Assembly (NCBI RefSeq): GCF_011089885.1
Contig: NZ_JAANBD010000023.1
Location: forward strand, 186,001-250,000
DNA: 64,000 bases
Direction: 5' to 3'
Source of the DNA: Thioalkalivibrio sp. XN279
GTDB taxonomy: Bacteria; Pseudomonadota; Gammaproteobacteria; Steroidobacterales; XN24
Shown: positions 1 to 64,000 of the stretch, one piece after another
Layout: each line of letters starts with the position of its first letter
How positions within the stretch are numbered: the stretch's first letter is position 1
Notes under the pieces: generated by a model
Database searches by the model: none
What the model was told of the DNA's origin: nothing
The model's input: only the letters and a program-made list of their open reading frames with translations
Position numbers and translations under genes: made by a program

Positions 1-2956
<2,956 letters not shown>

Positions 2957-2964
<8 letters not shown>

Positions 2965-3481
2965 GCCACAGGAAGAACTGCTGCACTGCCTGCTGCTGCC
3001 GCTGGTCGGCCGGCGGCTGCTGCTGCCGCGCGCCTGCGTCGCCGAGGTCATCGGCCTCGGGCGCATGCAGCTGCGCGAGGAAGAGCCCGACTGGCTGCTC
3101 GGCGAAGTCGCCTGGGGCGACCGCATGGTGCCGCTGGTCTCCTTCGAATCCGCCTGCGGCGACCCGGTGCCGGAGATCGGCGGCCGCAGCCGCGCCGTGA
3201 TCCTCAGGAGCCTGACCGGCAAGCTCGGCCGCGGCGGCATGGCGTTGCTGTGCCAGGGCCTGCCGCAGCTGGTGCGCCTCAGCGCCGACGTCATCGAGCT
3301 GGACCAGTCGAGCGGCAACGGGAACGGCAACGGCAACGGTAACGGCGATAACGGTCATGGCCATGGCCTGGACGCCGATGCGCCCGTGCTGTGCCGGCTC
3401 AAGGTGCTGAACGAGACGCCGGTGATACCCGATCTCGAACGGCTCGAGCGCGAGATCAGCGAGATCCTGCACGGGGCTTGA
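2957..3481 (+). CDS. CheW-domain coupling protein (ChpC-like)
   Basis: A 174-residue protein with a CheW-like fold: short strands rich in Leu, the stretch [16 protein letters not shown] near residue 16, and [16 protein letters not shown] near residue 50. CheW proteins link receptors to the CheA kinase. The start ATG overlaps the stop region of the ChpA-like gene by 8 bases, so the two are almost certainly co-transcribed. Near residue 115 there is an odd Gly-Asn repeat, (GN)n followed by GHGHG, encoded by a GGCAAC tract at about 3312-3360. The position next to ChpA suggests ChpC or a related accessory CheW of the pilus system. Confidence 0.85.
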
Positions 3482-3497
3482 TAACCCCGCCCTGGCC

Positions 3498-3989
3498 TCA
3501 GCCGCGCCGCAGGCGTGACTCGATCGCCAGCAGCGTATTCACGAAATCCGGCTTCGCCAGCGCTGCGGCGACCAGCGCGAGCACGCCGTCCACCAGCGCC
3601 AGCAGCGGCTGGGCGTGCAGGATGGCCAGCACCAGCACCACGAGCGGAATGACGTCCAGCAACGCCGCGGTGCGCATGCTGGCGAACTGCACGCGCACGA
3701 AAGCCTCGCCCTCGACGTCGCCGTGCTCCAGCTCGCGCCACGGCTTCGCCCCTGCCACCACGCGATCCGGCTGGAGGCGTCGCCGCGTGAAGGCGCGCCC
3801 GCTCGCGAGCAGGAACGCGAGCGCCACCAGCGAGACGTTCCACAGCGCCTGGCGCGGCAGCCATTCCACGATCGGCCCGTAGGGGATCGCCAGCAGGATC
3901 ACCGCCGCCACCAGCGGCCCGCCGAGCGAGCCGTACCAGAGCATGTTGAGGATGCGCTGCTGGAAGCGCTTGTCGTTCGGGTCGTACAT
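3498..3989 (-). CDS. small integral membrane protein, unknown function
   Basis: A 163-residue protein starting MYDPNDKRF. An upstream in-frame start would extend it far into the divergent promoter region, so the ATG at 3989 is preferred. Hydrophobic stretches near residues 20-60 (two segments) and 110-150 (two segments) predict about four membrane spans, with an Arg-rich cytoplasmic loop (FTRRRLQPDR) between them. It is convergent with the CheW gene. I do not recognise the family. Confidence 0.7.
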   Translation of the reverse strand: MYDPNDKRFQQRILNMLWYGSLGGPLVAAVILLAIPYGPIVEWLPRQALWNVSLVALAFLLASGRAFTRRRLQPDRVVAGAKPWRELEHGDVEGEAFVRVQFASMRTAALLDVIPLVVLVLAILHAQPLLALVDGVLALVAAALAKPDFVNTLLAIESRLRRG

Positions 3990-4103
3990 GGCGTCAGGGT
4001 AACGGCGGGTCGTGGCGAGGTCATGTTTCTGCACCAGCCTTCGGGAAAAGCGGCCTTGCGGATGTGGTTCCGCCGATTCACGGTGGCGCGGCGACGAGTG
4101 CAA

Positions 4104-4132
4104 TTGAAGTGTACGGGAATTATCCGTACATT
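4104..4132 (+). promoter_or_regulatory. TA promoter with perfect operator palindrome
   Basis: A -35 box TTGAAG (4104-4109) and a -10 box TACATT (4127-4132) are separated by 17 bases. The spacer contains the perfect inverted repeat TGTACGG-N7-CCGTACA (4110-4130). This sits just upstream of the DUF1778 antitoxin gene, where autorepression by an RHH antitoxin/toxin complex is the usual arrangement. Binding by TacA is inferred, not shown. Confidence 0.8.
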
Positions 4133-4157
4133 TAGGATCATGCCAAGGAAAAGACCC

Positions 4158-4442
4158 ATGGAAGCAGTACAGCTCAAAAGCGAGCGGCTGGAGGCCCGGC
4201 TCCGCCCAGAGGACAAGGCGCTGATGCAGCGCGCCGCGGAACTTTCCGGCCGTAAGCTCAGCGAGTTCGTGATCTCGAGCGCACGTGAGGCGGCCGTCGA
4301 GACGCTCCGCCGCCATGAAAGCCTGGTGCTCGGCGATCCGCGCGACCAGGCGGCGTTCGCGGCGGCCCTGCTGCAGCCGCCGGCGCCAAGCCGTCGGCTG
4401 AAAGCGGCAGCCCGGCGGTATCGCACGCTGACCGGCAACTGA
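4158..4442 (+). CDS. tacA: DUF1778 (TacA-like) ribbon-helix-helix antitoxin
   Basis: A 94-residue protein with an N-terminal RHH DNA-binding segment (LEARLRPEDKALMQRAAELS, then KLSEFVISSAREAA) and a C-terminal tail expected to wrap the toxin. The ATG at 4158 is preferred over the one at 4140 because AAGGAA lies 7 bases before it. The stop is 7 bases ahead of the GNAT toxin start. Family knowledge: TacA antitoxins neutralise TacT acetyltransferases and repress their own promoter. Confidence 0.88.
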   Translation: MEAVQLKSERLEARLRPEDKALMQRAAELSGRKLSEFVISSAREAAVETLRRHESLVLGDPRDQAAFAAALLQPPAPSRRLKAAARRYRTLTGN

Positions 4443-4449
4443 CGCGCCG

Positions 4450-4983
4450 ATGAGGCCAGCGGCGGGCGGCCGGCGGTTCAACGTGGAGATGCTCGGGCGA
4501 CAGCACGACCGGCGTCGCTTCAGTTGCGAATGTGCGCCGTTGGAAGATTACCTGCACCAGCGTGCGCTGCAGGACCAGCACAAGCGCATTGCCGTCTGCC
4601 ACGTACTCGTGGCGTCCGACGAGCCCACGCGGATCCTCGGCTATTACACGCTGTCGAGCTACACCGTTCGCCTCGCCGAACTGCCACCGGACGAGTCTGC
4701 CCGGTTGCCGCGTTATCCCGATGTGCCGGTGGCGCTGCTGGGGCGGCTGGCCGTCGACAGCGCGCACCGCGGGCAGGGCTGCGGCGAGTTGCTGTTGCTG
4801 GATGCCATGCATCGATGCTTCACGCGGGTCGCGAGCCAGATGGCGATCTACGCGCTGGTCACGCACGCCAAGAGCGACATGGCAGCAGCCTTCTATCGCC
4901 GTTACGACTTTGTGTCCCTGCCCTCGACGCCGCTGACCCTGTTCCTGCCAATGGGTACCATTGCGCGCCTGTACGAAGACTGA
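4450..4983 (+). CDS. tacT: GNAT-family TacT-like toxin (tRNA acetyltransferase)
   Basis: A 177-residue GNAT acetyltransferase. The acetyl-CoA binding motif A is clear near residues 97-115 (LGRLAVDSAHRGQGCG, matching R-x-x-G-x-G/A), and the conserved Tyr near the C-terminus (AAFYRRYDF) is present. Known TacT toxins acetylate the amino group of aminoacyl-tRNAs and stop translation. Pairing with a DUF1778 antitoxin directly upstream supports the toxin assignment. It is translated from the same transcript as the antitoxin. Confidence 0.88.
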   Translation: MRPAAGGRRFNVEMLGRQHDRRRFSCECAPLEDYLHQRALQDQHKRIAVCHVLVASDEPTRILGYYTLSSYTVRLAELPPDESARLPRYPDVPVALLGRLAVDSAHRGQGCGELLLLDAMHRCFTRVASQMAIYALVTHAKSDMAAAFYRRYDFVSLPSTPLTLFLPMGTIARLYED

Positions 4984-5027
4984 TGTGGCCCGAGTGCGCT
5001 AAGTTGCTTCCCAGGAGGAGGTGAATA

Positions 5028-5564
5028 ATGAAACTGACCCGCACGATGCTGCTGGCGGCGCTGTTGGCCGGGACGATGCCGGCCGCGCCGGCCGTGGCCG
5101 ATGAGTGGCGGAGCCTGGACGAAGGCATCCGCCCGAGCGAACAGCTGGTGATCGGCGGCCAGCCCACCGCCGCGCTGCTGCGCGAGGCGGCGGAGGCCGG
5201 CATCGAGCTGGTGGTCAATTTCCGTCCGGCGGGCGAGGAAGACCTGGACTACGACGAGGCGGCATTGGTGGCCGAGCTCGGGCTCGCTTACCTCCAGGTG
5301 CCCGTGGCCAAACAGGGCAGCCTGACGGAGGAGAATGTCCGGCTTTTCGACGCCGTGCTCGAGCGGGTCGGCGAGCAGCCGGCGCTGATGCACTGCTCGA
5401 CCGGGAACCGCGTCGGCGCCATGTTCGCGCTGCATGCGGCCCGTTATCGCGGCATGGACACTGAGGCGGCGGTCGCGCTCGGCAAGGCCCACGGGCTGAC
5501 GCACTTCGAGGACGAGGTGCGGGCCGAGCTGGCGCATGATGCGAAGGAGCGTGCACAACCATGA
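5028..5564 (+). CDS. exported DUF442/dual-specificity-like phosphatase
   Basis: A 178-residue protein with a signal peptide (Leu/Ala-rich, cleavage probably after AVADE region near residue 25). The phosphatase loop HCSTGNRVG near residue 122 fits the CX5R signature of cysteine phosphatases, and RPSEQLVIGGQPT near residue 35 is typical of the DUF442 (Blh-like) family. AGGAGG lies just ahead of the ATG. The stop overlaps the next gene by ATGA. The substrate is unknown; the signal peptide places it in the periplasm. Confidence 0.85.
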   Translation: MKLTRTMLLAALLAGTMPAAPAVADEWRSLDEGIRPSEQLVIGGQPTAALLREAAEAGIELVVNFRPAGEEDLDYDEAALVAELGLAYLQVPVAKQGSLTEENVRLFDAVLERVGEQPALMHCSTGNRVGAMFALHAARYRGMDTEAAVALGKAHGLTHFEDEVRAELAHDAKERAQP

Positions 5565-6340
5565 CGCTCACACCCCAGGACCTCGACGAGCTGCGCGCGG
5601 CGAAGCAGATCCTCGAGAAGCCGAGCTTCGTCGCGCGCGTCAGCAATGCCGTGGGCGCGCCGCTGGAGAAGAGCTTCATAGCGCTGCCCAAGCCGGTGAC
5701 CAAGGTGGTGGGCGATCTCACCGAGACGGTGGTGGGCAAGGCCTTCGACTCGGCGCTGTACACGCTGCGGGACCCCAAGGCCGAGGCGTCGTCCAACCTG
5801 ACGCACAAGCTGGCGGCCATGGCCTCAGGCGCGGTCGGCGGCGCGTTCGGCATGGGCGCGCTGGCGCTGGAGCTGCCGGTGTCCACCACCATCATGCTGC
5901 GCTCCATCGCGGATATCGCGCGCAGCGAGGGCGAGGACCTGCGCTCGCCCGAGGCCAAGGTGCAGTGCATCCAGGTGCTGGCGCTGGGCGGGCCGAGCAA
6001 GTCCGACGACGCGGCCGAGAAGGGCTACTTCGGCGCGCGCGCCGCGCTCGCCAAGGCGGTCTCGGACGCGGCGAAATACCTCGCCGCACACCAGGCGGGC
6101 GCCCGGGGCGCGCCGGCCATCGTGCGGCTCATCACCCAGGTGGCGTCGCGCTTCTCCGTGGTGGTGTCGCAGAAGGCGGCGGCGCAATCCGTGCCGCTGG
6201 TCGGCGCCTTCGGCGGCGCCACCATCAACGCCCTGTTCATCGGCCACTACCAGGACATGGCGCGCGGCCACTTCACGGTGCGCCGGCTCGAGCGCGCGCA
6301 TGGGGCGGAGGCGGTGCGGGCGGCTTACGAGCAGTTATAG
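5561..6340 (+). CDS. EcsC family protein
   Basis: A 259-residue protein with the EcsC-family pattern: an amphipathic N-terminus, a Gly/Ala-rich hydrophobic segment (GAVGGAFGMGALALELPVS) near residue 95, followed by TTIMLRSIADIARSEGEDL, and a second small-residue segment (LVGAFGGATINALFIGHYQDMA) near the C-terminus. EcsC proteins are widespread and of unsettled function. It overlaps the phosphatase gene by 4 bases and ends 2 bases before the antiporter start, so all three genes probably form one operon. Confidence 0.82.
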   Translation: MTLTPQDLDELRAAKQILEKPSFVARVSNAVGAPLEKSFIALPKPVTKVVGDLTETVVGKAFDSALYTLRDPKAEASSNLTHKLAAMASGAVGGAFGMGALALELPVSTTIMLRSIADIARSEGEDLRSPEAKVQCIQVLALGGPSKSDDAAEKGYFGARAALAKAVSDAAKYLAAHQAGARGAPAIVRLITQVASRFSVVVSQKAAAQSVPLVGAFGGATINALFIGHYQDMARGHFTVRRLERAHGAEAVRAAYEQL

Positions 6341-6342
6341 CC

Positions 6343-7911
6343 ATGTTCGAAGTCATCTGCGTCACCTTCGCCTTCTTCTTCGGGCTGGCCGTCAAGCAGG
6401 TCGGCCTGCCGCCGCTGGTCGGGTTCCTGGCCGCGGGCTTCGCCATCAACTTCTTCGGTCCCACCCTCGGCTTGCCCGAGGAGAGCGGCGAGATCCTGAA
6501 GTACGTCGCGCACCTCGGCGTGCTGATGCTGCTGTTCGCCGTCGGCCTGAAGCTGCGCCTGGGGCAGATCACACAGCCGCAGGTGCTCGGCGGCGCGCTG
6601 ATCCACTTCGGCATCAGCATGTCCGTGTTCACCCTCGGCCTGGCGCTGTTTCTCGAGCTCGACTGGAACACCGCCCTGCTGCTGGGCATCGCGCTGTCGT
6701 TCTCCTCCACCGTGTTCTCGGCCAAGATCCTCGAGGCCAAGCGCGACATCGGCGCCTTCTACGGTCGCACCACCATCGGCATCCTGATCGTGCAGGACAT
6801 CGTCGCGCTGGTGGTGCTCGCCGTCTGGGGCGGCCACGCGCCGACGCCCTGGGCGCTGGGCCTGCTGGCGCTGCCTTTCCTGCGCCCGGTGCTGCACTGG
6901 CTGCTGGACTTCACCGGCCACGACGAGCTGCTGGTGCTGATGGGCATGCTGTTCGCGCTCGTGCTGGGCGGCATGGGTTTCGAGAGCGTGGGGCTGAGTT
7001 CCGAGATCGGCGCGCTGGTGATGGGCCTGCTGCTGTCCACCCACCAGCGTTCCAAGGAACTGGCGGAGGCGATCTGGGCGCTGAAGGAAGTGTTCCTGGT
7101 CGGCTTCTTCCTGCAGATCGGGATGTCCGGCCTGCCGGGCTGGGGCGATCTCGCTTTTGCGCTGGCCGTGGCGCTGATGCTGCCGCTCAAGGGTGTGCTG
7201 TTCTTCTTCATCCTGGTCAAGTTCCGGCTGCGCGCGCGCACCGCTTTCATGGCCTCGGCCAGCCTTGCCGCCTACAGCGAGTTCGGGTTGATCGTGGCTG
7301 CCGCGGTGCTGCCGGAGTGGCTGGTCCCGCTGGCCATGGCGGTGAGCCTGTCCTTCGTCATCGCGGCCCCGGTCAACCGCTTCGCGCCGTCCCTGTTCGA
7401 CCGCCTCGAGCGCCGCCTGGAACATTTCGAGCCCTCGAAGGTGCACGTCGACGAGCTGCCCACCGACCTCGGCAACGCGCGCATCCTGATCCTCGGCATG
7501 GGCCGCACCGGCACCGCCGCCTACGAGCACCTGCGCCCGTCGTGCGACCGCATCGTCGCCGTCGACGCCGACCCCTACAAGATCGACAGTCACAAGAAAG
7601 CCGGCCGCAACGTGCTGTTCGCCGACGTCGAGGACGCGGGGTTCTGGCGCGGGCTCGACGTCTCTCATGTCGCGGCCGTGATCCTCGCCATGGACAGCGT
7701 CGAGGCCAAGGAATTCGCCGCCCGCGCGCTGCGGCGCAAGGGCTTCGACGGCCCCATCGTGTCGCATGCCCTGTACGAGGAGCACCTCGAGCGCCTCAAG
7801 AGCGCCGGCGCGACCCAGACCTACCTCACCATGCGCCAGGCCGGCATGGGGCTGGCGCAGCATGCGGCGCGGTCTATCGATCTCGACCTGGCGCCGTCGG
7901 AGGAGGGGTAG
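6343..7911 (+). CDS. CPA2-family (Kef-type) cation:proton antiporter with TrkA-N domain
   Basis: A 522-residue inner-membrane protein. About twelve hydrophobic segments occupy residues 1-350, with the conserved SFSSTVFSAKIL and IGILIVQDIVALV segments of Kef/CPA2 transporters. A cytoplasmic Rossmann domain follows from about residue 378 (ARILILGMGRTGTAAYEHL), a TrkA-N/RCK nucleotide-binding module that gates K+ or Na+ efflux in exchange for protons. The ATG at 6343 is 2 bases after the EcsC stop. The transported ion cannot be decided from sequence. Confidence 0.9.
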   Translation: MFEVICVTFAFFFGLAVKQVGLPPLVGFLAAGFAINFFGPTLGLPEESGEILKYVAHLGVLMLLFAVGLKLRLGQITQPQVLGGALIHFGISMSVFTLGLALFLELDWNTALLLGIALSFSSTVFSAKILEAKRDIGAFYGRTTIGILIVQDIVALVVLAVWGGHAPTPWALGLLALPFLRPVLHWLLDFTGHDELLVLMGMLFALVLGGMGFESVGLSSEIGALVMGLLLSTHQRSKELAEAIWALKEVFLVGFFLQIGMSGLPGWGDLAFALAVALMLPLKGVLFFFILVKFRLRARTAFMASASLAAYSEFGLIVAAAVLPEWLVPLAMAVSLSFVIAAPVNRFAPSLFDRLERRLEHFEPSKVHVDELPTDLGNARILILGMGRTGTAAYEHLRPSCDRIVAVDADPYKIDSHKKAGRNVLFADVEDAGFWRGLDVSHVAAVILAMDSVEAKEFAARALRRKGFDGPIVSHALYEEHLERLKSAGATQTYLTMRQAGMGLAQHAARSIDLDLAPSEEG

Positions 7912-7996
7912 GGGCTCGGGATTGCCGGCGTTTCTCGCCAGAACCTCTGCGTATCCGGGGTGTCGGCCATGCGGGCTGGGATGAAGACTTCCCCGG

Positions 7997-8227
7997 ATGG
8001 ATTTCGACATCGTCAGCAGCATCCTGGGGGTTGAGACGATCGCCCGCGGGCGCGGCATCAGGGAGTTGGCGCGCTTGCGAAAACGCTATGGCCACGGACG
8101 GTGGCGCAAGCGCAAAGGTTATGCTGAAGTACGGCTGCCGGATGGCGAAACGCTGCTGGCGGAGCTTCACTGGTACGAAGCCGTGGGCATCGGCCGGCGA
8201 GAATTCAAGATCAAGCGGCTTTTGTGA
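7997..8227 (+). CDS. small basic conserved hypothetical protein
   Basis: A 76-residue protein, strongly basic in the middle (RLRKRYGHGRWRKRKG), followed by a two-strand motif EVRLPDGETLLAELHWYEA. It is 12 bases upstream of the next small gene on the same strand. The sequence pattern looks familiar from uncharacterised proteins in other bacteria, but I know no function. The basic/acidic pairing resembles toxin-antitoxin organisation; this is only suggestive. Confidence 0.6.
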   Translation: MDFDIVSSILGVETIARGRGIRELARLRKRYGHGRWRKRKGYAEVRLPDGETLLAELHWYEAVGIGRREFKIKRLL

Positions 8228-8239
8228 GAGCGTTAGAAC

Positions 8240-8467
8240 ATGACAACCCAAGCGAAGCGCCTGGTCATCTGCCTCGACAACTCGGGTTACGAGGCGTCGC
8301 TCGAGCGTCTTAAGATCTACGTGGCTCTGCCTGACTCTGCCGCGGAGAGCAAAGGGCAGCTGCGTATCATCGACGAATCCGGCGAAGACTACCTTTACCC
8401 GACTGAACGGTTCGTGATCGCCGACCTTCCTCAGGCGACGCGCCGCGCGGTGCTCGAACTGGCCTGA
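8240..8467 (+). CDS. small acidic conserved hypothetical protein
   Basis: A 75-residue protein with the pattern LVICLDNSGYEASLERLKIYVALPD, then RIIDESGEDYLYP, seen in many small uncharacterised bacterial proteins. It probably forms a two-gene unit with the basic protein just upstream. Its 3' end overlaps the end of the convergent dehydrogenase-like gene by 37 bases. Confidence 0.6.
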   Translation: MTTQAKRLVICLDNSGYEASLERLKIYVALPDSAAESKGQLRIIDESGEDYLYPTERFVIADLPQATRRAVLELA

Positions 8468-9354
8468 CTCCCAAGCCACTCCAGCACGCCCCGCGGCTGG
8501 ATGCCCAGTTCCCCGAAACCCGGCCAGTCCCCGCGCGGCACGTTGTCGCGCGCCATCAGCACCACCTGGTCGTAGGTCAGCGGCGGGTTGGGCAGCAGGC
8601 CCATCAACGTGGCGAGGAAGCGCCACGCGAACATGGGCATGGGCATGAGCAGCCGGCGCCGGCCTTGGGCGGCGAGCACGCCCTCGACCAGTTCGCGATA
8701 GCTCAGGTTCTCGCCGCCGCCGAACTCGTACACCGGTGCCGGCGGCGCGTCGTCGCCGAGCAGGTGCGCCGCGGCCTCGGCCAGGTCGTCGGCCAGCACC
8801 GGCGCAAGGCGCACGCGGCCGCTGCCGAACAGCGGCACCACCGGCATGCGCGTGGCGAACTCCAGCCCGCCGAGCAGGGCGTCGCCCGTGCCAAAGAGCA
8901 CGCTCGGGCGCAGGATCGCGGCCCCGCGGAAGGCTGAGCGCACCAGTTCCTCGCCGCGCCAGCCGGCACGCACGAAGGACGAGGGCGATTCCGGGTGCAC
9001 GCCGAGGCCCGAGACGTGCAGGAAGCGGCGGACGCGCTGGGTCCCGGCATGCTGCGCCAGGTCGGCGGCGCCGCGCACGTGCACGTCCTGGAAACTCGGC
9101 CCGCCGCGCTTCTCCACGTACAGGCTGACCGCGTTCACCACCGCGTCGGCGCCGCGCAAGGCACGCGCGAAGGTCCCCGGGTCGGTGATGTCGGCGGCGA
9201 CCAGCTCGATTTCATGCCCGGGCATGGCCCAGTGCGGGCACTCCGGGTGGCGCGCCGCGATGCGCACGTGCCCGCCGGCCTCGGCGAGGCAGCGCACGAT
9301 GCGACTGCCAAGAAAGCCGGTGCCGCCGAACACGGTGGTGCAGGAGGGAGGCAT
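8431..9354 (-). CDS. NAD(P)-binding SDR/NDUFA9-like protein
   Basis: A 307-residue protein of the atypical short-chain dehydrogenase group. The N-terminus has the nucleotide-binding fingerprint VFGGTGFLGSRIVRCLAE (GxxGxxG). ADAVVNAVSLYVE near residue 88, HVSGLGVHP near 132 and ILRPSVLFG near 165 match NDUFA9-like proteins that bind NAD(P)H with little or no catalysis. The C-terminal extension overlaps the 3' end of the convergent small gene. Confidence 0.82.
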   Translation of the reverse strand: MPPSCTTVFGGTGFLGSRIVRCLAEAGGHVRIAARHPECPHWAMPGHEIELVAADITDPGTFARALRGADAVVNAVSLYVEKRGGPSFQDVHVRGAADLAQHAGTQRVRRFLHVSGLGVHPESPSSFVRAGWRGEELVRSAFRGAAILRPSVLFGTGDALLGGLEFATRMPVVPLFGSGRVRLAPVLADDLAEAAAHLLGDDAPPAPVYEFGGGENLSYRELVEGVLAAQGRRRLLMPMPMFAWRFLATLMGLLPNPPLTYDQVVLMARDNVPRGDWPGFGELGIQPRGVLEWLGSQASSSTARRVA

Positions 9355-9405
9355 GAGCTAGAGACTAGGACATGCGGGCGGGGGTTGCAGGCGCGTCGCG
9401 CCTGG

Positions 9406-10251
9406 TCAGCCCCAAAGCATCCCCACCAGCTGTTCCCCCACCGCCGGCGCGGTCCAGTAGGCGGCGTGGGCGGTGAGCCAGCGGGTGCGGGTGCGCACGT
9501 GGTGGCCGTTGAGCAGCCAGCCGGCGGCGTCGGCATGGGGGCGGTAGCGGCGCTCCACCGGGCTCTCGGCCTCGGTGCAGACCATGCACTCGCCGAACAC
9601 GCGGCCGGTGACGACGGGGTCGTGGCGGCTGAAGAAGTTGTGCCAGGGGAAGCGCTCGCAGTCCGAGGGCAGGGTGCTGAGCGGAAAGCGCGGGAAGACG
9701 TGCAGGCCGAAGAGCCTGAAGTCCAGCCCGAGCGGGCTGCCGAGCGTCACCAGCCCCTGCGTCGCCCACAGGCGGCGGTCGTTGCCGGCGAAATGCTGCG
9801 GCGACTCATTGACCAGCTCGTTGACCGCCTGCAGCGCATAGAGCGTGCCCAGGCTGTGCGCCACCACCAGCACGCGATGGCCGGCGGCGTGCGACTCGAG
9901 GATGGACGCCTTGAGGCCGGCGCGCACCTGTTGCGCCGTGCTGCCGTCGGCGATGCTGAGCAGCACGTCGCCGACCAGGTCCACCGCCGTGGCCAGCGCC
10001 AGCCCCGCCAGCGGCCGGCCGCGGGCGATGGCCAGCGAGACCAGCTTGCCGAGCCGCACCGTCGGGTGGCGGTCCTTGCGGTCTTCATAGACGTACTGGC
10101 GGACGGTGTAGTTCTCGGAGATGCCGCTCGCCACCAGCGCATCGTTGACCAGCTTCGATACCGCGCGGTCGTGCCGCAGCTGGCGCGCCCGGCCGCGCTG
10201 CGCGCCGTGCACGACGATGAGGTGGGGCGGCTTGTGCAGGTCGACGGGCAT
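9406..10251 (-). CDS. alpha/beta-hydrolase-fold protein
   Basis: A 281-residue protein. The N-terminal strand LIVVHGAQRG is followed by the nucleophile elbow VVAHSLGTLYALQAV near residue 131, fitting GxSxG (A-H-S-L-G). TLGSPLGL near 170, an acidic DPVVTG segment near 210 and NGHHVRTRTRW near 247 could supply the catalytic acid and His. The substrate is unknown. The proteins looks cytoplasmic, with no signal peptide. Confidence 0.75.
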   Translation of the reverse strand: MPVDLHKPPHLIVVHGAQRGRARQLRHDRAVSKLVNDALVASGISENYTVRQYVYEDRKDRHPTVRLGKLVSLAIARGRPLAGLALATAVDLVGDVLLSIADGSTAQQVRAGLKASILESHAAGHRVLVVAHSLGTLYALQAVNELVNESPQHFAGNDRRLWATQGLVTLGSPLGLDFRLFGLHVFPRFPLSTLPSDCERFPWHNFFSRHDPVVTGRVFGECMVCTEAESPVERRYRPHADAAGWLLNGHHVRTRTRWLTAHAAYWTAPAVGEQLVGMLWG

Positions 10252-10309
10252 GGGCGGATTTTAGGTGGCTTATAGTGTCCCTGCACCCGCCACGAACGAG
10301 CCGCTCGCC

Positions 10310-10783
10310 ATGCAACCTCTCCCCACCCAGGAATCCGCCTGGGACTACCCGCGCCCGCCGCGCATCGAGCGCATCGACTGGCCGCTCAAGGTCGAAGACG
10401 GGGGCATGATCCTGGCTGCCACCACGAACGGCCTGCGGGTGCTCGAGACTTCGCACCCGCCGTGCTTCTACTTCCCGCCGGAGGACATCGATTTCTCCCG
10501 GCTTGAGCCCAGCGCCACGCGCACCTTCTGCGAGTGGAAAGGGCAGGCGCGCTACTGGCACCTGCGCACCGACCATGGCCTGGTCGAGGACGTGTGCTGG
10601 GCCTATCCGCAGCCGACCGACGAACGCATCCGGGGCCACGTGTCCTTCTACGCCGGGCGGGTCGAGGCCTGCTACGTCGCCGGCGAGCGCGTGCAGCCGC
10701 AGGAGGGCGACTTCTATGGCGGCTGGATCACTTCGTGGGTGCGCGGGCCGTTCAAGGGCGGGCCCGGCACGCGTGGCTGGTAG
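10310..10783 (+). CDS. DUF427 domain protein
   Basis: A 157-residue protein with DUF427 hallmarks: VLETSHPPCFYFPPEDI near residue 45, TFCEWKGQARYW near 70, and HVSFYAGRVEACYVAGERV near 108. The family has a small beta-barrel fold of unknown function. The ATG at 10310 is preferred to an upstream GTG because family members begin close to this point. It ends 6 bases before the next gene and is likely co-transcribed with it. Confidence 0.8.
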   Translation: MQPLPTQESAWDYPRPPRIERIDWPLKVEDGGMILAATTNGLRVLETSHPPCFYFPPEDIDFSRLEPSATRTFCEWKGQARYWHLRTDHGLVEDVCWAYPQPTDERIRGHVSFYAGRVEACYVAGERVQPQEGDFYGGWITSWVRGPFKGGPGTRGW

Positions 10784-10789
10784 GCGGCG

Positions 10790-12247
10790 ATGAACAAGCC
10801 AAGAGTCGCCGTGGTGCTCGGGGCGAGCGGCTACATGGGCTCAAACCTGGCGCCGGCCCTGGCCGAGGCCGGCTGGCAGGTGCGCGCGGTGGCGCGCAAC
10901 AAGGCCGTGCTCGAGGCGCGCGAATGGCCGGGCGTGGAATGCTGGTCCGCGGACGTGCTCAAGCCCGAGACGCTCACGCCCGTGCTCGAGGGCGCCGACG
11001 TCGTGTTCTACCTCGTGCACATGATGTGGAGCGGCGGCGACTTCGTCCCGGTGGAGCGCCGCGCCGCGGAGAACGCGCGCAAGGCCTGCGAGGCCGCCGG
11101 GGTGCGCCGCATCGTGTATCTCGGCGGCATCATGCCGAAGGCGACGCTGTCCCGGCACATGGAGGGCCGGGCGATGGTCGGCGACACGCTGCGCGAGGGC
11201 CCGGTGCAGGTGATCGAGCTGCAGGCGGCCATGATCGTCGGGCCCGGCTCGGCAGCCTTCGAGGTCATCCGCGACCTCGTCAACCACCTGCCTTTCATGA
11301 TCACGCCGAAGTGGGTGCGCCGGCGCTCGACGCCGATCGCGCTGGAGAACGTGCTCACCTACACCATTGCCGCCGCGGACCTGCCGTTCGAAGGTCACCG
11401 CACGCTGGAAATCGCCGGACCGGAGGTCCTCACCTACCAGGAGATCATGGACATCTACGGCGAGTTCGTCGGCAAGAAGCCGCTGGTGCTGCCCGTGCCG
11501 GTGCTCACGCCGCGGCTCTCCAGCTACTGGCTGTATTTCGTCACCTCCGTGCCGCCGACCACGGCCATGTCGCTGGTCGAGGGCATGGCGCACGACTACG
11601 TCGGCGAAGACCACGAGATGCGCGAGCTCGTGCCGCAGCGCCTGCTCACCTTCCGCGAAGCCGTCGCCGTCACGCTGGAGGCGGAGCAGAACCGCCAGAC
11701 GCCGGCGCGCTGGGTCGAGGGCGCTATCGCCTGCCGCGACTGGAACCCGCAGTACTCGTTCTATGCGAAGAAGTTCTGCGGCGAAAAGGAAACCAGCGCT
11801 TCTCGCGAGTCACTGTTCAAGGTGCTGCAGCAGTTCGGCCGCGAGGGTGATTTCTTCTCCTACCGGCCGCTGTGGTGGCTGCGCCGCGCCTTCGACTGGC
11901 TCATCGGCGGACCGAGCTTCCGCACCGGCCGGCGCGATCCTGACACGCTGCGCATGGGCGACATCGTGGACGGCTGGCGCGTGCTCGGCCTGAAGCCGAA
12001 CGAGCGCCTCACGCTGTCGATGCTGATGCGCGCGCCCGGCTCGGGCCTGCAGGAGTTCAACATCCGCGAGCGCGACGGGAAGCGCGTGGTCGAGCTCTGT
12101 TCCTACTGGCACCCGGCCGGGTTCTGGGGACTGCTGTACTGGTACGGCCACCTGCCGCTGTACAGCCCGCTGGTCAATGGTGCGGTGGCGGAGATCGCTA
12201 GGAGGGCGGAGGCGCTGGAGGCGGAGCGGGCGGCAGTGGCGGACTAG
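10790..12247 (+). CDS. NmrA/SDR-type NAD(P)-binding protein with DUF2867 C-terminus
   Basis: A 485-residue two-domain protein. Residues 1-300 form an extended Rossmann domain (VVLGASGYMGSNLAPALAEAG, then VVFYLVHMMWSGGDF and IVYLGGIMP). The C-terminal part (about 340-480, including RRDPDTLRMGDIVDGWRVL and RVVELCSYWHPAGFWGLLYW) matches DUF2867, which commonly follows this dehydrogenase domain. A role in redox or lipid-like metabolism is usually assumed but not shown. Confidence 0.85.
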   Translation: MNKPRVAVVLGASGYMGSNLAPALAEAGWQVRAVARNKAVLEAREWPGVECWSADVLKPETLTPVLEGADVVFYLVHMMWSGGDFVPVERRAAENARKACEAAGVRRIVYLGGIMPKATLSRHMEGRAMVGDTLREGPVQVIELQAAMIVGPGSAAFEVIRDLVNHLPFMITPKWVRRRSTPIALENVLTYTIAAADLPFEGHRTLEIAGPEVLTYQEIMDIYGEFVGKKPLVLPVPVLTPRLSSYWLYFVTSVPPTTAMSLVEGMAHDYVGEDHEMRELVPQRLLTFREAVAVTLEAEQNRQTPARWVEGAIACRDWNPQYSFYAKKFCGEKETSASRESLFKVLQQFGREGDFFSYRPLWWLRRAFDWLIGGPSFRTGRRDPDTLRMGDIVDGWRVLGLKPNERLTLSMLMRAPGSGLQEFNIRERDGKRVVELCSYWHPAGFWGLLYWYGHLPLYSPLVNGAVAEIARRAEALEAERAAVAD

Positions 12248-12258
12248 CCGGTGCTGCT

Positions 12259-12681
12259 TCAGGCCGGCACGGGTACCGCCACGACCTCGAGCCCGTCGAT
12301 CCCGGCGAAGTCCGCTGGGTTGCAGGTGTAGACGGGCAACTCGTTGGCGATCGCCGTCGCCGCAATCATGGCGTCGTAGGCGCGCGCCCTGGTCTTCCGG
12401 CCCGTGCGGCGCAGGGACGCAGCGACCCCGGCGAACGCACGCGCCGCCCGGGCATCGAAGGGCAGGGCTTCGAAATCCGATTCCGCCTGTTGCAGGTGCG
12501 CCTGGCGCGCCGCGCGCTCTTCGTCCGTGGCGGCGATGAGCGGTCCGACCGAGAGCTCCGCCAGCGTGACGGCCGCAATGCAAGGCTCGGCCGGCAGCAG
12601 CGCAGGGTCGGCCAATCGGGGCAAAAGGATCACCGTGCTCGTGTCCAGCAGGCCCCGCTCATGGATCACGTTCGCCGGCAT
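12259..12681 (-). CDS. vapC: PIN-domain toxin (VapC-like)
   Basis: A 140-residue PIN ribonuclease. The expected acidic residues are visible: Asp in GLLDTSTVI near residue 13, Glu in TLAELSVG near 47, and Asp in RAYDAMIAATA near 107. Its ATG shares one base with the stop of the Phd-type antitoxin gene (TAATG), so translation is coupled. VapC toxins usually cleave tRNA or 23S rRNA. Confidence 0.85.
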   Translation of the reverse strand: MPANVIHERGLLDTSTVILLPRLADPALLPAEPCIAAVTLAELSVGPLIAATDEERAARQAHLQQAESDFEALPFDARAARAFAGVAASLRRTGRKTRARAYDAMIAATAIANELPVYTCNPADFAGIDGLEVVAVPVPA

Positions 12682-12917
12682 TACAGCGAGGAATCCAGGA
12701 GACTGTCGAGGTCCGCGCGCAGCTGTGCCGGATCGACCGCCGGCAGCCCGTGCCAACGACTCAGCAGCGTCGCTACCGGCACCGGTCGCCGCGGCAGCGG
12801 GCGAAGCTCCGCCACAGGCCGGCCATCGCGCGTCACCGTCAGCACTTCGCCGTGCTCGACCCGTTCAAGCACTTTGCCACCCTGGTTACGCAAGTCTCGT
12901 ATGGTTACCTCGCTCAT
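12681..12917 (-). CDS. Phd/YefM-type antitoxin
   Basis: A 78-residue protein starting MSEVTIRDLRNQGGKVLERVEHGEVLTVTRDGRPVAELRP, described here in two parts: an N-terminal Phd/YefM DNA-binding domain (MSEVTIRDLRNQGG) and VTRDGRPVAEL near residue 32, then a flexible toxin-neutralising tail. It lies immediately upstream of the PIN toxin. A 10-bp palindrome, TCACCGGTGA, lies 14-23 bases before its start and may be an operator. Confidence 0.85.
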   Translation of the reverse strand: MSEVTIRDLRNQGGKVLERVEHGEVLTVTRDGRPVAELRPLPRRPVPVATLLSRWHGLPAVDPAQLRADLDSLLDSSL

Positions 12918-12930
12918 GCCGGCGAATGTA

Positions 12931-12940
12931 TCACCGGTGA
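12931..12940. promoter_or_regulatory. TCACCGGTGA palindrome upstream of antitoxin
   Basis: A perfect 10-bp palindrome, preceded by TA, located in the leader of the Phd-type antitoxin gene (minus strand). The same TATCACCGGTGAG sequence occurs at 17329-17341 upstream of another antitoxin-like regulator. It is a candidate operator. Confidence 0.45.
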
Positions 12941-12958
12941 GACAGCGGCCGCAATTGC

Positions 12959-14326
12959 TCACCCACCCACCCCGGAACTCCCATCCAGCAACCGCACCAT
13001 GGCGCCGTAATCCGGCGGCTTGCCGTCCCACTTGCAGCGGAACGTCTCCGCGGAGACGCCGTGGTGATGATTGCCGGCAGCGAGCAGCGCCAACGGATCG
13101 CCCGTGAGGACCAGCGGCCGGGGCACGTCCGGGATGCGTTCGCCGTCCGGGCGGGTGAACACCAGCGCGCCGTCGTCGGTGACGCGAAGGCCGTAGCCGC
13201 CCTCGTGCAGCAGCCGGTGATGCGCGCTGCAGAGTTCCACCAGGTTCGATAGCTTGGTCTCGCCGCCGTCGGCCCAGTGATGCACATGGTGCGCATCGAC
13301 GTGGCGGGTGTGCGTGCAGCCCGGGAAGCGGCAGCCACGATCGCGTAGCCGCAACGCTCGCCGGATCGCTGGCGGCACGGCTCGCGTCTTGCGCCCCACC
13401 GACAGGATCTCTTCGCCGTCGTGCAGCACCGGCACCAGCCCGGCCTCGCAACCGAGCCGGCGGACGGTCTCCTCGGCCAGTGCCGGCGCGTCGGGATCCG
13501 GCACCGGGCCGTCCGCGTCGCGCCTGAGGTCGAGATGCACGTGGACCTGGTACTTCTCCGCGAGCGATCGCGGCCGGCCGTCCGGCTCGAGATAGGACTC
13601 CGCGACCCGCACCAGGGCGTCGGCCCGGCGCGCGCAGCGCGTCTCCGCGGAGACGTCCTCGTCCGGGTAGGCGGGCGGCTCGTCCCAGAACGAGGGCGGC
13701 GTCTCCGCGGAGACGTCATCTTCCCGGTCGCGACCTTCCAGCGACGCCTTCGCCGCCTCGACGGCCCGCAACACCACCGCCGCCTGCTCGGCAGGGAGGC
13801 GGACGCGGAACGACACCATGCCGTCGTCCTCCTCCCACGAAGTGAAGGAGCGCTCGCGGTGCTGGCCCATGGCCGCGGCGTTCTCGCCGTAGCGACGATA
13901 CAAGCGGGCGAATCTCTCCATCTGCGAGGCCGTGGAATGCCGCGCCCACATCAAAAGGGTCGACTCGTTCTCCGGCGTGGCGACGCGGATGACAGCGCGC
14001 ACCTGGGCGAAGGAGAGCCGGCCGGCGCGGAACGCCTCACGGATCTGAGGTAGGCCCGGCAATGCGCGCGCGACGCGGAACCGTTCCCGCGCGGCGCCGA
14101 GTGAATAGCCGCAACGCCACTGCAGCCAGTGCGCCGCCGTCGGCCAGCCGCTCCAGCCCTCGAGCTCGTCGAACTCGCGCAGCATCTCGATGAGGCGGTA
14201 AGTGGCGGCGTTGATATGGGCAGCCAGCGAGGCGATCTCGCCCTCGAGCTCGGCCGCGCGGGCCTGGCGGGCGAAACCCTCGGGGTTCAGTGCTGGACCA
14301 GGTTGGCGGTGGTCTGCGTGGGACAT
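12959..14326 (-). CDS. DUF222 / 13E12-type HNH endonuclease
   Basis: A 455-residue protein of the DUF222-HNH family. The DUF222 region (about 20-200) includes GYSLGAARERFRVARALPGLP and LSFAQVRAVIRVATPE. The HNH nuclease (about 330-390) includes CRFPGCTHTRHVDAHHVHHW and NLVELCSAHHRLLHEGG, giving the two Cys pairs and catalytic His. The ATG at 14326 has GGGAG 7 bases before it. The codons VSAET occur three times, each written as the same 16-bp palindrome CGTCTCCGCGGAGACG. The family is often linked with mobile DNA; the biological target is unknown. Confidence 0.88.
   Translation of the reverse strand: MSHADHRQPGPALNPEGFARQARAAELEGEIASLAAHINAATYRLIEMLREFDELEGWSGWPTAAHWLQWRCGYSLGAARERFRVARALPGLPQIREAFRAGRLSFAQVRAVIRVATPENESTLLMWARHSTASQMERFARLYRRYGENAAAMGQHRERSFTSWEEDDGMVSFRVRLPAEQAAVVLRAVEAAKASLEGRDREDDVSAETPPSFWDEPPAYPDEDVSAETRCARRADALVRVAESYLEPDGRPRSLAEKYQVHVHLDLRRDADGPVPDPDAPALAEETVRRLGCEAGLVPVLHDGEEILSVGRKTRAVPPAIRRALRLRDRGCRFPGCTHTRHVDAHHVHHWADGGETKLSNLVELCSAHHRLLHEGGYGLRVTDDGALVFTRPDGERIPDVPRPLVLTGDPLALLAAGNHHHGVSAETFRCKWDGKPPDYGAMVRLLDGSSGVGG
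13043..13058. repeat. 16-bp palindrome CGTCTCCGCGGAGACG, copy 1
   Basis: Perfect palindrome inside the DUF222-HNH gene, encoding VSAET in the minus-strand frame. It belongs to a longer unit (13008-13061) that is repeated at 15818-15871 outside the gene with 4 mismatches in 54 positions by eye. Confidence 0.9.
13640..13655. repeat. 16-bp palindrome CGTCTCCGCGGAGACG, copy 2
   Basis: Second perfect copy in the DUF222-HNH gene, again in the frame that reads DVSAET. The flanking sequence is unrelated to copy 1. Confidence 0.9.
13700..13715. repeat. 16-bp palindrome CGTCTCCGCGGAGACG, copy 3
   Basis: Third perfect copy, 60 bases from copy 2 and in the same codon phase (DVSAETPP). It lies in the variable region between DUF222 and the HNH domain. 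Confidence 0.9.
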
Positions 14327-14437
14327 TGCGGCGCTCCCGGATACTGTTCGGACATACAGTATTGTTGCGCCGATGCCGTTGAGTCGCAATCGGTTATTTC
14401 TATGGGTTTTGTCGAGAAAGTCCGGGTTATCAGGCGA

Positions 14438-14827
14438 TCACGACAACAGTCGCACCCGCTTGCCAAACTTTGCCTTGAGCTTCCGGTCGGCGCTGACGAG
14501 AGGCACATCCAGGTAGTCCGCCAGCGCGACAAATTCGCAATCGTAGGCCGAGCAACCCGAGCTCGCGGCCAATGCGAGCACCGATTCGGAATCCACCGCG
14601 AACTCCAGTGGCGCCAGCAGCCGTTCGGCTTGCTCCTGGATGGCCTGTGCGATCGGCAGTTCGATGCGCCCCAGGCGAATGAGCGTCGCAAGCACGTTAC
14701 GAAACTCGCTGCGCCACAACAGCGGCGCCGCCCACTCCGCGTCCCGGCGACGCAAAGCCTCCGCCGCCTTCGTGCGGTCACCCGGCACGAGAAGATAAGC
14801 AATCACATTGGTGTCGATGACGATCAC
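14438..14827 (-). CDS. vapC: PIN-domain toxin (VapC/FitB-like)
   Basis: A 129-residue PIN ribonuclease. Acidic residues: Asp in VIDTNVIAYLL near residue 5, Glu in LWRSEFRNVLA near 40, and Asp in CSAYDCEFVALA near 95 with VSADRKLKAKF near 112. It overlaps its antitoxin by 4 bases (ATGA at 14824-14827). This is the second PIN toxin in the window. Confidence 0.88.
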   Translation of the reverse strand: MIVIDTNVIAYLLVPGDRTKAAEALRRRDAEWAAPLLWRSEFRNVLATLIRLGRIELPIAQAIQEQAERLLAPLEFAVDSESVLALAASSGCSAYDCEFVALADYLDVPLVSADRKLKAKFGKRVRLLS

Positions 14828-15069
14828 CGCCGCCCCTGGTCGATCGCCGCCTCGATGTCATCGAGCGTCAGCGGCGGGCCCGTGTAGCGCTCGCGCAGGC
14901 GACGCGCCTGTTGCAGCGATTCCTCGACGTCCACGGGATGGGGCGCCAGCGCCTGCTCCAGCCGGGCAAGGATCTCGCTGTTGAGGCTGCGGTGATGCCG
15001 GTCGGCGGCCATCCGGATTCGCCTGTACAGGGGTTCGGGGATATTCTTCAAAGTGATGGACGTGCTCAT
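14824..15069 (-). CDS. Arc/FitA-type antitoxin for the PIN toxin
   Basis: An 81-residue protein with a ribbon-helix-helix N-terminus (SITLKNIPEPLYRRIRMAAD, then RSLNSEILARLEQAL), the FitA/Arc pattern, and a C-terminal segment for toxin binding. Start at 15069. It precedes and overlaps the PIN toxin by 4 bases. Confidence 0.87.
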   Translation of the reverse strand: MSTSITLKNIPEPLYRRIRMAADRHHRSLNSEILARLEQALAPHPVDVEESLQQARRLRERYTGPPLTLDDIEAAIDQGRR

Positions 15070-15201
15070 GGGGGGCGGCCCTGGGCGAAACCGAAATGGT
15101 GCCAATATGGTATCCGTTTCGATTCCGCTGCCCAAGTCTCGGCAGAATGCACGATCACCGGGCCTGGCGCAGCGGGAGAAAACTGGTGAGGGCGCACAGA
15201 A

Positions 15202-15777
15202 ATGACGACACTCGCAGAACTGACAGCCACCACCAGGTGGACGGAAATCAAGGCCGCGCTGGCGTGGCTTTACCCCGACGAACGCCCGCGACTGGATGAA
15301 TATCGTCGCGTCCTGCGGGAGCTTCGCGCGTCGCGGTCTGAAGCAAGTTCCATGCGGATCGCGATCGAGTGCGCACCACGCCTGGAACCTGACGAGGAAC
15401 CGGCCCTCGAGGTGATCGGGCGAAATGGCACTTGCAACCGCGACCTGGAGGAGTTCGCCCACTGGGACGAGCGCGCCCGAGCCGAGCACGGCGCCGAGCA
15501 GACCAGATGGTCCCTGGCGTTTCACCCCTGGCGCGAATGGCTTGGCATGACCATCGAGCCGGCCACCCTCGACGCTCGTTCGCCGGCACATGTGGTAGCG
15601 CACTGCCTGTACGACATGACGTTTCACGGCTTCTGCGAGGCGACCGTCCAGGACACCCACCAGGAGTTGCTCCGCAGGGTCGCGGAGGTTGACGCCATGT
15701 CGGAGGAAGAGAAGGCCGAGAAACTTATCCCGTTCGAACAGGTCATGGCGGAACTTCGAAAGGGGATGGAGGACTGA
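15202..15777 (+). CDS. conserved hypothetical protein, possibly DUF6557
   Basis: A 191-residue soluble protein. TATTRWTEIKAALAWLYPDE at the start, SSMRIAIECAPRL near residue 48, EWLGMTIEPATL near 112 and AHCLYDMTFHGFCEATVQ near 130 resemble proteins I associate with DUF6557, but this is from memory and uncertain. No function is known. It stands alone between the PIN module and the DUF4160-DUF2442 pair. Confidence 0.65.
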   Translation: MTTLAELTATTRWTEIKAALAWLYPDERPRLDEYRRVLRELRASRSEASSMRIAIECAPRLEPDEEPALEVIGRNGTCNRDLEEFAHWDERARAEHGAEQTRWSLAFHPWREWLGMTIEPATLDARSPAHVVAHCLYDMTFHGFCEATVQDTHQELLRRVAEVDAMSEEEKAEKLIPFEQVMAELRKGMED

Positions 15778-15817
15778 TCGGCGCCCCGAGCGCTTCCCGC
15801 TCAATAGCCTGACACTT

Positions 15818-15874
15818 TAGTCCGGCGGCTTGCCGTCGCACCTGCAGCGGAACGTCTCCGCGGAGACGCTGTTG
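15818..15874 (-). pseudogene. detached 3'-terminal fragment of a DUF222-HNH gene
   Basis: In the minus-strand frame this reads VSAETFRCRCDGKPPD and then stops. The intact HNH gene ends with the near-identical VSAETFRCKWDGKPPDYG segment at 13005-13058. About 54 bases are shared with 4 mismatches. No other part of the HNH gene is nearby, so either a remnant or an independently mobile short cassette is left. Confidence 0.7.
15853..15868. repeat. 16-bp palindrome CGTCTCCGCGGAGACG, copy 4
   Basis: Fourth perfect copy of the palindrome, 1.5 kb away from the HNH gene, in the detached fragment described at 15818-15874. Confidence 0.9.
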
Positions 15875-15976
15875 TTGTATTGAAGCGCATTTCGGGGTCA
15901 AGCGGACAAATTGAACCACTCGTTTCATAGAGACCGCTGAGGTTCACTGACTCTCGCACTGACAGCGAGATGGAGC

Positions 15977-16216
15977 ATGAGCCCGACGATCTTTCGCGCC
16001 CGCGGTTACCGGTTCCTCTTCTTCTCGAGGGAGGAAACACGTATGCATGTGCATGTGTTGTGTTCCTCGGGCGAAGCCAAGTTCTGGCTCGAGCCCGACC
16101 TCGAGCTGGCTAGGAATTTCGGGCTATCACGAGCACAATTGAAAGCGTGCGAGAAAATCATTGAGGAGCACCGCGATGAACTCATCGCCGCATGGCACAA
16201 GCACTTCAGCGGTTGA
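15977..16216 (+). CDS. DUF4160 protein
   Basis: A 79-residue protein with the DUF4160 pattern: TIFRARGYRFLFFSREE, then HVHVLCSSGEAKFWLEPDLELA, ending in a helix (KIIEEHRDELIAAWHKHF). It overlaps the DUF2442 gene that follows by 41 bases. DUF4160 and DUF2442 genes are often paired and have been suspected to form toxin-antitoxin modules; a function has not been settled to my knowledge. Confidence 0.85.
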   Translation: MSPTIFRARGYRFLFFSREETRMHVHVLCSSGEAKFWLEPDLELARNFGLSRAQLKACEKIIEEHRDELIAAWHKHFSG

Positions 16217-16439
16217 AGTGACCCAGGTCTCGCCGCACGGCGTGTGGCTGCTCGTGCGCGGCGAAGAGCTGTTCATGCCCTTCGATGACTTCCCGTGGTT
16301 CCGGGGGGCGTCGGCGGATGCGGTATCACGTATCGAGGAACCTGTGCCGGGGCACCTCTACTGGCCGGACCTGGATGTAGATCTCGGCCTGGAGACCATC
16401 CGGCACCCCGAGCGTTTCCCGCTCAAGAGCAAAGCCTAA
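16176..16439 (+). CDS. DUF2442 protein
   Basis: An 87-residue protein. VTQVSPHGVWLLVRGEELFMPFDDFPWF is split here as VTQVSPHGVWLLVRGEE and MPFDDFPWF, both standard for DUF2442. The ATG at 16176 has a strong GAGGAG (16163-16168) seven bases ahead, inside the end of the DUF4160 gene, which makes this start secure. It ends by overlapping the convergent YciI-like gene by 4 bases. Confidence 0.83.
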   Translation: MNSSPHGTSTSAVEVTQVSPHGVWLLVRGEELFMPFDDFPWFRGASADAVSRIEEPVPGHLYWPDLDVDLGLETIRHPERFPLKSKA

Positions 16440-16909
16440 AACCCCTTCCGCGCCACCTTCTCGTGGGTCTCGTTGACCAGCATCAGGGCCGCCGAGCCGT
16501 AGTACGTGTGGTACTCGGCGATCATCTCGCCGTGGATGACGACCGGGTCGGTGGCGACGAGCGCCGCGGCCTCTTCGAGGTCGTCGACCGCCAGGATGAA
16601 CAGGCCGCGCCAGCCGTCCACGCCGTCGAGCGGGCCTGCTAAAGCTAACTTCCCTTCCGCCGCGAGCCGCTTCATGTTGGCGAAGTGGCCGCGGAACATC
16701 TCGTCGCGCGCCGCGCCGGCGGGCACCGGCGTCGGGCCGGTCTTGAGGATGACCAGCACGTACTGGCGCATGCCGTACTCGTCCGCGCCGAGCGTCTCGG
16801 CCAGCGCCGCGTCGAAGGCCGGGCTCTCCGGCGCGGGAGCATCTGCGGCGAGCGCACCGCCGGCCAGCAGCAGCAATGCGGCCAGGGCCGCGAGTCGGAT
16901 CGCATTCAT
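16436..16909 (-). CDS. exported YciI-like protein
   Basis: A 157-residue protein with a Leu/Ala-rich signal peptide ending in ALAAD near residue 23. The mature part matches the YciI fold: YVLVILKTGPTPVPAG, HFANMKRLAAEGKLALAGPL near residue 75, and DDLEEAAALVATDPVVIHGE near 108. YciI-like domains are small dimeric ferredoxin-like folds of mostly unknown activity. Export of such a domain is less common. Confidence 0.82.
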   Translation of the reverse strand: MNAIRLAALAALLLLAGGALAADAPAPESPAFDAALAETLGADEYGMRQYVLVILKTGPTPVPAGAARDEMFRGHFANMKRLAAEGKLALAGPLDGVDGWRGLFILAVDDLEEAAALVATDPVVIHGEMIAEYHTYYGSAALMLVNETHEKVARKGF

Positions 16910-16910
16910 G

Positions 16911-17291
16911 TCATGGCCTCCAATTGCCTACGTTGACCCCGAACTCCACCTTGAAATCCGTGGCGTGGACCTTGGGGACGAGCCGGTGTTGCCTCCGGGC
17001 GAGCGATACGATGCCGTAGCCCTCGAGCATCTTGAGCGTCCGCGAGAGATTGCTCTTCTTGCGACCCGAGAGCTGCTCCAACTCGGCAAGGGATTGCGGG
17101 TTCTCTGCTGCGATGAGGCGCAGCAGCTCCTGGTTGTCGGGACTCAGGGCCTCGGCCATGGACCGCAGCGATTCGAACCACACCTTAGGCTCGCCGGAAC
17201 CGGGCTTGTACTCTCCACGGGCGATCGCCATCGTGCGCCGGATGTAGTCGTCGCGCGAGATGATGCCTACATTGATGACGCTGGGTTTCAT
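16911..17291 (-). CDS. HVO_A0114-family winged-helix DNA-binding protein
   Basis: A 126-residue protein with a winged helix: LSPDNQELLRLIAAENPQSL near residue 48, then ELEQLSGRKKSNLSRTLKML as recognition region. This matches the MarR-like HVO_A0114 family, whose members are often antitoxins paired with a short toxin gene. No toxin gene is present next to it here, so it is either an orphan or a lone regulator. It lies one base upstream of the YciI-like gene. Confidence 0.75.
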   Translation of the reverse strand: MKPSVINVGIISRDDYIRRTMAIARGEYKPGSGEPKVWFESLRSMAEALSPDNQELLRLIAAENPQSLAELEQLSGRKKSNLSRTLKMLEGYGIVSLARRQHRLVPKVHATDFKVEFGVNVGNWRP

Positions 17292-17302
17292 TGCTAGTAG
17301 TC

Positions 17303-17340
17303 GTTATCACCTGAAGATAACCGGAGCGTATCACCGGTGA
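17303..17340. promoter_or_regulatory. two inverted repeats in the leader of the HVO_A0114-like gene
   Basis: GTTATC-N7-GATAAC lies at 17303-17321 and the palindrome TCACCGGTGA at 17331-17340, both just upstream of the regulator start at 17291 on the minus strand. Autoregulation is the natural inference. TCACCGGTGA also occurs before the Phd-type antitoxin at 12931. Confidence 0.5.
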
Positions 17341-17472
17341 GCTGCTGTCCCAAGTATTTAACCCGAGAATCAACAGATATCGGGCGTTCCGACGGCAATC
17401 GTGCCCCGTTAGACTGAAATCATGATGACGTCCCGTCCTGGCCACTCTAGCGGCGCCATGAGTGCCGCCGAC

Positions 17473-17501
17473 TTGTTGCGTGATGCGCAACGCCGTACAA
17501 T
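17473..17501 (+). promoter_or_regulatory. promoter with internal inverted repeat for the HigA-like gene
   Basis: TTGTTG (17473-17478), a 17-base spacer and TACAAT (17496-17501) form a good sigma-70 promoter. The spacer holds the inverted repeat TTGCG-N5-CGCAA (17476-17490), a likely binding site for the HTH protein it drives. Confidence 0.65.
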
Positions 17502-17543
17502 CGCCCCGTGATCCAGTCCTTCCGACACAGGGCGCCCCCACTG

Positions 17544-17852
17544 ATGGCCATGCACAACCCTCCGCATCCCGGCGAGTTCATCACCGAGGTCTACCTCGCT
17601 CCCCACGGAATGAGCGGGAGAGAGCTGGCCGCACGGCTCGGCGTGGCGCCCTCGACCCTCAGCCGGGTGCTTGCCGGCGCCAGCGGCGTAAGCCCCGAGA
17701 TGGCGCTGCGACTGTCCAAGTGCCTGGGCCGCACGCCGGAGAGCTGGCTGGCCATGCAGTGCGCTTATGACTTGTGGAAGGCCCGCCGGGAGACTGACCT
17801 GCGGCAGGTTTCGCGGCTCCGGCCGACTGCGTTATCGCGGTCCTCTCGCTGA
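17544..17852 (+). CDS. higA: HigA-type HTH antitoxin, apparently without a toxin
   Basis: A 102-residue protein with the HigA signature HNPPHPGEFITEVYLAPHG, then an XRE helix-turn-helix (SGRELAARLGVAPSTLSRVL) and the conserved ESWLAMQCAYDLW. Start at 17544 (MAMHNPP), chosen by family comparison. The usual HigB toxin gene upstream is absent. The last 20 residues (VSRLRPTALSRSSR) are unlike the usual HigA ending, so the 3' end may be frameshifted. Confidence 0.82.
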   Translation: MAMHNPPHPGEFITEVYLAPHGMSGRELAARLGVAPSTLSRVLAGASGVSPEMALRLSKCLGRTPESWLAMQCAYDLWKARRETDLRQVSRLRPTALSRSSR

Positions 17853-17934
17853 AGGACCTCGGCGCGCAAGCGAACTGAGCGGCGCCCCGGCCATGGCGTC
17901 GCAAGGCCTCCGCGGCTTAGAGCCTGCACGGTGA

Positions 17935-17968
17935 GAAAGCCACCTCGGGAAAACCCGGGGCGGCTTTC
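17935..17968. terminator. hairpin between convergent genes
   Basis: GAAAGCC (17935-17941) pairs with GGCTTTC (17962-17968), with an inner CGGG-AAAA-CCCG stem-loop. It lies between the HigA-like gene and a convergent exported protein gene, as expected of a transcription terminator. Confidence 0.6.
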
Positions 17969-17997
17969 TGCATCAAGCTCTCGTCGCGCCGGTCTCC

Positions 17998-18537
17998 TCA
18001 GTTCTTCTCGACGCCTAACGCGGCCCAATTACGAACACAGTGTGTGTCGTTAGGGTCGCTGACAGTCGTGCCGAAGCGCAGGCTTTCATTGTCGAACCCG
18101 GCGATATAGTGAAACTCGATCGACTCATCCGGTTCGAGTTCGACCATGTGCAGCGTTCGGAACGTGTACTCGTCAGCAATGAAGCTCACTGTAAACGTGC
18201 AAGCCTTCGTATCATCGTTGTAAAAGACCAGGTCGTGGACAATCATGGGCGTGTCAATACTCATTCCGGCGTAATCCCATGTGCCGGAATCGGACACCGG
18301 CATCGGACGCGCCACGTCGACCTGGATCGGCTCAGCCACGGTGACCGGGATCGCCTCCGAGGCCTCGTTCAGCACGAAGACGTCCTGTGTCAACGGGAAG
18401 TTTGTGACCTCGACCTTGCCGTCGAGCAAGGCGGGTGGCCCAGGTGGTGCGGCCGCAACTGGCACAGCCAAAAGCAACGCAGCGACGGCGGTCGTCCAAG
18501 CATGGCTTAGACGAATTCCATACTTCAAAGTGGTCAT
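17998..18537 (-). CDS. exported hypothetical protein
   Basis: A 179-residue protein with a signal peptide (TTAVAALLLAVPVAAA, cleavage near residue 30). The mature part is beta-rich, with a Cys in KACTFTVSFI and another in DTHCVRNW that may form a disulfide. AAGGAG lies 8 bases before the ATG at 18537, which fixes the start; a much longer open frame upstream is read-through of the decayed phospholipase gene. No family recognised. Confidence 0.72.
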   Translation of the reverse strand: MTTLKYGIRLSHAWTTAVAALLLAVPVAAAPPGPPALLDGKVEVTNFPLTQDVFVLNEASEAIPVTVAEPIQVDVARPMPVSDSGTWDYAGMSIDTPMIVHDLVFYNDDTKACTFTVSFIADEYTFRTLHMVELEPDESIEFHYIAGFDNESLRFGTTVSDPNDTHCVRNWAALGVEKN

Positions 18538-18668
18538 GACGGTGCTCCTTGCAGTTCTTTTATCCTCGCGAGCACCCGCGCCTGGAATGCGGCAGGCGCT
18601 CGTAAAAAGAACATAGGCACGCTTACCGGATATTGCCAATTTGTTTGTCTGAACGAGCCCGTCCCGCC

Positions 18669-19557
18669 CTACAACTGCTTCGCAATCACCCGCGCGATGT
18701 AGTCGCCCCAGCCGACGGGGGCGGCCTCGGTCCACTCGGTGGAGCGGGCGAAGTCGACCTCGAACAGCTCGCGCTCGAGGGCCTCGACGAAGCGCGGGTC
18801 GGAGGTGGCGAGGTTGGTTTCCTGGTTGATGCGCAGGCTGAGCTTGTCGAAGTTGGCGGAGCCGATGATCGCCCAGTCGTCGTACAGCGCGGCCTTGGCG
18901 TGGGTCATGCCGGGGTAGACGAACACGCGCACGCCGTGGCTGATGAGCATCTGTGCGGCGACCAGGTTGGCGCTGTTCATGATCTTCGAGTCGCCCTCGG
19001 AGGGGAGGATCATGCGCACGTCGACGCCGCGGCGGCGCGCGCGGATGAGCTCGGCCAGCACCTGGCTGTCGGACCCCGTCCGGCGCGCGATGCACGACGA
19101 AATCCGCGCGGCGGACCGCCACCAGCGTGGCCTCGCCGGCCGCGGCCGGGGCGAACTGCTCCAGCAGCGCGGTGACCAGCGCCCGCCAGCGCGGATAGCC
19201 GAACAGCGCCACCGGCTCCCAGTCCTCGGCGAGCTCCGCCGGCTTCGCCGGCAGCGGCGTCTCGATGTCCATCACCGCCATGCGCAGGTGGTGGCCCGGC
19301 TCGTCCGGGCCCGGCGGCGACCACGCCGCGACCAGGCCGGCCTCACCCTCGTCGAAGTCGTAGCGGATGAGCAGGTGGCCGTCGCGGTAGAAGGCGCCGG
19401 CCGGCTGCAGCGAGACCAGCGCCTGCACCTCGGCGTCCGCGGTGTCGGCCGGGCCGGACGAGGTGCAGGCCGCCAGGGTGATTGCGAGGAACAGGAGGCA
19501 GGCAGCCGCGAAGTGGGTTCGCAGCACGGGCGGCACCGTTGGACGGTGGCGGGGCAT
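18669..19557 (-). pseudogene. disrupted lipoprotein-phospholipase D gene
   Basis: The first frame from 19557 encodes a lipoprotein signal (LAITLAACTSS, lipobox Cys) and a domain running to about RADFVVHRA near 19090. The frame then changes, and a second frame (19085-18669) encodes the C-terminal half of a phospholipase D/cardiolipin synthase-like protein (DSQVLAELIRARRRG, and the HKD motif HAKAALYDDWAIIGSANFD). The first HKD motif and the middle of the enzyme are missing. An internal deletion with frameshift explains this best. Confidence 0.72.
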
Positions 19558-19745
19558 GAACAGAGTTTAGGTGGATTCCCGGTGTTGGGGGAGTGGGAGG
19601 TCGGGCGCCTTGACTGCTCAAATCTCCGGGATATCCAGAGATTCTGGTTGTTCATGCCCGGCCTCGGTTCGCTATAGACTCTGGGTCAAGAGCCTGGATT
19701 CGCCGGCTTCGGATGACGCTCGAGGACGACTGAGGCGACCCCTCT

Positions 19746-19833
19746 TTACTAACCTATTTATTTGTTTGCGCTTGCCATTAGTGAACATATGTATTAGTTT
19801 GCGCGGGTCGTAAGCTAATTTAAAGGTTAGTAA
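19746..19833. promoter_or_regulatory. A/T-rich operator region of mmyA-mmyB
   Basis: TTACTAACCT (19746-19755) and AGGTTAGTAA (19824-19833) are perfect 10-bp inverted repeats bracketing the promoter region. In between are two TTTGCGC and two ATTAGT direct repeats. This A/T-rich block stands out from the GC-rich surroundings and ends one base before the mmyA ATG. Confidence 0.6.
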
Positions 19834-19834
19834 C

Positions 19835-20302
19835 ATGCGTGCCCAAGACCGGGTGCTGGCCCGGCGCCAGCTTGATAAGCGGCTGATCGCGATCAAAAAT
19901 CCTGAAGACCTCGCGCGCCCGCCACGCGGCTGGGTCAAGGCTATTCGCGAGGCGCTCGGCATGACCGCCTCGCAGCTCGGTGCACGGCTTGGCGTCAGCC
20001 AGGTTCGCGCGCTCGCGCTGGAGAAGGGCGAAGTCAGCGGCAGTATCACGCTGGCCTCGCTCGAGCGGGCGGCCCACGCGCTGGATTGCCGCCTGGTCTA
20101 CGCGCTCGTGCCGCGCAAGCCGCTCGAAGAGCTCGTGGAAGAGCGCGCAGCGAATCTTGCCGGCCGGCAGCTGCAAGCCACGCGCCACACGATGGCGCTG
20201 GAATCACAGTCAGTCGATGCGGCCGAGGAGTCTGCGCAATTCAAACGGCTGAAGCAGGAACTGATCGACAAGGCCGGGTCCGCGTTGTGGGAGGAGCAAT
20301 GA
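19835..20302 (+). CDS. mmyA: mobile mystery protein A (HTH regulator)
   Basis: A 155-residue protein with the MmyA pattern: LARRQLDKRLIAI near the start, GWVKAIREALGMTASQLGARL and VSQVRALALEKGE (XRE helix-turn-helix), then LERAAHALDCRLVYALVP and a C-terminal helix with ARHTMALESQ. MmyA always occurs next to the Fic protein MmyB, here overlapping it by 4 bases. It probably represses the pair through the repeats upstream and acts as antitoxin-like partner. Confidence 0.88.
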   Translation: MRAQDRVLARRQLDKRLIAIKNPEDLARPPRGWVKAIREALGMTASQLGARLGVSQVRALALEKGEVSGSITLASLERAAHALDCRLVYALVPRKPLEELVEERAANLAGRQLQATRHTMALESQSVDAAEESAQFKRLKQELIDKAGSALWEEQ

Positions 20303-20886
20303 ACGACCCGCTCGGCCCGCGGGACGATGCAGAGACGCCGCTCAGCCCGGAAGAGCGCGAGGGGATCATTCCGTCCTACATCACGTTGCGCGGCGAGCTC
20401 AACGCAGCCGAACAGGACAACATCCTGGAGGCCGAGAGCTGGGGGTTTCGCCGTCGGCGGAACGTGCTTGATGAATCATTCCTGAGCAACCTGCATCGGC
20501 GGATGTACGGCCGCGTCTGGCGCTGGGCGGGCCAGTACCGGCACAGCGACAAGAATATCGGCGTCGACTGGCCCACTATTCCGCAGCATTTGCGCCAGCT
20601 TCTCGATGACGTCCGCTTCTGGGTCGACCATCACACGTACGGGGCTGACGAGATTGCGGCACGCTTCCATCACAGGCTGGTCTGGATTCACTGTTATCCC
20701 AACGGCAACGGGCGCCACGGCCGGCTGGCCGCCGATCTCCTGCTCGCTTCGCTCGGCCAGCCACGCTTCAGTTGGGGCCGCGCGAACCTCGTTGACGTGA
20801 GCGAGACCCGGCTGCGATACGTCGCTGCACTCCGGGCCGCTGACAGCCACGACATCGTCCCGCTGTTGGAATTCGTGCGGTCATGA
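20299..20886 (+). CDS. mmyB: mobile mystery protein B (Fic domain)
   Basis: A 195-residue Fic-domain protein. The catalytic loop HCYPNGNGRHGRLAADLL near residue 134 fits HxxxxGNGRxxR, with the catalytic His and the nucleotide-binding GNGR; the usual acidic residue before GNGR is replaced by Asn, as in other MmyB proteins. Fic enzymes transfer nucleotide parts to proteins. It is translationally coupled to mmyA (ATGA). Confidence 0.88.
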   Translation: MNDPLGPRDDAETPLSPEEREGIIPSYITLRGELNAAEQDNILEAESWGFRRRRNVLDESFLSNLHRRMYGRVWRWAGQYRHSDKNIGVDWPTIPQHLRQLLDDVRFWVDHHTYGADEIAARFHHRLVWIHCYPNGNGRHGRLAADLLLASLGQPRFSWGRANLVDVSETRLRYVAALRAADSHDIVPLLEFVRS

Positions 20887-20931
20887 CGCCAACCCGGGAC
20901 GTATCAACCGCCCGCCAATTTCTTAAGCAGG

Positions 20932-21060
20932 CTAAGCAGCGACCGTAATTCCCGCCGTCCGCGAGCGGGGCGCCGGCCGCACGACGATCTCCACGTCCTG
21001 GTCGAGCGAGACCAGCGCCTGCATCAGGCGTTTCCGCGAGATGTTCTGCCGCACTGCCCA
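20932..21060 (-). pseudogene. C-terminal fragment of an XRE-type antitoxin gene
   Basis: The minus frame reads WAVRQNISRKRLMQALVSLD, QDVEIVVRPAPRSR and then stops, which is the C-terminus of XRE-family antitoxins. No helix-turn-helix or start codon precedes it. The fragment ends exactly where the 19-bp repeat at 21059 begins, so the rest was probably lost at the island junction. Confidence 0.65.
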
Positions 21061-21077
21061 GGCTCACCCCCTGAGCC
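21059..21077. repeat. 19-bp hairpin repeat, left edge of defence island
   Basis: CAGGCTCACCCCCTGAGCC, a hairpin GGCTCA-CCCCC-TGAGCC. An identical 19-bp copy is at 48369-48387. The same stem with other loops occurs at 50574-50590 and 57229-57245, so it may be a recurrent hairpin family rather than a dedicated attachment site. Confidence 0.75.
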
Positions 21078-21179
21078 CCCCAGCCCCCAAACTGGTACCG
21101 TCCACCCCGGACTGACTCCGAGGACCTTTCCGCGGGCCAGTGCCGCAAGGGCACGCAGATTCCCTACCTCTCACACCTG

Positions 21180-21794
21180 ATGGCCGTGGCCAGCCTCGTC
21201 ATGGAGGCGGCCGCCGACGGCGACGGCGAGATCCCCGAGGACTTCGAGGACCTGGTCATCGCCGGCCTGCTGCACGACGTGGTCGAGGACTGCGGCGGAC
21301 CGCCGCGGCTCCGGGACGTGCGGGCGCGCTTCGGCGACCGTGTCGGCGACATCGTCGAGCACTGCACCGACGCGATGCCGGCCGCGGGCGAGCAGAAGCC
21401 GCCGTGGCCCGAGCGCAAGCGCGCCTACCTCGCCAGCCTCGAGCACAAGGACGACTACCGCGCCCTGCTGGTCACCGCCGCCGACAAGCTGCACAACACC
21501 CGCGCCATCGTCACGGACCTCAGGAGGTACCAGCGCGAGGGCTGGCCGCAGGAGGATTTCTGGGTCCGCTTCGTGGCTGACAAGCCGGATACGGACCTCG
21601 AGAGACGCGTGCCGGAGATCCTCTGGTACTACCAGGCGCTGGCGGACGTGATTTCGCGCAAGGCCGAGGCAGAGGCCGAGGTAGCTCCGTCGGCACGGCT
21701 CGGGAGGCTGGCGGCGGACCTGCAGGGTGTGGTGCAGGAGATTCTGGGGTTTGCGGGGGATGCCGGGTTCAGTTTGAGAGCGCCGTTGTCATAA
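21180..21794 (+). CDS. HD-domain phosphohydrolase, 5'-truncated
   Basis: A RelA/SpoT-like HD hydrolase: AGLLHDVVEDCGG gives the HD pair and TAADKLHNTRAIVTDL the C-terminal Asp region. Sequence upstream of the first ATG still reads in frame as family-like QCRKGTQIPYLSHL back to about 21120, but no start codon exists before a stop at about 21072. Thus the N-terminal part of the gene is missing. Decayed fragments of the same gene recur at 24610 and 31083. It could be expressed from 21180 but is probably inactive. Confidence 0.7.
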   Translation: MAVASLVMEAAADGDGEIPEDFEDLVIAGLLHDVVEDCGGPPRLRDVRARFGDRVGDIVEHCTDAMPAAGEQKPPWPERKRAYLASLEHKDDYRALLVTAADKLHNTRAIVTDLRRYQREGWPQEDFWVRFVADKPDTDLERRVPEILWYYQALADVISRKAEAEAEVAPSARLGRLAADLQGVVQEILGFAGDAGFSLRAPLS

Positions 21795-22091
21795 GTTCGT
21801 CTCGCACTCTACGAGGTTAGTCTGAACAGCATGGACTTGCATGCTGAGGCTGCCCGGGCCCGAATTTCGGTATGCACCATTGGACTTTGAGATGGCATAG
21901 AGCTATTCGGTACCGCCCTTCCCTAACTTGATCGAGCCATTTTCTGTGGTATTGACGTGGATCCGGAAAGGCGCCCAATGGGCCGAGAGTGGCTGTCAGG
22001 ATCGTGGCATAATTGAGTGGTAATCGGGGGTCAACAGTGCGCCTTGGCGGTCGGGTTTGCGTCTACAACAATGCGCGGACGAGGTCGAAGC
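21795..22091. other. non-coding leader of the restriction-modification cassette
   Basis: I see no gene. It is richer in A/T than the sequence to its left and marks the switch in composition. TTGACG near 21952 and CATAAT near 22007 are possible promoter elements for the methyltransferase gene, but their spacing does not fit one promoter. Confidence 0.4.
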
Positions 22092-23168
22092 ATGAAGTAT
22101 CGGGTCATTGATCTATTTTCTGGAGCAGGGGGGTTGACCTGTGGATTCGTCGACCCTGGCTTCTGCGGGGAATTCACATCGGTCTTAGCCATCGACAATG
22201 ACCCCGACGCCGTGTTGACCCACAAGGCGAACTTCGGACCACATGCACTCTGCGTCGATATCGAGAAGTGGCTTTCCGAGACCAGGTCCCTTCCGTTAGC
22301 CGATATCGTGATCGGTGGTCCCCCCTGTCAAGGGTTTAGTTTGTTGAACAAGAACCGAGAGGGGGATCGACGTCGCGGGCTATGGGAGCCCTACATGGAT
22401 GTAGTAGAGAGATCAGCTGCAAGTCTATTCCTTATCGAAAATGTTGAGGGTCTCTATAAATCGCCGGAGCTTGTAGCTATAAGGTCGCGAGCGAAGGCCC
22501 TGGGATTTGACACTGCGGCGACAATACTTAACGCGGCGGATTATGGTGCGCCGCAAACGCGCCGCCGCACGATTGTGCTTGGTTGGCGCACGGGGCTTGA
22601 TGAGGCGCCGCTCTTATTCCCGCCGCCACAAACGCATTTTCCTCCGGATGATTCCCGGCAGCCCAAATGGAGGACAGTACGGGACGCTATTGAGGACTTG
22701 GGCCGCCCAGTCGGTACTGAGATCCGTAGTTGTCAGCCTCCCGATAATCTGCATTTCGGTCGAAGCCCTACGGATATAAGTTTGCGCCGCTATCAATGCG
22801 TTCCTGAGGGCGGGAATCGCTTCGATCTTCAGAGAAATGCGCCTGATATCACACCGCAGTGTTGGATAAGAAAGACTAGCGGCGGCACGGATTTGTTCGG
22901 CCGCCTCTGGTGGGATCGGCCCTCTGTGACAATCCGCACGGAGTTCTTTAAACCAGAGAAGGGTCGTTACCTCCACCCAACCCAACATCGACCCATAACC
23001 CATAGAGAGGCTGCCCGGCTGATGGGCTTTCCGGACCGCTTTGAATTCCGTGGCAGGAAGATCAGTATCGCGCGCCAGATTGGAAACGCCGTCTGCCCGC
23101 CGTTGGCTGGAGCGCTGGCTCGCATGTGTGCGGAATTGCTGCAGAGAAGGGATCAGGCTGCGGCTTGA
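22092..23168 (+). CDS. DNA cytosine-5 methyltransferase of a NaeI-type system
   Basis: A 358-residue C5-methyltransferase with all main motifs in order: I (IDLFSGAGGLTCGF), IV with the catalytic Cys (GGPPCQGFS, near residue 76), VI (ENVEG), VIII (APQTRRRT), IX-region and X (RQIGNAVCPPLA). ATG 22092 is chosen because motif I starts a few residues later. It protects host DNA at the restriction site. Followed by a Vsr gene (26 bases) and a NaeI-like endonuclease, which suggests GCCGGC as target, by analogy only. Confidence 0.92.
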   Translation: MKYRVIDLFSGAGGLTCGFVDPGFCGEFTSVLAIDNDPDAVLTHKANFGPHALCVDIEKWLSETRSLPLADIVIGGPPCQGFSLLNKNREGDRRRGLWEPYMDVVERSAASLFLIENVEGLYKSPELVAIRSRAKALGFDTAATILNAADYGAPQTRRRTIVLGWRTGLDEAPLLFPPPQTHFPPDDSRQPKWRTVRDAIEDLGRPVGTEIRSCQPPDNLHFGRSPTDISLRRYQCVPEGGNRFDLQRNAPDITPQCWIRKTSGGTDLFGRLWWDRPSVTIRTEFFKPEKGRYLHPTQHRPITHREAARLMGFPDRFEFRGRKISIARQIGNAVCPPLAGALARMCAELLQRRDQAAA

Positions 23169-23194
23169 GTATTTGGCTGCTCGTGTGATTTCGG

Positions 23195-23623
23195 ATGGTC
23201 GATTCACTAGATCCTGATCAGCGCCGCCGCTGCATGGCCTCGAACCGGTCCTGCGATACATCGCCCGAGACGAGACTTCGGCATCAACTCTGGCGTCGAG
23301 GACTGCGGTATAGGTTGAAGGTCCCTTTGCCTGGGAAACCAGATATCGTGTTTACAGGCTCAAAGGTTGCTGTGTTCGTCGATGGGTGCTTCTGGCACGG
23401 GTGTCCCAAGCACAAGAATTTGCCGAGGACAAACGCAGACTTCTGGAAGAAGAAGATCGATGCTACCCGCGCCCGAGATAAGAGAGTCACCCGACAACTT
23501 CAACGGGACGGCTGGTCCGTAATTAGAGTTTGGGAGCATGATCTGGGACGGCGCCTCGCAGTGACGGTGGGACGTATTGAGAAGCATGTTCGGACAAGAA
23601 TGGCCCACTCCGGAAAAAACTAG
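23195..23623 (+). CDS. vsr: very short patch repair endonuclease (Vsr), first copy
   Basis: A 142-residue Vsr nuclease. LPGKPDIVFTGSKVAVFVDG carries the catalytic Asp, followed by CFWHGCPKH and NADFWKKKIDATRARD. Vsr nicks next to T:G mismatches made by deamination of 5-methylcytosine, so it limits mutation at the sites modified by the methyltransferase just upstream. The position usually holding Thr in E. coli Vsr is Val here, as in many homologues. Confidence 0.92.
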   Translation: MVDSLDPDQRRRCMASNRSCDTSPETRLRHQLWRRGLRYRLKVPLPGKPDIVFTGSKVAVFVDGCFWHGCPKHKNLPRTNADFWKKKIDATRARDKRVTRQLQRDGWSVIRVWEHDLGRRLAVTVGRIEKHVRTRMAHSGKN

Positions 23624-23650
23624 CCGGTTGAGAGAGAGGGAATATCTGTC

Positions 23651-24520
23651 ATGAGTCCGGACCATCCCGACTTCGAACTCCTAGATCGAATTAGGCGCGA
23701 AGTCCTTGCACGGGCGGGCGGTTTAGAGGCTCTTCGAGACGCGTTTCCCGTTCTGATTCGGGATGCGATAGACGGGGTCGTTGATACTCCACGCACCGCC
23801 CGGTTGAAACTCGCGGATATCGAGAAAACTGAGAAGACCTATCTAGGCACTAGGGTTGAAATCCTATTTCGAGATTTTCTCGGCCTGCGGAAGGGCGTTC
23901 TCGATCTTGTCGTCGACGGCGTTGATGTCGATATAAAAAACACGATCGGAAGTAATTGGATGATCCCAACCGAGGCCGTTGGGAAGCCCTGTATTCTTAT
24001 CCGGTCCAACGAGGCGAAGTTCCTTTGTTCTCTTGGCTTGGTCGTGGCTCACGATGCTTATTTGACAGTCGGTGCGAATAAGGACAGCAAACGGTCCTTG
24101 TCCGCCCTAGGCCGGAAACAGATCATGTGGCTTTTGGAAGATGAGCCGTATCCCTCCAATTTCTGGGCTACGAAAGACGTTGCGGAAGCGATTTACATCA
24201 CCGATCCGGCTGTGCGCGCGGCTAATGAACGCATCGTCAGGTTGTTCACTACAACCTTAAAGGTGCCTATTGATCGTAGAGTGATCGAGGGCGTAGCACG
24301 CCAGAAAGACCCTATGAAGAGGCTTCGCAAAAATGGCGGTGCCCGGGACGAGTTGGCGCTAATGGGTATCGCCTTGCTATCAGGAAAGTACCACGGCGAA
24401 ATGATCGCCGAACTTGGTCTGCCATCGTGTTCCCCGGACCAGTTCATCGCTTACAAGCCAGAGACTCAAGCCGAACGGGAGCTGCTTGAGCGATGGGACC
24501 ACCTGCCTTCGTCCGTTTAG
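23651..24520 (+). CDS. NaeI-family type II restriction endonuclease
   Basis: A 289-residue protein. KTYLGTRVEILFRDFLGL near residue 60 and GVLDLVVDGVDVDIKNTIGS near 80-100 give the catalytic acidic residues and the D-I-K motif of NaeI, and NWMIPTEAVGKPCILIRSNE is also typical. The C-terminal half resembles the NaeI DNA-binding (Topo) domain. NaeI cuts GCCGGC and needs a second site as effector. GAGAGAGGGA precedes the ATG. Confidence 0.9.
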   Translation: MSPDHPDFELLDRIRREVLARAGGLEALRDAFPVLIRDAIDGVVDTPRTARLKLADIEKTEKTYLGTRVEILFRDFLGLRKGVLDLVVDGVDVDIKNTIGSNWMIPTEAVGKPCILIRSNEAKFLCSLGLVVAHDAYLTVGANKDSKRSLSALGRKQIMWLLEDEPYPSNFWATKDVAEAIYITDPAVRAANERIVRLFTTTLKVPIDRRVIEGVARQKDPMKRLRKNGGARDELALMGIALLSGKYHGEMIAELGLPSCSPDQFIAYKPETQAERELLERWDHLPSSV

Positions 24521-24609
24521 CATTGCTCAAATTCAGTCCCAGCTTCACCGAAATTTTGAGTAACGACCGCTGGCTAGTCGTAGCCGAGGCGGACATTTTC
24601 GAGCCGCAT

Positions 24610-24990
24610 TTGCCTGGGTATTTCGCCGAGATCGTCGAGCACCGCACCGACGACATGATCGCGCCCGGCGAGGCCAAGCCGCCTTGGGTCGAGCGCAAGC
24701 AGGCCTACCTCGCCATGCTCGAACACAAGGACAACTACCGCGCGATCCTCACCGACCTCAGGACCTTCGTCCGCGAGGGCCAGCCGCAGGAAGAGTTCTG
24801 GCGCCGCTTTGTGGACGACAAGCCAGGCACGGACCTCCAGCAGCGCGTGCCCGAGATCCTCTGGTACTACCAGTCGCTGGCGAATGTCATTTCGCGGAAG
24901 GCGTAGGAGAAGGCCAGGGTGGCGGCGCCGGGACGGCTCGGGCAAATGGCGGGGGAGCTGGAGAGTGCGGTGGGGGAGATGGTGGGGTTG
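24610..24990 (+). pseudogene. 3' fragment of the HD-phosphohydrolase gene, copy 2
   Basis: EIVEHRTDDMIAPGEAKPPW, VERKQAYLAMLEHKDNYRAI and RVPEILWYYQSLANVISRKA align with the end of the HD gene at 21330-21760. The HD-metal segment TAADKLHNT is deleted, and a TAG follows SRKA, after which the frame still resembles the family (GRLGQMAGELESAVGEMVGL). The HD catalytic motif is absent. It begins about 90 bases after the NaeI gene stop. Confidence 0.8.
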
Positions 24991-25018
24991 GTGGGGTTTG
25001 AACCCCGAGCCCCAGCGC

Positions 25019-25070
25019 CCTGAGGGAATACGTATTGAGTCAAGGGCCGATATTGGGCTAGAAAGCCCAG
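25019..25070. repeat. cassette-joint direct repeat, copy 1
   Basis: CTGAGGG, then a 40-base core from 25031 beginning CGTATTGAGTCAAG and ending in the hairpin TGGGCT-AGAA-AGCCCA. A second copy with about 6 mismatches in the core lies at 31243-31297. Each copy follows a decayed HD-gene tail. The core also precedes the HIT gene and may act as its promoter. Confidence 0.7.
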
Positions 25071-25091
25071 AAAGGCGCACCCGGAGATAGC

Positions 25092-25499
25092 ATGGACTGT
25101 CCCTTTTGCGAGCCTTCGCAAGAGCGAGTTTTTTACCAGGATGACCTGATTTGCTGCCTGTGGGACGCGTTTCCGGTCTCTGACGGCCACGCGCTCGTGA
25201 TCACTCGACGGCACGTGCCGACTTGGTTCGAGGCCACGCCCGAGGAGCAGGCAGCCGTCACGCGCGGAATCGAGATTGCCCGGCAAGAGATCGAGAAGAC
25301 CCGGCAGCCAGATGGCTACAACGTCGGCTTTAACGGAGGGAAAGCTGCCGGCCAGACTGTGTTCCATCTGCATGTCCACGTGATCCCGCGTTTTCGCGGG
25401 GACGTCGAGGATCCGCGGGGCGGCGTGCGGCATGTGATTCCGGGCCGGGCCGTATACGAAAAAGCATCGGACAGACGCAGGGGGACGGATGTCTCTTAG
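25092..25499 (+). CDS. HIT-family nucleotide hydrolase
   Basis: A 135-residue histidine-triad protein. CPFCEPSQERVFYQDD at the start and the active site QTVFHLHVHVIPRF near residue 90 match the HIT family, which hydrolyses nucleoside phosphoramidates and dinucleoside polyphosphates. CGGAG precedes the ATG. Its 3' end overlaps the HNH gene by 11 bases, which suggests the two are made together and may act in one defence module. Confidence 0.9.
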   Translation: MDCPFCEPSQERVFYQDDLICCLWDAFPVSDGHALVITRRHVPTWFEATPEEQAAVTRGIEIARQEIEKTRQPDGYNVGFNGGKAAGQTVFHLHVHVIPRFRGDVEDPRGGVRHVIPGRAVYEKASDRRRGTDVS

Positions 25500-26442
25500 C
25501 GCCTACCAAGAGAAGTTCCGGGAGCTGAAGGTCAACCAGGCGGGCGGCCGCTACAGCCCGCACAAGATCTGCATGCTACTGGCCGTGCTCGACATGGCAC
25601 GGAGCGGCGCTCTGACGAGGAACCGGATCGAGTACTCCCCAGCATTGCTGGAGCGGTTTCTAGAATACTTCGACGCGGTACGATCGCCCGGCGATCATCC
25701 AAAGCCGAACTATCCCTTCTTCCACCTCAAAGGTTCCCTGCAGGGTCGCCGCGCCTCATTCTGGCACTTGAAGGCGAAGCCAGGACGCGAGGCGGTCCTT
25801 CGCACCATGCGCTCGGCCCGATCACCGCAGGATATCGAGGAGAACATCGAATACGCCTACCTGGATTATGAGCTGTTCGAGTTGCTCCAGGACCCAGTCG
25901 CCATCGACCTTCTCTCTGCGACCCTAGCCGAAACATGGTTCCACCGGGGCCTTGATGAGCTTGGGAAGGTCGTCGAGATCAAGAGCCAAGTCTCGAACTA
26001 CGAGCTTCAATTGCGCCAACTCGGACGGGCGATCAAGGATGAGGCGGGGCCGCCAGCCTTCGTGCGAGACCCCGCATTTCGTCGCCTCGTCACAGAGATT
26101 TATGACTACCGGTGTGCTGCAACCGGTCTGAGGCTTGTGCTGCCAGACGGCTCGGCAATGGTCGAGGCGGCTCACATCATCCCCTTCGGCGAGAGTGGCG
26201 ACGATGACCCACGTAACGGTCTGGCCCTAACGCCTGATATGCATTGGGCGATGGACCAGTCCCTCATCGCGCCAGGTACTGATTTTCGTTGGCGGGTCAG
26301 TCCTCGGTTGGACGAACGGATTCCTGATCATCAAGTCTTCACCCGTTTGGCGGGGAAGCCACTCATCCTCCCCTCTGAAGCGCGAATGTATCCTCGTCGT
26401 GACGCGTTGGAGTGGCGTCTAAAAGCACTGAGGTTTGTATGA
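25489..26442 (+). CDS. HNH endonuclease with sulfur-binding-like N-terminus
   Basis: A 317-residue predicted restriction endonuclease. The HNH core is near residues 190-265 (YDYRCAATGLRL, then EAAHIIPFGESGDDDPRNGL and DMHWAMDQSLIAPG). The N-terminal part (GGRYSPHKICMLLAVLDMAR, then PNYPFFHLKGS) resembles the sulfur-binding domain of ScoMcrA-type enzymes that cut phosphorothioate DNA. That domain call is from pattern memory and needs a profile search. No dnd or ssp genes are in the window. Confidence 0.82.
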   Translation: MSLSAYQEKFRELKVNQAGGRYSPHKICMLLAVLDMARSGALTRNRIEYSPALLERFLEYFDAVRSPGDHPKPNYPFFHLKGSLQGRRASFWHLKAKPGREAVLRTMRSARSPQDIEENIEYAYLDYELFELLQDPVAIDLLSATLAETWFHRGLDELGKVVEIKSQVSNYELQLRQLGRAIKDEAGPPAFVRDPAFRRLVTEIYDYRCAATGLRLVLPDGSAMVEAAHIIPFGESGDDDPRNGLALTPDMHWAMDQSLIAPGTDFRWRVSPRLDERIPDHQVFTRLAGKPLILPSEARMYPRRDALEWRLKALRFV

Positions 26443-26741
26443 GAGGTAACGACGAGCGGATGCGACGGACCGCTTTCGTCCATGTCCGTCGGCTAACGGA
26501 GATTAGGTAGCACCTCACCGCGGCGGACCTTAAGCCTGGGTTCACGTTTGAAGGTGACTAGGACCCTTTGGCGAACCTGCAGCCCAGCATAGATGCATTA
26601 ATTACTTGCGGAAGGTCTTAATCCGCCGAGATTTTTCATGCGGTGGTGGAGGTTCGCGTCGGGGAGGCGGTTTCTAAGCTTCGCACGGGGCTGGTACTGA
26701 TGGGCGGAGGAAAGCAGCGCGGAGCCATCGGGGCAACACGG
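26443..26741. other. 299-base region between convergent genes
   Basis: No convincing gene, RNA or strong terminator is visible here. It separates the HIT-HNH pair (plus) from the 515-residue gene (minus). Confidence 0.4.
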
Positions 26742-28289
26742 CTAGCCGCCTTTCTTCTTTCTTCTAGCCTTCGCTTTTAGCATTCTCCGAGTCCGACGGT
26801 TCGGTCCCGCCGTCGGACTCGGATGGAACGAGGAATCATCAATAGCCTTAGGGAACTCTTCCCCACGAAACGCACGCGTTTCGAAGGTGCCTGGTCGCAT
26901 AATTCCAAAATTCTCAATATCAGTATCTAAGTTTTGGTGGAGTTCGTCAGTCCATTCGGGCTGCTCGGCAAACAAGAGATCTTGTGACGATCCATCATGG
27001 TCTTTCCCGGTTGGCGGAGGTTCAGTTCCAATCCCGATCACGCGTTGAAGGTGGGGGTACTTTCGTAGGAAAAGGAGGGCATAAATGCGCAGGAAATTTC
27101 GGCGCACTTCTCTATAGTGTTCATAACCACCCGGAGGCGGCGGATCAGGTACGGCCAAGGTCATAAAATAGAAAGCAGTGTCTGCGCCTGTATGGCTCTT
27201 ACCCATCAACACCGCTCGAGAGAAACGAGGCTGATCGCGCCCGTTCTCTAGAGCCTCCAGAAATGCCTGCCCTAGAACGCGCCGCAGAAACCGTGGCACG
27301 AGCGCCATATGACGAATGCCAGCTTCATAAGTGTTGAGGTCGAAATCGGACTCGTCGCCTGTCAGAACTGTCCCGTCCAGCATTGTTCTCGTGAAATGCT
27401 CAATAAGGCGATCCCAAACGTATGAGACTTGATCGGCATTCTTTTTCGCTAGGTACTGGGGATGGCTACTTATGTGGTCATAGGTGCCCTCTTCAATGGC
27501 AATGAAATCGCTATCCTGAAGATCGGTGCCATCAGGCGTCGTAAAGTCATGCCGTTCGTCCCCACTCATATGGGTCGTGTAGTAGGCGACGAGTTCCTCT
27601 TCCCCCGCAGCGCTAATTAGTTGCCCACGCCTTATTAGGCGTTCCTTGCGGCGCAGGTATTCGGTCATGTCACGGACGGTGTCGAGTTCTTGCATCACTA
27701 CGTCGAGGGTTACGTCATCGAGTACATGCACGAACGGACCATTCGGGTTAACGTCGCCTACCGAGAAGGGGAGAGATGAATCCGGCTGGAGATGGTCTTC
27801 ACCAACGATGCTGGGCGTCACCATTAAGCTGCCGGAGCCGCCACCAAAGTAACTCCGACAAGCTTCACCAGCGCCAAGCGCTACGATGATTCCGTGCATT
27901 CGCCGCCGGTCCGGCGGCGGAAGAGATATGGGAACTGGCTTACTGCATTCACGGTCAATAAACAGCCGATCTGGGAACTGGTCAATCCAACGCATGGCGC
28001 CGTTTACTTGCTTCAGGGACTGCCAGACCGCACGCCTGAACCACCGTTGCCAAGCGACCGCTAAATCGCAGTTTTCTGGCCAGGCAATAGTCTTGTCGCT
28101 GAATACGAGGACATCATCTCCGCAGACCACTAACAGGTCGCAGACTTCTTTGCCGTTCCCATTGCCAGCATTACCCTGGTCCCGATATACGTTGGGGTAA
28201 GTCCAGAGATTAACAAATGATTTCTCGGCCAGCTTGGCCAAGTATCGCTCGGACTCGGTTGTTCCTTTACTGCGATCAAGGCCAGCCAA
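26742..28289 (-). CDS. uncharacterised 515-residue protein, possible PD-(D/E)XK-like N-terminus
   Basis: I do not recognise this protein. Near residues 45-70, GKEVCDLLVVCGDDVLVFSD followed by K gives a strand-Asp...Asp-x-Lys pattern like restriction-endonuclease folds. The middle is rich in aromatic and acidic residues, and the C-terminus ends in a basic tail (RRTRRMLKAKARRKKKGG). It follows the Mrr-type nuclease gene by under 50 bases on the same strand, so the two likely form an operon. An accessory or second nuclease subunit is possible. Confidence 0.75.
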   Translation of the reverse strand: MAGLDRSKGTTESERYLAKLAEKSFVNLWTYPNVYRDQGNAGNGNGKEVCDLLVVCGDDVLVFSDKTIAWPENCDLAVAWQRWFRRAVWQSLKQVNGAMRWIDQFPDRLFIDRECSKPVPISLPPPDRRRMHGIIVALGAGEACRSYFGGGSGSLMVTPSIVGEDHLQPDSSLPFSVGDVNPNGPFVHVLDDVTLDVVMQELDTVRDMTEYLRRKERLIRRGQLISAAGEEELVAYYTTHMSGDERHDFTTPDGTDLQDSDFIAIEEGTYDHISSHPQYLAKKNADQVSYVWDRLIEHFTRTMLDGTVLTGDESDFDLNTYEAGIRHMALVPRFLRRVLGQAFLEALENGRDQPRFSRAVLMGKSHTGADTAFYFMTLAVPDPPPPGGYEHYREVRRNFLRIYALLFLRKYPHLQRVIGIGTEPPPTGKDHDGSSQDLLFAEQPEWTDELHQNLDTDIENFGIMRPGTFETRAFRGEEFPKAIDDSSFHPSPTAGPNRRTRRMLKAKARRKKKGG

Positions 28290-28338
28290 ATCTCGCAGCC
28301 TCCGTTACGAAACGCGTAGCCATGTTCCTCGGCGGTGG

Positions 28339-30270
28339 CTACTCCTGGTTCCGCCCCGCCCTCAAGAGCTGTCGCGCGGCATTTAGGTCGATTTTGAATT
28401 TGTAACCCTGAGCCTCAAGAAGGGCCAGAAGGTTCTGACCATTCAATAGGGTAAGCGGCTTGCCGTTAGCGAACTCGAATGCGTCACGACCATAGTTGCT
28501 AGTTGTTACGAGGATACCTTTCATTGCACCCTCGTTTAGCACAGTCCCATATAGATCGCGGACCGCGCTCACGTCGACTGTGTGCGCGTATCGTTTGGCT
28601 TGAATGACGATTTTCCCGCCAGTTAGCGGGTCTGGATCGAAAATGATCGCGTCGACACCGCGGTCGCGACTCGCCTGGGTGACACGGACTTCGGCTCCAT
28701 TTCCGGAGAACTTCCGTTCGAAGAGTTCTCTAATTAGATGCTCGAAGTCCTGCCAGTCCATAGTTGCGAGGTTTTCGTCGCCGACAGAATCCAGCACCTC
28801 TCGTGAGTCCACGAGCCTCCTGTCGCTTTTGTCGAGTTGGATGACTGGTTGTACTGGTACAAGTTCATGGATTTTCGAGGCGGAAATCCCCTTGAAGCTT
28901 CTGAAGCACTTCTGGGGATCAACTTTGTGGAGGACGATCTGTTTCAGTGTCTCTGGGGGCGCCGCGACAGAGAGGATGACGTCGGATCGTCGCTGGCCGG
29001 TGGCAGAATCGTCAGAAACGACGAATCCATTGATCGCGACGAGAGAAACTGCGCTCGATTCATCGACCCAAGCGGTTTCCCAGAGAAGTCGCAAGGCGAT
29101 GAGGTATGTCATCGACTCTGCGAATTGTTTAGCCTCTGCTTTATTGGCCGATACGGTCTTGCCTCCTCGCTTTAGCTCCCTCCACTTAAGGACCGACAGG
29201 CGCGGAATGTTGGGCAACTGGTAATCGATTAATAGTACTGACTGGTCCGAATCATAATGAACCTCGTAATTCCGCGGACACCAACCTGGTAGTGGTATCG
29301 CATCTAGATTCGCTCGGAAATAGTCCTCGACGCTACTGGGCTTGCGTTGGCGATACTTCTCACGCAGGCATTGGAAGCGCTCCCGGTCGGACTGTATTTG
29401 GGTATCCCATTCGGTCTTCAGTCTTGACCAAGTCTCGCGGAGTTCCTGACGTGCCTTCTCATACTCGTGTCTTGCATAATCCCAGAAGGCCTTTCGATCA
29501 GTATTGGCCAATTGGGCCCACCGGTTATAGGCGGACACGGCTTCCGCTTGTTCGTCGATCTCAGCAATTCGTTTCTTCCACTCCGCGTACTTTTCGGTGA
29601 GGTCGCGGGCCCGCGCCTCGCGCGTCGAGCTGGACGTCATTAAGGCGAGCATCTCCGAGATGGAAGGAGGATCGCTGTCTTTGGTTGGCGGCGGTGGGCG
29701 GTCGGGCGCCTGCTTTGGCGCTATCGCTTCGGTTGGAACAATTGGGAACTCTTCGAATTGAGGTGGGGGAACGGGAAACTCTGGGGCCTCAGATAGCGCT
29801 ACATCAATCCGATGCCGAGATGCGGTCTCGATCGAGTCGAGGAAAGCTTGATAGTCTGACAAGAAAGCCTGGTTGGACGTGGAGGCGTTGGGATCAGTGG
29901 CTGTTCCACCTCTATCACCTAGGACGTTCGGTCCGAATGGGCTCCTCCAGCGGGGGTGAATATCTGTCGCTTTCCCATTTATGAGTTTTTGCTCCCAAAG
30001 TTTGACCGGGCGCGGTGGCGCGTGGTCCCAGCGAAGAGCGGTTTTCTTCCAAGCGCACGGGACTTTGAAACTCTCGGCGATCTCAGCTCGAAGCGGCCCG
30101 AAGGTGGATAGCACGTTTCGGAAGCGCTTGAGTCGCCACGAATCCGAATAAAACTCCGCTTGCCAGAACTTTTCCAGCTCTTTGGCTAGTCTGCGAGCCT
30201 CGTAAGGTGTTTCCGCCTCTATTTCTCGTCGGCGTTGGGAAAATGCGCACGACGCGATCGCCTTCGCCAT
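28339..30270 (-). CDS. Mrr-type (type IV) restriction endonuclease with coiled-coil arm
   Basis: A 643-residue protein from ATG 30270, which has GAGGG seven bases upstream; a GTG at 30429 would add 53 less convincing residues. Residues about 220-350 are rich in charged helices (AEWKKRIAEIDEQAEAVSAY and later RQELRETWSRLKTEWDTQ), probably a coiled coil. The C-terminal 150 residues hold the Mrr_cat nuclease: MDWQDFEHLIRELFERKFSG, RDRGVDAIIFDPDPL, KIVIQAKRY and GILVTTSNYG. Mrr enzymes cut modified DNA or act under stress. It leads a two-gene operon. Confidence 0.87.
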   Translation of the reverse strand: MAKAIASCAFSQRRREIEAETPYEARRLAKELEKFWQAEFYSDSWRLKRFRNVLSTFGPLRAEIAESFKVPCAWKKTALRWDHAPPRPVKLWEQKLINGKATDIHPRWRSPFGPNVLGDRGGTATDPNASTSNQAFLSDYQAFLDSIETASRHRIDVALSEAPEFPVPPPQFEEFPIVPTEAIAPKQAPDRPPPPTKDSDPPSISEMLALMTSSSTREARARDLTEKYAEWKKRIAEIDEQAEAVSAYNRWAQLANTDRKAFWDYARHEYEKARQELRETWSRLKTEWDTQIQSDRERFQCLREKYRQRKPSSVEDYFRANLDAIPLPGWCPRNYEVHYDSDQSVLLIDYQLPNIPRLSVLKWRELKRGGKTVSANKAEAKQFAESMTYLIALRLLWETAWVDESSAVSLVAINGFVVSDDSATGQRRSDVILSVAAPPETLKQIVLHKVDPQKCFRSFKGISASKIHELVPVQPVIQLDKSDRRLVDSREVLDSVGDENLATMDWQDFEHLIRELFERKFSGNGAEVRVTQASRDRGVDAIIFDPDPLTGGKIVIQAKRYAHTVDVSAVRDLYGTVLNEGAMKGILVTTSNYGRDAFEFANGKPLTLLNGQNLLALLEAQGYKFKIDLNAARQLLRAGRNQE

Positions 30271-30670
30271 TACCGTCCCTCGGCTGTTGGTGAAGATACT
30301 CCCTTGCGCGTAGATTACCGGAGAAAAAGCGTCACGGTATCTTGCCCGGTAAGCTTGCCTATTTGAAGGCACCTCATCAGCGCAATGAGGAACCGGGGCA
30401 AGCTTCTGTCTCGAACGCGCGCGTGACACGAGGGGCTTCGAGCTAGGGTGCGGAGCTGCTTAGAGCGGCGAAGGGTTCAAGCCGCCCTCGCGGGCCGGCC
30501 ATTTCCGGCCGAAGTGATCGACGACTCTGGAGGTCCAGAAGCGTCGGCCATGCAAGAGCGTCCCCAACATTAGTGCCGCAGACCAAGAGGCATTGATACC
30601 GTCGTGATTCGTCAACATTCAGGCTCGGTCATCGGATAGCCGGGTCTCGCCGTTGCGTCTCCGGTTCAGC

Positions 30671-30952
30671 TTAAGTGCGAAGTACGCCCGCTGCACTCGA
30701 CTGTCTTTCCGCGCTGGCCTTCAGTCGATCGGCGGACCTAAGGTTGCGATTGATGACCTCCTTCAGCGCAGTATCCACCAAGCCCATTTCCGCATAAATC
30801 CGCTTCAGCTGGGCTTTCTCATCAGCCAGTTTCTGCAGCTTGTAGATATCAGAAGCCTCCATGCTTTCGGGCTTGGATTTCCGGGTGAAGTATGTTGCCT
30901 CCGAGGTATGCGGCGCGCGGCGAACCTCCTTTGCGATGCACCTGCCCTCCAC
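30671..30952 (-). pseudogene. IS3-family transposase orfA remnant
   Basis: SEATYFTRKSKPESMEASDI and KLQKLADEKAQLKRIYAEMG, then ALKEVINRNL, match OrfA of IS3-family elements (helix-turn-helix end plus leucine-zipper region). The N-terminal HTH is degraded and OrfB is missing. No IS ends could be identified. It lies between the Mrr operon and the next cassette joint. Confidence 0.7.
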
Positions 30953-31082
30953 CTGCTGACCGTCCGGGCGGTCCCCGCATTTTTAGATCTGCCTCCTCTC
31001 ATGTGCGGTCTGCTGACGAGCAGCTGCCCCCAAAGAACTCCAATTATCGAGTGCTCGGATTCCAGCGGATCTGACATCACCT

Positions 31083-31140
31083 TCGGGCCGGGTGGGCGGC
31101 TGGCATGGGAGCTGCGGAGCGCGGTGGAGGAGAAGGACGG
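31083..31140 (+). pseudogene. tail fragment of the HD-phosphohydrolase gene, copy 3
   Basis: GRLAWELRSAVEE aligns in frame with RLGQMAGELESAVGE of copy 2 (24938-24975) and with the end of the HD gene at 21180. About 37 bases are alignable with 6 mismatches by eye. It is short, so on its own it would be weak; its position just before the second copy of the joint repeat supports it. Confidence 0.55.
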
Positions 31141-31242
31141 AGTGGCTGGTTTCTCGGCAAACGCATCGGTGGCCGATTTACCACAGGGGACTTTGGTAAA
31201 AGTGGGACCCCAGGCGCATTCGCGTCGGTACCGGGCACGTAC

Positions 31243-31297
31243 GCTGAGGGTCAAGTGCGTATTGAGTCAAGAACCAATATTGGGCTAAAAATCCCAG
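31243..31297. repeat. cassette-joint direct repeat, copy 2
   Basis: GCTGAGGG followed by the 40-base core from 31258 (CGTATTGAGTCAAG...), diverged from copy 1 at about 6 positions. The hairpin arm is altered (TGGGCT-AAAA-ATCCCA). A further shared CCCGGAGATAG occurs 70-80 bases downstream of this copy and just downstream of copy 1. Confidence 0.7.
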
Positions 31298-31655
31298 TAT
31301 GTTGCACCGCGCGACTGCGCTGACGTTCCTCAGATAGGATAGCGAGACGATGGATTGCAAAGGGAAAACAGGGCCCCGGAGATAGAGTTTGGCTTCTAAC
31401 CCCCTGTTTTCGAAATTAAATATCAGTTCCCGGTACGAGTATCTAAGGCGATACTGGGTGCTGAATCCAACGGGTCAGACGGCCGAGAAGGTCCTCGAAT
31501 CTCGTCGACCGCCGGCGTTCATAGGGGTCAGCGGACGCAAGAAAAGACATTCGCTTGAGACTGCACGGGAAGTCAACCAAGACAATCAGCAATTCCGCGG
31601 CAAATACGCGGGGCGCGGCCGTCGAGCCAATGGTGTCACTAGTTTGGAGTTCCTA
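31298..31655. other. non-coding stretch before the second Vsr gene
   Basis: No gene is supported. A long plus-strand open frame from 31389 runs antisense through the Vsr gene and has no family-like sequence. It contains the CCCGGAGATAG shared with the HIT gene leader (at 31375). Confidence 0.4.
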
Positions 31656-32105
31656 TCAGTTTTCTGGGATCTCCATCAAGACGCTCTTCGACAAGAGGCA
31701 ATCTTCGACTTTCGGAAGATTCTTCTCACAGTCACCCAGAGTCCTCAGTGCACACTCCCAGATAATGAGGATGCGAATTCCGCGATCCAAAAGGGCGGAC
31801 TTGTTCTGTTCGTCTCTCAGAACGTTGGCAGAGAATTTTGCTTCCCAGAAGCTGCGATTCTGCTTCGGGGTGTAGGCAAGCTTGCAGCCTCGATGTCTAT
31901 GCCAGTAACAGCCATTGACGAAAACTGCAGCATTAAATTTGGGCAGCCACAGGTCCGGGGTGCCTGGCAGCTTCTTGTTGTGCAGTCGGAATCGAAAGCC
32001 GGCTCTGTGCAGATAACTTCGCACGATCTTCTCGGGCTTCGTGTTCTTGGCCCGAATCAAAGACATAACTTCGCTGCGCTTCTTGGTTGTAAAAACGTCA
32101 GTCAT
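31656..32105 (-). CDS. vsr: very short patch repair endonuclease (Vsr), second copy
   Basis: A 149-residue Vsr: MSLIRAKNTKPEKIVRSYLH, LPGTPDLWLPKFNAAVFVNG (catalytic Asp in TPDLW), CYWHRHRGC and RSFWEAKFSANVLRD. It differs clearly from the Vsr at 23195. It is divergent from the helicase-DrmA operon, and its likely partner is the second C5-methyltransferase at 41512, about 9 kb away in the same locus. Confidence 0.9.
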   Translation of the reverse strand: MTDVFTTKKRSEVMSLIRAKNTKPEKIVRSYLHRAGFRFRLHNKKLPGTPDLWLPKFNAAVFVNGCYWHRHRGCKLAYTPKQNRSFWEAKFSANVLRDEQNKSALLDRGIRILIIWECALRTLGDCEKNLPKVEDCLLSKSVLMEIPEN

Positions 32106-32373
32106 AGAAATGGCTGGTCCGTCTGCTCAGTAGTATCCACGCTTGTATTTTCCCGCCGGTTCTCCAAGCCGAAACTTGCAGAGGCAAAAGACGAACCAAC
32201 GCCATGGACAGAATGCGGTCCTTTCGTCATGCGGTCCTGTTCGCCCGGATTCCCGGCCAGCCTCTGGGAGCCGGGCGTGGCGCGACTTTCAAAGGGTAAC
32301 AAGAAAGAGAAGCTGGGAACGGTTCGGGCAAGGGTCGGCCACGCATTTTCAATTGGCAGGAACGGAGCTCGCT

Positions 32374-34377
32374 GTGGCCAATAATCCATCCATCACAACT
32401 TCCATGCGGCTGACGCCGGACCAGGCTGAGATAGCTGAAGCCCCACCGGGCAAGCGAGTCTTGGTTCTTGCAGGACCTGGAACCGGCAAGACCGAGGTTC
32501 TGGCGCGGCGGCTTGCACACCTTTTGAGTGTCGGAATAAGACCCGCTCAGATTCTCGTACTCTCTTTCTCTCGGAATGCGGTGAAGAACGTTGCGGACCG
32601 GATTCGGAGACTGCCGGACGTAGACGAACTGTCGCTCTTGGAGCTGCGGCATGTAGTTGTCCGGACGTTTGATTCGTGGTCTTTCCGAGTGCTTCGGAAA
32701 TGCGGCGAGTCTGCCGAGGAGCTGCTATCAGGAACGCATGAAAGCAACATAGCCAGCCTCGTCCAGAGGCTGCGCGATGAGCAAAGGGACGAAGTCTCCG
32801 GGCATCTGAAGCACATCCGGCATGTCATCGTAGATGAGTTGCAGGATCTTGCCGGCTGGAGGGGTGAATTGGTTGTCGAATTGCTGAAGCTTGTCTGTCC
32901 GCCCGGAGGCAACGGGGCTGGCTTCACTTTGCTCGGAGACCCGGCGCAGGCGATTTACGGTTTCAGTCTCAGACTGAACCAAGAAAACGCAAGCGTGTTC
33001 ACGGCCCAGGATTTGCTCCATCGCGTGAGAGGCATGTACGGGCAGGAGCTCGACGAAAGATGTCTCATCAGCAACTTCCGATCGATGCAGGCAATCGCCA
33101 GAACGGTTGAAAAGGCACGGGCGATTCTGCTCGGCTCCGATTCTTCGGAGCAAAAGCTCGAGAAGCTCGCGAGAATCATCAACGCGTCTCCAGCTGTTGA
33201 GCTCAAAGATGTGATGGACGACGACAGCCTTCGCGGTGAGCGAACAAAGCTCGCGATTCTGTGCCAGACGAATGGCCAGGCGCTGAAAATTGCAGACAGT
33301 CTTTACGGCCGCTCAGAAGATCCACCCAAAATTCCGATTGTGTTGGCGGCGGGATCACCGACCAAATCGGTGCCCGCATGGATCGGTGCGACGCTGGGTC
33401 AATTCTCTGCCGACGTGCTTACCAAGAATACATTCTCAAGAATATACGAATTGGTGTATGGCGAGAATGCTGAAATGGAGAGTGGCTACCGAGTGCCGAG
33501 TTTCGACGCAGCGTGGGAGCTTCTCAAGACTGCGGCGCCGTCGTTACGAGGACAGGAGTCAATCAGCATCGCAACTCTGCGTGAAAGATTGCAGTGGCCA
33601 GACCTCCTGCCGGATGACGAGGGGGTGCTGAAGTCATCGATTGAGATCACGACGGTCCATCAATCGAAGGGCCTTGAGTACGACCTCGTGAATATTGTTC
33701 GGGAAGAACGGAATGAAGTGCGTGATGCGGGCCATCTAAACGAAGGTGGCTTGCTGGAGGCGGCAAACGTCCTGTTCGTAGCGCTTAGTCGTGCGGGAGA
33801 GTCATTCGAGCGCCTTGAAGGAGGTGGCAACAACAGGATACGAAAGGCAAGTTTCGGGCAGAACCAGCGAAACAGATGGTGTGAATGGTGGGGATCCGGT
33901 AGAGGGTGCCAGGTGGAAATCGGTTTGCCTGGCGACGTGTCACAGCCGAGTTTCGTATCAACAGTCTGCTTCGATTCCAATAAAGAGGCCCGGGCCTCTC
34001 AGGCTTGGCTCGCAAAGAGCGCCGAGCTGATTCGTGGCAGAAAGGTCGTCTTGGTCAAGAGCGTAGTCGAAGGTGCCAGGAACCAGTTCATATACAAGAT
34101 CTACTTGCAGCAAGACGGGGAACCGAATCGGCTCCTTGGATTAACAAGATCACAGCTCACATTCGATTTGCTCTCCGTCTTCAAGATTTTCGGAAATGGT
34201 GCGAAGTTTGTGCTCCCATCGAGAATCTTCAACCTGAGGATTTCTGACGTAATCAGCATGTCCGGTTCGGGAGAGCAGCTGTCGCAAATACACGAACCTT
34301 GGCGAAAAAGTGGTCTCTGGTGCGGCATACGCATACATGGACTGGGATATTTCAAGCCCAAAAGAAGGCGCGCCTGA
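32374..34377 (+). CDS. UvrD-like superfamily 1 helicase
   Basis: A 667-residue SF1 helicase. Motifs: Q-motif region LTPDQAEIAEAP, Walker A LAGPGTGKTEVLARRL near residue 32, Walker B VIVDELQDLAG near 150, motif III LLGDPAQAIYGF, a late motif TVHQSKGLEYDLV near 427 and motif VI FVALSRA near 468. The GTG at 32374 is chosen because CGGAG lies seven bases before it; ATG 32404 is the alternative. It ends 20 bases before DrmA and likely heads that operon. UvrD-like helicases are not standard DISARM parts. Confidence 0.87.
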   Translation: MANNPSITTSMRLTPDQAEIAEAPPGKRVLVLAGPGTGKTEVLARRLAHLLSVGIRPAQILVLSFSRNAVKNVADRIRRLPDVDELSLLELRHVVVRTFDSWSFRVLRKCGESAEELLSGTHESNIASLVQRLRDEQRDEVSGHLKHIRHVIVDELQDLAGWRGELVVELLKLVCPPGGNGAGFTLLGDPAQAIYGFSLRLNQENASVFTAQDLLHRVRGMYGQELDERCLISNFRSMQAIARTVEKARAILLGSDSSEQKLEKLARIINASPAVELKDVMDDDSLRGERTKLAILCQTNGQALKIADSLYGRSEDPPKIPIVLAAGSPTKSVPAWIGATLGQFSADVLTKNTFSRIYELVYGENAEMESGYRVPSFDAAWELLKTAAPSLRGQESISIATLRERLQWPDLLPDDEGVLKSSIEITTVHQSKGLEYDLVNIVREERNEVRDAGHLNEGGLLEAANVLFVALSRAGESFERLEGGGNNRIRKASFGQNQRNRWCEWWGSGRGCQVEIGLPGDVSQPSFVSTVCFDSNKEARASQAWLAKSAELIRGRKVVLVKSVVEGARNQFIYKIYLQQDGEPNRLLGLTRSQLTFDLLSVFKIFGNGAKFVLPSRIFNLRISDVISMSGSGEQLSQIHEPWRKSGLWCGIRIHGLGYFKPKRRRA

Positions 34378-34397
34378 ACAATCATAGGTAGAAAGCC

Positions 34398-37300
34398 ATG
34401 TCGGAAAGTGAGCAGGAAGTCATACGGTCAAGGCTCGTAGCAGAGCTGTCCAAGGTCCTATGCGGTCCAGGCGAGCCAGAGGAGATTCTGGCTTCCAGTC
34501 CTTCCGATACCTACCTGACGGGGATTCTCTGGCCTAAGGAGACGGGCTTCGGCCCTGACGAAGATGAGGGATTGGATAAGTCCGCAGAAGGCAGGGATGA
34601 CGACGCCATCGATGCTGCAGTACCCGGATATCGAGCTATTCGGCCGTGTTCTTTAGGCCTCACCTTCTCGGTACCAAAAGGGACGCCGGTCCGCCTCACA
34701 ACAGCGTCTACAGCCCGCTATTTGCCAGAGGAGATCCTCTCGGACCAACCAGAGGTCGAAGCCCTTGACGTCCCCGATGAGGATGTTGCCGATGGCGATG
34801 TAAAGCCGCCGGCAGTCGCTGACGTTGAACAACGCCAGCCCGACGAGGACGCCGCAGAGGAACGCCGCGCCCGCCCAATCTACAGGTGGCGTCGGAAACA
34901 ACTCAACTATGTACTTGATATCAACCCGCGGGACGAATCGAAAGAATGGAAGGTAAGTCGTTTTCAGCTGCCCGATGGAACCGAGTTAACCGACCCTGAT
35001 CTCGCAGTTCATGTCAGGTACAGGGTGAGCGAAGAACATGTCACCATCACAGCAACACTTATCAACCTGGCTCCCAATGAGACATTGGGAGGGCTTCCGC
35101 TCGATGCGAACTATCTGTTTCAGGCCGGCGTCAAGGTAATAAACGTTGGTGACGGGTTGCCCCTGCAGGTCATGCCACGAAAATTGTTAATTACCGCTGA
35201 CGATCAGGATTCGCGTTCAAATACGTTGATATACCGAGACGCTCGTGAGTTTGCAGTAGGTCACGGCGTCTCTGCGACGTGGCCGGCCTCGGAGATCGCG
35301 GCCGACTGGGTCGCAACGACGTGGCTTCCGACAGCAGTCGTCAAGAGTACGAGTTTCAAAGGCCACGAATCTCTTGCCCAAATGAGGCGGCGGTCGCTAA
35401 ATCCTTTCGCAGCTGAATGGCTCGGAAAGAACGAGAACAGGCCTGCTGTCGTCAAAGCAATGCACGAGTTCTGCGATATCTATGAGCGCTGGATCACGGG
35501 GTACGTCGCTTCGCGGGTCGGCGAGTTCGACGGACTTCTCGCTGAAGCTGCGGCGTACAATCGCAGCCGCTGTGATGAGGCTGCGGTGAGAATGCGCCGT
35601 GGTGCCGAGGCCCTCGAATCAAACGATACCGTCTGGCGAGCCTTCATTCTGGCGAATCAGGCGCTCGACGCGCAGGCGCGCTATGAGTCAAAGGGAGCTA
35701 GAGCGGGGCCACTGGTCTGGCGACCATTCCAGCTCGCGTTCATTCTGCTCGTGATTCCTGGAATCGCCGATCCACAGGATAAGGATCGGGAGACCATGGA
35801 TCTCCTCTGGTTTCCCACCGGCGGCGGTAAGACCGAGGCGTACTTGGGACTTACTGCTTTCTCGATATTCCATACAAGACTTACGAGTCGGTATCGAAGA
35901 GAGCAGGGAGGCACTGACGTTCTGATGCGCTATACGCTCAGGCTGCTGACGGTTCAGCAGTTCCAGAGAGCAGCTGCATTGATCACATCCTGCGAGTCTT
36001 TAAGACTCGAGAACCCCGAAGAGCTCGGGACAGCACCCATTGAACTCGGGCTCTACGTTGGTGATGAGTCGACTCCCAACAAGTTGAACAAAGCTCGGGA
36101 GAAACTTGACGAGGAGCGGAGCGGGTCAAGACCTCGATCCACTCCGCGGCAACTGCTCAATTGTCCCCTCTGCAACACGGAGCTGGCGGTAAGCGATTAC
36201 TCGGTGCATGAGGAAGATGTCCGCTTGGATATCAAGTGTCACTCTGATCAGTGCGAGTGGTATGGGCGGCGCCTTCCAATACACACGACGGACGAGACGA
36301 TCTTCAAGAGCCCGCCTGCATTGTTAATCGGAACGGTCGATAAGTTCGCCCAGCTGCCCAGAAAGGCGGAACTCGGTCGAATATTTGGACTCGATACGCC
36401 GAATCGACCGGAACTCATAATTCAGGATGAGCTGCATCTGATATCCGGTCCACTCGGAACGGTAACGGGACTTTACGAATCTGCGATCGATCTGTTGTGT
36501 TCCATTTCGGGGGCGCTGCCCAAGGTAATTGGATCGACAGCAACGATCGGTCAAGCTGAAGCTCAGGTTCTCTCGCTCTTCAACCGTTCAGTACTTCAGT
36601 TTCCGCCGCCCGGAATCGATTCATCGGATTCCTTTTTCGCCGTCAGAGACGACATTGCCCCGGACCGTCTGTACCTTGGCGTCTCGTCCGCCGGAAGAAG
36701 TCCCAAGTTCGCATTGCAGGCAGTATTTGGAGCAGCGATGCAGTCAGTCCAGTCGGAGCTTGAGCTTGGCTCCTGGAGTGACGACGATATCGATCCATAT
36801 TGGACGACCGTGGCCTATTTCAACAGCCTCCGGGAGCTCGGAGGTGCGATTGTGATGACGCTCGATGACGTCCCACGCACCATGCAATTCATCGCAGGTC
36901 GACAAGGAACCTCCGTCCGGCCGATGCAGCAGGAACCGATGGAACTCAGCAGCCGAATTCCATCCAGCAAGATCCCCGAGGAGCTGAACAAGCTGAACAT
37001 CAAGCTCGGCGGCGATCCATGGAGCGGCGAGCCAGTTGACGCAGTACTAGCGAGTAACATGATCTCCGTGGGCGTCGATGTTCCGAGGTTGGGGCTGATG
37101 GTAGTCAACGGTCAGCCGAAGTCCACTGCGGAGTACATTCAGGCGACCAGTCGCGTCGGACGAGGAATTCCTGGCCTTGTCTGCACGGTCCTGAATTTCG
37201 GGCGGCCACGAGATCTTGCGCACTTCGAGCATTTCCAGAACTACCACGCGGCGCTTTATCGAAACGTCGAAGCCACAAGCGTGACTCCTTGGGCGCCTAG

Positions 37301-37745
37301 GGCGAGAGACAAGGCACTACATGCAATTCTGATCGCCACATTGAGGCAGTTAACTCCCGGGCTCCGCAAGGATGACGAAGCCAGAGAGTTCAATCCTGAC
37401 CATCCGTTGGTCAGACAGGTTGTAGATTTCCTTGTCGAACGGTCCCGCCTGGCCTCGAATGGCGTGGAGGAGTCCGAAACTCGTGACGAACTGGATCGTG
37501 TTGTTCAACGATGGGCAATGCGCGCAGCTGAACAGAGGGCAATCGGAAAGAAGCTCCGCTACTGGGAGGCCCCTGCTCCCCCCGGCCGCGTGTCGCCGCA
37601 TCTCATGAGAGATGCCGAGAAGATGCGGATAAGCGATACACCGGCGTGGCCAACGCCGAACTCCATGCGGGAAATCGAGCCATCGACCGCTTTTGTTCTC
37701 AAAGTATTCCACGACGCGGCGGGTGGTTCGGAGGGAGATCAATGA
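34398..37745 (+). CDS. drmA: DrmA-like DISARM helicase
   Basis: A 1115-residue protein. Walker A is in [20 protein letters not shown] near residue 468; the DrmA-typical [20 protein letters not shown] near 672 is a Walker B-like motif; a four-Cys cluster (NCPLCNTEL and CHSDQCEW) lies near 590-620. The helicase C-terminal part has [20 protein letters not shown] and ATSRVGRG near 915. In DISARM, DrmA and DrmB form the core complex that acts on unmethylated or entering phage DNA. It overlaps DrmB by ATGA. Confidence 0.92.
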   Translation: [1115 protein letters not shown]

Positions 37746-39586
37746 CTGATGTGCCATGGCTGGGGAAGATTCGGCGTTCGCAGGTCATCACGACCTACGG
37801 AATCGGATCAATAGTCGATCTTGAGCCCGGCTCGTTCGTTCCTCTGGGCTTGGAAGAGTGGGAGAAGCAGACTCGACTTGCCAGAAAGTCGTCGATCATC
37901 ATTTATGAAGCAAGGCTGCAAGCTCAACTCGATGTCAATGAGTTTCGGATGGCGCCGATTCTCGAGGAGGTGAAAGGCCGGCAGAATCTCGTGAAGTCCG
38001 ACTATGCCATCCCGGTATACCGGTTTCCACGATGGTTGGAATGTCCCAAATGTCACAGGCTGGGTACCGAGAACCGACCATTCGAGGCGGATGCAGACGG
38101 GCGCCAGTTGCGATGTTCCGCATGCAATCAAAAGGTTAATCCCGTGCGTTTCGTTCAGGCATGTGCCCAAGGCCACTTGGCGGACTTCCCTTGGATATGG
38201 TGGGCCCACAAGAACCGCGAATTGGGTGTCTGTGAAAACCCCGTGCTCTACCTCAGATCGCATGGCAAGAGTGCCGCGCTTGCAGACTTGTTCGTACAGT
38301 GCATGAACCCTAGCTGCAACGCTACCAAGTCCATGGGAGATGCTTTCAAGAAGTCGGCGCTAGGTGGATTGAAGTGCCAAGGTAGAAGAATTTGGCTTCT
38401 GGATAATGAGCCATGTGAGAAAGAAGTCCGTACCCTGCAACGCGGCGCTTCCAATGTTCATTTTCCGGCCGTGGTGAGCGCTTTATCGATTCCGCCGATC
38501 TCGGAACCCGTTCAGCAGTTGATTGACGAGCACTGGTCGGTTTATCAAGCGCTGCCAGAAGAGAGTCTGGGGCATGTGCTCGCGGGATCCGCCCAAGAGC
38601 TTGGGATTCCGGTCCAAGTTCTGCTCAGTGCCTGCCGCCGCAGGAAAGCCTTGGAGCGCGGCGATGATTCGGAAGACCGTAATCCCGATCTTCGATTTTT
38701 AGAATACGCGGCTCTGTCGGGTTCCACTGAGGATATTCCCGCCATAGGTGGCTATGTATCGCAGTTTCAGAACGTCGCATGCGATCCACCGCCTATGATC
38801 CAGAAGTGGTTCGATAGCATCGGGGCCGTATCGAGGCTGCGCGAAGTCAGGGCGATGATCGGGTTTTCACGAATCGAGCCTCAACCAGTTTCAATCCGGA
38901 ATGCCCAGCAGCTGCTGCGGGATGGCAGACTTGCGCCGTTGGCGAAAACCAATCGAAATTGGTTTCCTGCTGCAGAGATTCGAGGGGAGGGGATTTTCCT
39001 TCGCTTCCGGAATGAAGAGATCGAGTCCTGGCTTGCGTGTAATCCAGAGATATCGGTGCGAGCAGCTGCAATTGATCGCTGGACCAAGCAGGTTGCTGCG
39101 GAACGAGGGTACGCGCCGGAGTACGATATAACGCCGCGCGTGCTACTCGTTCATTCGTTTGCACACGTCATGATCCGCCGCCTTTCTGTTGAATGCGGAT
39201 ACTCATCTGCTGCGCTTCGCGAGCGCCTCTACATAAAGGAAGACGACGAGGAGGGTCCTTCGATGCATGGCGTGCTCATCTATACGGGGACCCCCGACTC
39301 GGAAGGTAGCCTCGGGGGTCTCGTTCGACTGGCGGACCCAACAAGGCTCGCACCTCTCGTTGTACGAGCACTGAAGGAAGCCATGTGGTGTGGCAGCGAT
39401 CCGGTCTGCTTGGAAACGGAACCGGATGTTGCCGGAGAACGGATCAGTGGGGCTGCATGCCATTGCTGTCTGCTCGTTCCGGAAACAGCCTGTGAGAAGT
39501 TCAACAAGGAATTGGACAGATCCATGCTGATCGGCCATGCAGAAGGCAGATGGAAAGGCTACTTCGATGGTATTGAGAAAGGCTGA
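37742..39586 (+). CDS. drmB: DrmB-like DUF1998 protein
   Basis: A 614-residue protein beginning with the DrmB pattern IRRSQVITTYGIGSIVDLEP. Two Cys pairs (CPKCHRLG and CSACNQK) form a probable zinc site near residues 100-130. The C-terminal DUF1998 region includes LLVHSFAHVMIRRLSVECGY, SSAALRERLY and the Cys-rich end GAACHCCLLVPETACEKFN. DrmB partners DrmA in DISARM. Start ATG 37742 overlaps the drmA stop. Confidence 0.92.
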   Translation: MTDVPWLGKIRRSQVITTYGIGSIVDLEPGSFVPLGLEEWEKQTRLARKSSIIIYEARLQAQLDVNEFRMAPILEEVKGRQNLVKSDYAIPVYRFPRWLECPKCHRLGTENRPFEADADGRQLRCSACNQKVNPVRFVQACAQGHLADFPWIWWAHKNRELGVCENPVLYLRSHGKSAALADLFVQCMNPSCNATKSMGDAFKKSALGGLKCQGRRIWLLDNEPCEKEVRTLQRGASNVHFPAVVSALSIPPISEPVQQLIDEHWSVYQALPEESLGHVLAGSAQELGIPVQVLLSACRRRKALERGDDSEDRNPDLRFLEYAALSGSTEDIPAIGGYVSQFQNVACDPPPMIQKWFDSIGAVSRLREVRAMIGFSRIEPQPVSIRNAQQLLRDGRLAPLAKTNRNWFPAAEIRGEGIFLRFRNEEIESWLACNPEISVRAAAIDRWTKQVAAERGYAPEYDITPRVLLVHSFAHVMIRRLSVECGYSSAALRERLYIKEDDEEGPSMHGVLIYTGTPDSEGSLGGLVRLADPTRLAPLVVRALKEAMWCGSDPVCLETEPDVAGERISGAACHCCLLVPETACEKFNKELDRSMLIGHAEGRWKGYFDGIEKG

Positions 39587-39595
39587 GGGACGGGC

Positions 39596-41323
39596 GTGGC
39601 AAAGCTGATTCCGCAAATCACTAAAGATTGTCCGAGAAGCGAGCGACTGGTATTCGAAAGCCTAGGCCGCCAGTTGCCGGATGAATGGATCGTGCTGCAT
39701 TCGTTGGAGCTTTCAAGGCACCCGCTCAAGATGTGGGGCGAGACCGATATCGTCATTATTTCCACCAAGGGCCTATTCGTGATTGAGGTCAAGGGCGGGA
39801 CGGTCTCGTGCCGGGATGGAGAGTGGACTATCACCTCACCGAATGGACGGGAATCGTATACCAAGGCGGAAAGCCCGTGGGCTCAGGCGTCCGGAGCGGC
39901 AGCCACTATTCGCAACAGGCTCTATGACAACGAGCGGTTTCGGGGATGCCTTGTGGGGTATGGAGTGGCCTTGCCATACGAGACTTTCACCGCTGAAAGC
40001 GAGGAGATCATTCAGGAGGTCCTGTGGGATCGTCGACACCGGCGAGAAGATCTCGCTCTCTATGTCGGGCGCCTGGCCAGATTCTGGCGTGAAAGGCATG
40101 AAGTAACCAGGGAAAGATCGCCGCGGGAGATAAAGAAGGAGGACATACAGGAGATCCGTCGGCTTCTTCGCCCAGACGTCGAGTCTCACATGAGTCTGGG
40201 CAGCTACTTGAACGCACTGCACGCAGAGCTCATTGAACTGACGGCCACTCAAGCAAAGATATTGAAAGGGATGAAGGCGAATCCAAAGACAATTGTGAGC
40301 GGATTGGCTGGAACGGGAAAGACTTTGCTGGCATTTGACAAGGCCAAGTATTGCGCTGAGGAGTGCCGCAAGTCAGTGCTTTACGTCTGCTTCAACAAGT
40401 TGCTCGCAAGGCATATAACAGAGAATATTCCAGAAAGCCTTAGAGATCTGATCACGGTCGCAAATTTGCATTCCTATTATCGGAGCGTAATCAGCGATGC
40501 AGGGAATCTTGAACTGCTGAGTGCTGCCGGGGGCGACGAACGCAAACTTTACGGTACCGTAATGCCGGAAGCATTTGCCGATTCCGTCCTCGAATTGGAT
40601 CTCAAGCCATTCGACGTCCTGATCGTGGACGAGGCCCAGGACATCCTTACGCCGTCCCACCTCGATGCAATCGACGTTATCGTCGAAGGCGGGATCGACT
40701 TCGGCGAATGGCATCTCTTTATGGATCCTAAACAAGACATTTACGGGGAGCTGTCGACTGAGGCGCTGGAGCGCCTCCAAGATGTCGGCTACGCGAGTTA
40801 TGAACTGACGGTTAACTGTAGAAATACTCGTCCGGTTGCCGTTGAGACTTCAGTAATCGCGGGATTCGAATGTGCTATCGAGGGAGCCATTGATGGGCCA
40901 GCATGTAAGACCGTTACTTATAGAGATACTAGCGATTTTGAGCAAAAGATAACTCAAGAGGTCGAGCGCCTGCTTGAGCGGGATCTCGATCCGACAGATA
41001 TCATTATCCTCAGCAGTAGACGGAAGAGCGGATCGCTTCTTCGGAACATGTCACGACTGGCGGGTCAGCCGATCGTCGACCTGACGGAGGATGTCCCAAA
41101 CGGAGACCACATCGCCTTCTGCACCATTCACGCGTTCAAGGGCCTTGAGAGAAAGTGCGTGATTGCGATCGATATACAAGGATTGGAGGACGAAGCCAAG
41201 GCCCTTCTTCATTATGCAGGGCTGTCCAGGGCGCAATTTCTGCTTACAACGTTCCTTCAGTCCGATACCAAAGTTGAGTACGAAAGGCGCCTGAGAGAGT
41301 TTGGTGCGCGTCTGGTCAGTTGA
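39596..41323 (+). CDS. NERD-domain nuclease fused to SF1 helicase
   Basis: A 575-residue protein. Residues 1-160 form a NERD nuclease-related domain (ETDIVIISTKGLFVIEVKGG, with the Asp...E-V-K catalytic pattern). The rest is an SF1 helicase: Walker A VSGLAGTGKTLLAFDKA near residue 238, Walker B VLIVDEAQDI near 343, AFCTIHAFKGLERKCVIAID near 507 and GLSRAQFLL near 547. GTG start with GAGGGA ahead, nine bases after the drmB stop, so it belongs to that operon. It is not a usual DISARM gene. Confidence 0.88.
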   Translation: MAKLIPQITKDCPRSERLVFESLGRQLPDEWIVLHSLELSRHPLKMWGETDIVIISTKGLFVIEVKGGTVSCRDGEWTITSPNGRESYTKAESPWAQASGAAATIRNRLYDNERFRGCLVGYGVALPYETFTAESEEIIQEVLWDRRHRREDLALYVGRLARFWRERHEVTRERSPREIKKEDIQEIRRLLRPDVESHMSLGSYLNALHAELIELTATQAKILKGMKANPKTIVSGLAGTGKTLLAFDKAKYCAEECRKSVLYVCFNKLLARHITENIPESLRDLITVANLHSYYRSVISDAGNLELLSAAGGDERKLYGTVMPEAFADSVLELDLKPFDVLIVDEAQDILTPSHLDAIDVIVEGGIDFGEWHLFMDPKQDIYGELSTEALERLQDVGYASYELTVNCRNTRPVAVETSVIAGFECAIEGAIDGPACKTVTYRDTSDFEQKITQEVERLLERDLDPTDIIILSSRRKSGSLLRNMSRLAGQPIVDLTEDVPNGDHIAFCTIHAFKGLERKCVIAIDIQGLEDEAKALLHYAGLSRAQFLLTTFLQSDTKVEYERRLREFGARLVS

Positions 41324-41511
41324 ATGGCCGGGCGGGAGAAGAGCTGAATTTGATCTAGTAACTTTCACTCGGAGTCGCTCTTACATGCATTGGTATGTTT
41401 GCGACGGTGAGCAGCCCCTCGAACACCGCTCTGCGGTCTGAAGGCAGAGATGATGGATCGCTCGTCATCGGAAGACCCCCTAACCTGATCGTCAACAAGG
41501 ACTTTTGGTCG

Positions 41512-43044
41512 ATGCGATCCGATATAGGCGTCATAGATTTGTTTGCCGGACCCGGCGGCTTGGGCGAAGGTATTTCGGCATTCAGTCGAGACGGTGTGCA
41601 CAAACCGTTCAAGATCCGAATGTCTGTTGAGATGGAGCCGAGTGCGCACCGCACGCTCCAGCTCAGAGCGTTCACGCGCCAGTTTCCCGAGCTTCCGAGA
41701 GACTATTACGACTACATCCGCGGAGTGATTTCGCGGGAAACACTGTTTGAAAGGTATCCAGATGAGGCCAATAGGGCCATCGAAGAAACTCTTGGCTCGC
41801 CTCGTGAGTTGGGAGAAAGTGCAGATGACGAACTCATCTATACCCGATTGAGATCACTCAAGCGGAAGCATGAGGGTCCTTGGGTTGTGATCGGAGGTCC
41901 CCCGTGCCAAGCGTATTCACTAGTTGGTCGCGCCCGCAATCGTGGCGTAAAGGACTATCGCCCGGAACAGGACAAGCGACATTTCCTGTATGCCGAGTAC
42001 CTCCGGGTTCTCCAGACCATGCGGCCCGAAGTCTTTGTCATGGAGAATGTAAAGGGCATCCTGTCGTCCTCGATTGAGAATCAGCGGATATTCCCTAGCC
42101 TGCTGGTGGACTTGAGGTGCCCTGATCGCGCTTTGGGGAAACGTACGACGCGGCAGGGCCGTTACAGGATCTATTCTCTGGTAACAGGCCACGAGGTCGG
42201 TGAAGCCGATACTTCGGGTTCCGATTGTATTATTCGCAGCGAGAATTACGGTGTGCCGCAGACCAGGCATCGGGTGATCCTGCTTGGCGTGCGCGAGGAT
42301 ATCTCTCTCTCGCCATCGGTGCTTCAAGAGTCTCCGAGACAATGGACCGTCGGGGAAATGTTGGCAGACCTTCCCGACGTTCGCAGTGGTATTTCCAAGC
42401 AACTAGATTCGCATGAAACTTGGGCTTCAGAGATCGCTGCACAGGCGAAAATCGTCTCGAAAGAGCTCGCACGGCAAGGGTTGAGTTGCGACGTCGTAGA
42501 TCGAGGGCTGAAGAAAGCGCATCGACTGAGGACTCGTGGGGGGCAGTTCGTTCCGGGAAATAAGCAGTTCAAGGGTCCGGATAATCTCCGGAGATGGCTG
42601 TTAGATGAAGAAATCGCGGGTTTCGTGAATCACGAGTCTAAGGCACATATGCCTACGGATCTTGGTCGCTACATGTACTGCGCAAGCTTCGCTTATCAGA
42701 CGGAGGGCCTCTCTCCTAGGTCCAGTGAATTTCCTGAAATATTCGCGCCGAACCACCGTAGCTGGGAGACTGGAAAGTTCGCTGACCGATTCAAAGTACA
42801 GGCCCGAAACGCGCCGTCGAGTACGATTGTCAGCCACATCGCAAAAGACGGACACTACTTTATACATCCCGATCCAGGTCAGTGCCGCAGTCTCACAGTT
42901 CGGGAGGCGGCCCGGCTGCAGACATTTCCGGACAACTATTTCTTCGAAGGCAATCGCACCCAGCAGTATGTGCAGGTCGGTAACGCGGTTCCGCCATACC
43001 TAGCGCAGCAGATTGGCCAGATTGTCTATGAATTGATGGCTTAG
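41512..43044 (+). CDS. drmMII: DNA cytosine-5 methyltransferase, DrmMII-like
   Basis: A 510-residue C5-methyltransferase: motif I IDLFAGPGGLGEG near residue 8, motif IV GGPPCQAYSLVGRARNRG with catalytic Cys near 128, motif VI MENVKG, motif VIII VPQTRHR, motif IX-X REAARLQTFPD and VGNAVPPYLA. The long insertion before motif IV is usual for this subgroup. ATG 41512 is favoured (AAGGA ten bases ahead, motif I follows); an in-frame ATG at 41395 is possible. In class 2 DISARM such an enzyme marks self DNA. Confidence 0.87.
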   Translation: MRSDIGVIDLFAGPGGLGEGISAFSRDGVHKPFKIRMSVEMEPSAHRTLQLRAFTRQFPELPRDYYDYIRGVISRETLFERYPDEANRAIEETLGSPRELGESADDELIYTRLRSLKRKHEGPWVVIGGPPCQAYSLVGRARNRGVKDYRPEQDKRHFLYAEYLRVLQTMRPEVFVMENVKGILSSSIENQRIFPSLLVDLRCPDRALGKRTTRQGRYRIYSLVTGHEVGEADTSGSDCIIRSENYGVPQTRHRVILLGVREDISLSPSVLQESPRQWTVGEMLADLPDVRSGISKQLDSHETWASEIAAQAKIVSKELARQGLSCDVVDRGLKKAHRLRTRGGQFVPGNKQFKGPDNLRRWLLDEEIAGFVNHESKAHMPTDLGRYMYCASFAYQTEGLSPRSSEFPEIFAPNHRSWETGKFADRFKVQARNAPSSTIVSHIAKDGHYFIHPDPGQCRSLTVREAARLQTFPDNYFFEGNRTQQYVQVGNAVPPYLAQQIGQIVYELMA

Positions 43045-43097
43045 GCTCGAGCTTGTTCAATTCTGGTTTCGGAGTGGATGCTTAAACGAGCAGGGCT

Positions 43098-44828
43098 TTA
43101 AACGTCCTCTTTCCTTACAAACGCACCTCCCAGCAGCTCCGGGATATCGCGGCGTTTCAAATCCGGAATCTCACTGGGAGGAATAGGCTCCCCGATATCA
43201 AAGTGCCGGTATGCGAGGCCATTCGCGACAGCCAGCCGGTGAAACATCGCCGGAGCGAGGCCAGACGCATAGAACTGGTCCGGCATTTGCAAATCAATGT
43301 ACCTGAACCCCTGTTTTGCTGGCGTAAACGTGCTTTCGACCAGCTTCAGTGACCGCAAGTAGACGGGCTCGAGCGATCCGCCGCCGCAGATAAATACCGG
43401 GAGTCCGTTTTCCCACTGGTACGCGTCCTGGATCCTGTTTGCTTTCGTCTCAAGAAGAATCTGGGCGCACCCGCTCCGAACCATCGAGATAAAGCCACTA
43501 TCCACTTCGGGGCGCCTTTCAGCAGACAGGCTTGGCGCCAGTGTATTCAGGTCAGGCAAGCTCGACGTCATTCCCGCCCCGCCAAAGAGGGCTTTGTTTA
43601 CGATCTCGTCCCGATCAGAGTCCTTGCCAAGGATGGAATCCAGGGCGTTCTGTCTGTAGCTGAGGAGTCGGGCAGTGCCAAGCGAATACACTTTCGTCAG
43701 GAAGATCGCGTAAGCGTCTCCATCTGGTCTGTCGACCAGGTTAAACGTCGCCAGATCGACGGTGCCGGCGCCCACATCCATTATGAAGTGGAGTCCAGCC
43801 TTACGTATTTTTGATCTCGCGTAGCCGGACACCTCCGCGACGATCTCCGGGAAGGCGTGTACGAAATCCCTCGAGATATGGTGCCTTGGGCGCCACGCCT
43901 GTTCATCTTCGGCGGCCAGCCAGGAATCGACCTCGGCCAGCGCTGTCCTGACCTCGCAAAGCGTGATGTCAGTGGGACCCTGCTCGGCGAGAATCCAGCC
44001 GGCGAGAAGAGCGATACGAAAGGGGGTAGCGGAGTGCGCGACGTGTAACTGGTTGGTTGGTATCCCGACGTTCAGGTGCCACGTGACGGCGGTCTTCTCA
44101 AGTCGGCGCCCGAGCTGCTGTTCGATCCACCAGAGGGTATGAGTGAGGACAAGAGCAAGATACGCAGTGGTCATTTCTAGAGCAGTTGCTTCCGGAAATC
44201 GTTCCTCCAGCCGAAAAAGCGTGTCGCCGAATTTGACCAGGCGGGTCTTGAAGTCCCAGATGCTGAGCCCGGCGGGCTCCAGCCTCAATGTGCCGGTTTG
44301 CGAGATCGATATCCGGCTCGGGCATAGGTAAGCCGAGTCGAAGCCGGATAATTCACCAATAGGTACACCAAAAGCCTCGTCGCGAATCGCGTCTCGAACG
44401 ACGATTTTCGTGCAAGAGGTTCCAAGGTCAATGCCAATGACAAGATCGGTTTCCGGTCCGCTTCCGTACTTCAGCCGGATCGACTTCCGCGCCCCGCGTG
44501 GCCCTGTGTGGCGTGGAGCTTCAGGACGCTCCCGGAGCATCTCGAAATGGCAGGGCGCTATTTCGGGGAGGACGATCTCTGCTTTGGAACTGCCCTTTAG
44601 GTGCGGGTGGCGGGAATCCGGCCGGGCCTCTCTGGCCTGCTCAAGGCGCTCCCGGGCCGGTTCGACCTGATCCGCGCTGCGGCGGACTGTTTCTATGGGT
44701 CGTTTCGCCTCCTCTTTCGCAGTATCTTTCCGGGAGTCTTTCTTGCTGCCGAAGAGCAATGCCCTGAGTTTGTCGCCCAGGCTGTTGTGTCCAAAGAGCC
44801 CCTCATCCCTTCTGCCGCGCTTTCCCAT
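43098..44828 (-). CDS. actin/Hsp70-fold ATPase in the DISARM-like locus
   Basis: A 576-residue protein. The first 125 residues are charged and probably disordered. The ATPase core follows: phosphate-1 loop VIGIDLGTSCTKIVVRD near 130, phosphate-2 loop MDVGAGTVDLATF near 350 and adenosine loop VFICGGGSLEPVY near 475. The connecting subdomains do not closely match DnaK, MreB or StbA. It follows the SNF2 gene by 29 bases on the same strand and converges on the methyltransferase. A chaperone-like or filament-forming role in defence is open. Confidence 0.82.
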   Translation of the reverse strand: MGKRGRRDEGLFGHNSLGDKLRALLFGSKKDSRKDTAKEEAKRPIETVRRSADQVEPARERLEQAREARPDSRHPHLKGSSKAEIVLPEIAPCHFEMLRERPEAPRHTGPRGARKSIRLKYGSGPETDLVIGIDLGTSCTKIVVRDAIRDEAFGVPIGELSGFDSAYLCPSRISISQTGTLRLEPAGLSIWDFKTRLVKFGDTLFRLEERFPEATALEMTTAYLALVLTHTLWWIEQQLGRRLEKTAVTWHLNVGIPTNQLHVAHSATPFRIALLAGWILAEQGPTDITLCEVRTALAEVDSWLAAEDEQAWRPRHHISRDFVHAFPEIVAEVSGYARSKIRKAGLHFIMDVGAGTVDLATFNLVDRPDGDAYAIFLTKVYSLGTARLLSYRQNALDSILGKDSDRDEIVNKALFGGAGMTSSLPDLNTLAPSLSAERRPEVDSGFISMVRSGCAQILLETKANRIQDAYQWENGLPVFICGGGSLEPVYLRSLKLVESTFTPAKQGFRYIDLQMPDQFYASGLAPAMFHRLAVANGLAYRHFDIGEPIPPSEIPDLKRRDIPELLGGAFVRKEDV

Positions 44829-44857
44829 CCTTGGTCTCCAAAATCAGCAATGGCCTG

Positions 44858-47800
44858 TCACCGAATGTTGATCAGCCCCAGGCAAACATCAGAACGCTCG
44901 TGACGCGTGTTGCCCGCGGATTCGAGCTCTGAGAGCCTTTGCGCCATTCGTGCACTGAGGCGGTTCATCCTTCCTTCTGTCGCGGGGATCAGTCTTGTTC
45001 GACCTTTCTCCTCAAGAGAGGCCCGAACCCTTTGCAGAGACTCCATTTGCCGCTGCAGGTGCTTCCGGACCGCAGCTTTCTGTAATCGGACCCGGTCACT
45101 ATTCTCAGCAGCAATACGCCCGGCGAAGGAATCGTATTCCGCGAAGGACCGGAGCATAAGTTGCTCAACCGCCCGGGCCGCAGTGTCATATTCAATGCCT
45201 GCCCCGGCATCAATCCCGTCAGTTCCGTGCATTGCCGCGCGCGTAACTAGCCACTCTGCGTTATCTGCATCCAACGGCGTCAGCCCGCCGTCGCTGTCAA
45301 TGGCAGCAGCCTGGAACACCAGTTTCTCGATAACACGGAGGCCGGTGAAGGACCATCGACCGACGTAGAAAGGGTAGAGTCCGGCCTGCAATCGGGGAAT
45401 CGAACTGGTGCGGACCTCGACCAGCACGGCAGGGTAGAAGGGGTTGGCTTCTGCACCGATGGTGTGACTTGCGAACCGGACCAATGGATGGAACTGGGTT
45501 ATCCACTCTTCTCTCCCGCGTCGCGTCGTGTGCGCCTTGCTGGAAAAGTGAACGGTCGTTGGTTTTGGATTGTTGGAAACCAGCTGGGTGGTTCCCAGCA
45601 GCTTCTTCGCCTTGAGGAACGCTGTAAGGTCTGCCCGCGCCTTCTCCGACAGAGTGACCTGGAATACCAGTTCGCGATTTTCAGCCTGCCTGAAATCGCT
45701 TCCCGGGTACCTGTCATCGATGAAATCCCTGATGTAATTCCAAAGGTCTTCGCCAGTAATCCAGCGGCTCATTTCGCGCGCGGCGCTGACCTGCCTAACA
45801 ATGTAGTCCCCGTGAGCAATCAGGTTTCCGGCTTCTTCCTCGAGTCGTGACTCCTGCAGCTTCCTCGTTTCAAGGGCTTGGGCGGTCTGATCAATCCGTT
45901 GCGCTTCCTGCTCTGGCGTGAGTCGTCCTGATAACAAGTCCATCGTCAGCTGTCGGACTTCTTCTCCGAGGACTTGCTCAAGGCCGCCAAGCGCTTCTTC
46001 GAAAATTCTCAGTCTCTGAAAAAGCCGGTCGTGAATTCTTTCATCGATCGTTCCTGCGTAAAAAAGATTCCAGATGGTTATCCGATCTGCCGCTTGGCCG
46101 ATGCGATCTATTCGACCGATGCGTTGTTCGACCCGCATTGGATTCCACGGAAGATCGTAGTTGATCAGTACTCGTGCGAACTGCAGATCAACACCCTCAC
46201 TGGCTACTTCTGAGGCGAGCAGGATTGAGGTATTCGGATCCCTCGAAAAGTCTTCCAGGATTTCCATCTTCTGCTGGCCGGAATCGCCAGTTAGCAAGAC
46301 CCCGGAAATGCCATCTTCCTGGAGCCTCTGTCTCAGGTAACGCAGGGTCGGTTTGAAGGTTGCAAACAGGATTATCTTCTCTCCCGGGTGCGCCCTGAGG
46401 TGGTCCGAGAGCATGGCCCTCAATCGTGCATACTTGGTATCTGCCTTGCGCAACGCTTTCGGATCGCCAACGTCGGAAATGTGCCGAATCAGAGTCGAGA
46501 CGAGCGGTCCCGGCTGGGCTCTGTCCTCATCGGGCAGTTCGTCCACTCCGTCAAACAGTTCTTCCAAGTCCAGACCGCGTTCATGCCAGTCCGCGACTGC
46601 GGCGGCCATGGAGCTTGATAGCTGGCGCTGGGGCTGCACCAGCAGGAATCCCTCGTGCCCACCCTGCCGCTCAGCATAATCTCGGATTATCTGTGTGACG
46701 GCAGAATATGCTTCAGCCTCAAGCGTCGACATCTCTACGTGCTCTGGCACAGCTTCACGAACGACCTTGCGTTCATGAACATCACGCTTCCGAGTCCTTG
46801 TCACCGCATGGGACAGCAGATTGATTCTCTCGATTTCGGCTGCAAGTTCACTGCGCCTGCCGTGGTCGTGAAACGCCTCATCAGGGGGCGGATGCTGAAC
46901 CAGGTTCGAAATCTGCTGGTTCTCACGCAGGAGGTAGTGAGACCGCGCGTTGGATAAGTTTTCCAGGAAATCCTTCTGCCGCGCACTGCCTTGGAGGATC
47001 GCGTCTCGCAGGTTCAGCAGCGGCGCATTGGCTTGCAGAATGTCATCGAAGACGTCAGGGTTTGAGAACGTATCTTCGTCTACGAGGTTCAGGAGCTCAT
47101 ACAAATCCCGGTTCTTGAGGTGAAGCGGGGTCGCCGACAGGAGCACTATGCCCTCGGAAACCGGTCGGAGAAGTTTGCCAAGACGCGAGGTCATCGTTTC
47201 GGGATTTCTCATGTAGTGCGCTTCGTCAACGACAAGAAGGTCGACCAGCGGCTCATCAAAGGCGCTTTCGTCGAGAAGACGGGCCAAGATCGAGGCGGGA
47301 CTAAGATTCGCGTCATCTCCCCACTGGCGACGCGGTCTAACACCCTGCATGCTGCAGATGGCCGCATAAGATGATTTCTCGCCTTGCCGGACGCGTTTCA
47401 GCAGAGCGGTCAGCTCTTTTGCATCCAGAATGGAGGCTTCAACGCCAAACCTGCGCTCGAGCTCAATCTGCCACTTTTGTTGCAGCATGGCCGGACAAAC
47501 TACCAGCAGCCTGCGGGCGTCGAATCGGGCGCGTAGTTCTGTCCAGATCAGTCCAGCTTCGATGGTCTTTCCGAGACCAACCTCATCCGCAATCAGAATG
47601 CCGTTACTCGGGGATTCCAGGTAACTCAGGACTGGCTTGAACTGATAGGCATAGAAATCCGTATTAGTCGTTTCCATGCTGTAAATCAGGTCGGCGAGGC
47701 GCCCGGTCAGGCGTATGTGAGTCAGGCAACTACGCAAGTCGCGGGCGCGACCAAGGCGGCCCTCGCGGAGAAGCTCGATGGGATCTTGCGGCCCTGCGTC

Positions 47801-47986
47801 AGCGGGTTCAAGGCTGGGCTCTGCGTAGAATGTACTGGTGTCAGGAAATCTTACCTGGTAGTAGAGTTTGCCACCCATTGTCCGCTTGATTCCCGTGAGG
47901 GTGCCGATGCGGGATGGGTCACTCTTCAGTCTTACTTGCGTTCCAGGTTCCACGCAGCGCTCCTGCCAATGGATACGAGCTGACAA
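44858..47986 (-). CDS. SNF2/RapA-type helicase (DrmD-like)
   Basis: A 1042-residue SNF2-family translocase. After a small N-terminal beta domain (PGTQVRLKSDPSRIGTLTGI), Walker A lies in LIADEVGLGKTIEAGL near 131-146, DEAH box in LLVVDEAHYMRNP near 250, VLLSATPLHLKN near 285, and the C-terminal half has FATFKPTLRYLRQRL and RIGRIDRIGQ near 630. Long coiled-coil-like tail. Class 1 DISARM encodes the SNF2 helicase DrmD; whether this is a true DrmD needs a profile search. Confidence 0.87.
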   Translation of the reverse strand: MSARIHWQERCVEPGTQVRLKSDPSRIGTLTGIKRTMGGKLYYQVRFPDTSTFYAEPSLEPADAGPQDPIELLREGRLGRARDLRSCLTHIRLTGRLADLIYSMETTNTDFYAYQFKPVLSYLESPSNGILIADEVGLGKTIEAGLIWTELRARFDARRLLVVCPAMLQQKWQIELERRFGVEASILDAKELTALLKRVRQGEKSSYAAICSMQGVRPRRQWGDDANLSPASILARLLDESAFDEPLVDLLVVDEAHYMRNPETMTSRLGKLLRPVSEGIVLLSATPLHLKNRDLYELLNLVDEDTFSNPDVFDDILQANAPLLNLRDAILQGSARQKDFLENLSNARSHYLLRENQQISNLVQHPPPDEAFHDHGRRSELAAEIERINLLSHAVTRTRKRDVHERKVVREAVPEHVEMSTLEAEAYSAVTQIIRDYAERQGGHEGFLLVQPQRQLSSSMAAAVADWHERGLDLEELFDGVDELPDEDRAQPGPLVSTLIRHISDVGDPKALRKADTKYARLRAMLSDHLRAHPGEKIILFATFKPTLRYLRQRLQEDGISGVLLTGDSGQQKMEILEDFSRDPNTSILLASEVASEGVDLQFARVLINYDLPWNPMRVEQRIGRIDRIGQAADRITIWNLFYAGTIDERIHDRLFQRLRIFEEALGGLEQVLGEEVRQLTMDLLSGRLTPEQEAQRIDQTAQALETRKLQESRLEEEAGNLIAHGDYIVRQVSAAREMSRWITGEDLWNYIRDFIDDRYPGSDFRQAENRELVFQVTLSEKARADLTAFLKAKKLLGTTQLVSNNPKPTTVHFSSKAHTTRRGREEWITQFHPLVRFASHTIGAEANPFYPAVLVEVRTSSIPRLQAGLYPFYVGRWSFTGLRVIEKLVFQAAAIDSDGGLTPLDADNAEWLVTRAAMHGTDGIDAGAGIEYDTAARAVEQLMLRSFAEYDSFAGRIAAENSDRVRLQKAAVRKHLQRQMESLQRVRASLEEKGRTRLIPATEGRMNRLSARMAQRLSELESAGNTRHERSDVCLGLINIR

Positions 47987-48480
47987 AAAAGCTCAGGATT
48001 AAATGACTGGCCAATCATAGCCGCGAAAAATTGACCTCCAGGCAGAGTCACAGGTTGATACTTGGCTGATCTGGGGACACACATCGAAAAAAGGTAAATG
48101 ATTCCGTTAAGCCCAAGAGCAGCCAACTTGTATTTTCTAACAAGGGCCCGGGCTCGCCGCGTGAGCCACCTCAACCGGGATAATCTCTCCAATGCTGAGG
48201 CTTTCCAGGTACCGCAGTCGAGATTAACGCCTGACCGTACTCCGTAAATACGAGTCATGCGAGATGTGGGGTTTACCGGTTTTGAAGGTCAACCCCTGAA
48301 CATGTAGTCATGGACGGGCCTCTTAAGACGAATCTGGCACTGGAGCGACTTGACGTTCGCAGGGATGACAGGCTCACCCCCTGAGCCTCCCCCCTGAGAT
48401 AATCGCTCCGACACAGTGATTGACGTTGACAAAGGCCATTGACGTGACTAAGCTGCTGTCATCGTCAACGGAGATTGTCA
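47987..48480. other. non-coding right edge of the defence island
   Basis: About 490 bases without a convincing gene. It contains the likely promoter region of the SNF2 gene on its left, the 19-bp hairpin repeat at 48369 that matches the left edge of the island, and the MerR-type promoter from 48420. Composition returns to GC-rich after it. Confidence 0.5.
48369..48387. repeat. 19-bp hairpin repeat, right edge of defence island
   Basis: CAGGCTCACCCCCTGAGCC, identical in sequence and orientation to 21059-21077. The two copies bracket the whole A/T-richer defence island, 27.3 kb apart. Confidence 0.75.
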
Positions 48481-48481
48481 A
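48420..48481 (+). promoter_or_regulatory. promoter with repeated TTGAC boxes for the MerR-VWA operon
   Basis: TTGACA (48426-48431), 17 bases and TAAGCT (48449-48454) form a good promoter. TTGAC recurs at 48420, 48426 and 48439, and the inverted GTCAA at 48464 and 48477, the last one touching the start codon. The clustered boxes suggest cooperative binding by the MerR-like protein encoded just downstream. Confidence 0.65.
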
Positions 48482-49218
48482 TGTCGCAAGTCTTTCCGAT
48501 CGCTATCCCCGACGAAGTCCTTGATTTCAAGGGCTCCGCGACTGAGCTCGCGGACCTCTGCAACCAACTCCTGCAGGACAACGGGATCGAAGACGGCGAG
48601 GTCGCCAACGAGCGCCTGGTCCGCCATTACGTCTCCGTCGAGGTGCTGACCCCGCCGGTCCGGCAGGGCCGCGAGGCGGTCTACGGGGCCCGGCAGGCGG
48701 CCGAGTTCGTGATCGCCCGGAAGCTCCTCAAGGACGGCTGGCCGCTGGCCAAGATCGCCGAGCTGATCCAGACCTACGACCTGCCCATTCCCGCGCTGCA
48801 AGAGGGCGAGCCGGAGCTGCCGACCGACGCGGAGCGGGCGATCGCCCGCATCAGGGCTTCGCAGGCTGCCCCGGATAAAGTCTCGCGTCGCCGCGCGGTG
48901 TCGCCCGTCGCGGCATCCATGCGCATGCGCGAGCCGTCCTTTTCGGACAGCGCGCCGCCGCGCTCGGACTCGCTGGCCCGGGCGGCCGGCCTCGCGGCGC
49001 GGCGCATGGGCCTGGCGGAGACCCTGCGGGAGCTCGGCAACGAGTCGGGCACGGTGGAGCGGGAGGAGATGGTGCAACTGCGGCTGACGCCGTGGGCGAC
49101 GGTTTACGTGGACGCGCGCGAGCTGCGCCGGCTGGGGCCGGCGGAGGCGGAGGCGCTTGGGAAGGCGCTCGCTGAGGCGCTGCGCGAGGCAAGGATGACC
49201 CGAGGAGAACGGAAATGA
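48481..49218 (+). CDS. MerR-family regulator
   Basis: A 245-residue protein. The N-terminal helix-turn-helix has NERLVRHYVSVEVLTPPVRQ near residue 43 and EAVYGARQAAEFVIARKLL after it, the MerR pattern with a Tyr-rich first wing. The C-terminal part (about 180-245) is helical and ends TPWATVYVDARELRRLG. GGAGA is 8 bases before ATG 48481. It overlaps the VWA gene by 4 bases (ATGA), so the two are one unit, and the TTGAC boxes suggest autoregulation. Confidence 0.8.
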   Translation: MSQVFPIAIPDEVLDFKGSATELADLCNQLLQDNGIEDGEVANERLVRHYVSVEVLTPPVRQGREAVYGARQAAEFVIARKLLKDGWPLAKIAELIQTYDLPIPALQEGEPELPTDAERAIARIRASQAAPDKVSRRRAVSPVAASMRMREPSFSDSAPPRSDSLARAAGLAARRMGLAETLRELGNESGTVEREEMVQLRLTPWATVYVDARELRRLGPAEAEALGKALAEALREARMTRGERK

Positions 49219-50558
49219 ACAGGGAACTGAAGAACGAACTGACACTGGTGATGACGCCGGCGCGCGCCGCGGTGCTGGCCGAACATCGCAGCACGGTGGA
49301 CGTGCTGGTGCGTGTGCAGGCGCCGCCCCGGCCCGAGAAGGACCGCCCGGCCCGTGGCCCGGTGCACGTGGCGTTGGTGGTGGACCGCTCCGGCAGCATG
49401 TCGGGCAAGCCGCTCGAGGAAGCGAAGCGCTGCGCGCGCATGGTGGTGGACGGGCTGAACCCGGGGGACAAGGCCACCATCGTGATCTACGACGACTCGG
49501 TCGAGCGCCTGACCGGCCTGTTGGGTATGGACCAGCGCGACACGCTGCGTCGCGCGATTGACTCGATCGACGAGGGCGGCTGCACCAACCTGCACGGCGG
49601 CTGGCTGGCCGGCGCCGAGACGCTCGCGCCGCACACCGGCGCGGGCATCCTGTCGCGCGTGATCCTGCTGTCGGACGGTTGTGCCAACAGCGGCATCACC
49701 GGCATCGGCACGATCACCGACCAGGTGACGCAGCTCGCGGACGCCGGCGTGACCACCTCGACCTACGGCCTCGGGCACCACTTCAACGAGGAGCTCATGA
49801 CGGCCATGGCCGACGCCGGCCGCGGCAACGCCTACTACGGCCAGAGCGCCGACGACCTGGCCGACCCGTTCCAGGAGGAGCTGGCGCTGATGGGCGCGCT
49901 GTGCGCCCGCGAGGTGGAGCTGCGGGTCGAGACCGCGGCCGGTGTCTCGGCCAAGGTGCTCAACGGCTATCGGCAGGGCGCGCGCGGCGGCTGGCGCCTG
50001 CCGGACGTGGCCTACGAGGGCGAGGCCTGGGCCTTGGTGCAGCTCACCGTAGAGGCCGGCACCGCGACGGCGGGCGAGTTGCGCGACCTCGTGAAGGTGC
50101 GCGCGGCCTGGCGTGACCTCGACGGGGTCGAGCACCAGACGAGCCCCGAATCGCTGGCGCTGCCCGCGATGCCGGCGGCCGCCTATGCGGCCCTGGCCGA
50201 GGACGAGCTGGGGCGCCGCCGGGTGAACGAGCTCCTCGTGGCCGGCATGCAGCAGACGGCGCGGGATGCCGCGCGCCGGCACGACTGGAACGCGGTCAAC
50301 CTGGCGCTCGCCCAGGCGCGGCAGATGTCGGTCGACAACCCGTGGCTTGAGGGCGTCGTGGAGGAGCTGGAGGGGCTCGCCCGCCAGCGCGACGAGCTCA
50401 TGTTCGCCAAGGAGGCGATGTACAGCTCGCGCCGCATGCGCAGCCGCATGGCCCACGTGAACGAATGTCAGGATCCGGGCAGCATGGACGCGCCCGACTA
50501 CCTGCGCCGCAAGCGCGCGCAGGGCAAGGCCGAGCCGCGGCGGCGGGACCCGCGGTAA
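49215..50558 (+). CDS. von Willebrand factor A domain protein
   Basis: A 447-residue protein without a signal peptide. The VWA domain (about 50-230) has a full metal-ion-dependent adhesion site: VALVVDRSGSMSGKPLEEAK (DxSxS) near residue 54, a conserved Thr in GGCTNLHGG near 118 and ILLSDGCANSG near 152. The C-terminal half has a beta region and a helical tail ending in basic residues. Followed by a strong terminator. Function of the MerR-VWA pair is unknown to me. Confidence 0.85.
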   Translation: MNRELKNELTLVMTPARAAVLAEHRSTVDVLVRVQAPPRPEKDRPARGPVHVALVVDRSGSMSGKPLEEAKRCARMVVDGLNPGDKATIVIYDDSVERLTGLLGMDQRDTLRRAIDSIDEGGCTNLHGGWLAGAETLAPHTGAGILSRVILLSDGCANSGITGIGTITDQVTQLADAGVTTSTYGLGHHFNEELMTAMADAGRGNAYYGQSADDLADPFQEELALMGALCAREVELRVETAAGVSAKVLNGYRQGARGGWRLPDVAYEGEAWALVQLTVEAGTATAGELRDLVKVRAAWRDLDGVEHQTSPESLALPAMPAAAYAALAEDELGRRRVNELLVAGMQQTARDAARRHDWNAVNLALAQARQMSVDNPWLEGVVEELEGLARQRDELMFAKEAMYSSRRMRSRMAHVNECQDPGSMDAPDYLRRKRAQGKAEPRRRDPR

Positions 50559-50565
50559 ACGTGAA

Positions 50566-50598
50566 GCCCCGGTGGCTCACCTCCTGAGCCACCGGGGC
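50566..50598. terminator. strong hairpin terminator after the VWA gene
   Basis: A perfect 14-bp stem GCCCCGGTGGCTCA / TGAGCCACCGGGGC with loop CCTCC. The upper stem is the same GGCTCA-N5-TGAGCC core found at 21061, 48371 and 57229. There is no T-run after it on the plus strand. Confidence 0.7.
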
Positions 50599-50694
50599 GG
50601 CACACTGGTTTCAAGCCCGCAGGTTGCTTCGAGCCGCAGGCAGACTTAAATTCGACCACGCATCAAGAGTGAGCTGACGCTCCGCCAACCTGCC

Positions 50695-50748
50695 CGACCC
50701 AGGCAAGGTGGCTGCCCCCGAGAGGGGGGATGTGGCCGACCCAGGCAA
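50695..50748. repeat. CGACCCAGGCAA direct repeat pair
   Basis: The 12-mer occurs at 50695-50706 and 50737-50748, with a GCCCCC/GGGGG hairpin between them, in the leader of the 270-residue gene. Purpose unknown; possibly regulatory. Confidence 0.4.
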
Positions 50749-50815
50749 CGAACCGGGTCCATTCCACAACGCGCGTCGGCTTCCTTTGCAATGACAATGC
50801 ATTGGAGGCTGATTC

Positions 50816-51628
50816 ATGTCTGATCTTCCCAAGTCCGTCTTCCAGAAGGACGGCGCGATTTATCTGCCCCTGTCGTGGAAGGAGGCGTACCACCTGCGCC
50901 ATGTCCTGCGGCAGCACCTCAAGCGCTACCCCGATGCATGCCTGGCCCGGAGGACGCTCAAGCGCATGGAAGGCGAGGATCCGGACCAGGGCGAGGCGAC
51001 CGCGGGCAATGTCATCGCCTTCCCCCGGCGCCCCTGCCAGGAGAAGTCGCGGGTGCTGATCACGCTCGAGCGCGGCGTAATCGTGGCGGCGGACTTCGAC
51101 TGGTTGGAGTATCACGGGTGGACTGGCGTCCGGGCTCGCTGCGACGACGATTCGACCGAGAGCTATATCGTCGACAGTCCGAGCATGGCCGAGTACTACG
51201 ACGTGAAGCTGCCGGAGGACGCCACCTACGAGCAGAAAAAGCAGGCGGTCATGGCTGCGGCTGGTTGGGACTACGACGAGGAGTGCGAGTGGCTCGAGGT
51301 TGACGAGAACGGTGACGCGCTGCCGGAATGCGAGACCGACCAGGTCATCAACGAGTGGCTGTCATCCCTGCTGATCGATGTCGACGTCGAGCGCCATGCC
51401 CACTTCGCCGCGCGCATCGCCACCGAGTACACGCCCGGCTTCGAGATCTGGAAGGCACTGCCGGCCCACCAGGCGGAGCGGCTGGGGTTCTGCGAGTCCG
51501 ATCTCGGCGGCCCGGCATCGTCCGTGCCCTGCGTCTCGACTCGGGCCTCCGCGGAGGAGTTGCAGCAGGTGCTGGAGTTGTATGGGTTGGGGTTTGTGAT
51601 GGCCGCGGAAGGCAAGCGGGGCGTATAG
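50816..51628 (+). CDS. hypothetical 270-residue acidic protein
   Basis: No family recognised. Starts MSDLPKSVFQKDGAIYLPLS. The N-terminus has a helical basic part (AYHLRHVLRQHLKRYP), the middle a very acidic stretch (WDYDEECEWLEVDENGDALPE) and the C-terminus AEELQQVLELYGLGFVM. The start ATG is 16 bases after a clear GC-rich leader containing the CGACCCAGGCAA repeats. It precedes the three-gene operon from 51774 by about 145 bases. Confidence 0.65.
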   Translation: MSDLPKSVFQKDGAIYLPLSWKEAYHLRHVLRQHLKRYPDACLARRTLKRMEGEDPDQGEATAGNVIAFPRRPCQEKSRVLITLERGVIVAADFDWLEYHGWTGVRARCDDDSTESYIVDSPSMAEYYDVKLPEDATYEQKKQAVMAAAGWDYDEECEWLEVDENGDALPECETDQVINEWLSSLLIDVDVERHAHFAARIATEYTPGFEIWKALPAHQAERLGFCESDLGGPASSVPCVSTRASAEELQQVLELYGLGFVMAAEGKRGV

Positions 51629-51773
51629 GCAGGTTAGCCGGTAGCCCACCGGCGTCCCAGTAACGGCGTTCGGTTGGAGCACTTGGCTGCTGCTCGCCGA
51701 GCAATGCTTGCAATCCAGAAAGAGGCGCGATACAGTGCGCGCTGTGCAGGGCCTATTCAGCGGAGAATGTTTT

Positions 51774-52355
51774 ATGCAAAAAGTTATCGACGTCTTCGAC
51801 GAAGCCGAGTGGCTCGTTGGAAGGATGAATCTGGCTGGAGTAGGGAATGCCGACCTGCAACAGTCATTGCAAGAGAATGGCTGGACAGGCCAGCCGAACA
51901 ATATCGCTAACTGGCGAAACGGCTCGAGCCCAATACCAAGCCCGCTGGTTCCATTGATCGTTAAGGCGACTGGCCTGGATCCAGAGATCGGCGAAGGCAA
52001 GGTCGAGGTGATCCGATTCTTCCGGCATCGCTATCCGTTCCTCGCGACATATCTCCAGGATCCGGGCCCGTCGGAGTCTCGTAAAGATTCCGGAGCTAAG
52101 GCGCGTACCCCGACGCCGGTCTATTACGCCCGGCGCGGCGTGCTCAAGGGCAAACGGTTTGTCCCGCACCGCAACCGGGATGGCTTCTTCGTTGCAGGAA
52201 CGAGCCGGTTCGAAAAAGACCAGGTGACGTTCGAGACGCTGAAGGAGTTAGTCGATGCCCTGGCAGCCAATCCGGACCTCAGGGTTCGCATGGCCCCGGA
52301 GGATCAGTCAGCGCCCCCATCATTGATTACGCAGCGCTCGCTCGCGTGGGAATGA
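51774..52355 (+). CDS. HTH-like protein leading the UDG-fold operon
   Basis: A 193-residue protein. The N-terminal segment GNADLQQSLQENGWTGQPNN, followed by IANWRNGSSPIPSPLVPLIV, looks like a helix-turn-helix of the XRE/CI kind with a Trp-Arg-Asn-Gly recognition end. The C-terminus (VYYARRGVLKGKRFVPHRNR) is basic. GGAGA precedes ATG 51774 by 8 bases. It precedes two further genes on the same strand and may regulate them. Confidence 0.65.
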   Translation: MQKVIDVFDEAEWLVGRMNLAGVGNADLQQSLQENGWTGQPNNIANWRNGSSPIPSPLVPLIVKATGLDPEIGEGKVEVIRFFRHRYPFLATYLQDPGPSESRKDSGAKARTPTPVYYARRGVLKGKRFVPHRNRDGFFVAGTSRFEKDQVTFETLKELVDALAANPDLRVRMAPEDQSAPPSLITQRSLAWE

Positions 52356-52395
52356 AACGGCAAATTGATTTCAACAATTCGGGAGGACTATAGAG

Positions 52396-52845
52396 ATGGC
52401 AAAAACCAAGGCTGTAAATGACGAGACTCGTGACAAGGTTGTGAGGCTTGTGAAGGAACTCGGATATGAAATCGGAATGAAGAAGGATGGCAGCGACGCA
52501 TACGTGAAGGTACTGAAGCTGCTCCATTCGCTCAGCCCTCACGCGATTTATCTCCATAAAGACCAGGGCGTCACACCGGATGGCCGGTTCGAGCAGTACC
52601 GGGTAGCAGTACATCCGGACCAGTTTGTTTCCGGTTTGGATGCCGCCACGAATGGTATCTCGCCGCCCGTAAACCGGCGGACAGGGACAAACCTGTTCCA
52701 AAGCAGTAATTACCACGGATATCCGCTAAGGGGCACGTCCAAGGCGCCTTATGCTCGTGCGTACCAGGCTCAGGATTCTGTCGCCTTGAAGCGCTTGCTC
52801 ACGGCCCTCGCGGATCACTTCAGCAGCGCAGGTGGTTCCATATGA
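52396..52845 (+). CDS. hypothetical 149-residue protein
   Basis: Not recognised. Basic and helical at the start (DKVVRLVKELGYEIGMKKDG), with IYLHKDQGVTPDGRFEQYRV near residue 50 and a C-terminal helix (LKRLLTALADHFSSAG). GGGAGGA lies before the ATG. It overlaps the UDG-fold gene by 4 bases (ATGA), which means coupled translation and a probable functional link. Confidence 0.65.
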   Translation: MAKTKAVNDETRDKVVRLVKELGYEIGMKKDGSDAYVKVLKLLHSLSPHAIYLHKDQGVTPDGRFEQYRVAVHPDQFVSGLDAATNGISPPVNRRTGTNLFQSSNYHGYPLRGTSKAPYARAYQAQDSVALKRLLTALADHFSSAGGSI

Positions 52846-53600
52846 GCGGCTTCACCATAGAAAAATACATCCCCGTCATTTGCGGAGCTTCGGCACCCGC
52901 TCTGCGGGATCCAAGGCTCTTGATGGACTCGTGCGATGACTTCGCGGTCTATTACGCGCCCTTCGAGTACATCAATCCGCTTGCACGCGTCGTGCTAGTA
53001 GGCATCACGCCCGGGCCAACGCAGATGGTCAACGCGAACAACGCAGCTCGGCGGGCTCTGCTGGCTGGGAATTCTCCCGAAGAGGCGATTCGCGCTGCCA
53101 AGGAGACGGCCGCATTCAGCGGGGAGCCCATGCGTACCAACCTGGTCCGTCAGCTCAACCACTGGGGCTTCCAGTCTTGGCTTGGGTTGCAGGATGCAAG
53201 CGAGCTCTTTTCAACGAGCCGATATCTGCTGCACGCCACATCTCTGCTTCGGTACCCGGTTTTCGTTAACCACCAGGATTACCGTGGCGCGCCGGACATG
53301 ACCAAGCATCCGCTGCTCCGGAGATACCTCCTGGAGAATTTCGTCGAGGAGGTGCGGCAACTCGACAACGCGGTCTTCGTCGGGCTTGGTCCGCTGGTTC
53401 AGAAGGTGCTTGATCGGCTGGTTGGAGAGCGGCTGCTGCGACCTGATCGAGTCATCGGTGGCATGTTGCATCCCTCCGGCAACTGCACCTACCGGATCAA
53501 TTACCTCGTAGGCAATCGGATGGCGGCGGTTCCACATGCCACCAATCCGGCGCCCTACGATCTCGGGCGGGAAGGGTTTCGTCATCAGTACCTGGGATAG
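52842..53600 (+). CDS. uracil-DNA-glycosylase-fold protein
   Basis: A 252-residue protein with the two signature motifs of the UDG superfamily: VVLVGITPGPTQMVNA near residue 50 (motif A, G-x-x-P-G) and MLHPSGNCTYRINYLVG near 207 (motif B, HPS...R). Classical UDG catalytic Asp is not obvious. Some UDG-superfamily enzymes remove modified bases from phage DNA; that makes a defence role plausible but unproven. It ends the operon that begins at 51774. Confidence 0.78.
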   Translation: MSGFTIEKYIPVICGASAPALRDPRLLMDSCDDFAVYYAPFEYINPLARVVLVGITPGPTQMVNANNAARRALLAGNSPEEAIRAAKETAAFSGEPMRTNLVRQLNHWGFQSWLGLQDASELFSTSRYLLHATSLLRYPVFVNHQDYRGAPDMTKHPLLRRYLLENFVEEVRQLDNAVFVGLGPLVQKVLDRLVGERLLRPDRVIGGMLHPSGNCTYRINYLVGNRMAAVPHATNPAPYDLGREGFRHQYLG

Positions 53601-53701
53601 GAACTGGGGGGTCACGAGGTTAGCCGGGTGCTCGCCACCGGGCGCCTCGTGGAAACTCCGCACGGGATGCTGATTGACCCATGGTCCAACGGGGGTTCGT
53701 T

Positions 53702-53815
53702 ATGGGGAAGCGAGAGGACGACGATGACGACGATGGCGTGATGACGTTCATCGACTTCGTGTGGATGTTTATCGTCGGACTGGGAGTCTTGCTGATTGCG
53801 ATCGACTGCGCGTGA
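53702..53815 (+). CDS. small single-span membrane protein
   Basis: A 37-residue open frame: an acidic head (KREDDDDDDG) followed by one hydrophobic helix (FIDFVWMFIVGLGVLLIAI). The composition is not what random sequence gives, and a GGGGG tract precedes the ATG. It is too short for homology judgement by eye. A small membrane protein or a type I-like toxin are possibilities. Confidence 0.4.
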   Translation: MGKREDDDDDDGVMTFIDFVWMFIVGLGVLLIAIDCA

Positions 53816-53877
53816 AGAGAAACCTTGTATGTCCCGATTTACCGGCGTGAGATGCCAGGATAAAGCTTGCGTTCCGC

Positions 53878-54594
53878 TCACGACATGCGCCGCGTAGCTT
53901 GTATCGTGTACTGCAGGCTGATCGAGCCATCGCCCCAGTCCATCGTCGAGAACAGAGGCACGATTTCTGATGTGATCACCTCGAGTTCTCTCACCACGAC
54001 CGTATCCGGGTCATCGAGGCTGAAGTACTCGTACTCGAACTCCCAGGCACGGGCGCGGTAGGTGGAAAGCATTGCGCCCTTGTACGGCCGGATTCGGATC
54101 GAGGCGCGCGTGGCGGCGCCATTGCTCCGTGGGTCGATGACGATCGCATCGACATGATGCCGGCCTTCCATTGCGGTCTCGATGAGCATGGTGCCCAGTT
54201 CCGCACGGAACAGGATTTCTCGCGGGATTTCCCTAATGAGAGGCGGGTCGGAGCACACTTGGGACTCGGCTCTTCCGCCAGGCCTGCGGCTGAAGACCAC
54301 CACTTCCGGTTCCTCGTCGTACCCTCCAGCGCTGTGGAACGACATCTCTACATACTGGCTCCCGTCCCTGGACTCCTGGGTGACGGTCTCCATTGAGATT
54401 TCCTCGTCCTGCTTGGTTCGGCCAGGCGTGGGGATGGTCGAGATCTCGAAGCGCGCCGCGATGTAGTCGGGCGATATATTCTGGCGCGCGAAGCCGCTGA
54501 TGGCCCGGACCGACCCGTCCAGCTGAGTCTGCAGCTTTCCGCGTAGCAACGCCCGGTACGACGGAGCCGGGCACCTGGTGGCGTTCCTGGTCAT
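53878..54594 (-). CDS. hypothetical 238-residue protein, last gene of a four-gene operon
   Basis: Not recognised. Near the N-terminus it reads YRALLRGKLQTQLDGSVRAI; the C-terminal half is beta-rich (WEFEYEYFSLDDPDTVVVRE and GDGSISLQYTIQATRR). No signal peptide or membrane segment. The ATG at 54594 overlaps the stop of the 162-residue gene (ATGA), so translation is coupled. Confidence 0.65.
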   Translation of the reverse strand: MTRNATRCPAPSYRALLRGKLQTQLDGSVRAISGFARQNISPDYIAARFEISTIPTPGRTKQDEEISMETVTQESRDGSQYVEMSFHSAGGYDEEPEVVVFSRRPGGRAESQVCSDPPLIREIPREILFRAELGTMLIETAMEGRHHVDAIVIDPRSNGAATRASIRIRPYKGAMLSTYRARAWEFEYEYFSLDDPDTVVVRELEVITSEIVPLFSTMDWGDGSISLQYTIQATRRMS

Positions 54595-55079
54595 TTCGCT
54601 GCTTCCGCATTGCACGGCAGGCGTCTGACCTTGCGCCCCATCTCCCCGTCGATCCGTGTTGCCACGGTCTCGGACAACCGCTTGAGGGTCGGCCTGGCCA
54701 AGCGGTGCCCATGCTCCCTCGCAAGCCGATCAAGCCCGATTTTCAGTTCCAGTTTCCAGAGCACGCGATGCCGGGCGAGGACCTGCTGACGATGTTGATA
54801 GCCGATGACGTCGAGGAGGGCGGTGACGGGTATCTGCAGGTGCCAGGTGCCCGGCGGTTTGGGCCTGTCATGGCGCCAGCGAGCACGCACTTGGCCGTGC
54901 TCGATGACCGCCGCCACAGTCTGTGCACCGTCGTCCTCGACCGCTTGATCCGGGGCGGGCTCGAAGCGCGCACGAGCTGTGCAGGGCGGCGCAGCGATAA
55001 GGGCGGGTGGCGGCACATGGTCCCGCGCATATTTCTCGATGAATTCGCGCGGGATCCAGTCGGGCAGTGTGTCGGTCAT
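54591..55079 (-). CDS. hypothetical 162-residue protein
   Basis: Not recognised. Starts MTDTLPDWIPREFIEKYARD; contains TWHLQIPVTALLDVIGYQHR and a basic helical C-terminus (HRLARPTLKRLSETVATRID). Overlaps the downstream gene by 4 bases. A palindrome at 55157-55174 lies about 80 bases before its start. Confidence 0.6.
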   Translation of the reverse strand: MTDTLPDWIPREFIEKYARDHVPPPALIAAPPCTARARFEPAPDQAVEDDGAQTVAAVIEHGQVRARWRHDRPKPPGTWHLQIPVTALLDVIGYQHRQQVLARHRVLWKLELKIGLDRLAREHGHRLARPTLKRLSETVATRIDGEMGRKVRRLPCNAEAAK

Positions 55080-55156
55080 CGGCCGCCTCCTTGCAGCTCG
55101 GGTTTCGATAACGGTACTCCGTGTAGCCCGGATGGTTCAAAGCCCCTGGAGGCTGT

Positions 55157-55174
55157 CGCTTGTATGTACAAGCG
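55157..55174. promoter_or_regulatory. CGCTTGTA-TG-TACAAGCG palindrome
   Basis: An 8-bp perfect inverted repeat with a 2-base centre, in the 111-base gap between the DEDD-like gene and the 162-residue gene. Too tight a loop for a terminator; more likely a protein-binding site. Confidence 0.5.
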
Positions 55175-55190
55175 TTGGAGCCGGGCGTTG

Positions 55191-55901
55191 TTAGTCCTGC
55201 CTCGCCGGATTCGGCACCACCTGTTGCAGCACTTCGCGCATGGTTAGCAGGTCCTGCTTGTTGTGTTTGACGATGACTTGCCATGACTTTCGCGCGGCGG
55301 GCGTGAGTTCAGCATAGGTCCGACCTTCCTTTAGCTGTGAGCGGATAAGCCGCAGTCCCTCCCCGACGTGGCCGGCGCCAAACTTCTCGATGACCGGAAC
55401 GCGCAGCAAATCGCATACGCCATAGAGCGTTGTAGAGCCGCGGGTTGGCGCGATCCCCAGTCCGCGTAAGTACTTCCGGGCGGGCTTGATCGCATTGCGA
55501 TGGACCGCTTTCAGGCGTTCCTCGAGCTCCGGAACAGCTCGTGTCATCACCTTAAGGTCGTGCTCGCTCCACGAAACGATGACCCGGGATTCGGTCTCGG
55601 CCCATTCGAGGAGTGCCATGACGAGCTCGACATGGTCGGCGGCGATGGCGTGCGTAGCGCGGTACCTGCCCGAGCAGTGCTTGGCGAAAAGCGGCTCGAC
55701 GATGCCCGCCCCGAGCTTGTTATCCACGAGATAGCCCAGGAGCGTGGGCGGCGGATGATCCTGGCTGCCGGGCGCGGCGGAGTTGCCCTCGTAGTCGAGG
55801 AAGATCGCTCTTTCCAGCTGTTCCCTGGTGAGATTCGGCGCGCGTGTGTGGCGCTTCTTCCTCTTCGTGGTGTCTCGCCGGCCACCTGCTTCAGCCGGCA
55901 T
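55191..55901 (-). CDS. predicted DEDD/RNase H-like exonuclease
   Basis: A 236-residue protein. RAIFLDYEGNSAAPGS near residue 35 gives the D-x-E of DEDD exonucleases, VIVSWSEHDLKVMTR near 110 could be the second acidic motif, and KHNKQDLLTMREVLQ near the C-terminus fits the H-x4-D third motif. The N-terminus is basic (TTKRKKRHTR). ATG 55901 is chosen; its start overlaps the ADP-ribosylglycohydrolase gene by 11 bases. Assignment is by motif only. Confidence 0.65.
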   Translation of the reverse strand: MPAEAGGRRDTTKRKKRHTRAPNLTREQLERAIFLDYEGNSAAPGSQDHPPPTLLGYLVDNKLGAGIVEPLFAKHCSGRYRATHAIAADHVELVMALLEWAETESRVIVSWSEHDLKVMTRAVPELEERLKAVHRNAIKPARKYLRGLGIAPTRGSTTLYGVCDLLRVPVIEKFGAGHVGEGLRLIRSQLKEGRTYAELTPAARKSWQVIVKHNKQDLLTMREVLQQVVPNPARQD

Positions 55902-57171
55902 GGGTCTGCTCCGCGTCCGGTCGCCAGAGTTCCGCGAGGCCCCATGCGGCCTTCCTGATCCGGGCGATATGCTCTGCAGGGTGATGCTGCAACTGACCGT
56001 CGTCGAAGACATCTGCGCCAAAGCGTGCGCCGAGAAAAGCGCCGACCAGTACAGGGCAATAATTTGCCGGTCCGGCAAATGACTTCGCGGCCTGGAGCGC
56101 GGTGATCGGGTCGCGACCCGTCGTGGCGAATGCGAGGGCGGCGCGGAGCGTGCCCGGAGAATAACCGCCGCGATGTAGCTCTGTTCTCGCCGGGCTTGCC
56201 GGATCGAGCAGCTGGCTCAGGACCGGGCGCGGCTTACTGACAGCTTCTTTCACCTCGGCATGCAGTTGCTCCGAGACAGCGCCGAGGTGCCGTGACGCGA
56301 ACCGCGAGTTGCCCATCATGTTGTCGCGGCATTTCACGGCAACGGCTATCGCGGTGTCCGCGGCAATGGGATGACCATGAGTGAGACGGGCCTCATCTCC
56401 TGCAGCCTGCACAAGTCCGTCTATGTCGAGCCAGGGCCCCATGGCCAGCACGCCGGCGCGGTGCGCCGCGTTGCAGCCGGCGGTCATGCCTTCCAGTTCG
56501 CGGTCTGTCTGCTCCGCGGCCTGGCGGCGCGACATGCCGGCGAATGCATGGGCGAGGACGCGACCCGTGACCGGCCCGGTGTCATAGGCCCCTTGGCGAT
56601 GCCAGTCGAGATAGCGGGCGAACACGTCATCCGGGTTGTAGCGACGACACTCCAGCAGGCTTTCGGCCAGGCGGAGCGCCATCTCCGTGGGGCCGCCGTT
56701 CTCGTCGCCCGCCGCGAGCCCTACCAGGACGCCGGCCACGCGCTGCTGATGCTCTTCCATGTGACGCCTCGTCCACTCCAGTTTGAGAACCCGCGGCACA
56801 TGGCGGCTGAGGCGACACACGGGACAACGCGTCGGCTCCAGGCGCCACCGAGGGCTTTCGAATCGTATCACCGCACGGCAGAAGGCAAGCAGGAGGTCCA
56901 GCAGCTCCGCATCGACGGCGATGGCTCGACACCCATGCACGATGCCCCGTCGGCCTGACAGCCGGGACAGCGTGGACCAGACCAGGTGCTCGTCACGCAG
57001 CGAACTTCCCCTGGAAAGGCCTCGAGCGACCAGGCCATCTCTTATCCCTTTCCAGGCCGTGTGCAGCTCGGGGATCTCGATCGCCGCCATGGCACGCTCG
57101 GTTGTGCCTCTGAACTTCATTGCCCGGCAGATGAGCTGTCGGTCGTACCAGCCGATGTCGCGTTGTTCCAT
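55891..57171 (-). CDS. ADP-ribosylglycohydrolase-family protein with variant active site
   Basis: A 426-residue protein. Residues 1-140 are an N-terminal region with CPVCRLSRH that may bind zinc. The rest matches ADP-ribosylglycohydrolases: GVLVGLAAGDENGG, then PTEMALRLAESLLE, TAGCNAAHRAGVLAM, THGHPIAADTAIAVAV and LVGAFLGARFGADVF. Where canonical enzymes have T-D-D-T for metal binding, this one has GGPT, so catalysis may differ. A long hairpin covers its ribosome-binding site. It heads a four-gene minus-strand operon. Confidence 0.78.
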   Translation of the reverse strand: MEQRDIGWYDRQLICRAMKFRGTTERAMAAIEIPELHTAWKGIRDGLVARGLSRGSSLRDEHLVWSTLSRLSGRRGIVHGCRAIAVDAELLDLLLAFCRAVIRFESPRWRLEPTRCPVCRLSRHVPRVLKLEWTRRHMEEHQQRVAGVLVGLAAGDENGGPTEMALRLAESLLECRRYNPDDVFARYLDWHRQGAYDTGPVTGRVLAHAFAGMSRRQAAEQTDRELEGMTAGCNAAHRAGVLAMGPWLDIDGLVQAAGDEARLTHGHPIAADTAIAVAVKCRDNMMGNSRFASRHLGAVSEQLHAEVKEAVSKPRPVLSQLLDPASPARTELHRGGYSPGTLRAALAFATTGRDPITALQAAKSFAGPANYCPVLVGAFLGARFGADVFDDGQLQHHPAEHIARIRKAAWGLAELWRPDAEQTHAG

Positions 57172-57224
57172 GGGTGCACCCTCCCTTTTTCTTCTCTCAT
57201 CTAAAGATGAGAAGAAAAAGGGAG
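57172..57224 (-). promoter_or_regulatory. 5'-leader hairpin that buries the ribosome-binding site
   Basis: On the minus-strand transcript, the arm at 57224-57206 pairs with the arm at 57201-57181 (19 pairs, one 2-base bulge, loop TTTA). The 3' arm contains the GGGAG ribosome-binding site, and the palindrome GGGTGCACCC (57172-57181) fills the space to the start codon. Folding would block translation, which suggests control by an RNA chaperone, temperature or nuclease. Confidence 0.65.
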
Positions 57225-57228
57225 GACG

Positions 57229-57245
57229 GGCTCACCCGGTGAGCC
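57229..57245. repeat. GGCTCACCCGGTGAGCC palindrome
   Basis: An 8-bp stem with a single central base, adjoining the leader hairpin. Its outer six bases (GGCTCA/TGAGCC) match the hairpins at 21061, 48371 and 50574. Confidence 0.6.
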
Positions 57246-57401
57246 TGGCGAGCGGGATACTGGTGCCGTCACCAGGAAGGTTGGGTTAAAGCCCGGGGCC
57301 AGGGATGGCCCGCCACCCGGCAGGGTAGGGGGATTTCCTGATCCGGGTGCCTCTTGGCCGGCGTAATCTCGGTCGGTAGCACTTCGAAGGGGGGCTCAAG
57401 G

Positions 57402-57668
57402 ATGATCAACTTCCTGTCGCAGATTTTCTCTGGATTTCTCAGCGTCGCTGCAGCACTGGGCCTGGCTATCGGGTTGTTCTCAGGTGGCGTGATCTTCTCG
57501 CAGGGCGAGGTCGGCGAGGCTCTTGCGGTATGGGGTGGGACGATCCTCGCCGTCGCGCTGATCTTCGGTGCTGCTGCCGTGCTCGTAGCGATCGAGCAGC
57601 ACGCCAGGAAGATGAGCGAAGCGCTGGATGAGATCCGCCGGCTGCTGGCAGACCGGCCGCTCGGCTAG
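57402..57668 (+). CDS. small two-span membrane protein
   Basis: An 88-residue protein with two hydrophobic segments (FLSVAAALGLAIGLFSGGVI and WGGTILAVALIFGAAAVLVA) and a charged C-terminal helix (KMSEALDEIRRLLADRP). No family recognised. It sits 30 bases before the HEPN-like gene and may be co-transcribed with it. Confidence 0.65.
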   Translation: MINFLSQIFSGFLSVAAALGLAIGLFSGGVIFSQGEVGEALAVWGGTILAVALIFGAAAVLVAIEQHARKMSEALDEIRRLLADRPLG

Positions 57669-57698
57669 ACTGAATTCCAAGCGCTTGAGGTCGTCACT

Positions 57699-58373
57699 AT
57701 GAACACGTCCGCGCGGGGGCAGTTCAGTTTCGTATCGCTCAAGGCCCGCCAGCGCGAGCTGCGCCACGCCTTCCCCGAATCCCTGGGCCTGCGTGTCCAC
57801 CGCGCCCTGAGCTGGCTATACCGCGCCCAGCAGGAACCGGAGGACCACGATGCCCGGTTCATCTTCCTGTGGCTTGCGTTCAACGCCGCCTACGCCCAGG
57901 AGTTCCCGCGCCGGCGGGACTTCTCGGAGACGCGGCTCTTGCTCACCTTCCTCGACCGGCTCATCGACGCCGATCGGGAGAAGCTGCTCTACGAACTGGT
58001 GTGGAAGCGTTACCCGGGCCCCATCCGGCTCCTCTTGGACAACCGCTTCGTCTACCAGCCGTTCTGGGATCATGTGAACGGCTATATCAGTGAAGCGGAG
58101 TGGCAGGAGCGCTTCGACCGCAGCCGGTCCTCCGCGCGTCGGGCGCTGGGCGAGGGGCGCACCAAGAAGCTGTTCGCCGCCACCTTCGAGCGGCTCTACG
58201 TGCTGCGCAACCAGGTCCTGCACGGCGGCGCCACCTGGAACAGCCGCGTCAACCGCGACCAGATCCGCGACGGCGCCAACATCCTCGGTGACGTGGTGCC
58301 GATAGTCATCCACCTGATGATGGAGAACGCGCAGGGTGTGTGGGGCGAGGCGTGTTATCCGGTGGTGGAGTGA
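57699..58373 (+). CDS. HEPN-like (Apea-type) protein
   Basis: A 224-residue helical protein. RFIFLWLAFNAAYAQE near residue 52 and LYVLRNQVLHGGATWNS near 168 match Apea-like HEPN proteins; RNQVLH fits the RX4-6H motif of HEPN ribonucleases. HEPN domains act as RNases in toxin and abortive-infection systems. No obvious nucleotidyltransferase partner is adjacent; the small membrane protein just upstream is the only candidate. Confidence 0.75.
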   Translation: MNTSARGQFSFVSLKARQRELRHAFPESLGLRVHRALSWLYRAQQEPEDHDARFIFLWLAFNAAYAQEFPRRRDFSETRLLLTFLDRLIDADREKLLYELVWKRYPGPIRLLLDNRFVYQPFWDHVNGYISEAEWQERFDRSRSSARRALGEGRTKKLFAATFERLYVLRNQVLHGGATWNSRVNRDQIRDGANILGDVVPIVIHLMMENAQGVWGEACYPVVE

Positions 58374-58397
58374 GGAGCGAGCGCTTGCGCGCTCCTC
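58372..58397. terminator. bidirectional terminator hairpin
   Basis: GAGGAGCG (58372-58379) and CGCTCCTC (58390-58397) enclose a 10-base loop that itself contains AGCGCT. It lies exactly at the junction of two convergent genes. Confidence 0.65.
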
Positions 58398-59217
58398 AGG
58401 CGAAATACCTGTTACCGAGGTAGTCCAGGTACGGTTGATGCTGCGTGGTGCAGACGGCTCGGATTCGCATGAACATGTCTTGGTAAGTCATCGAGCGGAA
58501 GCCGATGCCGTCAAGATCCAGCATTTCGCCAAATTTAGCAGCCTCTGCGGCATGTTCGGCGCCTTGGGTGCCTTCGACTTCATGCCAGGCGTACCACAGA
58601 GCCCATTCGTGCCCGGACCGCGCAAGACCCAACGCATGCTTCAATAGCTGTTGAGCGTGGAGCCAGCGGAAATTCCTCTCTGCGCCTTGGATCTGATGCG
58701 CCAGATCCTGGCAACACTTCAGGCCCGCCGATTTCCAATATGCTCGTCCGCCCTCAAAATACTTGGGGTTGAACTGGGCGGGGTGCCTGCCATAGGGCTC
58801 GAGGAACTTCGATTCGATCGCGATGATGCGCCCGGAGGTCAGCGCAAGGATGACATCCAGGTTCGGCGCATTGCCGGGCAGCCCTGTTCGATATTTCTGC
58901 TCGAACCTGATCTCCGCGATGCTTTCCGTCAAACCGAGTGCCTCGGCAAGCGGCGCCGGATCACGCTGGCGCCAGTACTCGAAGACATTGCAGGCCAGAG
59001 CCGAAGAAGAGTGCAGGGCCTGCATCTTTCCTCGCTCACCGTCACGCGGAAGCTCCGCCCCGTCGCCTTGTTCGAACTCCTTCATCGACGCATTCGAAAG
59101 AGGCACGTACAAGTTGTCCTCAAGGTTGAGCGTATAGCCTTGATCGTCGAACGCGACCCCCTGTGAGCGGGCCCATTCGCGTTGCCGGGCCCGGACTTGA
59201 CCTGCTGGTGATCGCAT
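58396..59217 (-). CDS. PD-(D/E)XK-like putative nuclease
   Basis: A 273-residue protein. GNAPNLDVILALTSGRIIAI then ESKFLEPYG near residue 115-145 gives the N-L-D...E-S-K pattern of restriction-endonuclease folds. The N-terminus (MRSPAGQVRARQREWARSQG) and LYVPLSNASMKEFEQGDGAE look like the uncharacterised PGN_0703-type nucleases. It is a stand-alone gene, convergent with the HEPN gene. Confidence in nuclease fold is moderate; target unknown. Confidence 0.68.
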   Translation of the reverse strand: MRSPAGQVRARQREWARSQGVAFDDQGYTLNLEDNLYVPLSNASMKEFEQGDGAELPRDGERGKMQALHSSSALACNVFEYWRQRDPAPLAEALGLTESIAEIRFEQKYRTGLPGNAPNLDVILALTSGRIIAIESKFLEPYGRHPAQFNPKYFEGGRAYWKSAGLKCCQDLAHQIQGAERNFRWLHAQQLLKHALGLARSGHEWALWYAWHEVEGTQGAEHAAEAAKFGEMLDLDGIGFRSMTYQDMFMRIRAVCTTQHQPYLDYLGNRYFA

Positions 59218-59484
59218 AATTTCAACTCCTTATGAAGTGCGCCAACGCCGTAAGGGAAGGCTGCGGAAAACCCCTATGGCGTTATGTTAAATATCTACTT
59301 GAATTGCAAATCGGACTGAGTATGGTCCAAAAGTACCAGAAATGGTCTGACCGAAATGGCACACCTGCCGCGAGGTAGGGTCGCAAAGCCTCGGGTCTCC
59401 CCGTCATGGAAGACGGCCGGGCTGCCGAACCAGGCGTTAGGTAACTGACGATGCTCAGGACGCTTCAATGGAGGAAGCAACGCC

Positions 59485-61068
59485 ATGAAAATCATTAGAC
59501 CCGCACTAGCCTCATCTGCTTGCGCTGTTGTGTTGCTCGCAGGATCTTTAACCAACACTGCCCTGGCAGATGGCGCCACCCGGACACTTTATGCCAGCCA
59601 GGATGTCGATGTCGGCACCCTTAGTGTGACCCACGATTCCGATCAGGTTTGCGTGAGTTATGAATTGAGCGCCGAAGCGCTTGGAGAAGGCTGGCTCATT
59701 CACGAGACCCATCTCTACGTGGGTGCCACGGAGGCTTTCCCGCTGACGCGTGAGAATAAGCGCCTCGGCGAACCGTATTATGCCAATCCAGTCCCAGGGC
59801 AGTTTCCATACGGCGACGATCAATTGGGAGGGGTTCCAGCATGGAACACTTGCATCCCGACTGACAGCCTGGGAGAAATCACCAATGACACGCTGTATGT
59901 CGCTGCCCATGCCGTGATCAGCAACGAGGTAGCTGGTCAGTCGGAGGCAGTCATCTATGGTACTCGCACCGGTGGTGGCGCAAAGGGGCTGTATGAGATC
60001 GACGCCGTCGGTGGCGTCCTGACTCTGCTCCAATCTTTCGATGGCACGATGCTCGAGAACGGCACTGGATACTCTAACGGACTGGCTTACGACCCAGACG
60101 CCAATACGCTCTACTTCACTGCACCTCCGAGTGTGAACACGACATCTTCTCCGCTCTGGTACTACGTCCTCGATACGGGGCTGTATGGCAGGGCGTGTGA
60201 GATGGATCTCCCCGGCTCGGTTGTGGGTGCCGCATGGTATGACGGCGCGTACTACTACATCGCAGAGGGCACAAACACGCTTGTCCGATTCGATGTGGAA
60301 TTGTGTGAGGGCACGACCGCCTGGGATAGCTTTGGGGAACCTGCTGATTTCACCTTTGGGGACTTCGCAATTTCCAGCGAAGGCATGCTTTACGGAAGTA
60401 CCCGCATCGCGCCGCAGTTCTTCTTCACCATCGATCTGACTACCGGTGAGTTTGCAAAGATTGACGGTGCAAACGCGTTGGATCAGCAGCTCGCGTTTGG
60501 CTCGAATGGCACGCTTTACGGCGCAAACCACGCGAGTGGAATTTTCTCTGAAATTGATGCCCTGACTGGGATCAAGACGCCGTTGTCGCTGGTTGCCGCT
60601 GGCTTCGCCGACCTGGCGAGCGGCAAGTTGTTCATTCCTGATTATGAGACTGCATGGGCGGATGGTGGCCGTTTCAATACCCGTGGCAACTGGGGCATGT
60701 GGTTCACCTACGAGCCCTGCAACACCGAGTATGAGATTACGGTTACCAGCGTCAATAGCAATGCTGGTTACAAGCATTCATTCAAGCTCGGATTTGACAT
60801 TGACGGAAACCTTGGGGGCACGGGTCAATTTATCGGTTCCACTCCAGGCTTCGAAGAGACACTCAGCGATTTCAACTACACGCTCAATGCAGATGGCGAT
60901 ATCACCTACGTCAGTTTCAAGGCGGTATATCCGAATGGATACACTTGGTATCCCGCCTTCGACCTGATCGGGGAGGACACTCTTTCGTTTAAGGAAGTGA
61001 ACACGACCGATAATGTGAACGCTGCTACCGGAACCTGGACAACGAACAAAGTGTGCTTAGCCAACTAA
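59485..61068 (+). CDS. exported beta-propeller-like protein
   Basis: A 527-residue protein with a signal peptide (SSACAVVLLAGSLTNTALAD, cleavage near residue 29). The middle has repeating short units (GLYEIDAVGGVLTLLQSF, GLAYDPDANTLYFTAP, FAISSEGMLYGSTRI, LAFGSNGTLYGANH) of beta-propeller type. The C-terminal part is a separate beta domain. AT-rich codon use relative to neighbours hints at recent arrival. Followed by a good terminator. Function unknown. Confidence 0.75.
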   Translation: MKIIRPALASSACAVVLLAGSLTNTALADGATRTLYASQDVDVGTLSVTHDSDQVCVSYELSAEALGEGWLIHETHLYVGATEAFPLTRENKRLGEPYYANPVPGQFPYGDDQLGGVPAWNTCIPTDSLGEITNDTLYVAAHAVISNEVAGQSEAVIYGTRTGGGAKGLYEIDAVGGVLTLLQSFDGTMLENGTGYSNGLAYDPDANTLYFTAPPSVNTTSSPLWYYVLDTGLYGRACEMDLPGSVVGAAWYDGAYYYIAEGTNTLVRFDVELCEGTTAWDSFGEPADFTFGDFAISSEGMLYGSTRIAPQFFFTIDLTTGEFAKIDGANALDQQLAFGSNGTLYGANHASGIFSEIDALTGIKTPLSLVAAGFADLASGKLFIPDYETAWADGGRFNTRGNWGMWFTYEPCNTEYEITVTSVNSNAGYKHSFKLGFDIDGNLGGTGQFIGSTPGFEETLSDFNYTLNADGDITYVSFKAVYPNGYTWYPAFDLIGEDTLSFKEVNTTDNVNAATGTWTTNKVCLAN

Positions 61069-61115
61069 GGCACGTGAACCTGCGATCTCGGGATTGCAGA
61101 TTATTGTCCTAGCTC

Positions 61116-61150
61116 AAGGGAGGTCGTCTTAACGGGCGGCCTCCCTTTCT
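61116..61150 (+). terminator. Rho-independent terminator
   Basis: AAGGGAGG (61116-61123) pairs with CCTCCCTT (61140-61147), with inner CG pairs, and is followed by a T-rich TCTTATTCTT. It ends the exported-protein gene. Confidence 0.8.
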
Positions 61151-61295
61151 TATTCTTAATCCCGCTTGTCTGGGGCGGCATGACGGCGCGCTTTAACCGG
61201 GGTTCCCCGACCCAAGACCTCCAGATCGGCTATGCGCCGACACCAAGGGATTCCAATCCCTTCGCCTCCCGCAGCCTGGAAGCCGCGGCGCGCCT

Positions 61296-63011
61296 TCAAC
61301 GCCGCTCCGGCGTCACAAACCGCTTGAAGAAATCCGCCACGGATACGGTCACCAGGTCGGTCAGCTCGCCGGCGTCGAAGAACGAACCGCGACAGGAACC
61401 GCACTGCTCGAACCAGATGTGCGGTTGCCCGGGGTCGACCATGCGATGCATCGGTCCGGCGCAGCGCGGGCAGCGGTAGTTGTCGACCTGGTTCTGTTTC
61501 TTGCCCGTCTTGATGTCGCCGATGTCGAGCGCGGCAGCCGCCTCCCGGGTACGCAGCTTGCTGAGCTCGCCGTCGTCGAACCACAGGCCGTGACAGGAGA
61601 AACACCGATCGACCTCGGTGTTGTCGATCATCACCTGTTCCATGTCGGCGCGGCACTTCGGGCAGCGCATTGCGCCGGAAAAATACATGCCCGACCCGCC
61701 GGCGCCCATGCCCACGGTGTAACTCGGCGCCCGCTTGCGGCCGGCCGGTTCCGCCGGCCGGTGACGATGGAACAGGGTGATGAAGATCATCGTCACCGTG
61801 ATGGCGCCAAGCAGCAGGTAGGCTTCGACGTACGAGGTCTGCTCGGCAATCATGCCGTAGGCCTTCGAGCCGGCTGCGGCGCCTAGGTTGGCCACCGACA
61901 TGTAGATGGCGAACTGGGTGGCCGAATTCGCGCTGGAGCAAATGGCCATCGCCAGCGCGATCATGCACACCATCGTCACCGGCCCGAGCAACACCCAGGC
62001 GGCCAGCATGGTCCTGACGTAAGTCGTGTTCTCCCACAGAAACTGGGTCTGGGCGAGCAGGATGGCGTGAATCGCCACCAGCGAGACCGTCAGGATCAGC
62101 ATTCGCTTCGCACCGAAGCGATCGATCATGGGACCCAGCGCCAGGGCCACGGCGGCACCCGCCAGCCCCATCACCGCAACAAGCTGCGACCATTCCGGCG
62201 TCGTAAAGCCGAACAGGTTGATGGCCGCGATCGGCATCAGGGCATGGCCGTAGCCGCTGATGAAACCGTCGAAAAGCATGATCGCCATCAGGACCAGGCT
62301 GACCCGGGACCACAGCACCGCGTTCAGCCCCTTGAATACGTCCGCGAACGAAGCGGCCGCACGCCGCTCGGACATCGCCGCGCCGGCGCTCCACGGCAGG
62401 CGGCGCTCACCGCGATGCTCCACGGTCATCATGAAGCCGAGCAAAATAACGGCCTGCACGGCGGCCGCGACAAGCGCGGTCACGCCCATGCCGAACGTGA
62501 CCAGCATCATTCCGCTGACAGCCGACGTCACTGCCCAGCCGATGGCCTTGCCGAACACCATGAAGCCGTTCAGGCGGCCCTGTTCATCGACCGGCGTGAC
62601 CTCGATCGCCATGCCGTCGACGGCGACATCCTGCGTGGCCGCGAACACGTTGATGAGGAGACCGAGCACCGTCAGCAGGCCGACCTGTTCGACCGGGTTG
62701 TCGACGAAGATGAGACCGAAAAACGACAGCGTCATGCCGAGCTGTGCGCCCAGCACCCAGGGCCGCCGCCGGCCCATCGGCAGGAACTGGTAGCGGTCCA
62801 TCAGCGGCCCGGACAACAGCTTGAAGGCCCAGGGCAGGATGATGACGGCCAGGAAGGAGGCGATCTGGCCCGCCCCGACCCCCTGGCTGGCCAGCCACGC
62901 CGGCACGGCGATGTTCATCAGCCCGTAGGGAATGCCCTGTGCAAAATACATGGACGAGCCCGCCGCATAGCGCATGCGCGAGCTCTCCGCGAGAACCCAG
63001 TTGATTGTCAT
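61296..63011 (-). CDS. AmpG-like MFS transporter fused to two zinc ribbons
   Basis: A 571-residue protein. Residues 1-430 form an MFS transporter with about 12 membrane spans (FAQGIPYGLMNIAVPAWLAS and DRYQFLPMGRRRPWV are AmpG/SLC33-like). The cytoplasmic C-terminus has two TFIIB-type zinc ribbons: CPKCRADMEQVMI with CFSCHGLWFDDGELSKL, and CPRCAGPMHRMV with CGSCRGSFFDAGELTDL. ATG 63011 is chosen because MTINWVLAESSRM directly precedes the first span. This fusion is unusual for AmpG relatives, which recycle muropeptides. Confidence 0.82.
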   Translation of the reverse strand: MTINWVLAESSRMRYAAGSSMYFAQGIPYGLMNIAVPAWLASQGVGAGQIASFLAVIILPWAFKLLSGPLMDRYQFLPMGRRRPWVLGAQLGMTLSFFGLIFVDNPVEQVGLLTVLGLLINVFAATQDVAVDGMAIEVTPVDEQGRLNGFMVFGKAIGWAVTSAVSGMMLVTFGMGVTALVAAAVQAVILLGFMMTVEHRGERRLPWSAGAAMSERRAAASFADVFKGLNAVLWSRVSLVLMAIMLFDGFISGYGHALMPIAAINLFGFTTPEWSQLVAVMGLAGAAVALALGPMIDRFGAKRMLILTVSLVAIHAILLAQTQFLWENTTYVRTMLAAWVLLGPVTMVCMIALAMAICSSANSATQFAIYMSVANLGAAAGSKAYGMIAEQTSYVEAYLLLGAITVTMIFITLFHRHRPAEPAGRKRAPSYTVGMGAGGSGMYFSGAMRCPKCRADMEQVMIDNTEVDRCFSCHGLWFDDGELSKLRTREAAAALDIGDIKTGKKQNQVDNYRCPRCAGPMHRMVDPGQPHIWFEQCGSCRGSFFDAGELTDLVTVSVADFFKRFVTPERR

Positions 63012-63181
63012 TGTTGTTGTCCTGAGCGAGGCGAGCGGGGATGTTACCGCGGCTGTTGCAGCACTGCACCAGGGGGTCGACGCTTCGGCCGAAGTGTCCC
63101 AGCTGCGACAGCTCAAATACGCTGTATTTCGCAGATTTATCGGCTCTACCAACCCGGCAGCCTGTGAGCCACGCTGCGGAA

Positions 63182-63439
63182 ATGCCTGAGATCAGCCGCT
63201 TCTTCGGGATCGTGATTGCGATTTACTATCGCGATCATGCGCCGCCACATTTCCATGCGCTGTACAGCGAGTATGAGGCGATCGTCATTATCGAGAGCGG
63301 ATTCGTAACCGGGAATCTGCCGAGGCGGGTCCGCGCGCTGGTGGAAGAGTGGCGCGTGCTGCGGAAAGCTGAGCTAATATCGGCGTGGGATCGTGCGCAG
63401 GCGGGTCAGCGTCTTACGCGGATTGCGCCGCTGGAGTAA
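63182..63439 (+). CDS. DUF4160 protein, second copy
   Basis: An 85-residue protein: MPEISRFFGIVIAIYYRDHA, then PPHFHALYSEYEAIVIIESG, standard DUF4160. Only 4 bases separate it from the next gene, a DUF2442 protein, so the pair resembles the one at 15977-16439 but is clearly diverged. Confidence 0.87.
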   Translation: MPEISRFFGIVIAIYYRDHAPPHFHALYSEYEAIVIIESGFVTGNLPRRVRALVEEWRVLRKAELISAWDRAQAGQRLTRIAPLE

Positions 63440-63443
63440 CGAT

Positions 63444-63689
63444 ATGCTGACGAGAATCATTGCAGCCAGGTATCTCGGCGGCCATACGGTCTGGCTTCGG
63501 TTCAACGACGGGCTCGAAGGCCCCGTCGACCTGTCGGCAGAACTCATTGGCGAGGTGTTCGAGCCTTTACGCGACGAGGCGTATTTCGCTCGGGTCGAGC
63601 TCCATCAGGAACTGCATACGCTGGTTTGGCCCAACGGTGCCGATTTCGCCCCCGAGTTCCTGCGCGAAAAGCTGCTGGTTGCCGCCTGA
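63444..63689 (+). CDS. DUF2442 protein, second copy
   Basis: An 81-residue protein: HTVWLRFNDGLEGPVDLSAE near residue 13 and LVWPNGADFAPEFLRE near the end are DUF2442 hallmarks. It follows the DUF4160 gene closely and is followed by a further DUF2442 gene. Confidence 0.87.
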   Translation: MLTRIIAARYLGGHTVWLRFNDGLEGPVDLSAELIGEVFEPLRDEAYFARVELHQELHTLVWPNGADFAPEFLREKLLVAA

Positions 63690-63718
63690 GCAGGGCTGAC
63701 AAGCTTCGGAGGCCTGGG

Positions 63719-64000
63719 ATGAGTTCTTCAGCAGAGCAGGTTGAAACGCCGCGCGCCGTGTCCGTCAGCAGCTCCGAGGACGAGCTGACGGTGCAATTCA
63801 CTGACGGCCGGAGTATTTCTGTTCCGTTGTCCTGGTACCCAAGGCTGGAGCACGCGACGCGGGAAGAGCGGCAGGAATGGGAGCTCATCGGGGACGGAAC
63901 CGGTATCCACTGGCCCGCCGTCGACGAGGACATCAGCGTCGTGTCACTACTGCGTGGCCTGCCGTCCAACGAGTCCCAGGCGTCCCTCCGCCGGTGGCTC
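63719..64000 (+). CDS. DUF2442 protein, third copy, cut by the window end
   Basis: The frame from ATG 63719 reads SSSEDELTVQFTDGRSISVP and GTGIHWPAVDEDISVVSLLR, the DUF2442 core with a 20-residue N-terminal extension. The reading frame is still open at base 64000. GGAGG lies a few bases ahead of the ATG. Together with the two genes before it, it makes a DUF4160-DUF2442-DUF2442 row. Confidence 0.8.
   Translation, partial: MSSSAEQVETPRAVSVSSSEDELTVQFTDGRSISVPLSWYPRLEHATREERQEWELIGDGTGIHWPAVDEDISVVSLLRGLPSNESQASLRRWL

Follow-up and report, generated by a model that had tools for sequence, protein, structure and literature searches.

Two adjacent modules, each predicted to act against mobile elements (we put the probability of this reading at about 0.6), lie in the window, the 64,000-nucleotide stretch of DNA from Thioalkalivibrio sp. 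XN279 that was analysed. One is a DISARM-related, putatively DNA-targeting operon of UvrD, DrmA, DrmB and NERD genes (32404-41323, plus strand), followed by a C5-methyltransferase gene; the other is a self-contained minus-strand pair encoding an SNF2 helicase and an actin/Hsp70-fold ATPase. The genes are:

32404..34377, plus strand: UvrD-like SF1 helicase, 657 aa, first gene of the block (PF00580, 3.4e-26; start by homologue comparison)
34398..37745, plus strand: DrmA, YprA-family SF2 helicase, 1115 aa (PADLOC DrmA, 6.9e-220; NCBIfam DrmAS, 901 bits)
37742..39586, plus strand: DrmB, the DUF1998/MZB zinc-binding partner of DrmA (NCBIfam DrmB_fam, 518 bits; PF09369 MZB)
39596..41323, plus strand: NERD (PD-(D/E)XK) nuclease fused to an SF1 helicase, 575 aa (PF08378, 1.4e-12)
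41395..43044, plus strand: C5-cytosine DNA methyltransferase, DrmMII-like, 549 aa (PF00145, 5e-42; PADLOC DrmMII, 4.9e-94)
43098..44828, minus strand: actin/Hsp70-fold ATPase, 576 aa, second gene of the pair (conserved motifs; weak PDB profile matches)
44858..47986, minus strand: SNF2/RapA-type helicase, DrmD/BrxHII-like, 1042 aa, first gene of the pair (PADLOC DrmD, 6.8e-278)

All the genes named in the first-pass annotation were found: each is a long open frame, recognised by strong profile matches or, for the 576-aa ATPase, by motifs. The range given there, from 31656, begins too early: homologue comparison places the UvrD start at the ATG at 32404, and 31656-32105 holds only a spurious minus-strand frame. 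Gaps of 20 nt separate the UvrD gene from drmA and 9 nt drmB from the NERD gene, while drmB starts at the ATG at 37742, preceded by the ribosome-binding site GGAGGGAG, and overlaps drmA by 4 nt. The methyltransferase gene follows the NERD gene after 71 nt, and 29 nt lie between the SNF2 and Hsp70-fold genes. The plus- and minus-strand operons are convergent and are therefore not co-transcribed here. They had been described as two closely spaced operons of one system; the spacing and the two operons stand, but the modules proved separable, as set out below. Promoter and terminator scans gave fewer sites than in shuffled sequences, nothing above chance, and so contribute nothing. The locus tract is low in GC (53-58%, against 64-73% on its left), NaeI-type restriction-modification, Mrr and HNH genes are found there, and the setting is a low-GC defence island.

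An alignment of six UvrD-associated DrmAs served as query for the 80 closest DrmA loci. A strict rule put UvrD directly 5' of drmA in 57 of the 80, a minimum and, because the search was seeded in this way, not a census; the loci span many phyla. The full order UvrD-DrmA-DrmB-NERD was found in 18 of these genome loci and on 4 plasmids. Whether UvrD and NERD keep their places beside drmAB in unrelated genomes was the check originally proposed, and since the order is kept, we regard both as core parts rather than passengers. The block is defined here by a UvrD gene immediately preceding drmAB, a NERD gene immediately following it and the absence of DrmC, and the window has all three features. In the DrmA tree, the window's protein groups with those of UvrD/NERD loci in a clade of 22 members (support 0.99), and all 62 UvrD-associated DrmAs fall in a single clade of 74 (support 0.98). 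Mirror-tree comparisons gave rho values of 0.82 for DrmA-UvrD (n=61), 0.73 for DrmA-NERD (n=25), 0.77 for UvrD-NERD (n=23) and 0.73 for DrmA-DrmB, none reached in 500 permutations, with part of this co-variation expected from shared ancestry among related genomes. DrmC was found at none of 63 UvrD loci, compared with 5 of 26 other loci (p=0.0016).

The block proteins retain their catalytic motifs. An AlphaFold2 model of the UvrD protein (pLDDT 89) matched UvrD/PcrA/Rep across residues 1-480 with a Z score of 23, and Walker A/B and motif VI are kept in about 60 of 63 homologues; residues 480-657 are a family-specific part barely covered by the fold search. The idea that this protein is a divergent DrmE was rejected, as there is no detectable sequence relation (hhalign probability 0.6%). 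DrmE-family proteins occupy the same slot upstream of drmA in three other loci (L082, L094 and L099). DrmA scores slightly below the DrmAS equivalog cut-off of 950 bits, and DrmB lies above its cut-off of 240 (PADLOC DrmB, 2.2e-84). In the NERD protein, nuclease residues D51, E64 and K66 and the Walker A/B residues are invariant in all 26 homologues, and this nuclease-helicase is probably the effector nuclease standing in for DrmC.

These proteins suggest a course of action. DrmAB binds 5'-overhang DNA (PMC9142583) and, as in the solved DISARM complex, would engage incoming DNA at single-stranded or 5'-overhang ends, then translocate. The UvrD helicase may aid unwinding, and the NERD nuclease-helicase would cut the DNA, taking the role that DrmC has in classical DISARM. 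The DrmAB structure paper (PMC9142583) calls it a mystery how DISARM breaks down DNA, given that DrmC can be dispensed with and is frequently absent. A conserved, co-varying NERD protein directly behind drmB, together with the absence of DrmC from UvrD loci, suggests, for a large DrmAB branch, an answer that can be tested. The neighbouring methyltransferase would mark host DNA, which would thereby be spared. Its best PADLOC match is DrmMII, a profile that generic C5 methyltransferases match too, and its distances do not co-vary with those of DrmA (rho only 0.07). Of 22 other four-gene loci, 10 have a C5 methyltransferase no more than 2.5 kb from the block, and its position around the block shifts. 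On these sequence comparisons the methyltransferase is an exchangeable neighbour whose tie to the block is purely statistical.

The SNF2 and Hsp70-fold genes are adjacent in all 13 loci where the pair was found. As we define the pair, the two genes are adjacent on the same strand with intact active-site motifs, and this is what the window contains. The SNF2 protein matches PADLOC DrmD over its full length, but its NCBIfam DrmD score of 411 bits is below the cut-off of 610; its helicase motifs are invariant in 11 homologues. The 576-aa ATPase had no Pfam, NCBIfam or good PADLOC match. Its actin/Hsp70 motifs are intact (DxGT 134-137, DxGxxTxD 351-358, GGG 482-484) and vary little or not at all across 11 homologues, and all 12 PDB matches of its profile were actin/Hsp70/sugar-kinase-fold proteins, although weak (E 0.05-0.6). 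An AlphaFold2 model made without an alignment was unusable (pLDDT 34.5) and was set aside. Both genes had been taken as part of a DISARM-like system. That assignment was not supported: 11 of the 13 pairs occur without drmAB, the pair is missing from the 80 nearest DrmA loci, and no member of the window's Hsp70 family is present in these 80. Because 11 of 13 loci lack drmAB, we treat the pair as a separable module, an outcome named in advance as speaking against membership. Viral contigs searched for the pair gave other SNF2 families only and no Hsp70 relative. The pair occurs by itself or beside other nucleases and is joined to DrmAB only occasionally; it may act as a translocase on double-stranded DNA coupled to an ATPase switch.

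Neither curated DISARM type describes the locus. PADLOC defines type I as DrmA, DrmB, DrmC, DrmD and DrmMI, and type II as DrmA, DrmB, DrmC, DrmE and DrmMII (PMC9252829); of these parts the locus has DrmA, DrmB and a DrmMII-like methyltransferase, and for DrmD the profiles disagree, with a strong PADLOC match but an NCBIfam score under the cut-off. The earlier observation that DrmC and DrmE are missing was borne out: a PADLOC/Pfam profile scan of the ten genes in 26742-47986 found no DrmC (PLD nuclease), no DrmE, no DrmMI adenine methyltransferase and no N6/N4 methylase of any kind. Type II shares DrmA, DrmB, a DrmMII-like C5-methyltransferase and an additional protein encoded immediately before drmA (DrmE in type II, UvrD in the locus), but has DrmC and DrmE where the locus has UvrD and the NERD helicase-nuclease. 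Type I shares DrmA, DrmB and a nearby SNF2 helicase of the DrmD superfamily, but has DrmC and an adenine methyltransferase, both absent here, and the SNF2 protein of the locus comes from the Hsp70-paired family. ARMADA type II (ArmA SNF2, ArmB PglX-like, ArmC YprA, ArmD GajB/UvrD-like; PMC12458937) likewise combines a YprA-family helicase with UvrD-like and SNF2 helicases and a methyltransferase. It requires a PglX-like methyltransferase and a YprA protein with its own OB-CON-DUF1998 region, whereas here the methyltransferase is C5, DUF1998/MZB is separate in DrmB, DrmA is of the DISARM type and UvrD has no RelE domain call. TALON (YprA with a NERD nuclease, TPR-CSD and TBP; PMC12458937) also places a NERD-family nuclease beside a YprA helicase, but the NERD nuclease of the locus forms one protein with an SF1 helicase, and neither a TPR-CSD nor a TBP gene was recognised. 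In CoCoNuT type III, the Hsp70-like ATPase CnuD sits in a predicted defence operon, as here, but accompanies McrBC-type proteins predicted to target RNA (PMC11090510), the partners here being SNF2 or UvrD-DrmAB. Our literature search found no description of DISARM with UvrD, NERD, Hsp70 or sacsin, or of SNF2-Hsp70 pairs, although an unnamed supplementary-table entry is possible; UvrD-DrmA-DrmB-NERD is apparently an undescribed, widespread relative of DISARM.

The PADLOC labels DrmA, DrmB, DrmD and DrmMII could also be read as a decayed or mosaic DISARM in which a type I DrmD met a type II methyltransferase, DrmC and DrmE were lost, and unrelated helicases were inserted by chance. Class mixing does occur, since L083 combines SNF2-DrmA-DrmB-DrmC with a C5 methyltransferase. 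Here, however, every gene is intact, the positions of UvrD and NERD are conserved and their distances co-vary with DrmA, and recurrence of the four-gene block in unrelated replicons largely refutes such an origin, which we consider very improbable. From the 'mixed-class DISARM' of the first-pass annotation, the association of UvrD and NERD with drmAB survives; no support was found for the part of the SNF2 protein, which scores below the NCBIfam DrmD cut-off, pairs with Hsp70 and is mostly found without drmAB. Database labels such as DrmD and DrmMII can thus make two neighbouring modules resemble one mixed-class system. The YprA and UvrD families include repair helicases (YprA/MrfA, PMC12458937), yet a DNA-repair or replication-conflict operon is hardly to be expected with so patchy a distribution (a DrmA at E<=1e-80 in 8 of 369 members of the class), carriage on plasmids, restriction-modification neighbours and a defence-island setting.

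A single seven-gene system, in which the SNF2-Hsp70 translocase and chaperone-type ATPase would assemble, recruit or license the UvrD-DrmAB-NERD core, seems to us rather unlikely given the separability of the pair and the convergence of the operons here. Its best case is L218, a distant genome (same phylum, another class) in which all seven genes fall within 19 kb of a single contig: methyltransferase, UvrD, DrmA, DrmB and NERD, then an Mrr-like gene, then SNF2 and Hsp70, all co-directional. DrmA is 41% and SNF2 33% identical to the window's proteins, but drmB is interrupted there by an insertion element. Because L218 holds both modules together, the two-module reading that we prefer may be too strict. 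The suspected chaperone link to the locus also gained support from other families. Immediately 5' of UvrD-DrmAB, six loci have a DnaK-like Hsp70 gene (PF00012; Firmicutes) and about 30 have a sacsin-helicase fusion (PADLOC TmtA; Actinobacteria). An SNF2-paired protein of about 1000 aa upstream of UvrD in L012, L033, L035, L036, L038 and L039 was unlike the Hsp70, sacsin and DrmE profiles. Tentatively, the chaperone-family arrangements could be forms of a widespread DrmAB-based immunity class with a chaperone-family ATPase as a working part (DnaK-like Hsp70, sacsin/Hsp90-type-helicase fusion, or Hsp70-fold with SNF2 as here), a nucleotide switch that might assemble or release the UvrD-DrmAB-NERD helicase-nuclease on foreign DNA. 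The recurrence of Hsp70- and Hsp90-type ATPases directly before or beside UvrD-DrmAB suggests that chaperone-fold switches have a part in DNA-targeting immunity that has gone unrecognised. The TmtA fusions mostly overlap UvrD-DrmAB or sit within about 100 nt of it.

Profile searches of the window confirmed the genes named in the first-pass annotation. The plus strand encodes a UvrD-like helicase, then DrmA and DrmB, a fusion of a NERD nuclease with an SF1 helicase, and a C5-methyltransferase; the minus strand encodes an SNF2 helicase together with a 576-aa protein. Its locus start at 31656 falls on a spurious minus-strand frame; UvrD begins at 32404, and drmB at 37742 with a 4-nt overlap with drmA. 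The 576-aa protein had no database matches in the profile searches. Three actin/Hsp70 nucleotide motifs in it are invariant or nearly so across 11 homologues, and the PDB entries that its profile matched, each of them weakly, are solely actin/Hsp70/sugar-kinase-fold proteins. Restriction and defence genes fill a low-GC tract at ~22-48 kb (53-60% GC vs 64-73% to the left). Restriction genes noted in the window include:

22017-24520: NaeI-type restriction-modification set (C5-methyltransferase, PF00145; Vsr mismatch endonuclease; NaeI-family endonuclease)
26742-30429, minus strand: Mrr-type endonuclease and 515-aa protein, a pair divergent from UvrD; the 515-aa partner had no family match
28339-30429, minus strand: the Mrr-type restriction endonuclease itself (PADLOC mREase_IV, 1.2e-47)
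58396-59217: gene for a PD-(D/E)XK nuclease of the REase-ARP family, beyond the low-GC island

A six-sequence DrmA alignment was scanned against ~85,000 species genomes, giving 80 loci, which are not a census because the search was seeded on UvrD-type DrmAs (L-numbers below denote individual loci, among these 80 or not). They span Pseudomonadota, Actinomycetota, Bacillota, Chloroflexota, Acidobacteria, Balneolia and others. UvrD lies immediately 5′ of drmA in 57 of the 80 by a strict rule, L079 being an obvious extra, and NERD immediately 3′ of drmB in 21; seven loci carry NERD immediately 5′ of drmA, in UvrD's place. Both neighbours are present at 18/80 loci, and a tblastn search of plasmids with DrmA located the order UvrD-DrmA-DrmB-NERD on Azospirillum, Rhizobium ruizarguesonis, R. 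rhizogenes and Shinella replicons, so that UvrD and NERD do keep their order beside drmAB in unrelated genomes, the check proposed earlier. Pairwise distances of the four proteins co-vary (rho 0.73-0.82, reached by 0/500 permutations). In the DrmA tree, the window's DrmA belongs to a UvrD/NERD clade of 22 members (support 0.99), and the 62 UvrD-type DrmAs all fall within a single clade of 74 (support 0.98).

The methyltransferase is a frequent yet exchangeable neighbour of this block. One lies ≤2.5 kb away at 10 of 22 other four-gene loci vs 5 of 41 other UvrD loci (Fisher p=0.003, window included), yet its distances do not co-vary with those of DrmA (rho 0.07) or NERD (0.10). Relatives 38-46% identical lie 3′ of the block on the opposite strand (L019, L028, L033, L036, L086) or 5′ on the same strand (L025), while different C5 families adjoin it in L026 and L027.

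By the PADLOC definitions, a type I DISARM must have DrmA, B, C, D and MI, and a type II DISARM must have DrmA, B, C, E and MII (PMC9252829). The window shares DrmA and DrmB with both types. Profile searches of ten window genes (26742-47986) did not find DrmC and DrmMI, needed for type I, or DrmC and DrmE, needed for type II; the DrmD-like SNF2 scored 411 against a curated cut-off of 610, and DrmA 901 against 950. The block is therefore DrmAB-based but belongs to neither DISARM class. Of the ‘mixed-class DISARM’ originally proposed, the presence of DrmA and DrmB and the lack of DrmC and DrmE stand, but not the class assignment. DrmC, which is dispensable and often missing in DISARM (PMC9142583), occurs in 0/63 UvrD-type loci vs 5/26 others. 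In L082 and L099 the place of UvrD is taken by DrmE-family proteins (NCBIfam NF038316); homology was undetectable when the two families were compared. A genuine mixture of DISARM parts, SNF2-DrmA-DrmB-DrmC-C5 methyltransferase, was seen in another genome (L083:1326-12574).

The minus-strand SNF2-Hsp70 pair is a separate module. Each Hsp70-fold relative found adjoins SNF2, and each SNF2 relative at least ~33% identical over its length adjoins an Hsp70-fold gene (13 loci); drmAB is missing from 11 of the 13, which speaks against the initial placing of both genes in one system with the block. Independent action of the pair is favoured by default, but it could be an ATP-driven remodeller of the complex, and there is a real chance of cooperation. 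In L006, L021 and L022 the pair is joined by three additional genes that these loci share (clusters c4, c5 and c6; in L006 annotated as TM0106/RecB-like nuclease, AAA ATPase and restriction endonuclease), and the five genes may form one system. More distant SNF2 relatives, near 30% identity, have instead a sacsin-type (GHKL/Hsp90-like) partner of ~1050 aa (L109, L110, L111, L114, L115, L214, L215), a parallel to the SNF2-Hsp70 pair.

Both modules occur together a second time on one contig, L218, whose source belongs to a different class within the phylum; there MTase, UvrD, DrmA, DrmB, NERD, an Mrr-like gene, SNF2 and Hsp70 are all co-directional. It is not a recent copy of the window locus, since DrmA is 41% and SNF2 33% identical; an insertion with IstA/IstB-like frames (L218:8508-10360) splits drmB. 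The Mrr-like gene is common to both, lying between NERD and SNF2 in L218 and at 28339-30429 (minus) in the window. In six further loci (L046, L058, L060, L085, L088, L093) a DnaK-like Hsp70 (PF00012, E to 4.5e-49) lies immediately 5′ of UvrD; a coiled-coil protein, bearing a conserved helical motif at its C-terminus, is encoded ahead of the Hsp70, and the whole looks like an Hsp70-containing DrmAB operon. At ~30 loci, mostly Actinobacteria, this position is held by ~1590-aa fusions of sacsin-like and SF2 helicase parts matching PADLOC ‘TmtA’ (e.g. L045, L047, L053-L055). A chaperone-family ATPase beside UvrD-DrmAB thus recurs in three different forms. A divergent pair of SNF2 and a ~1000-aa protein lies immediately 5′ of UvrD-DrmA-DrmB in L012, L033, L035, L036, L038 and L039, and the ~1000-aa partner is also present in L011.

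The literature searched contains no description of UvrD-DrmAB-NERD, of DrmAB linked to Hsp70 or sacsin, or of the SNF2-Hsp70 pair. A YprA survey puts DrmAB in DISARM with PLD nucleases, and its text mentions none of these arrangements (PMC12458937).

The block probably works like DISARM, whose DrmAB binds single-stranded DNA with a 5′-overhang and is lowered in activity by methylation (PMC9142583). UvrD would help unwinding, the NERD protein would break down DNA, and the adjacent methyltransferase would label self. In the NERD protein, nuclease residues D51, E64 and K66 and the helicase residues are invariant in 26/26 homologues. Residues 1-480 of the UvrD model (pLDDT 89) match UvrD/PcrA/Rep with Z ~23, and its C-terminal part is conserved and family-specific.
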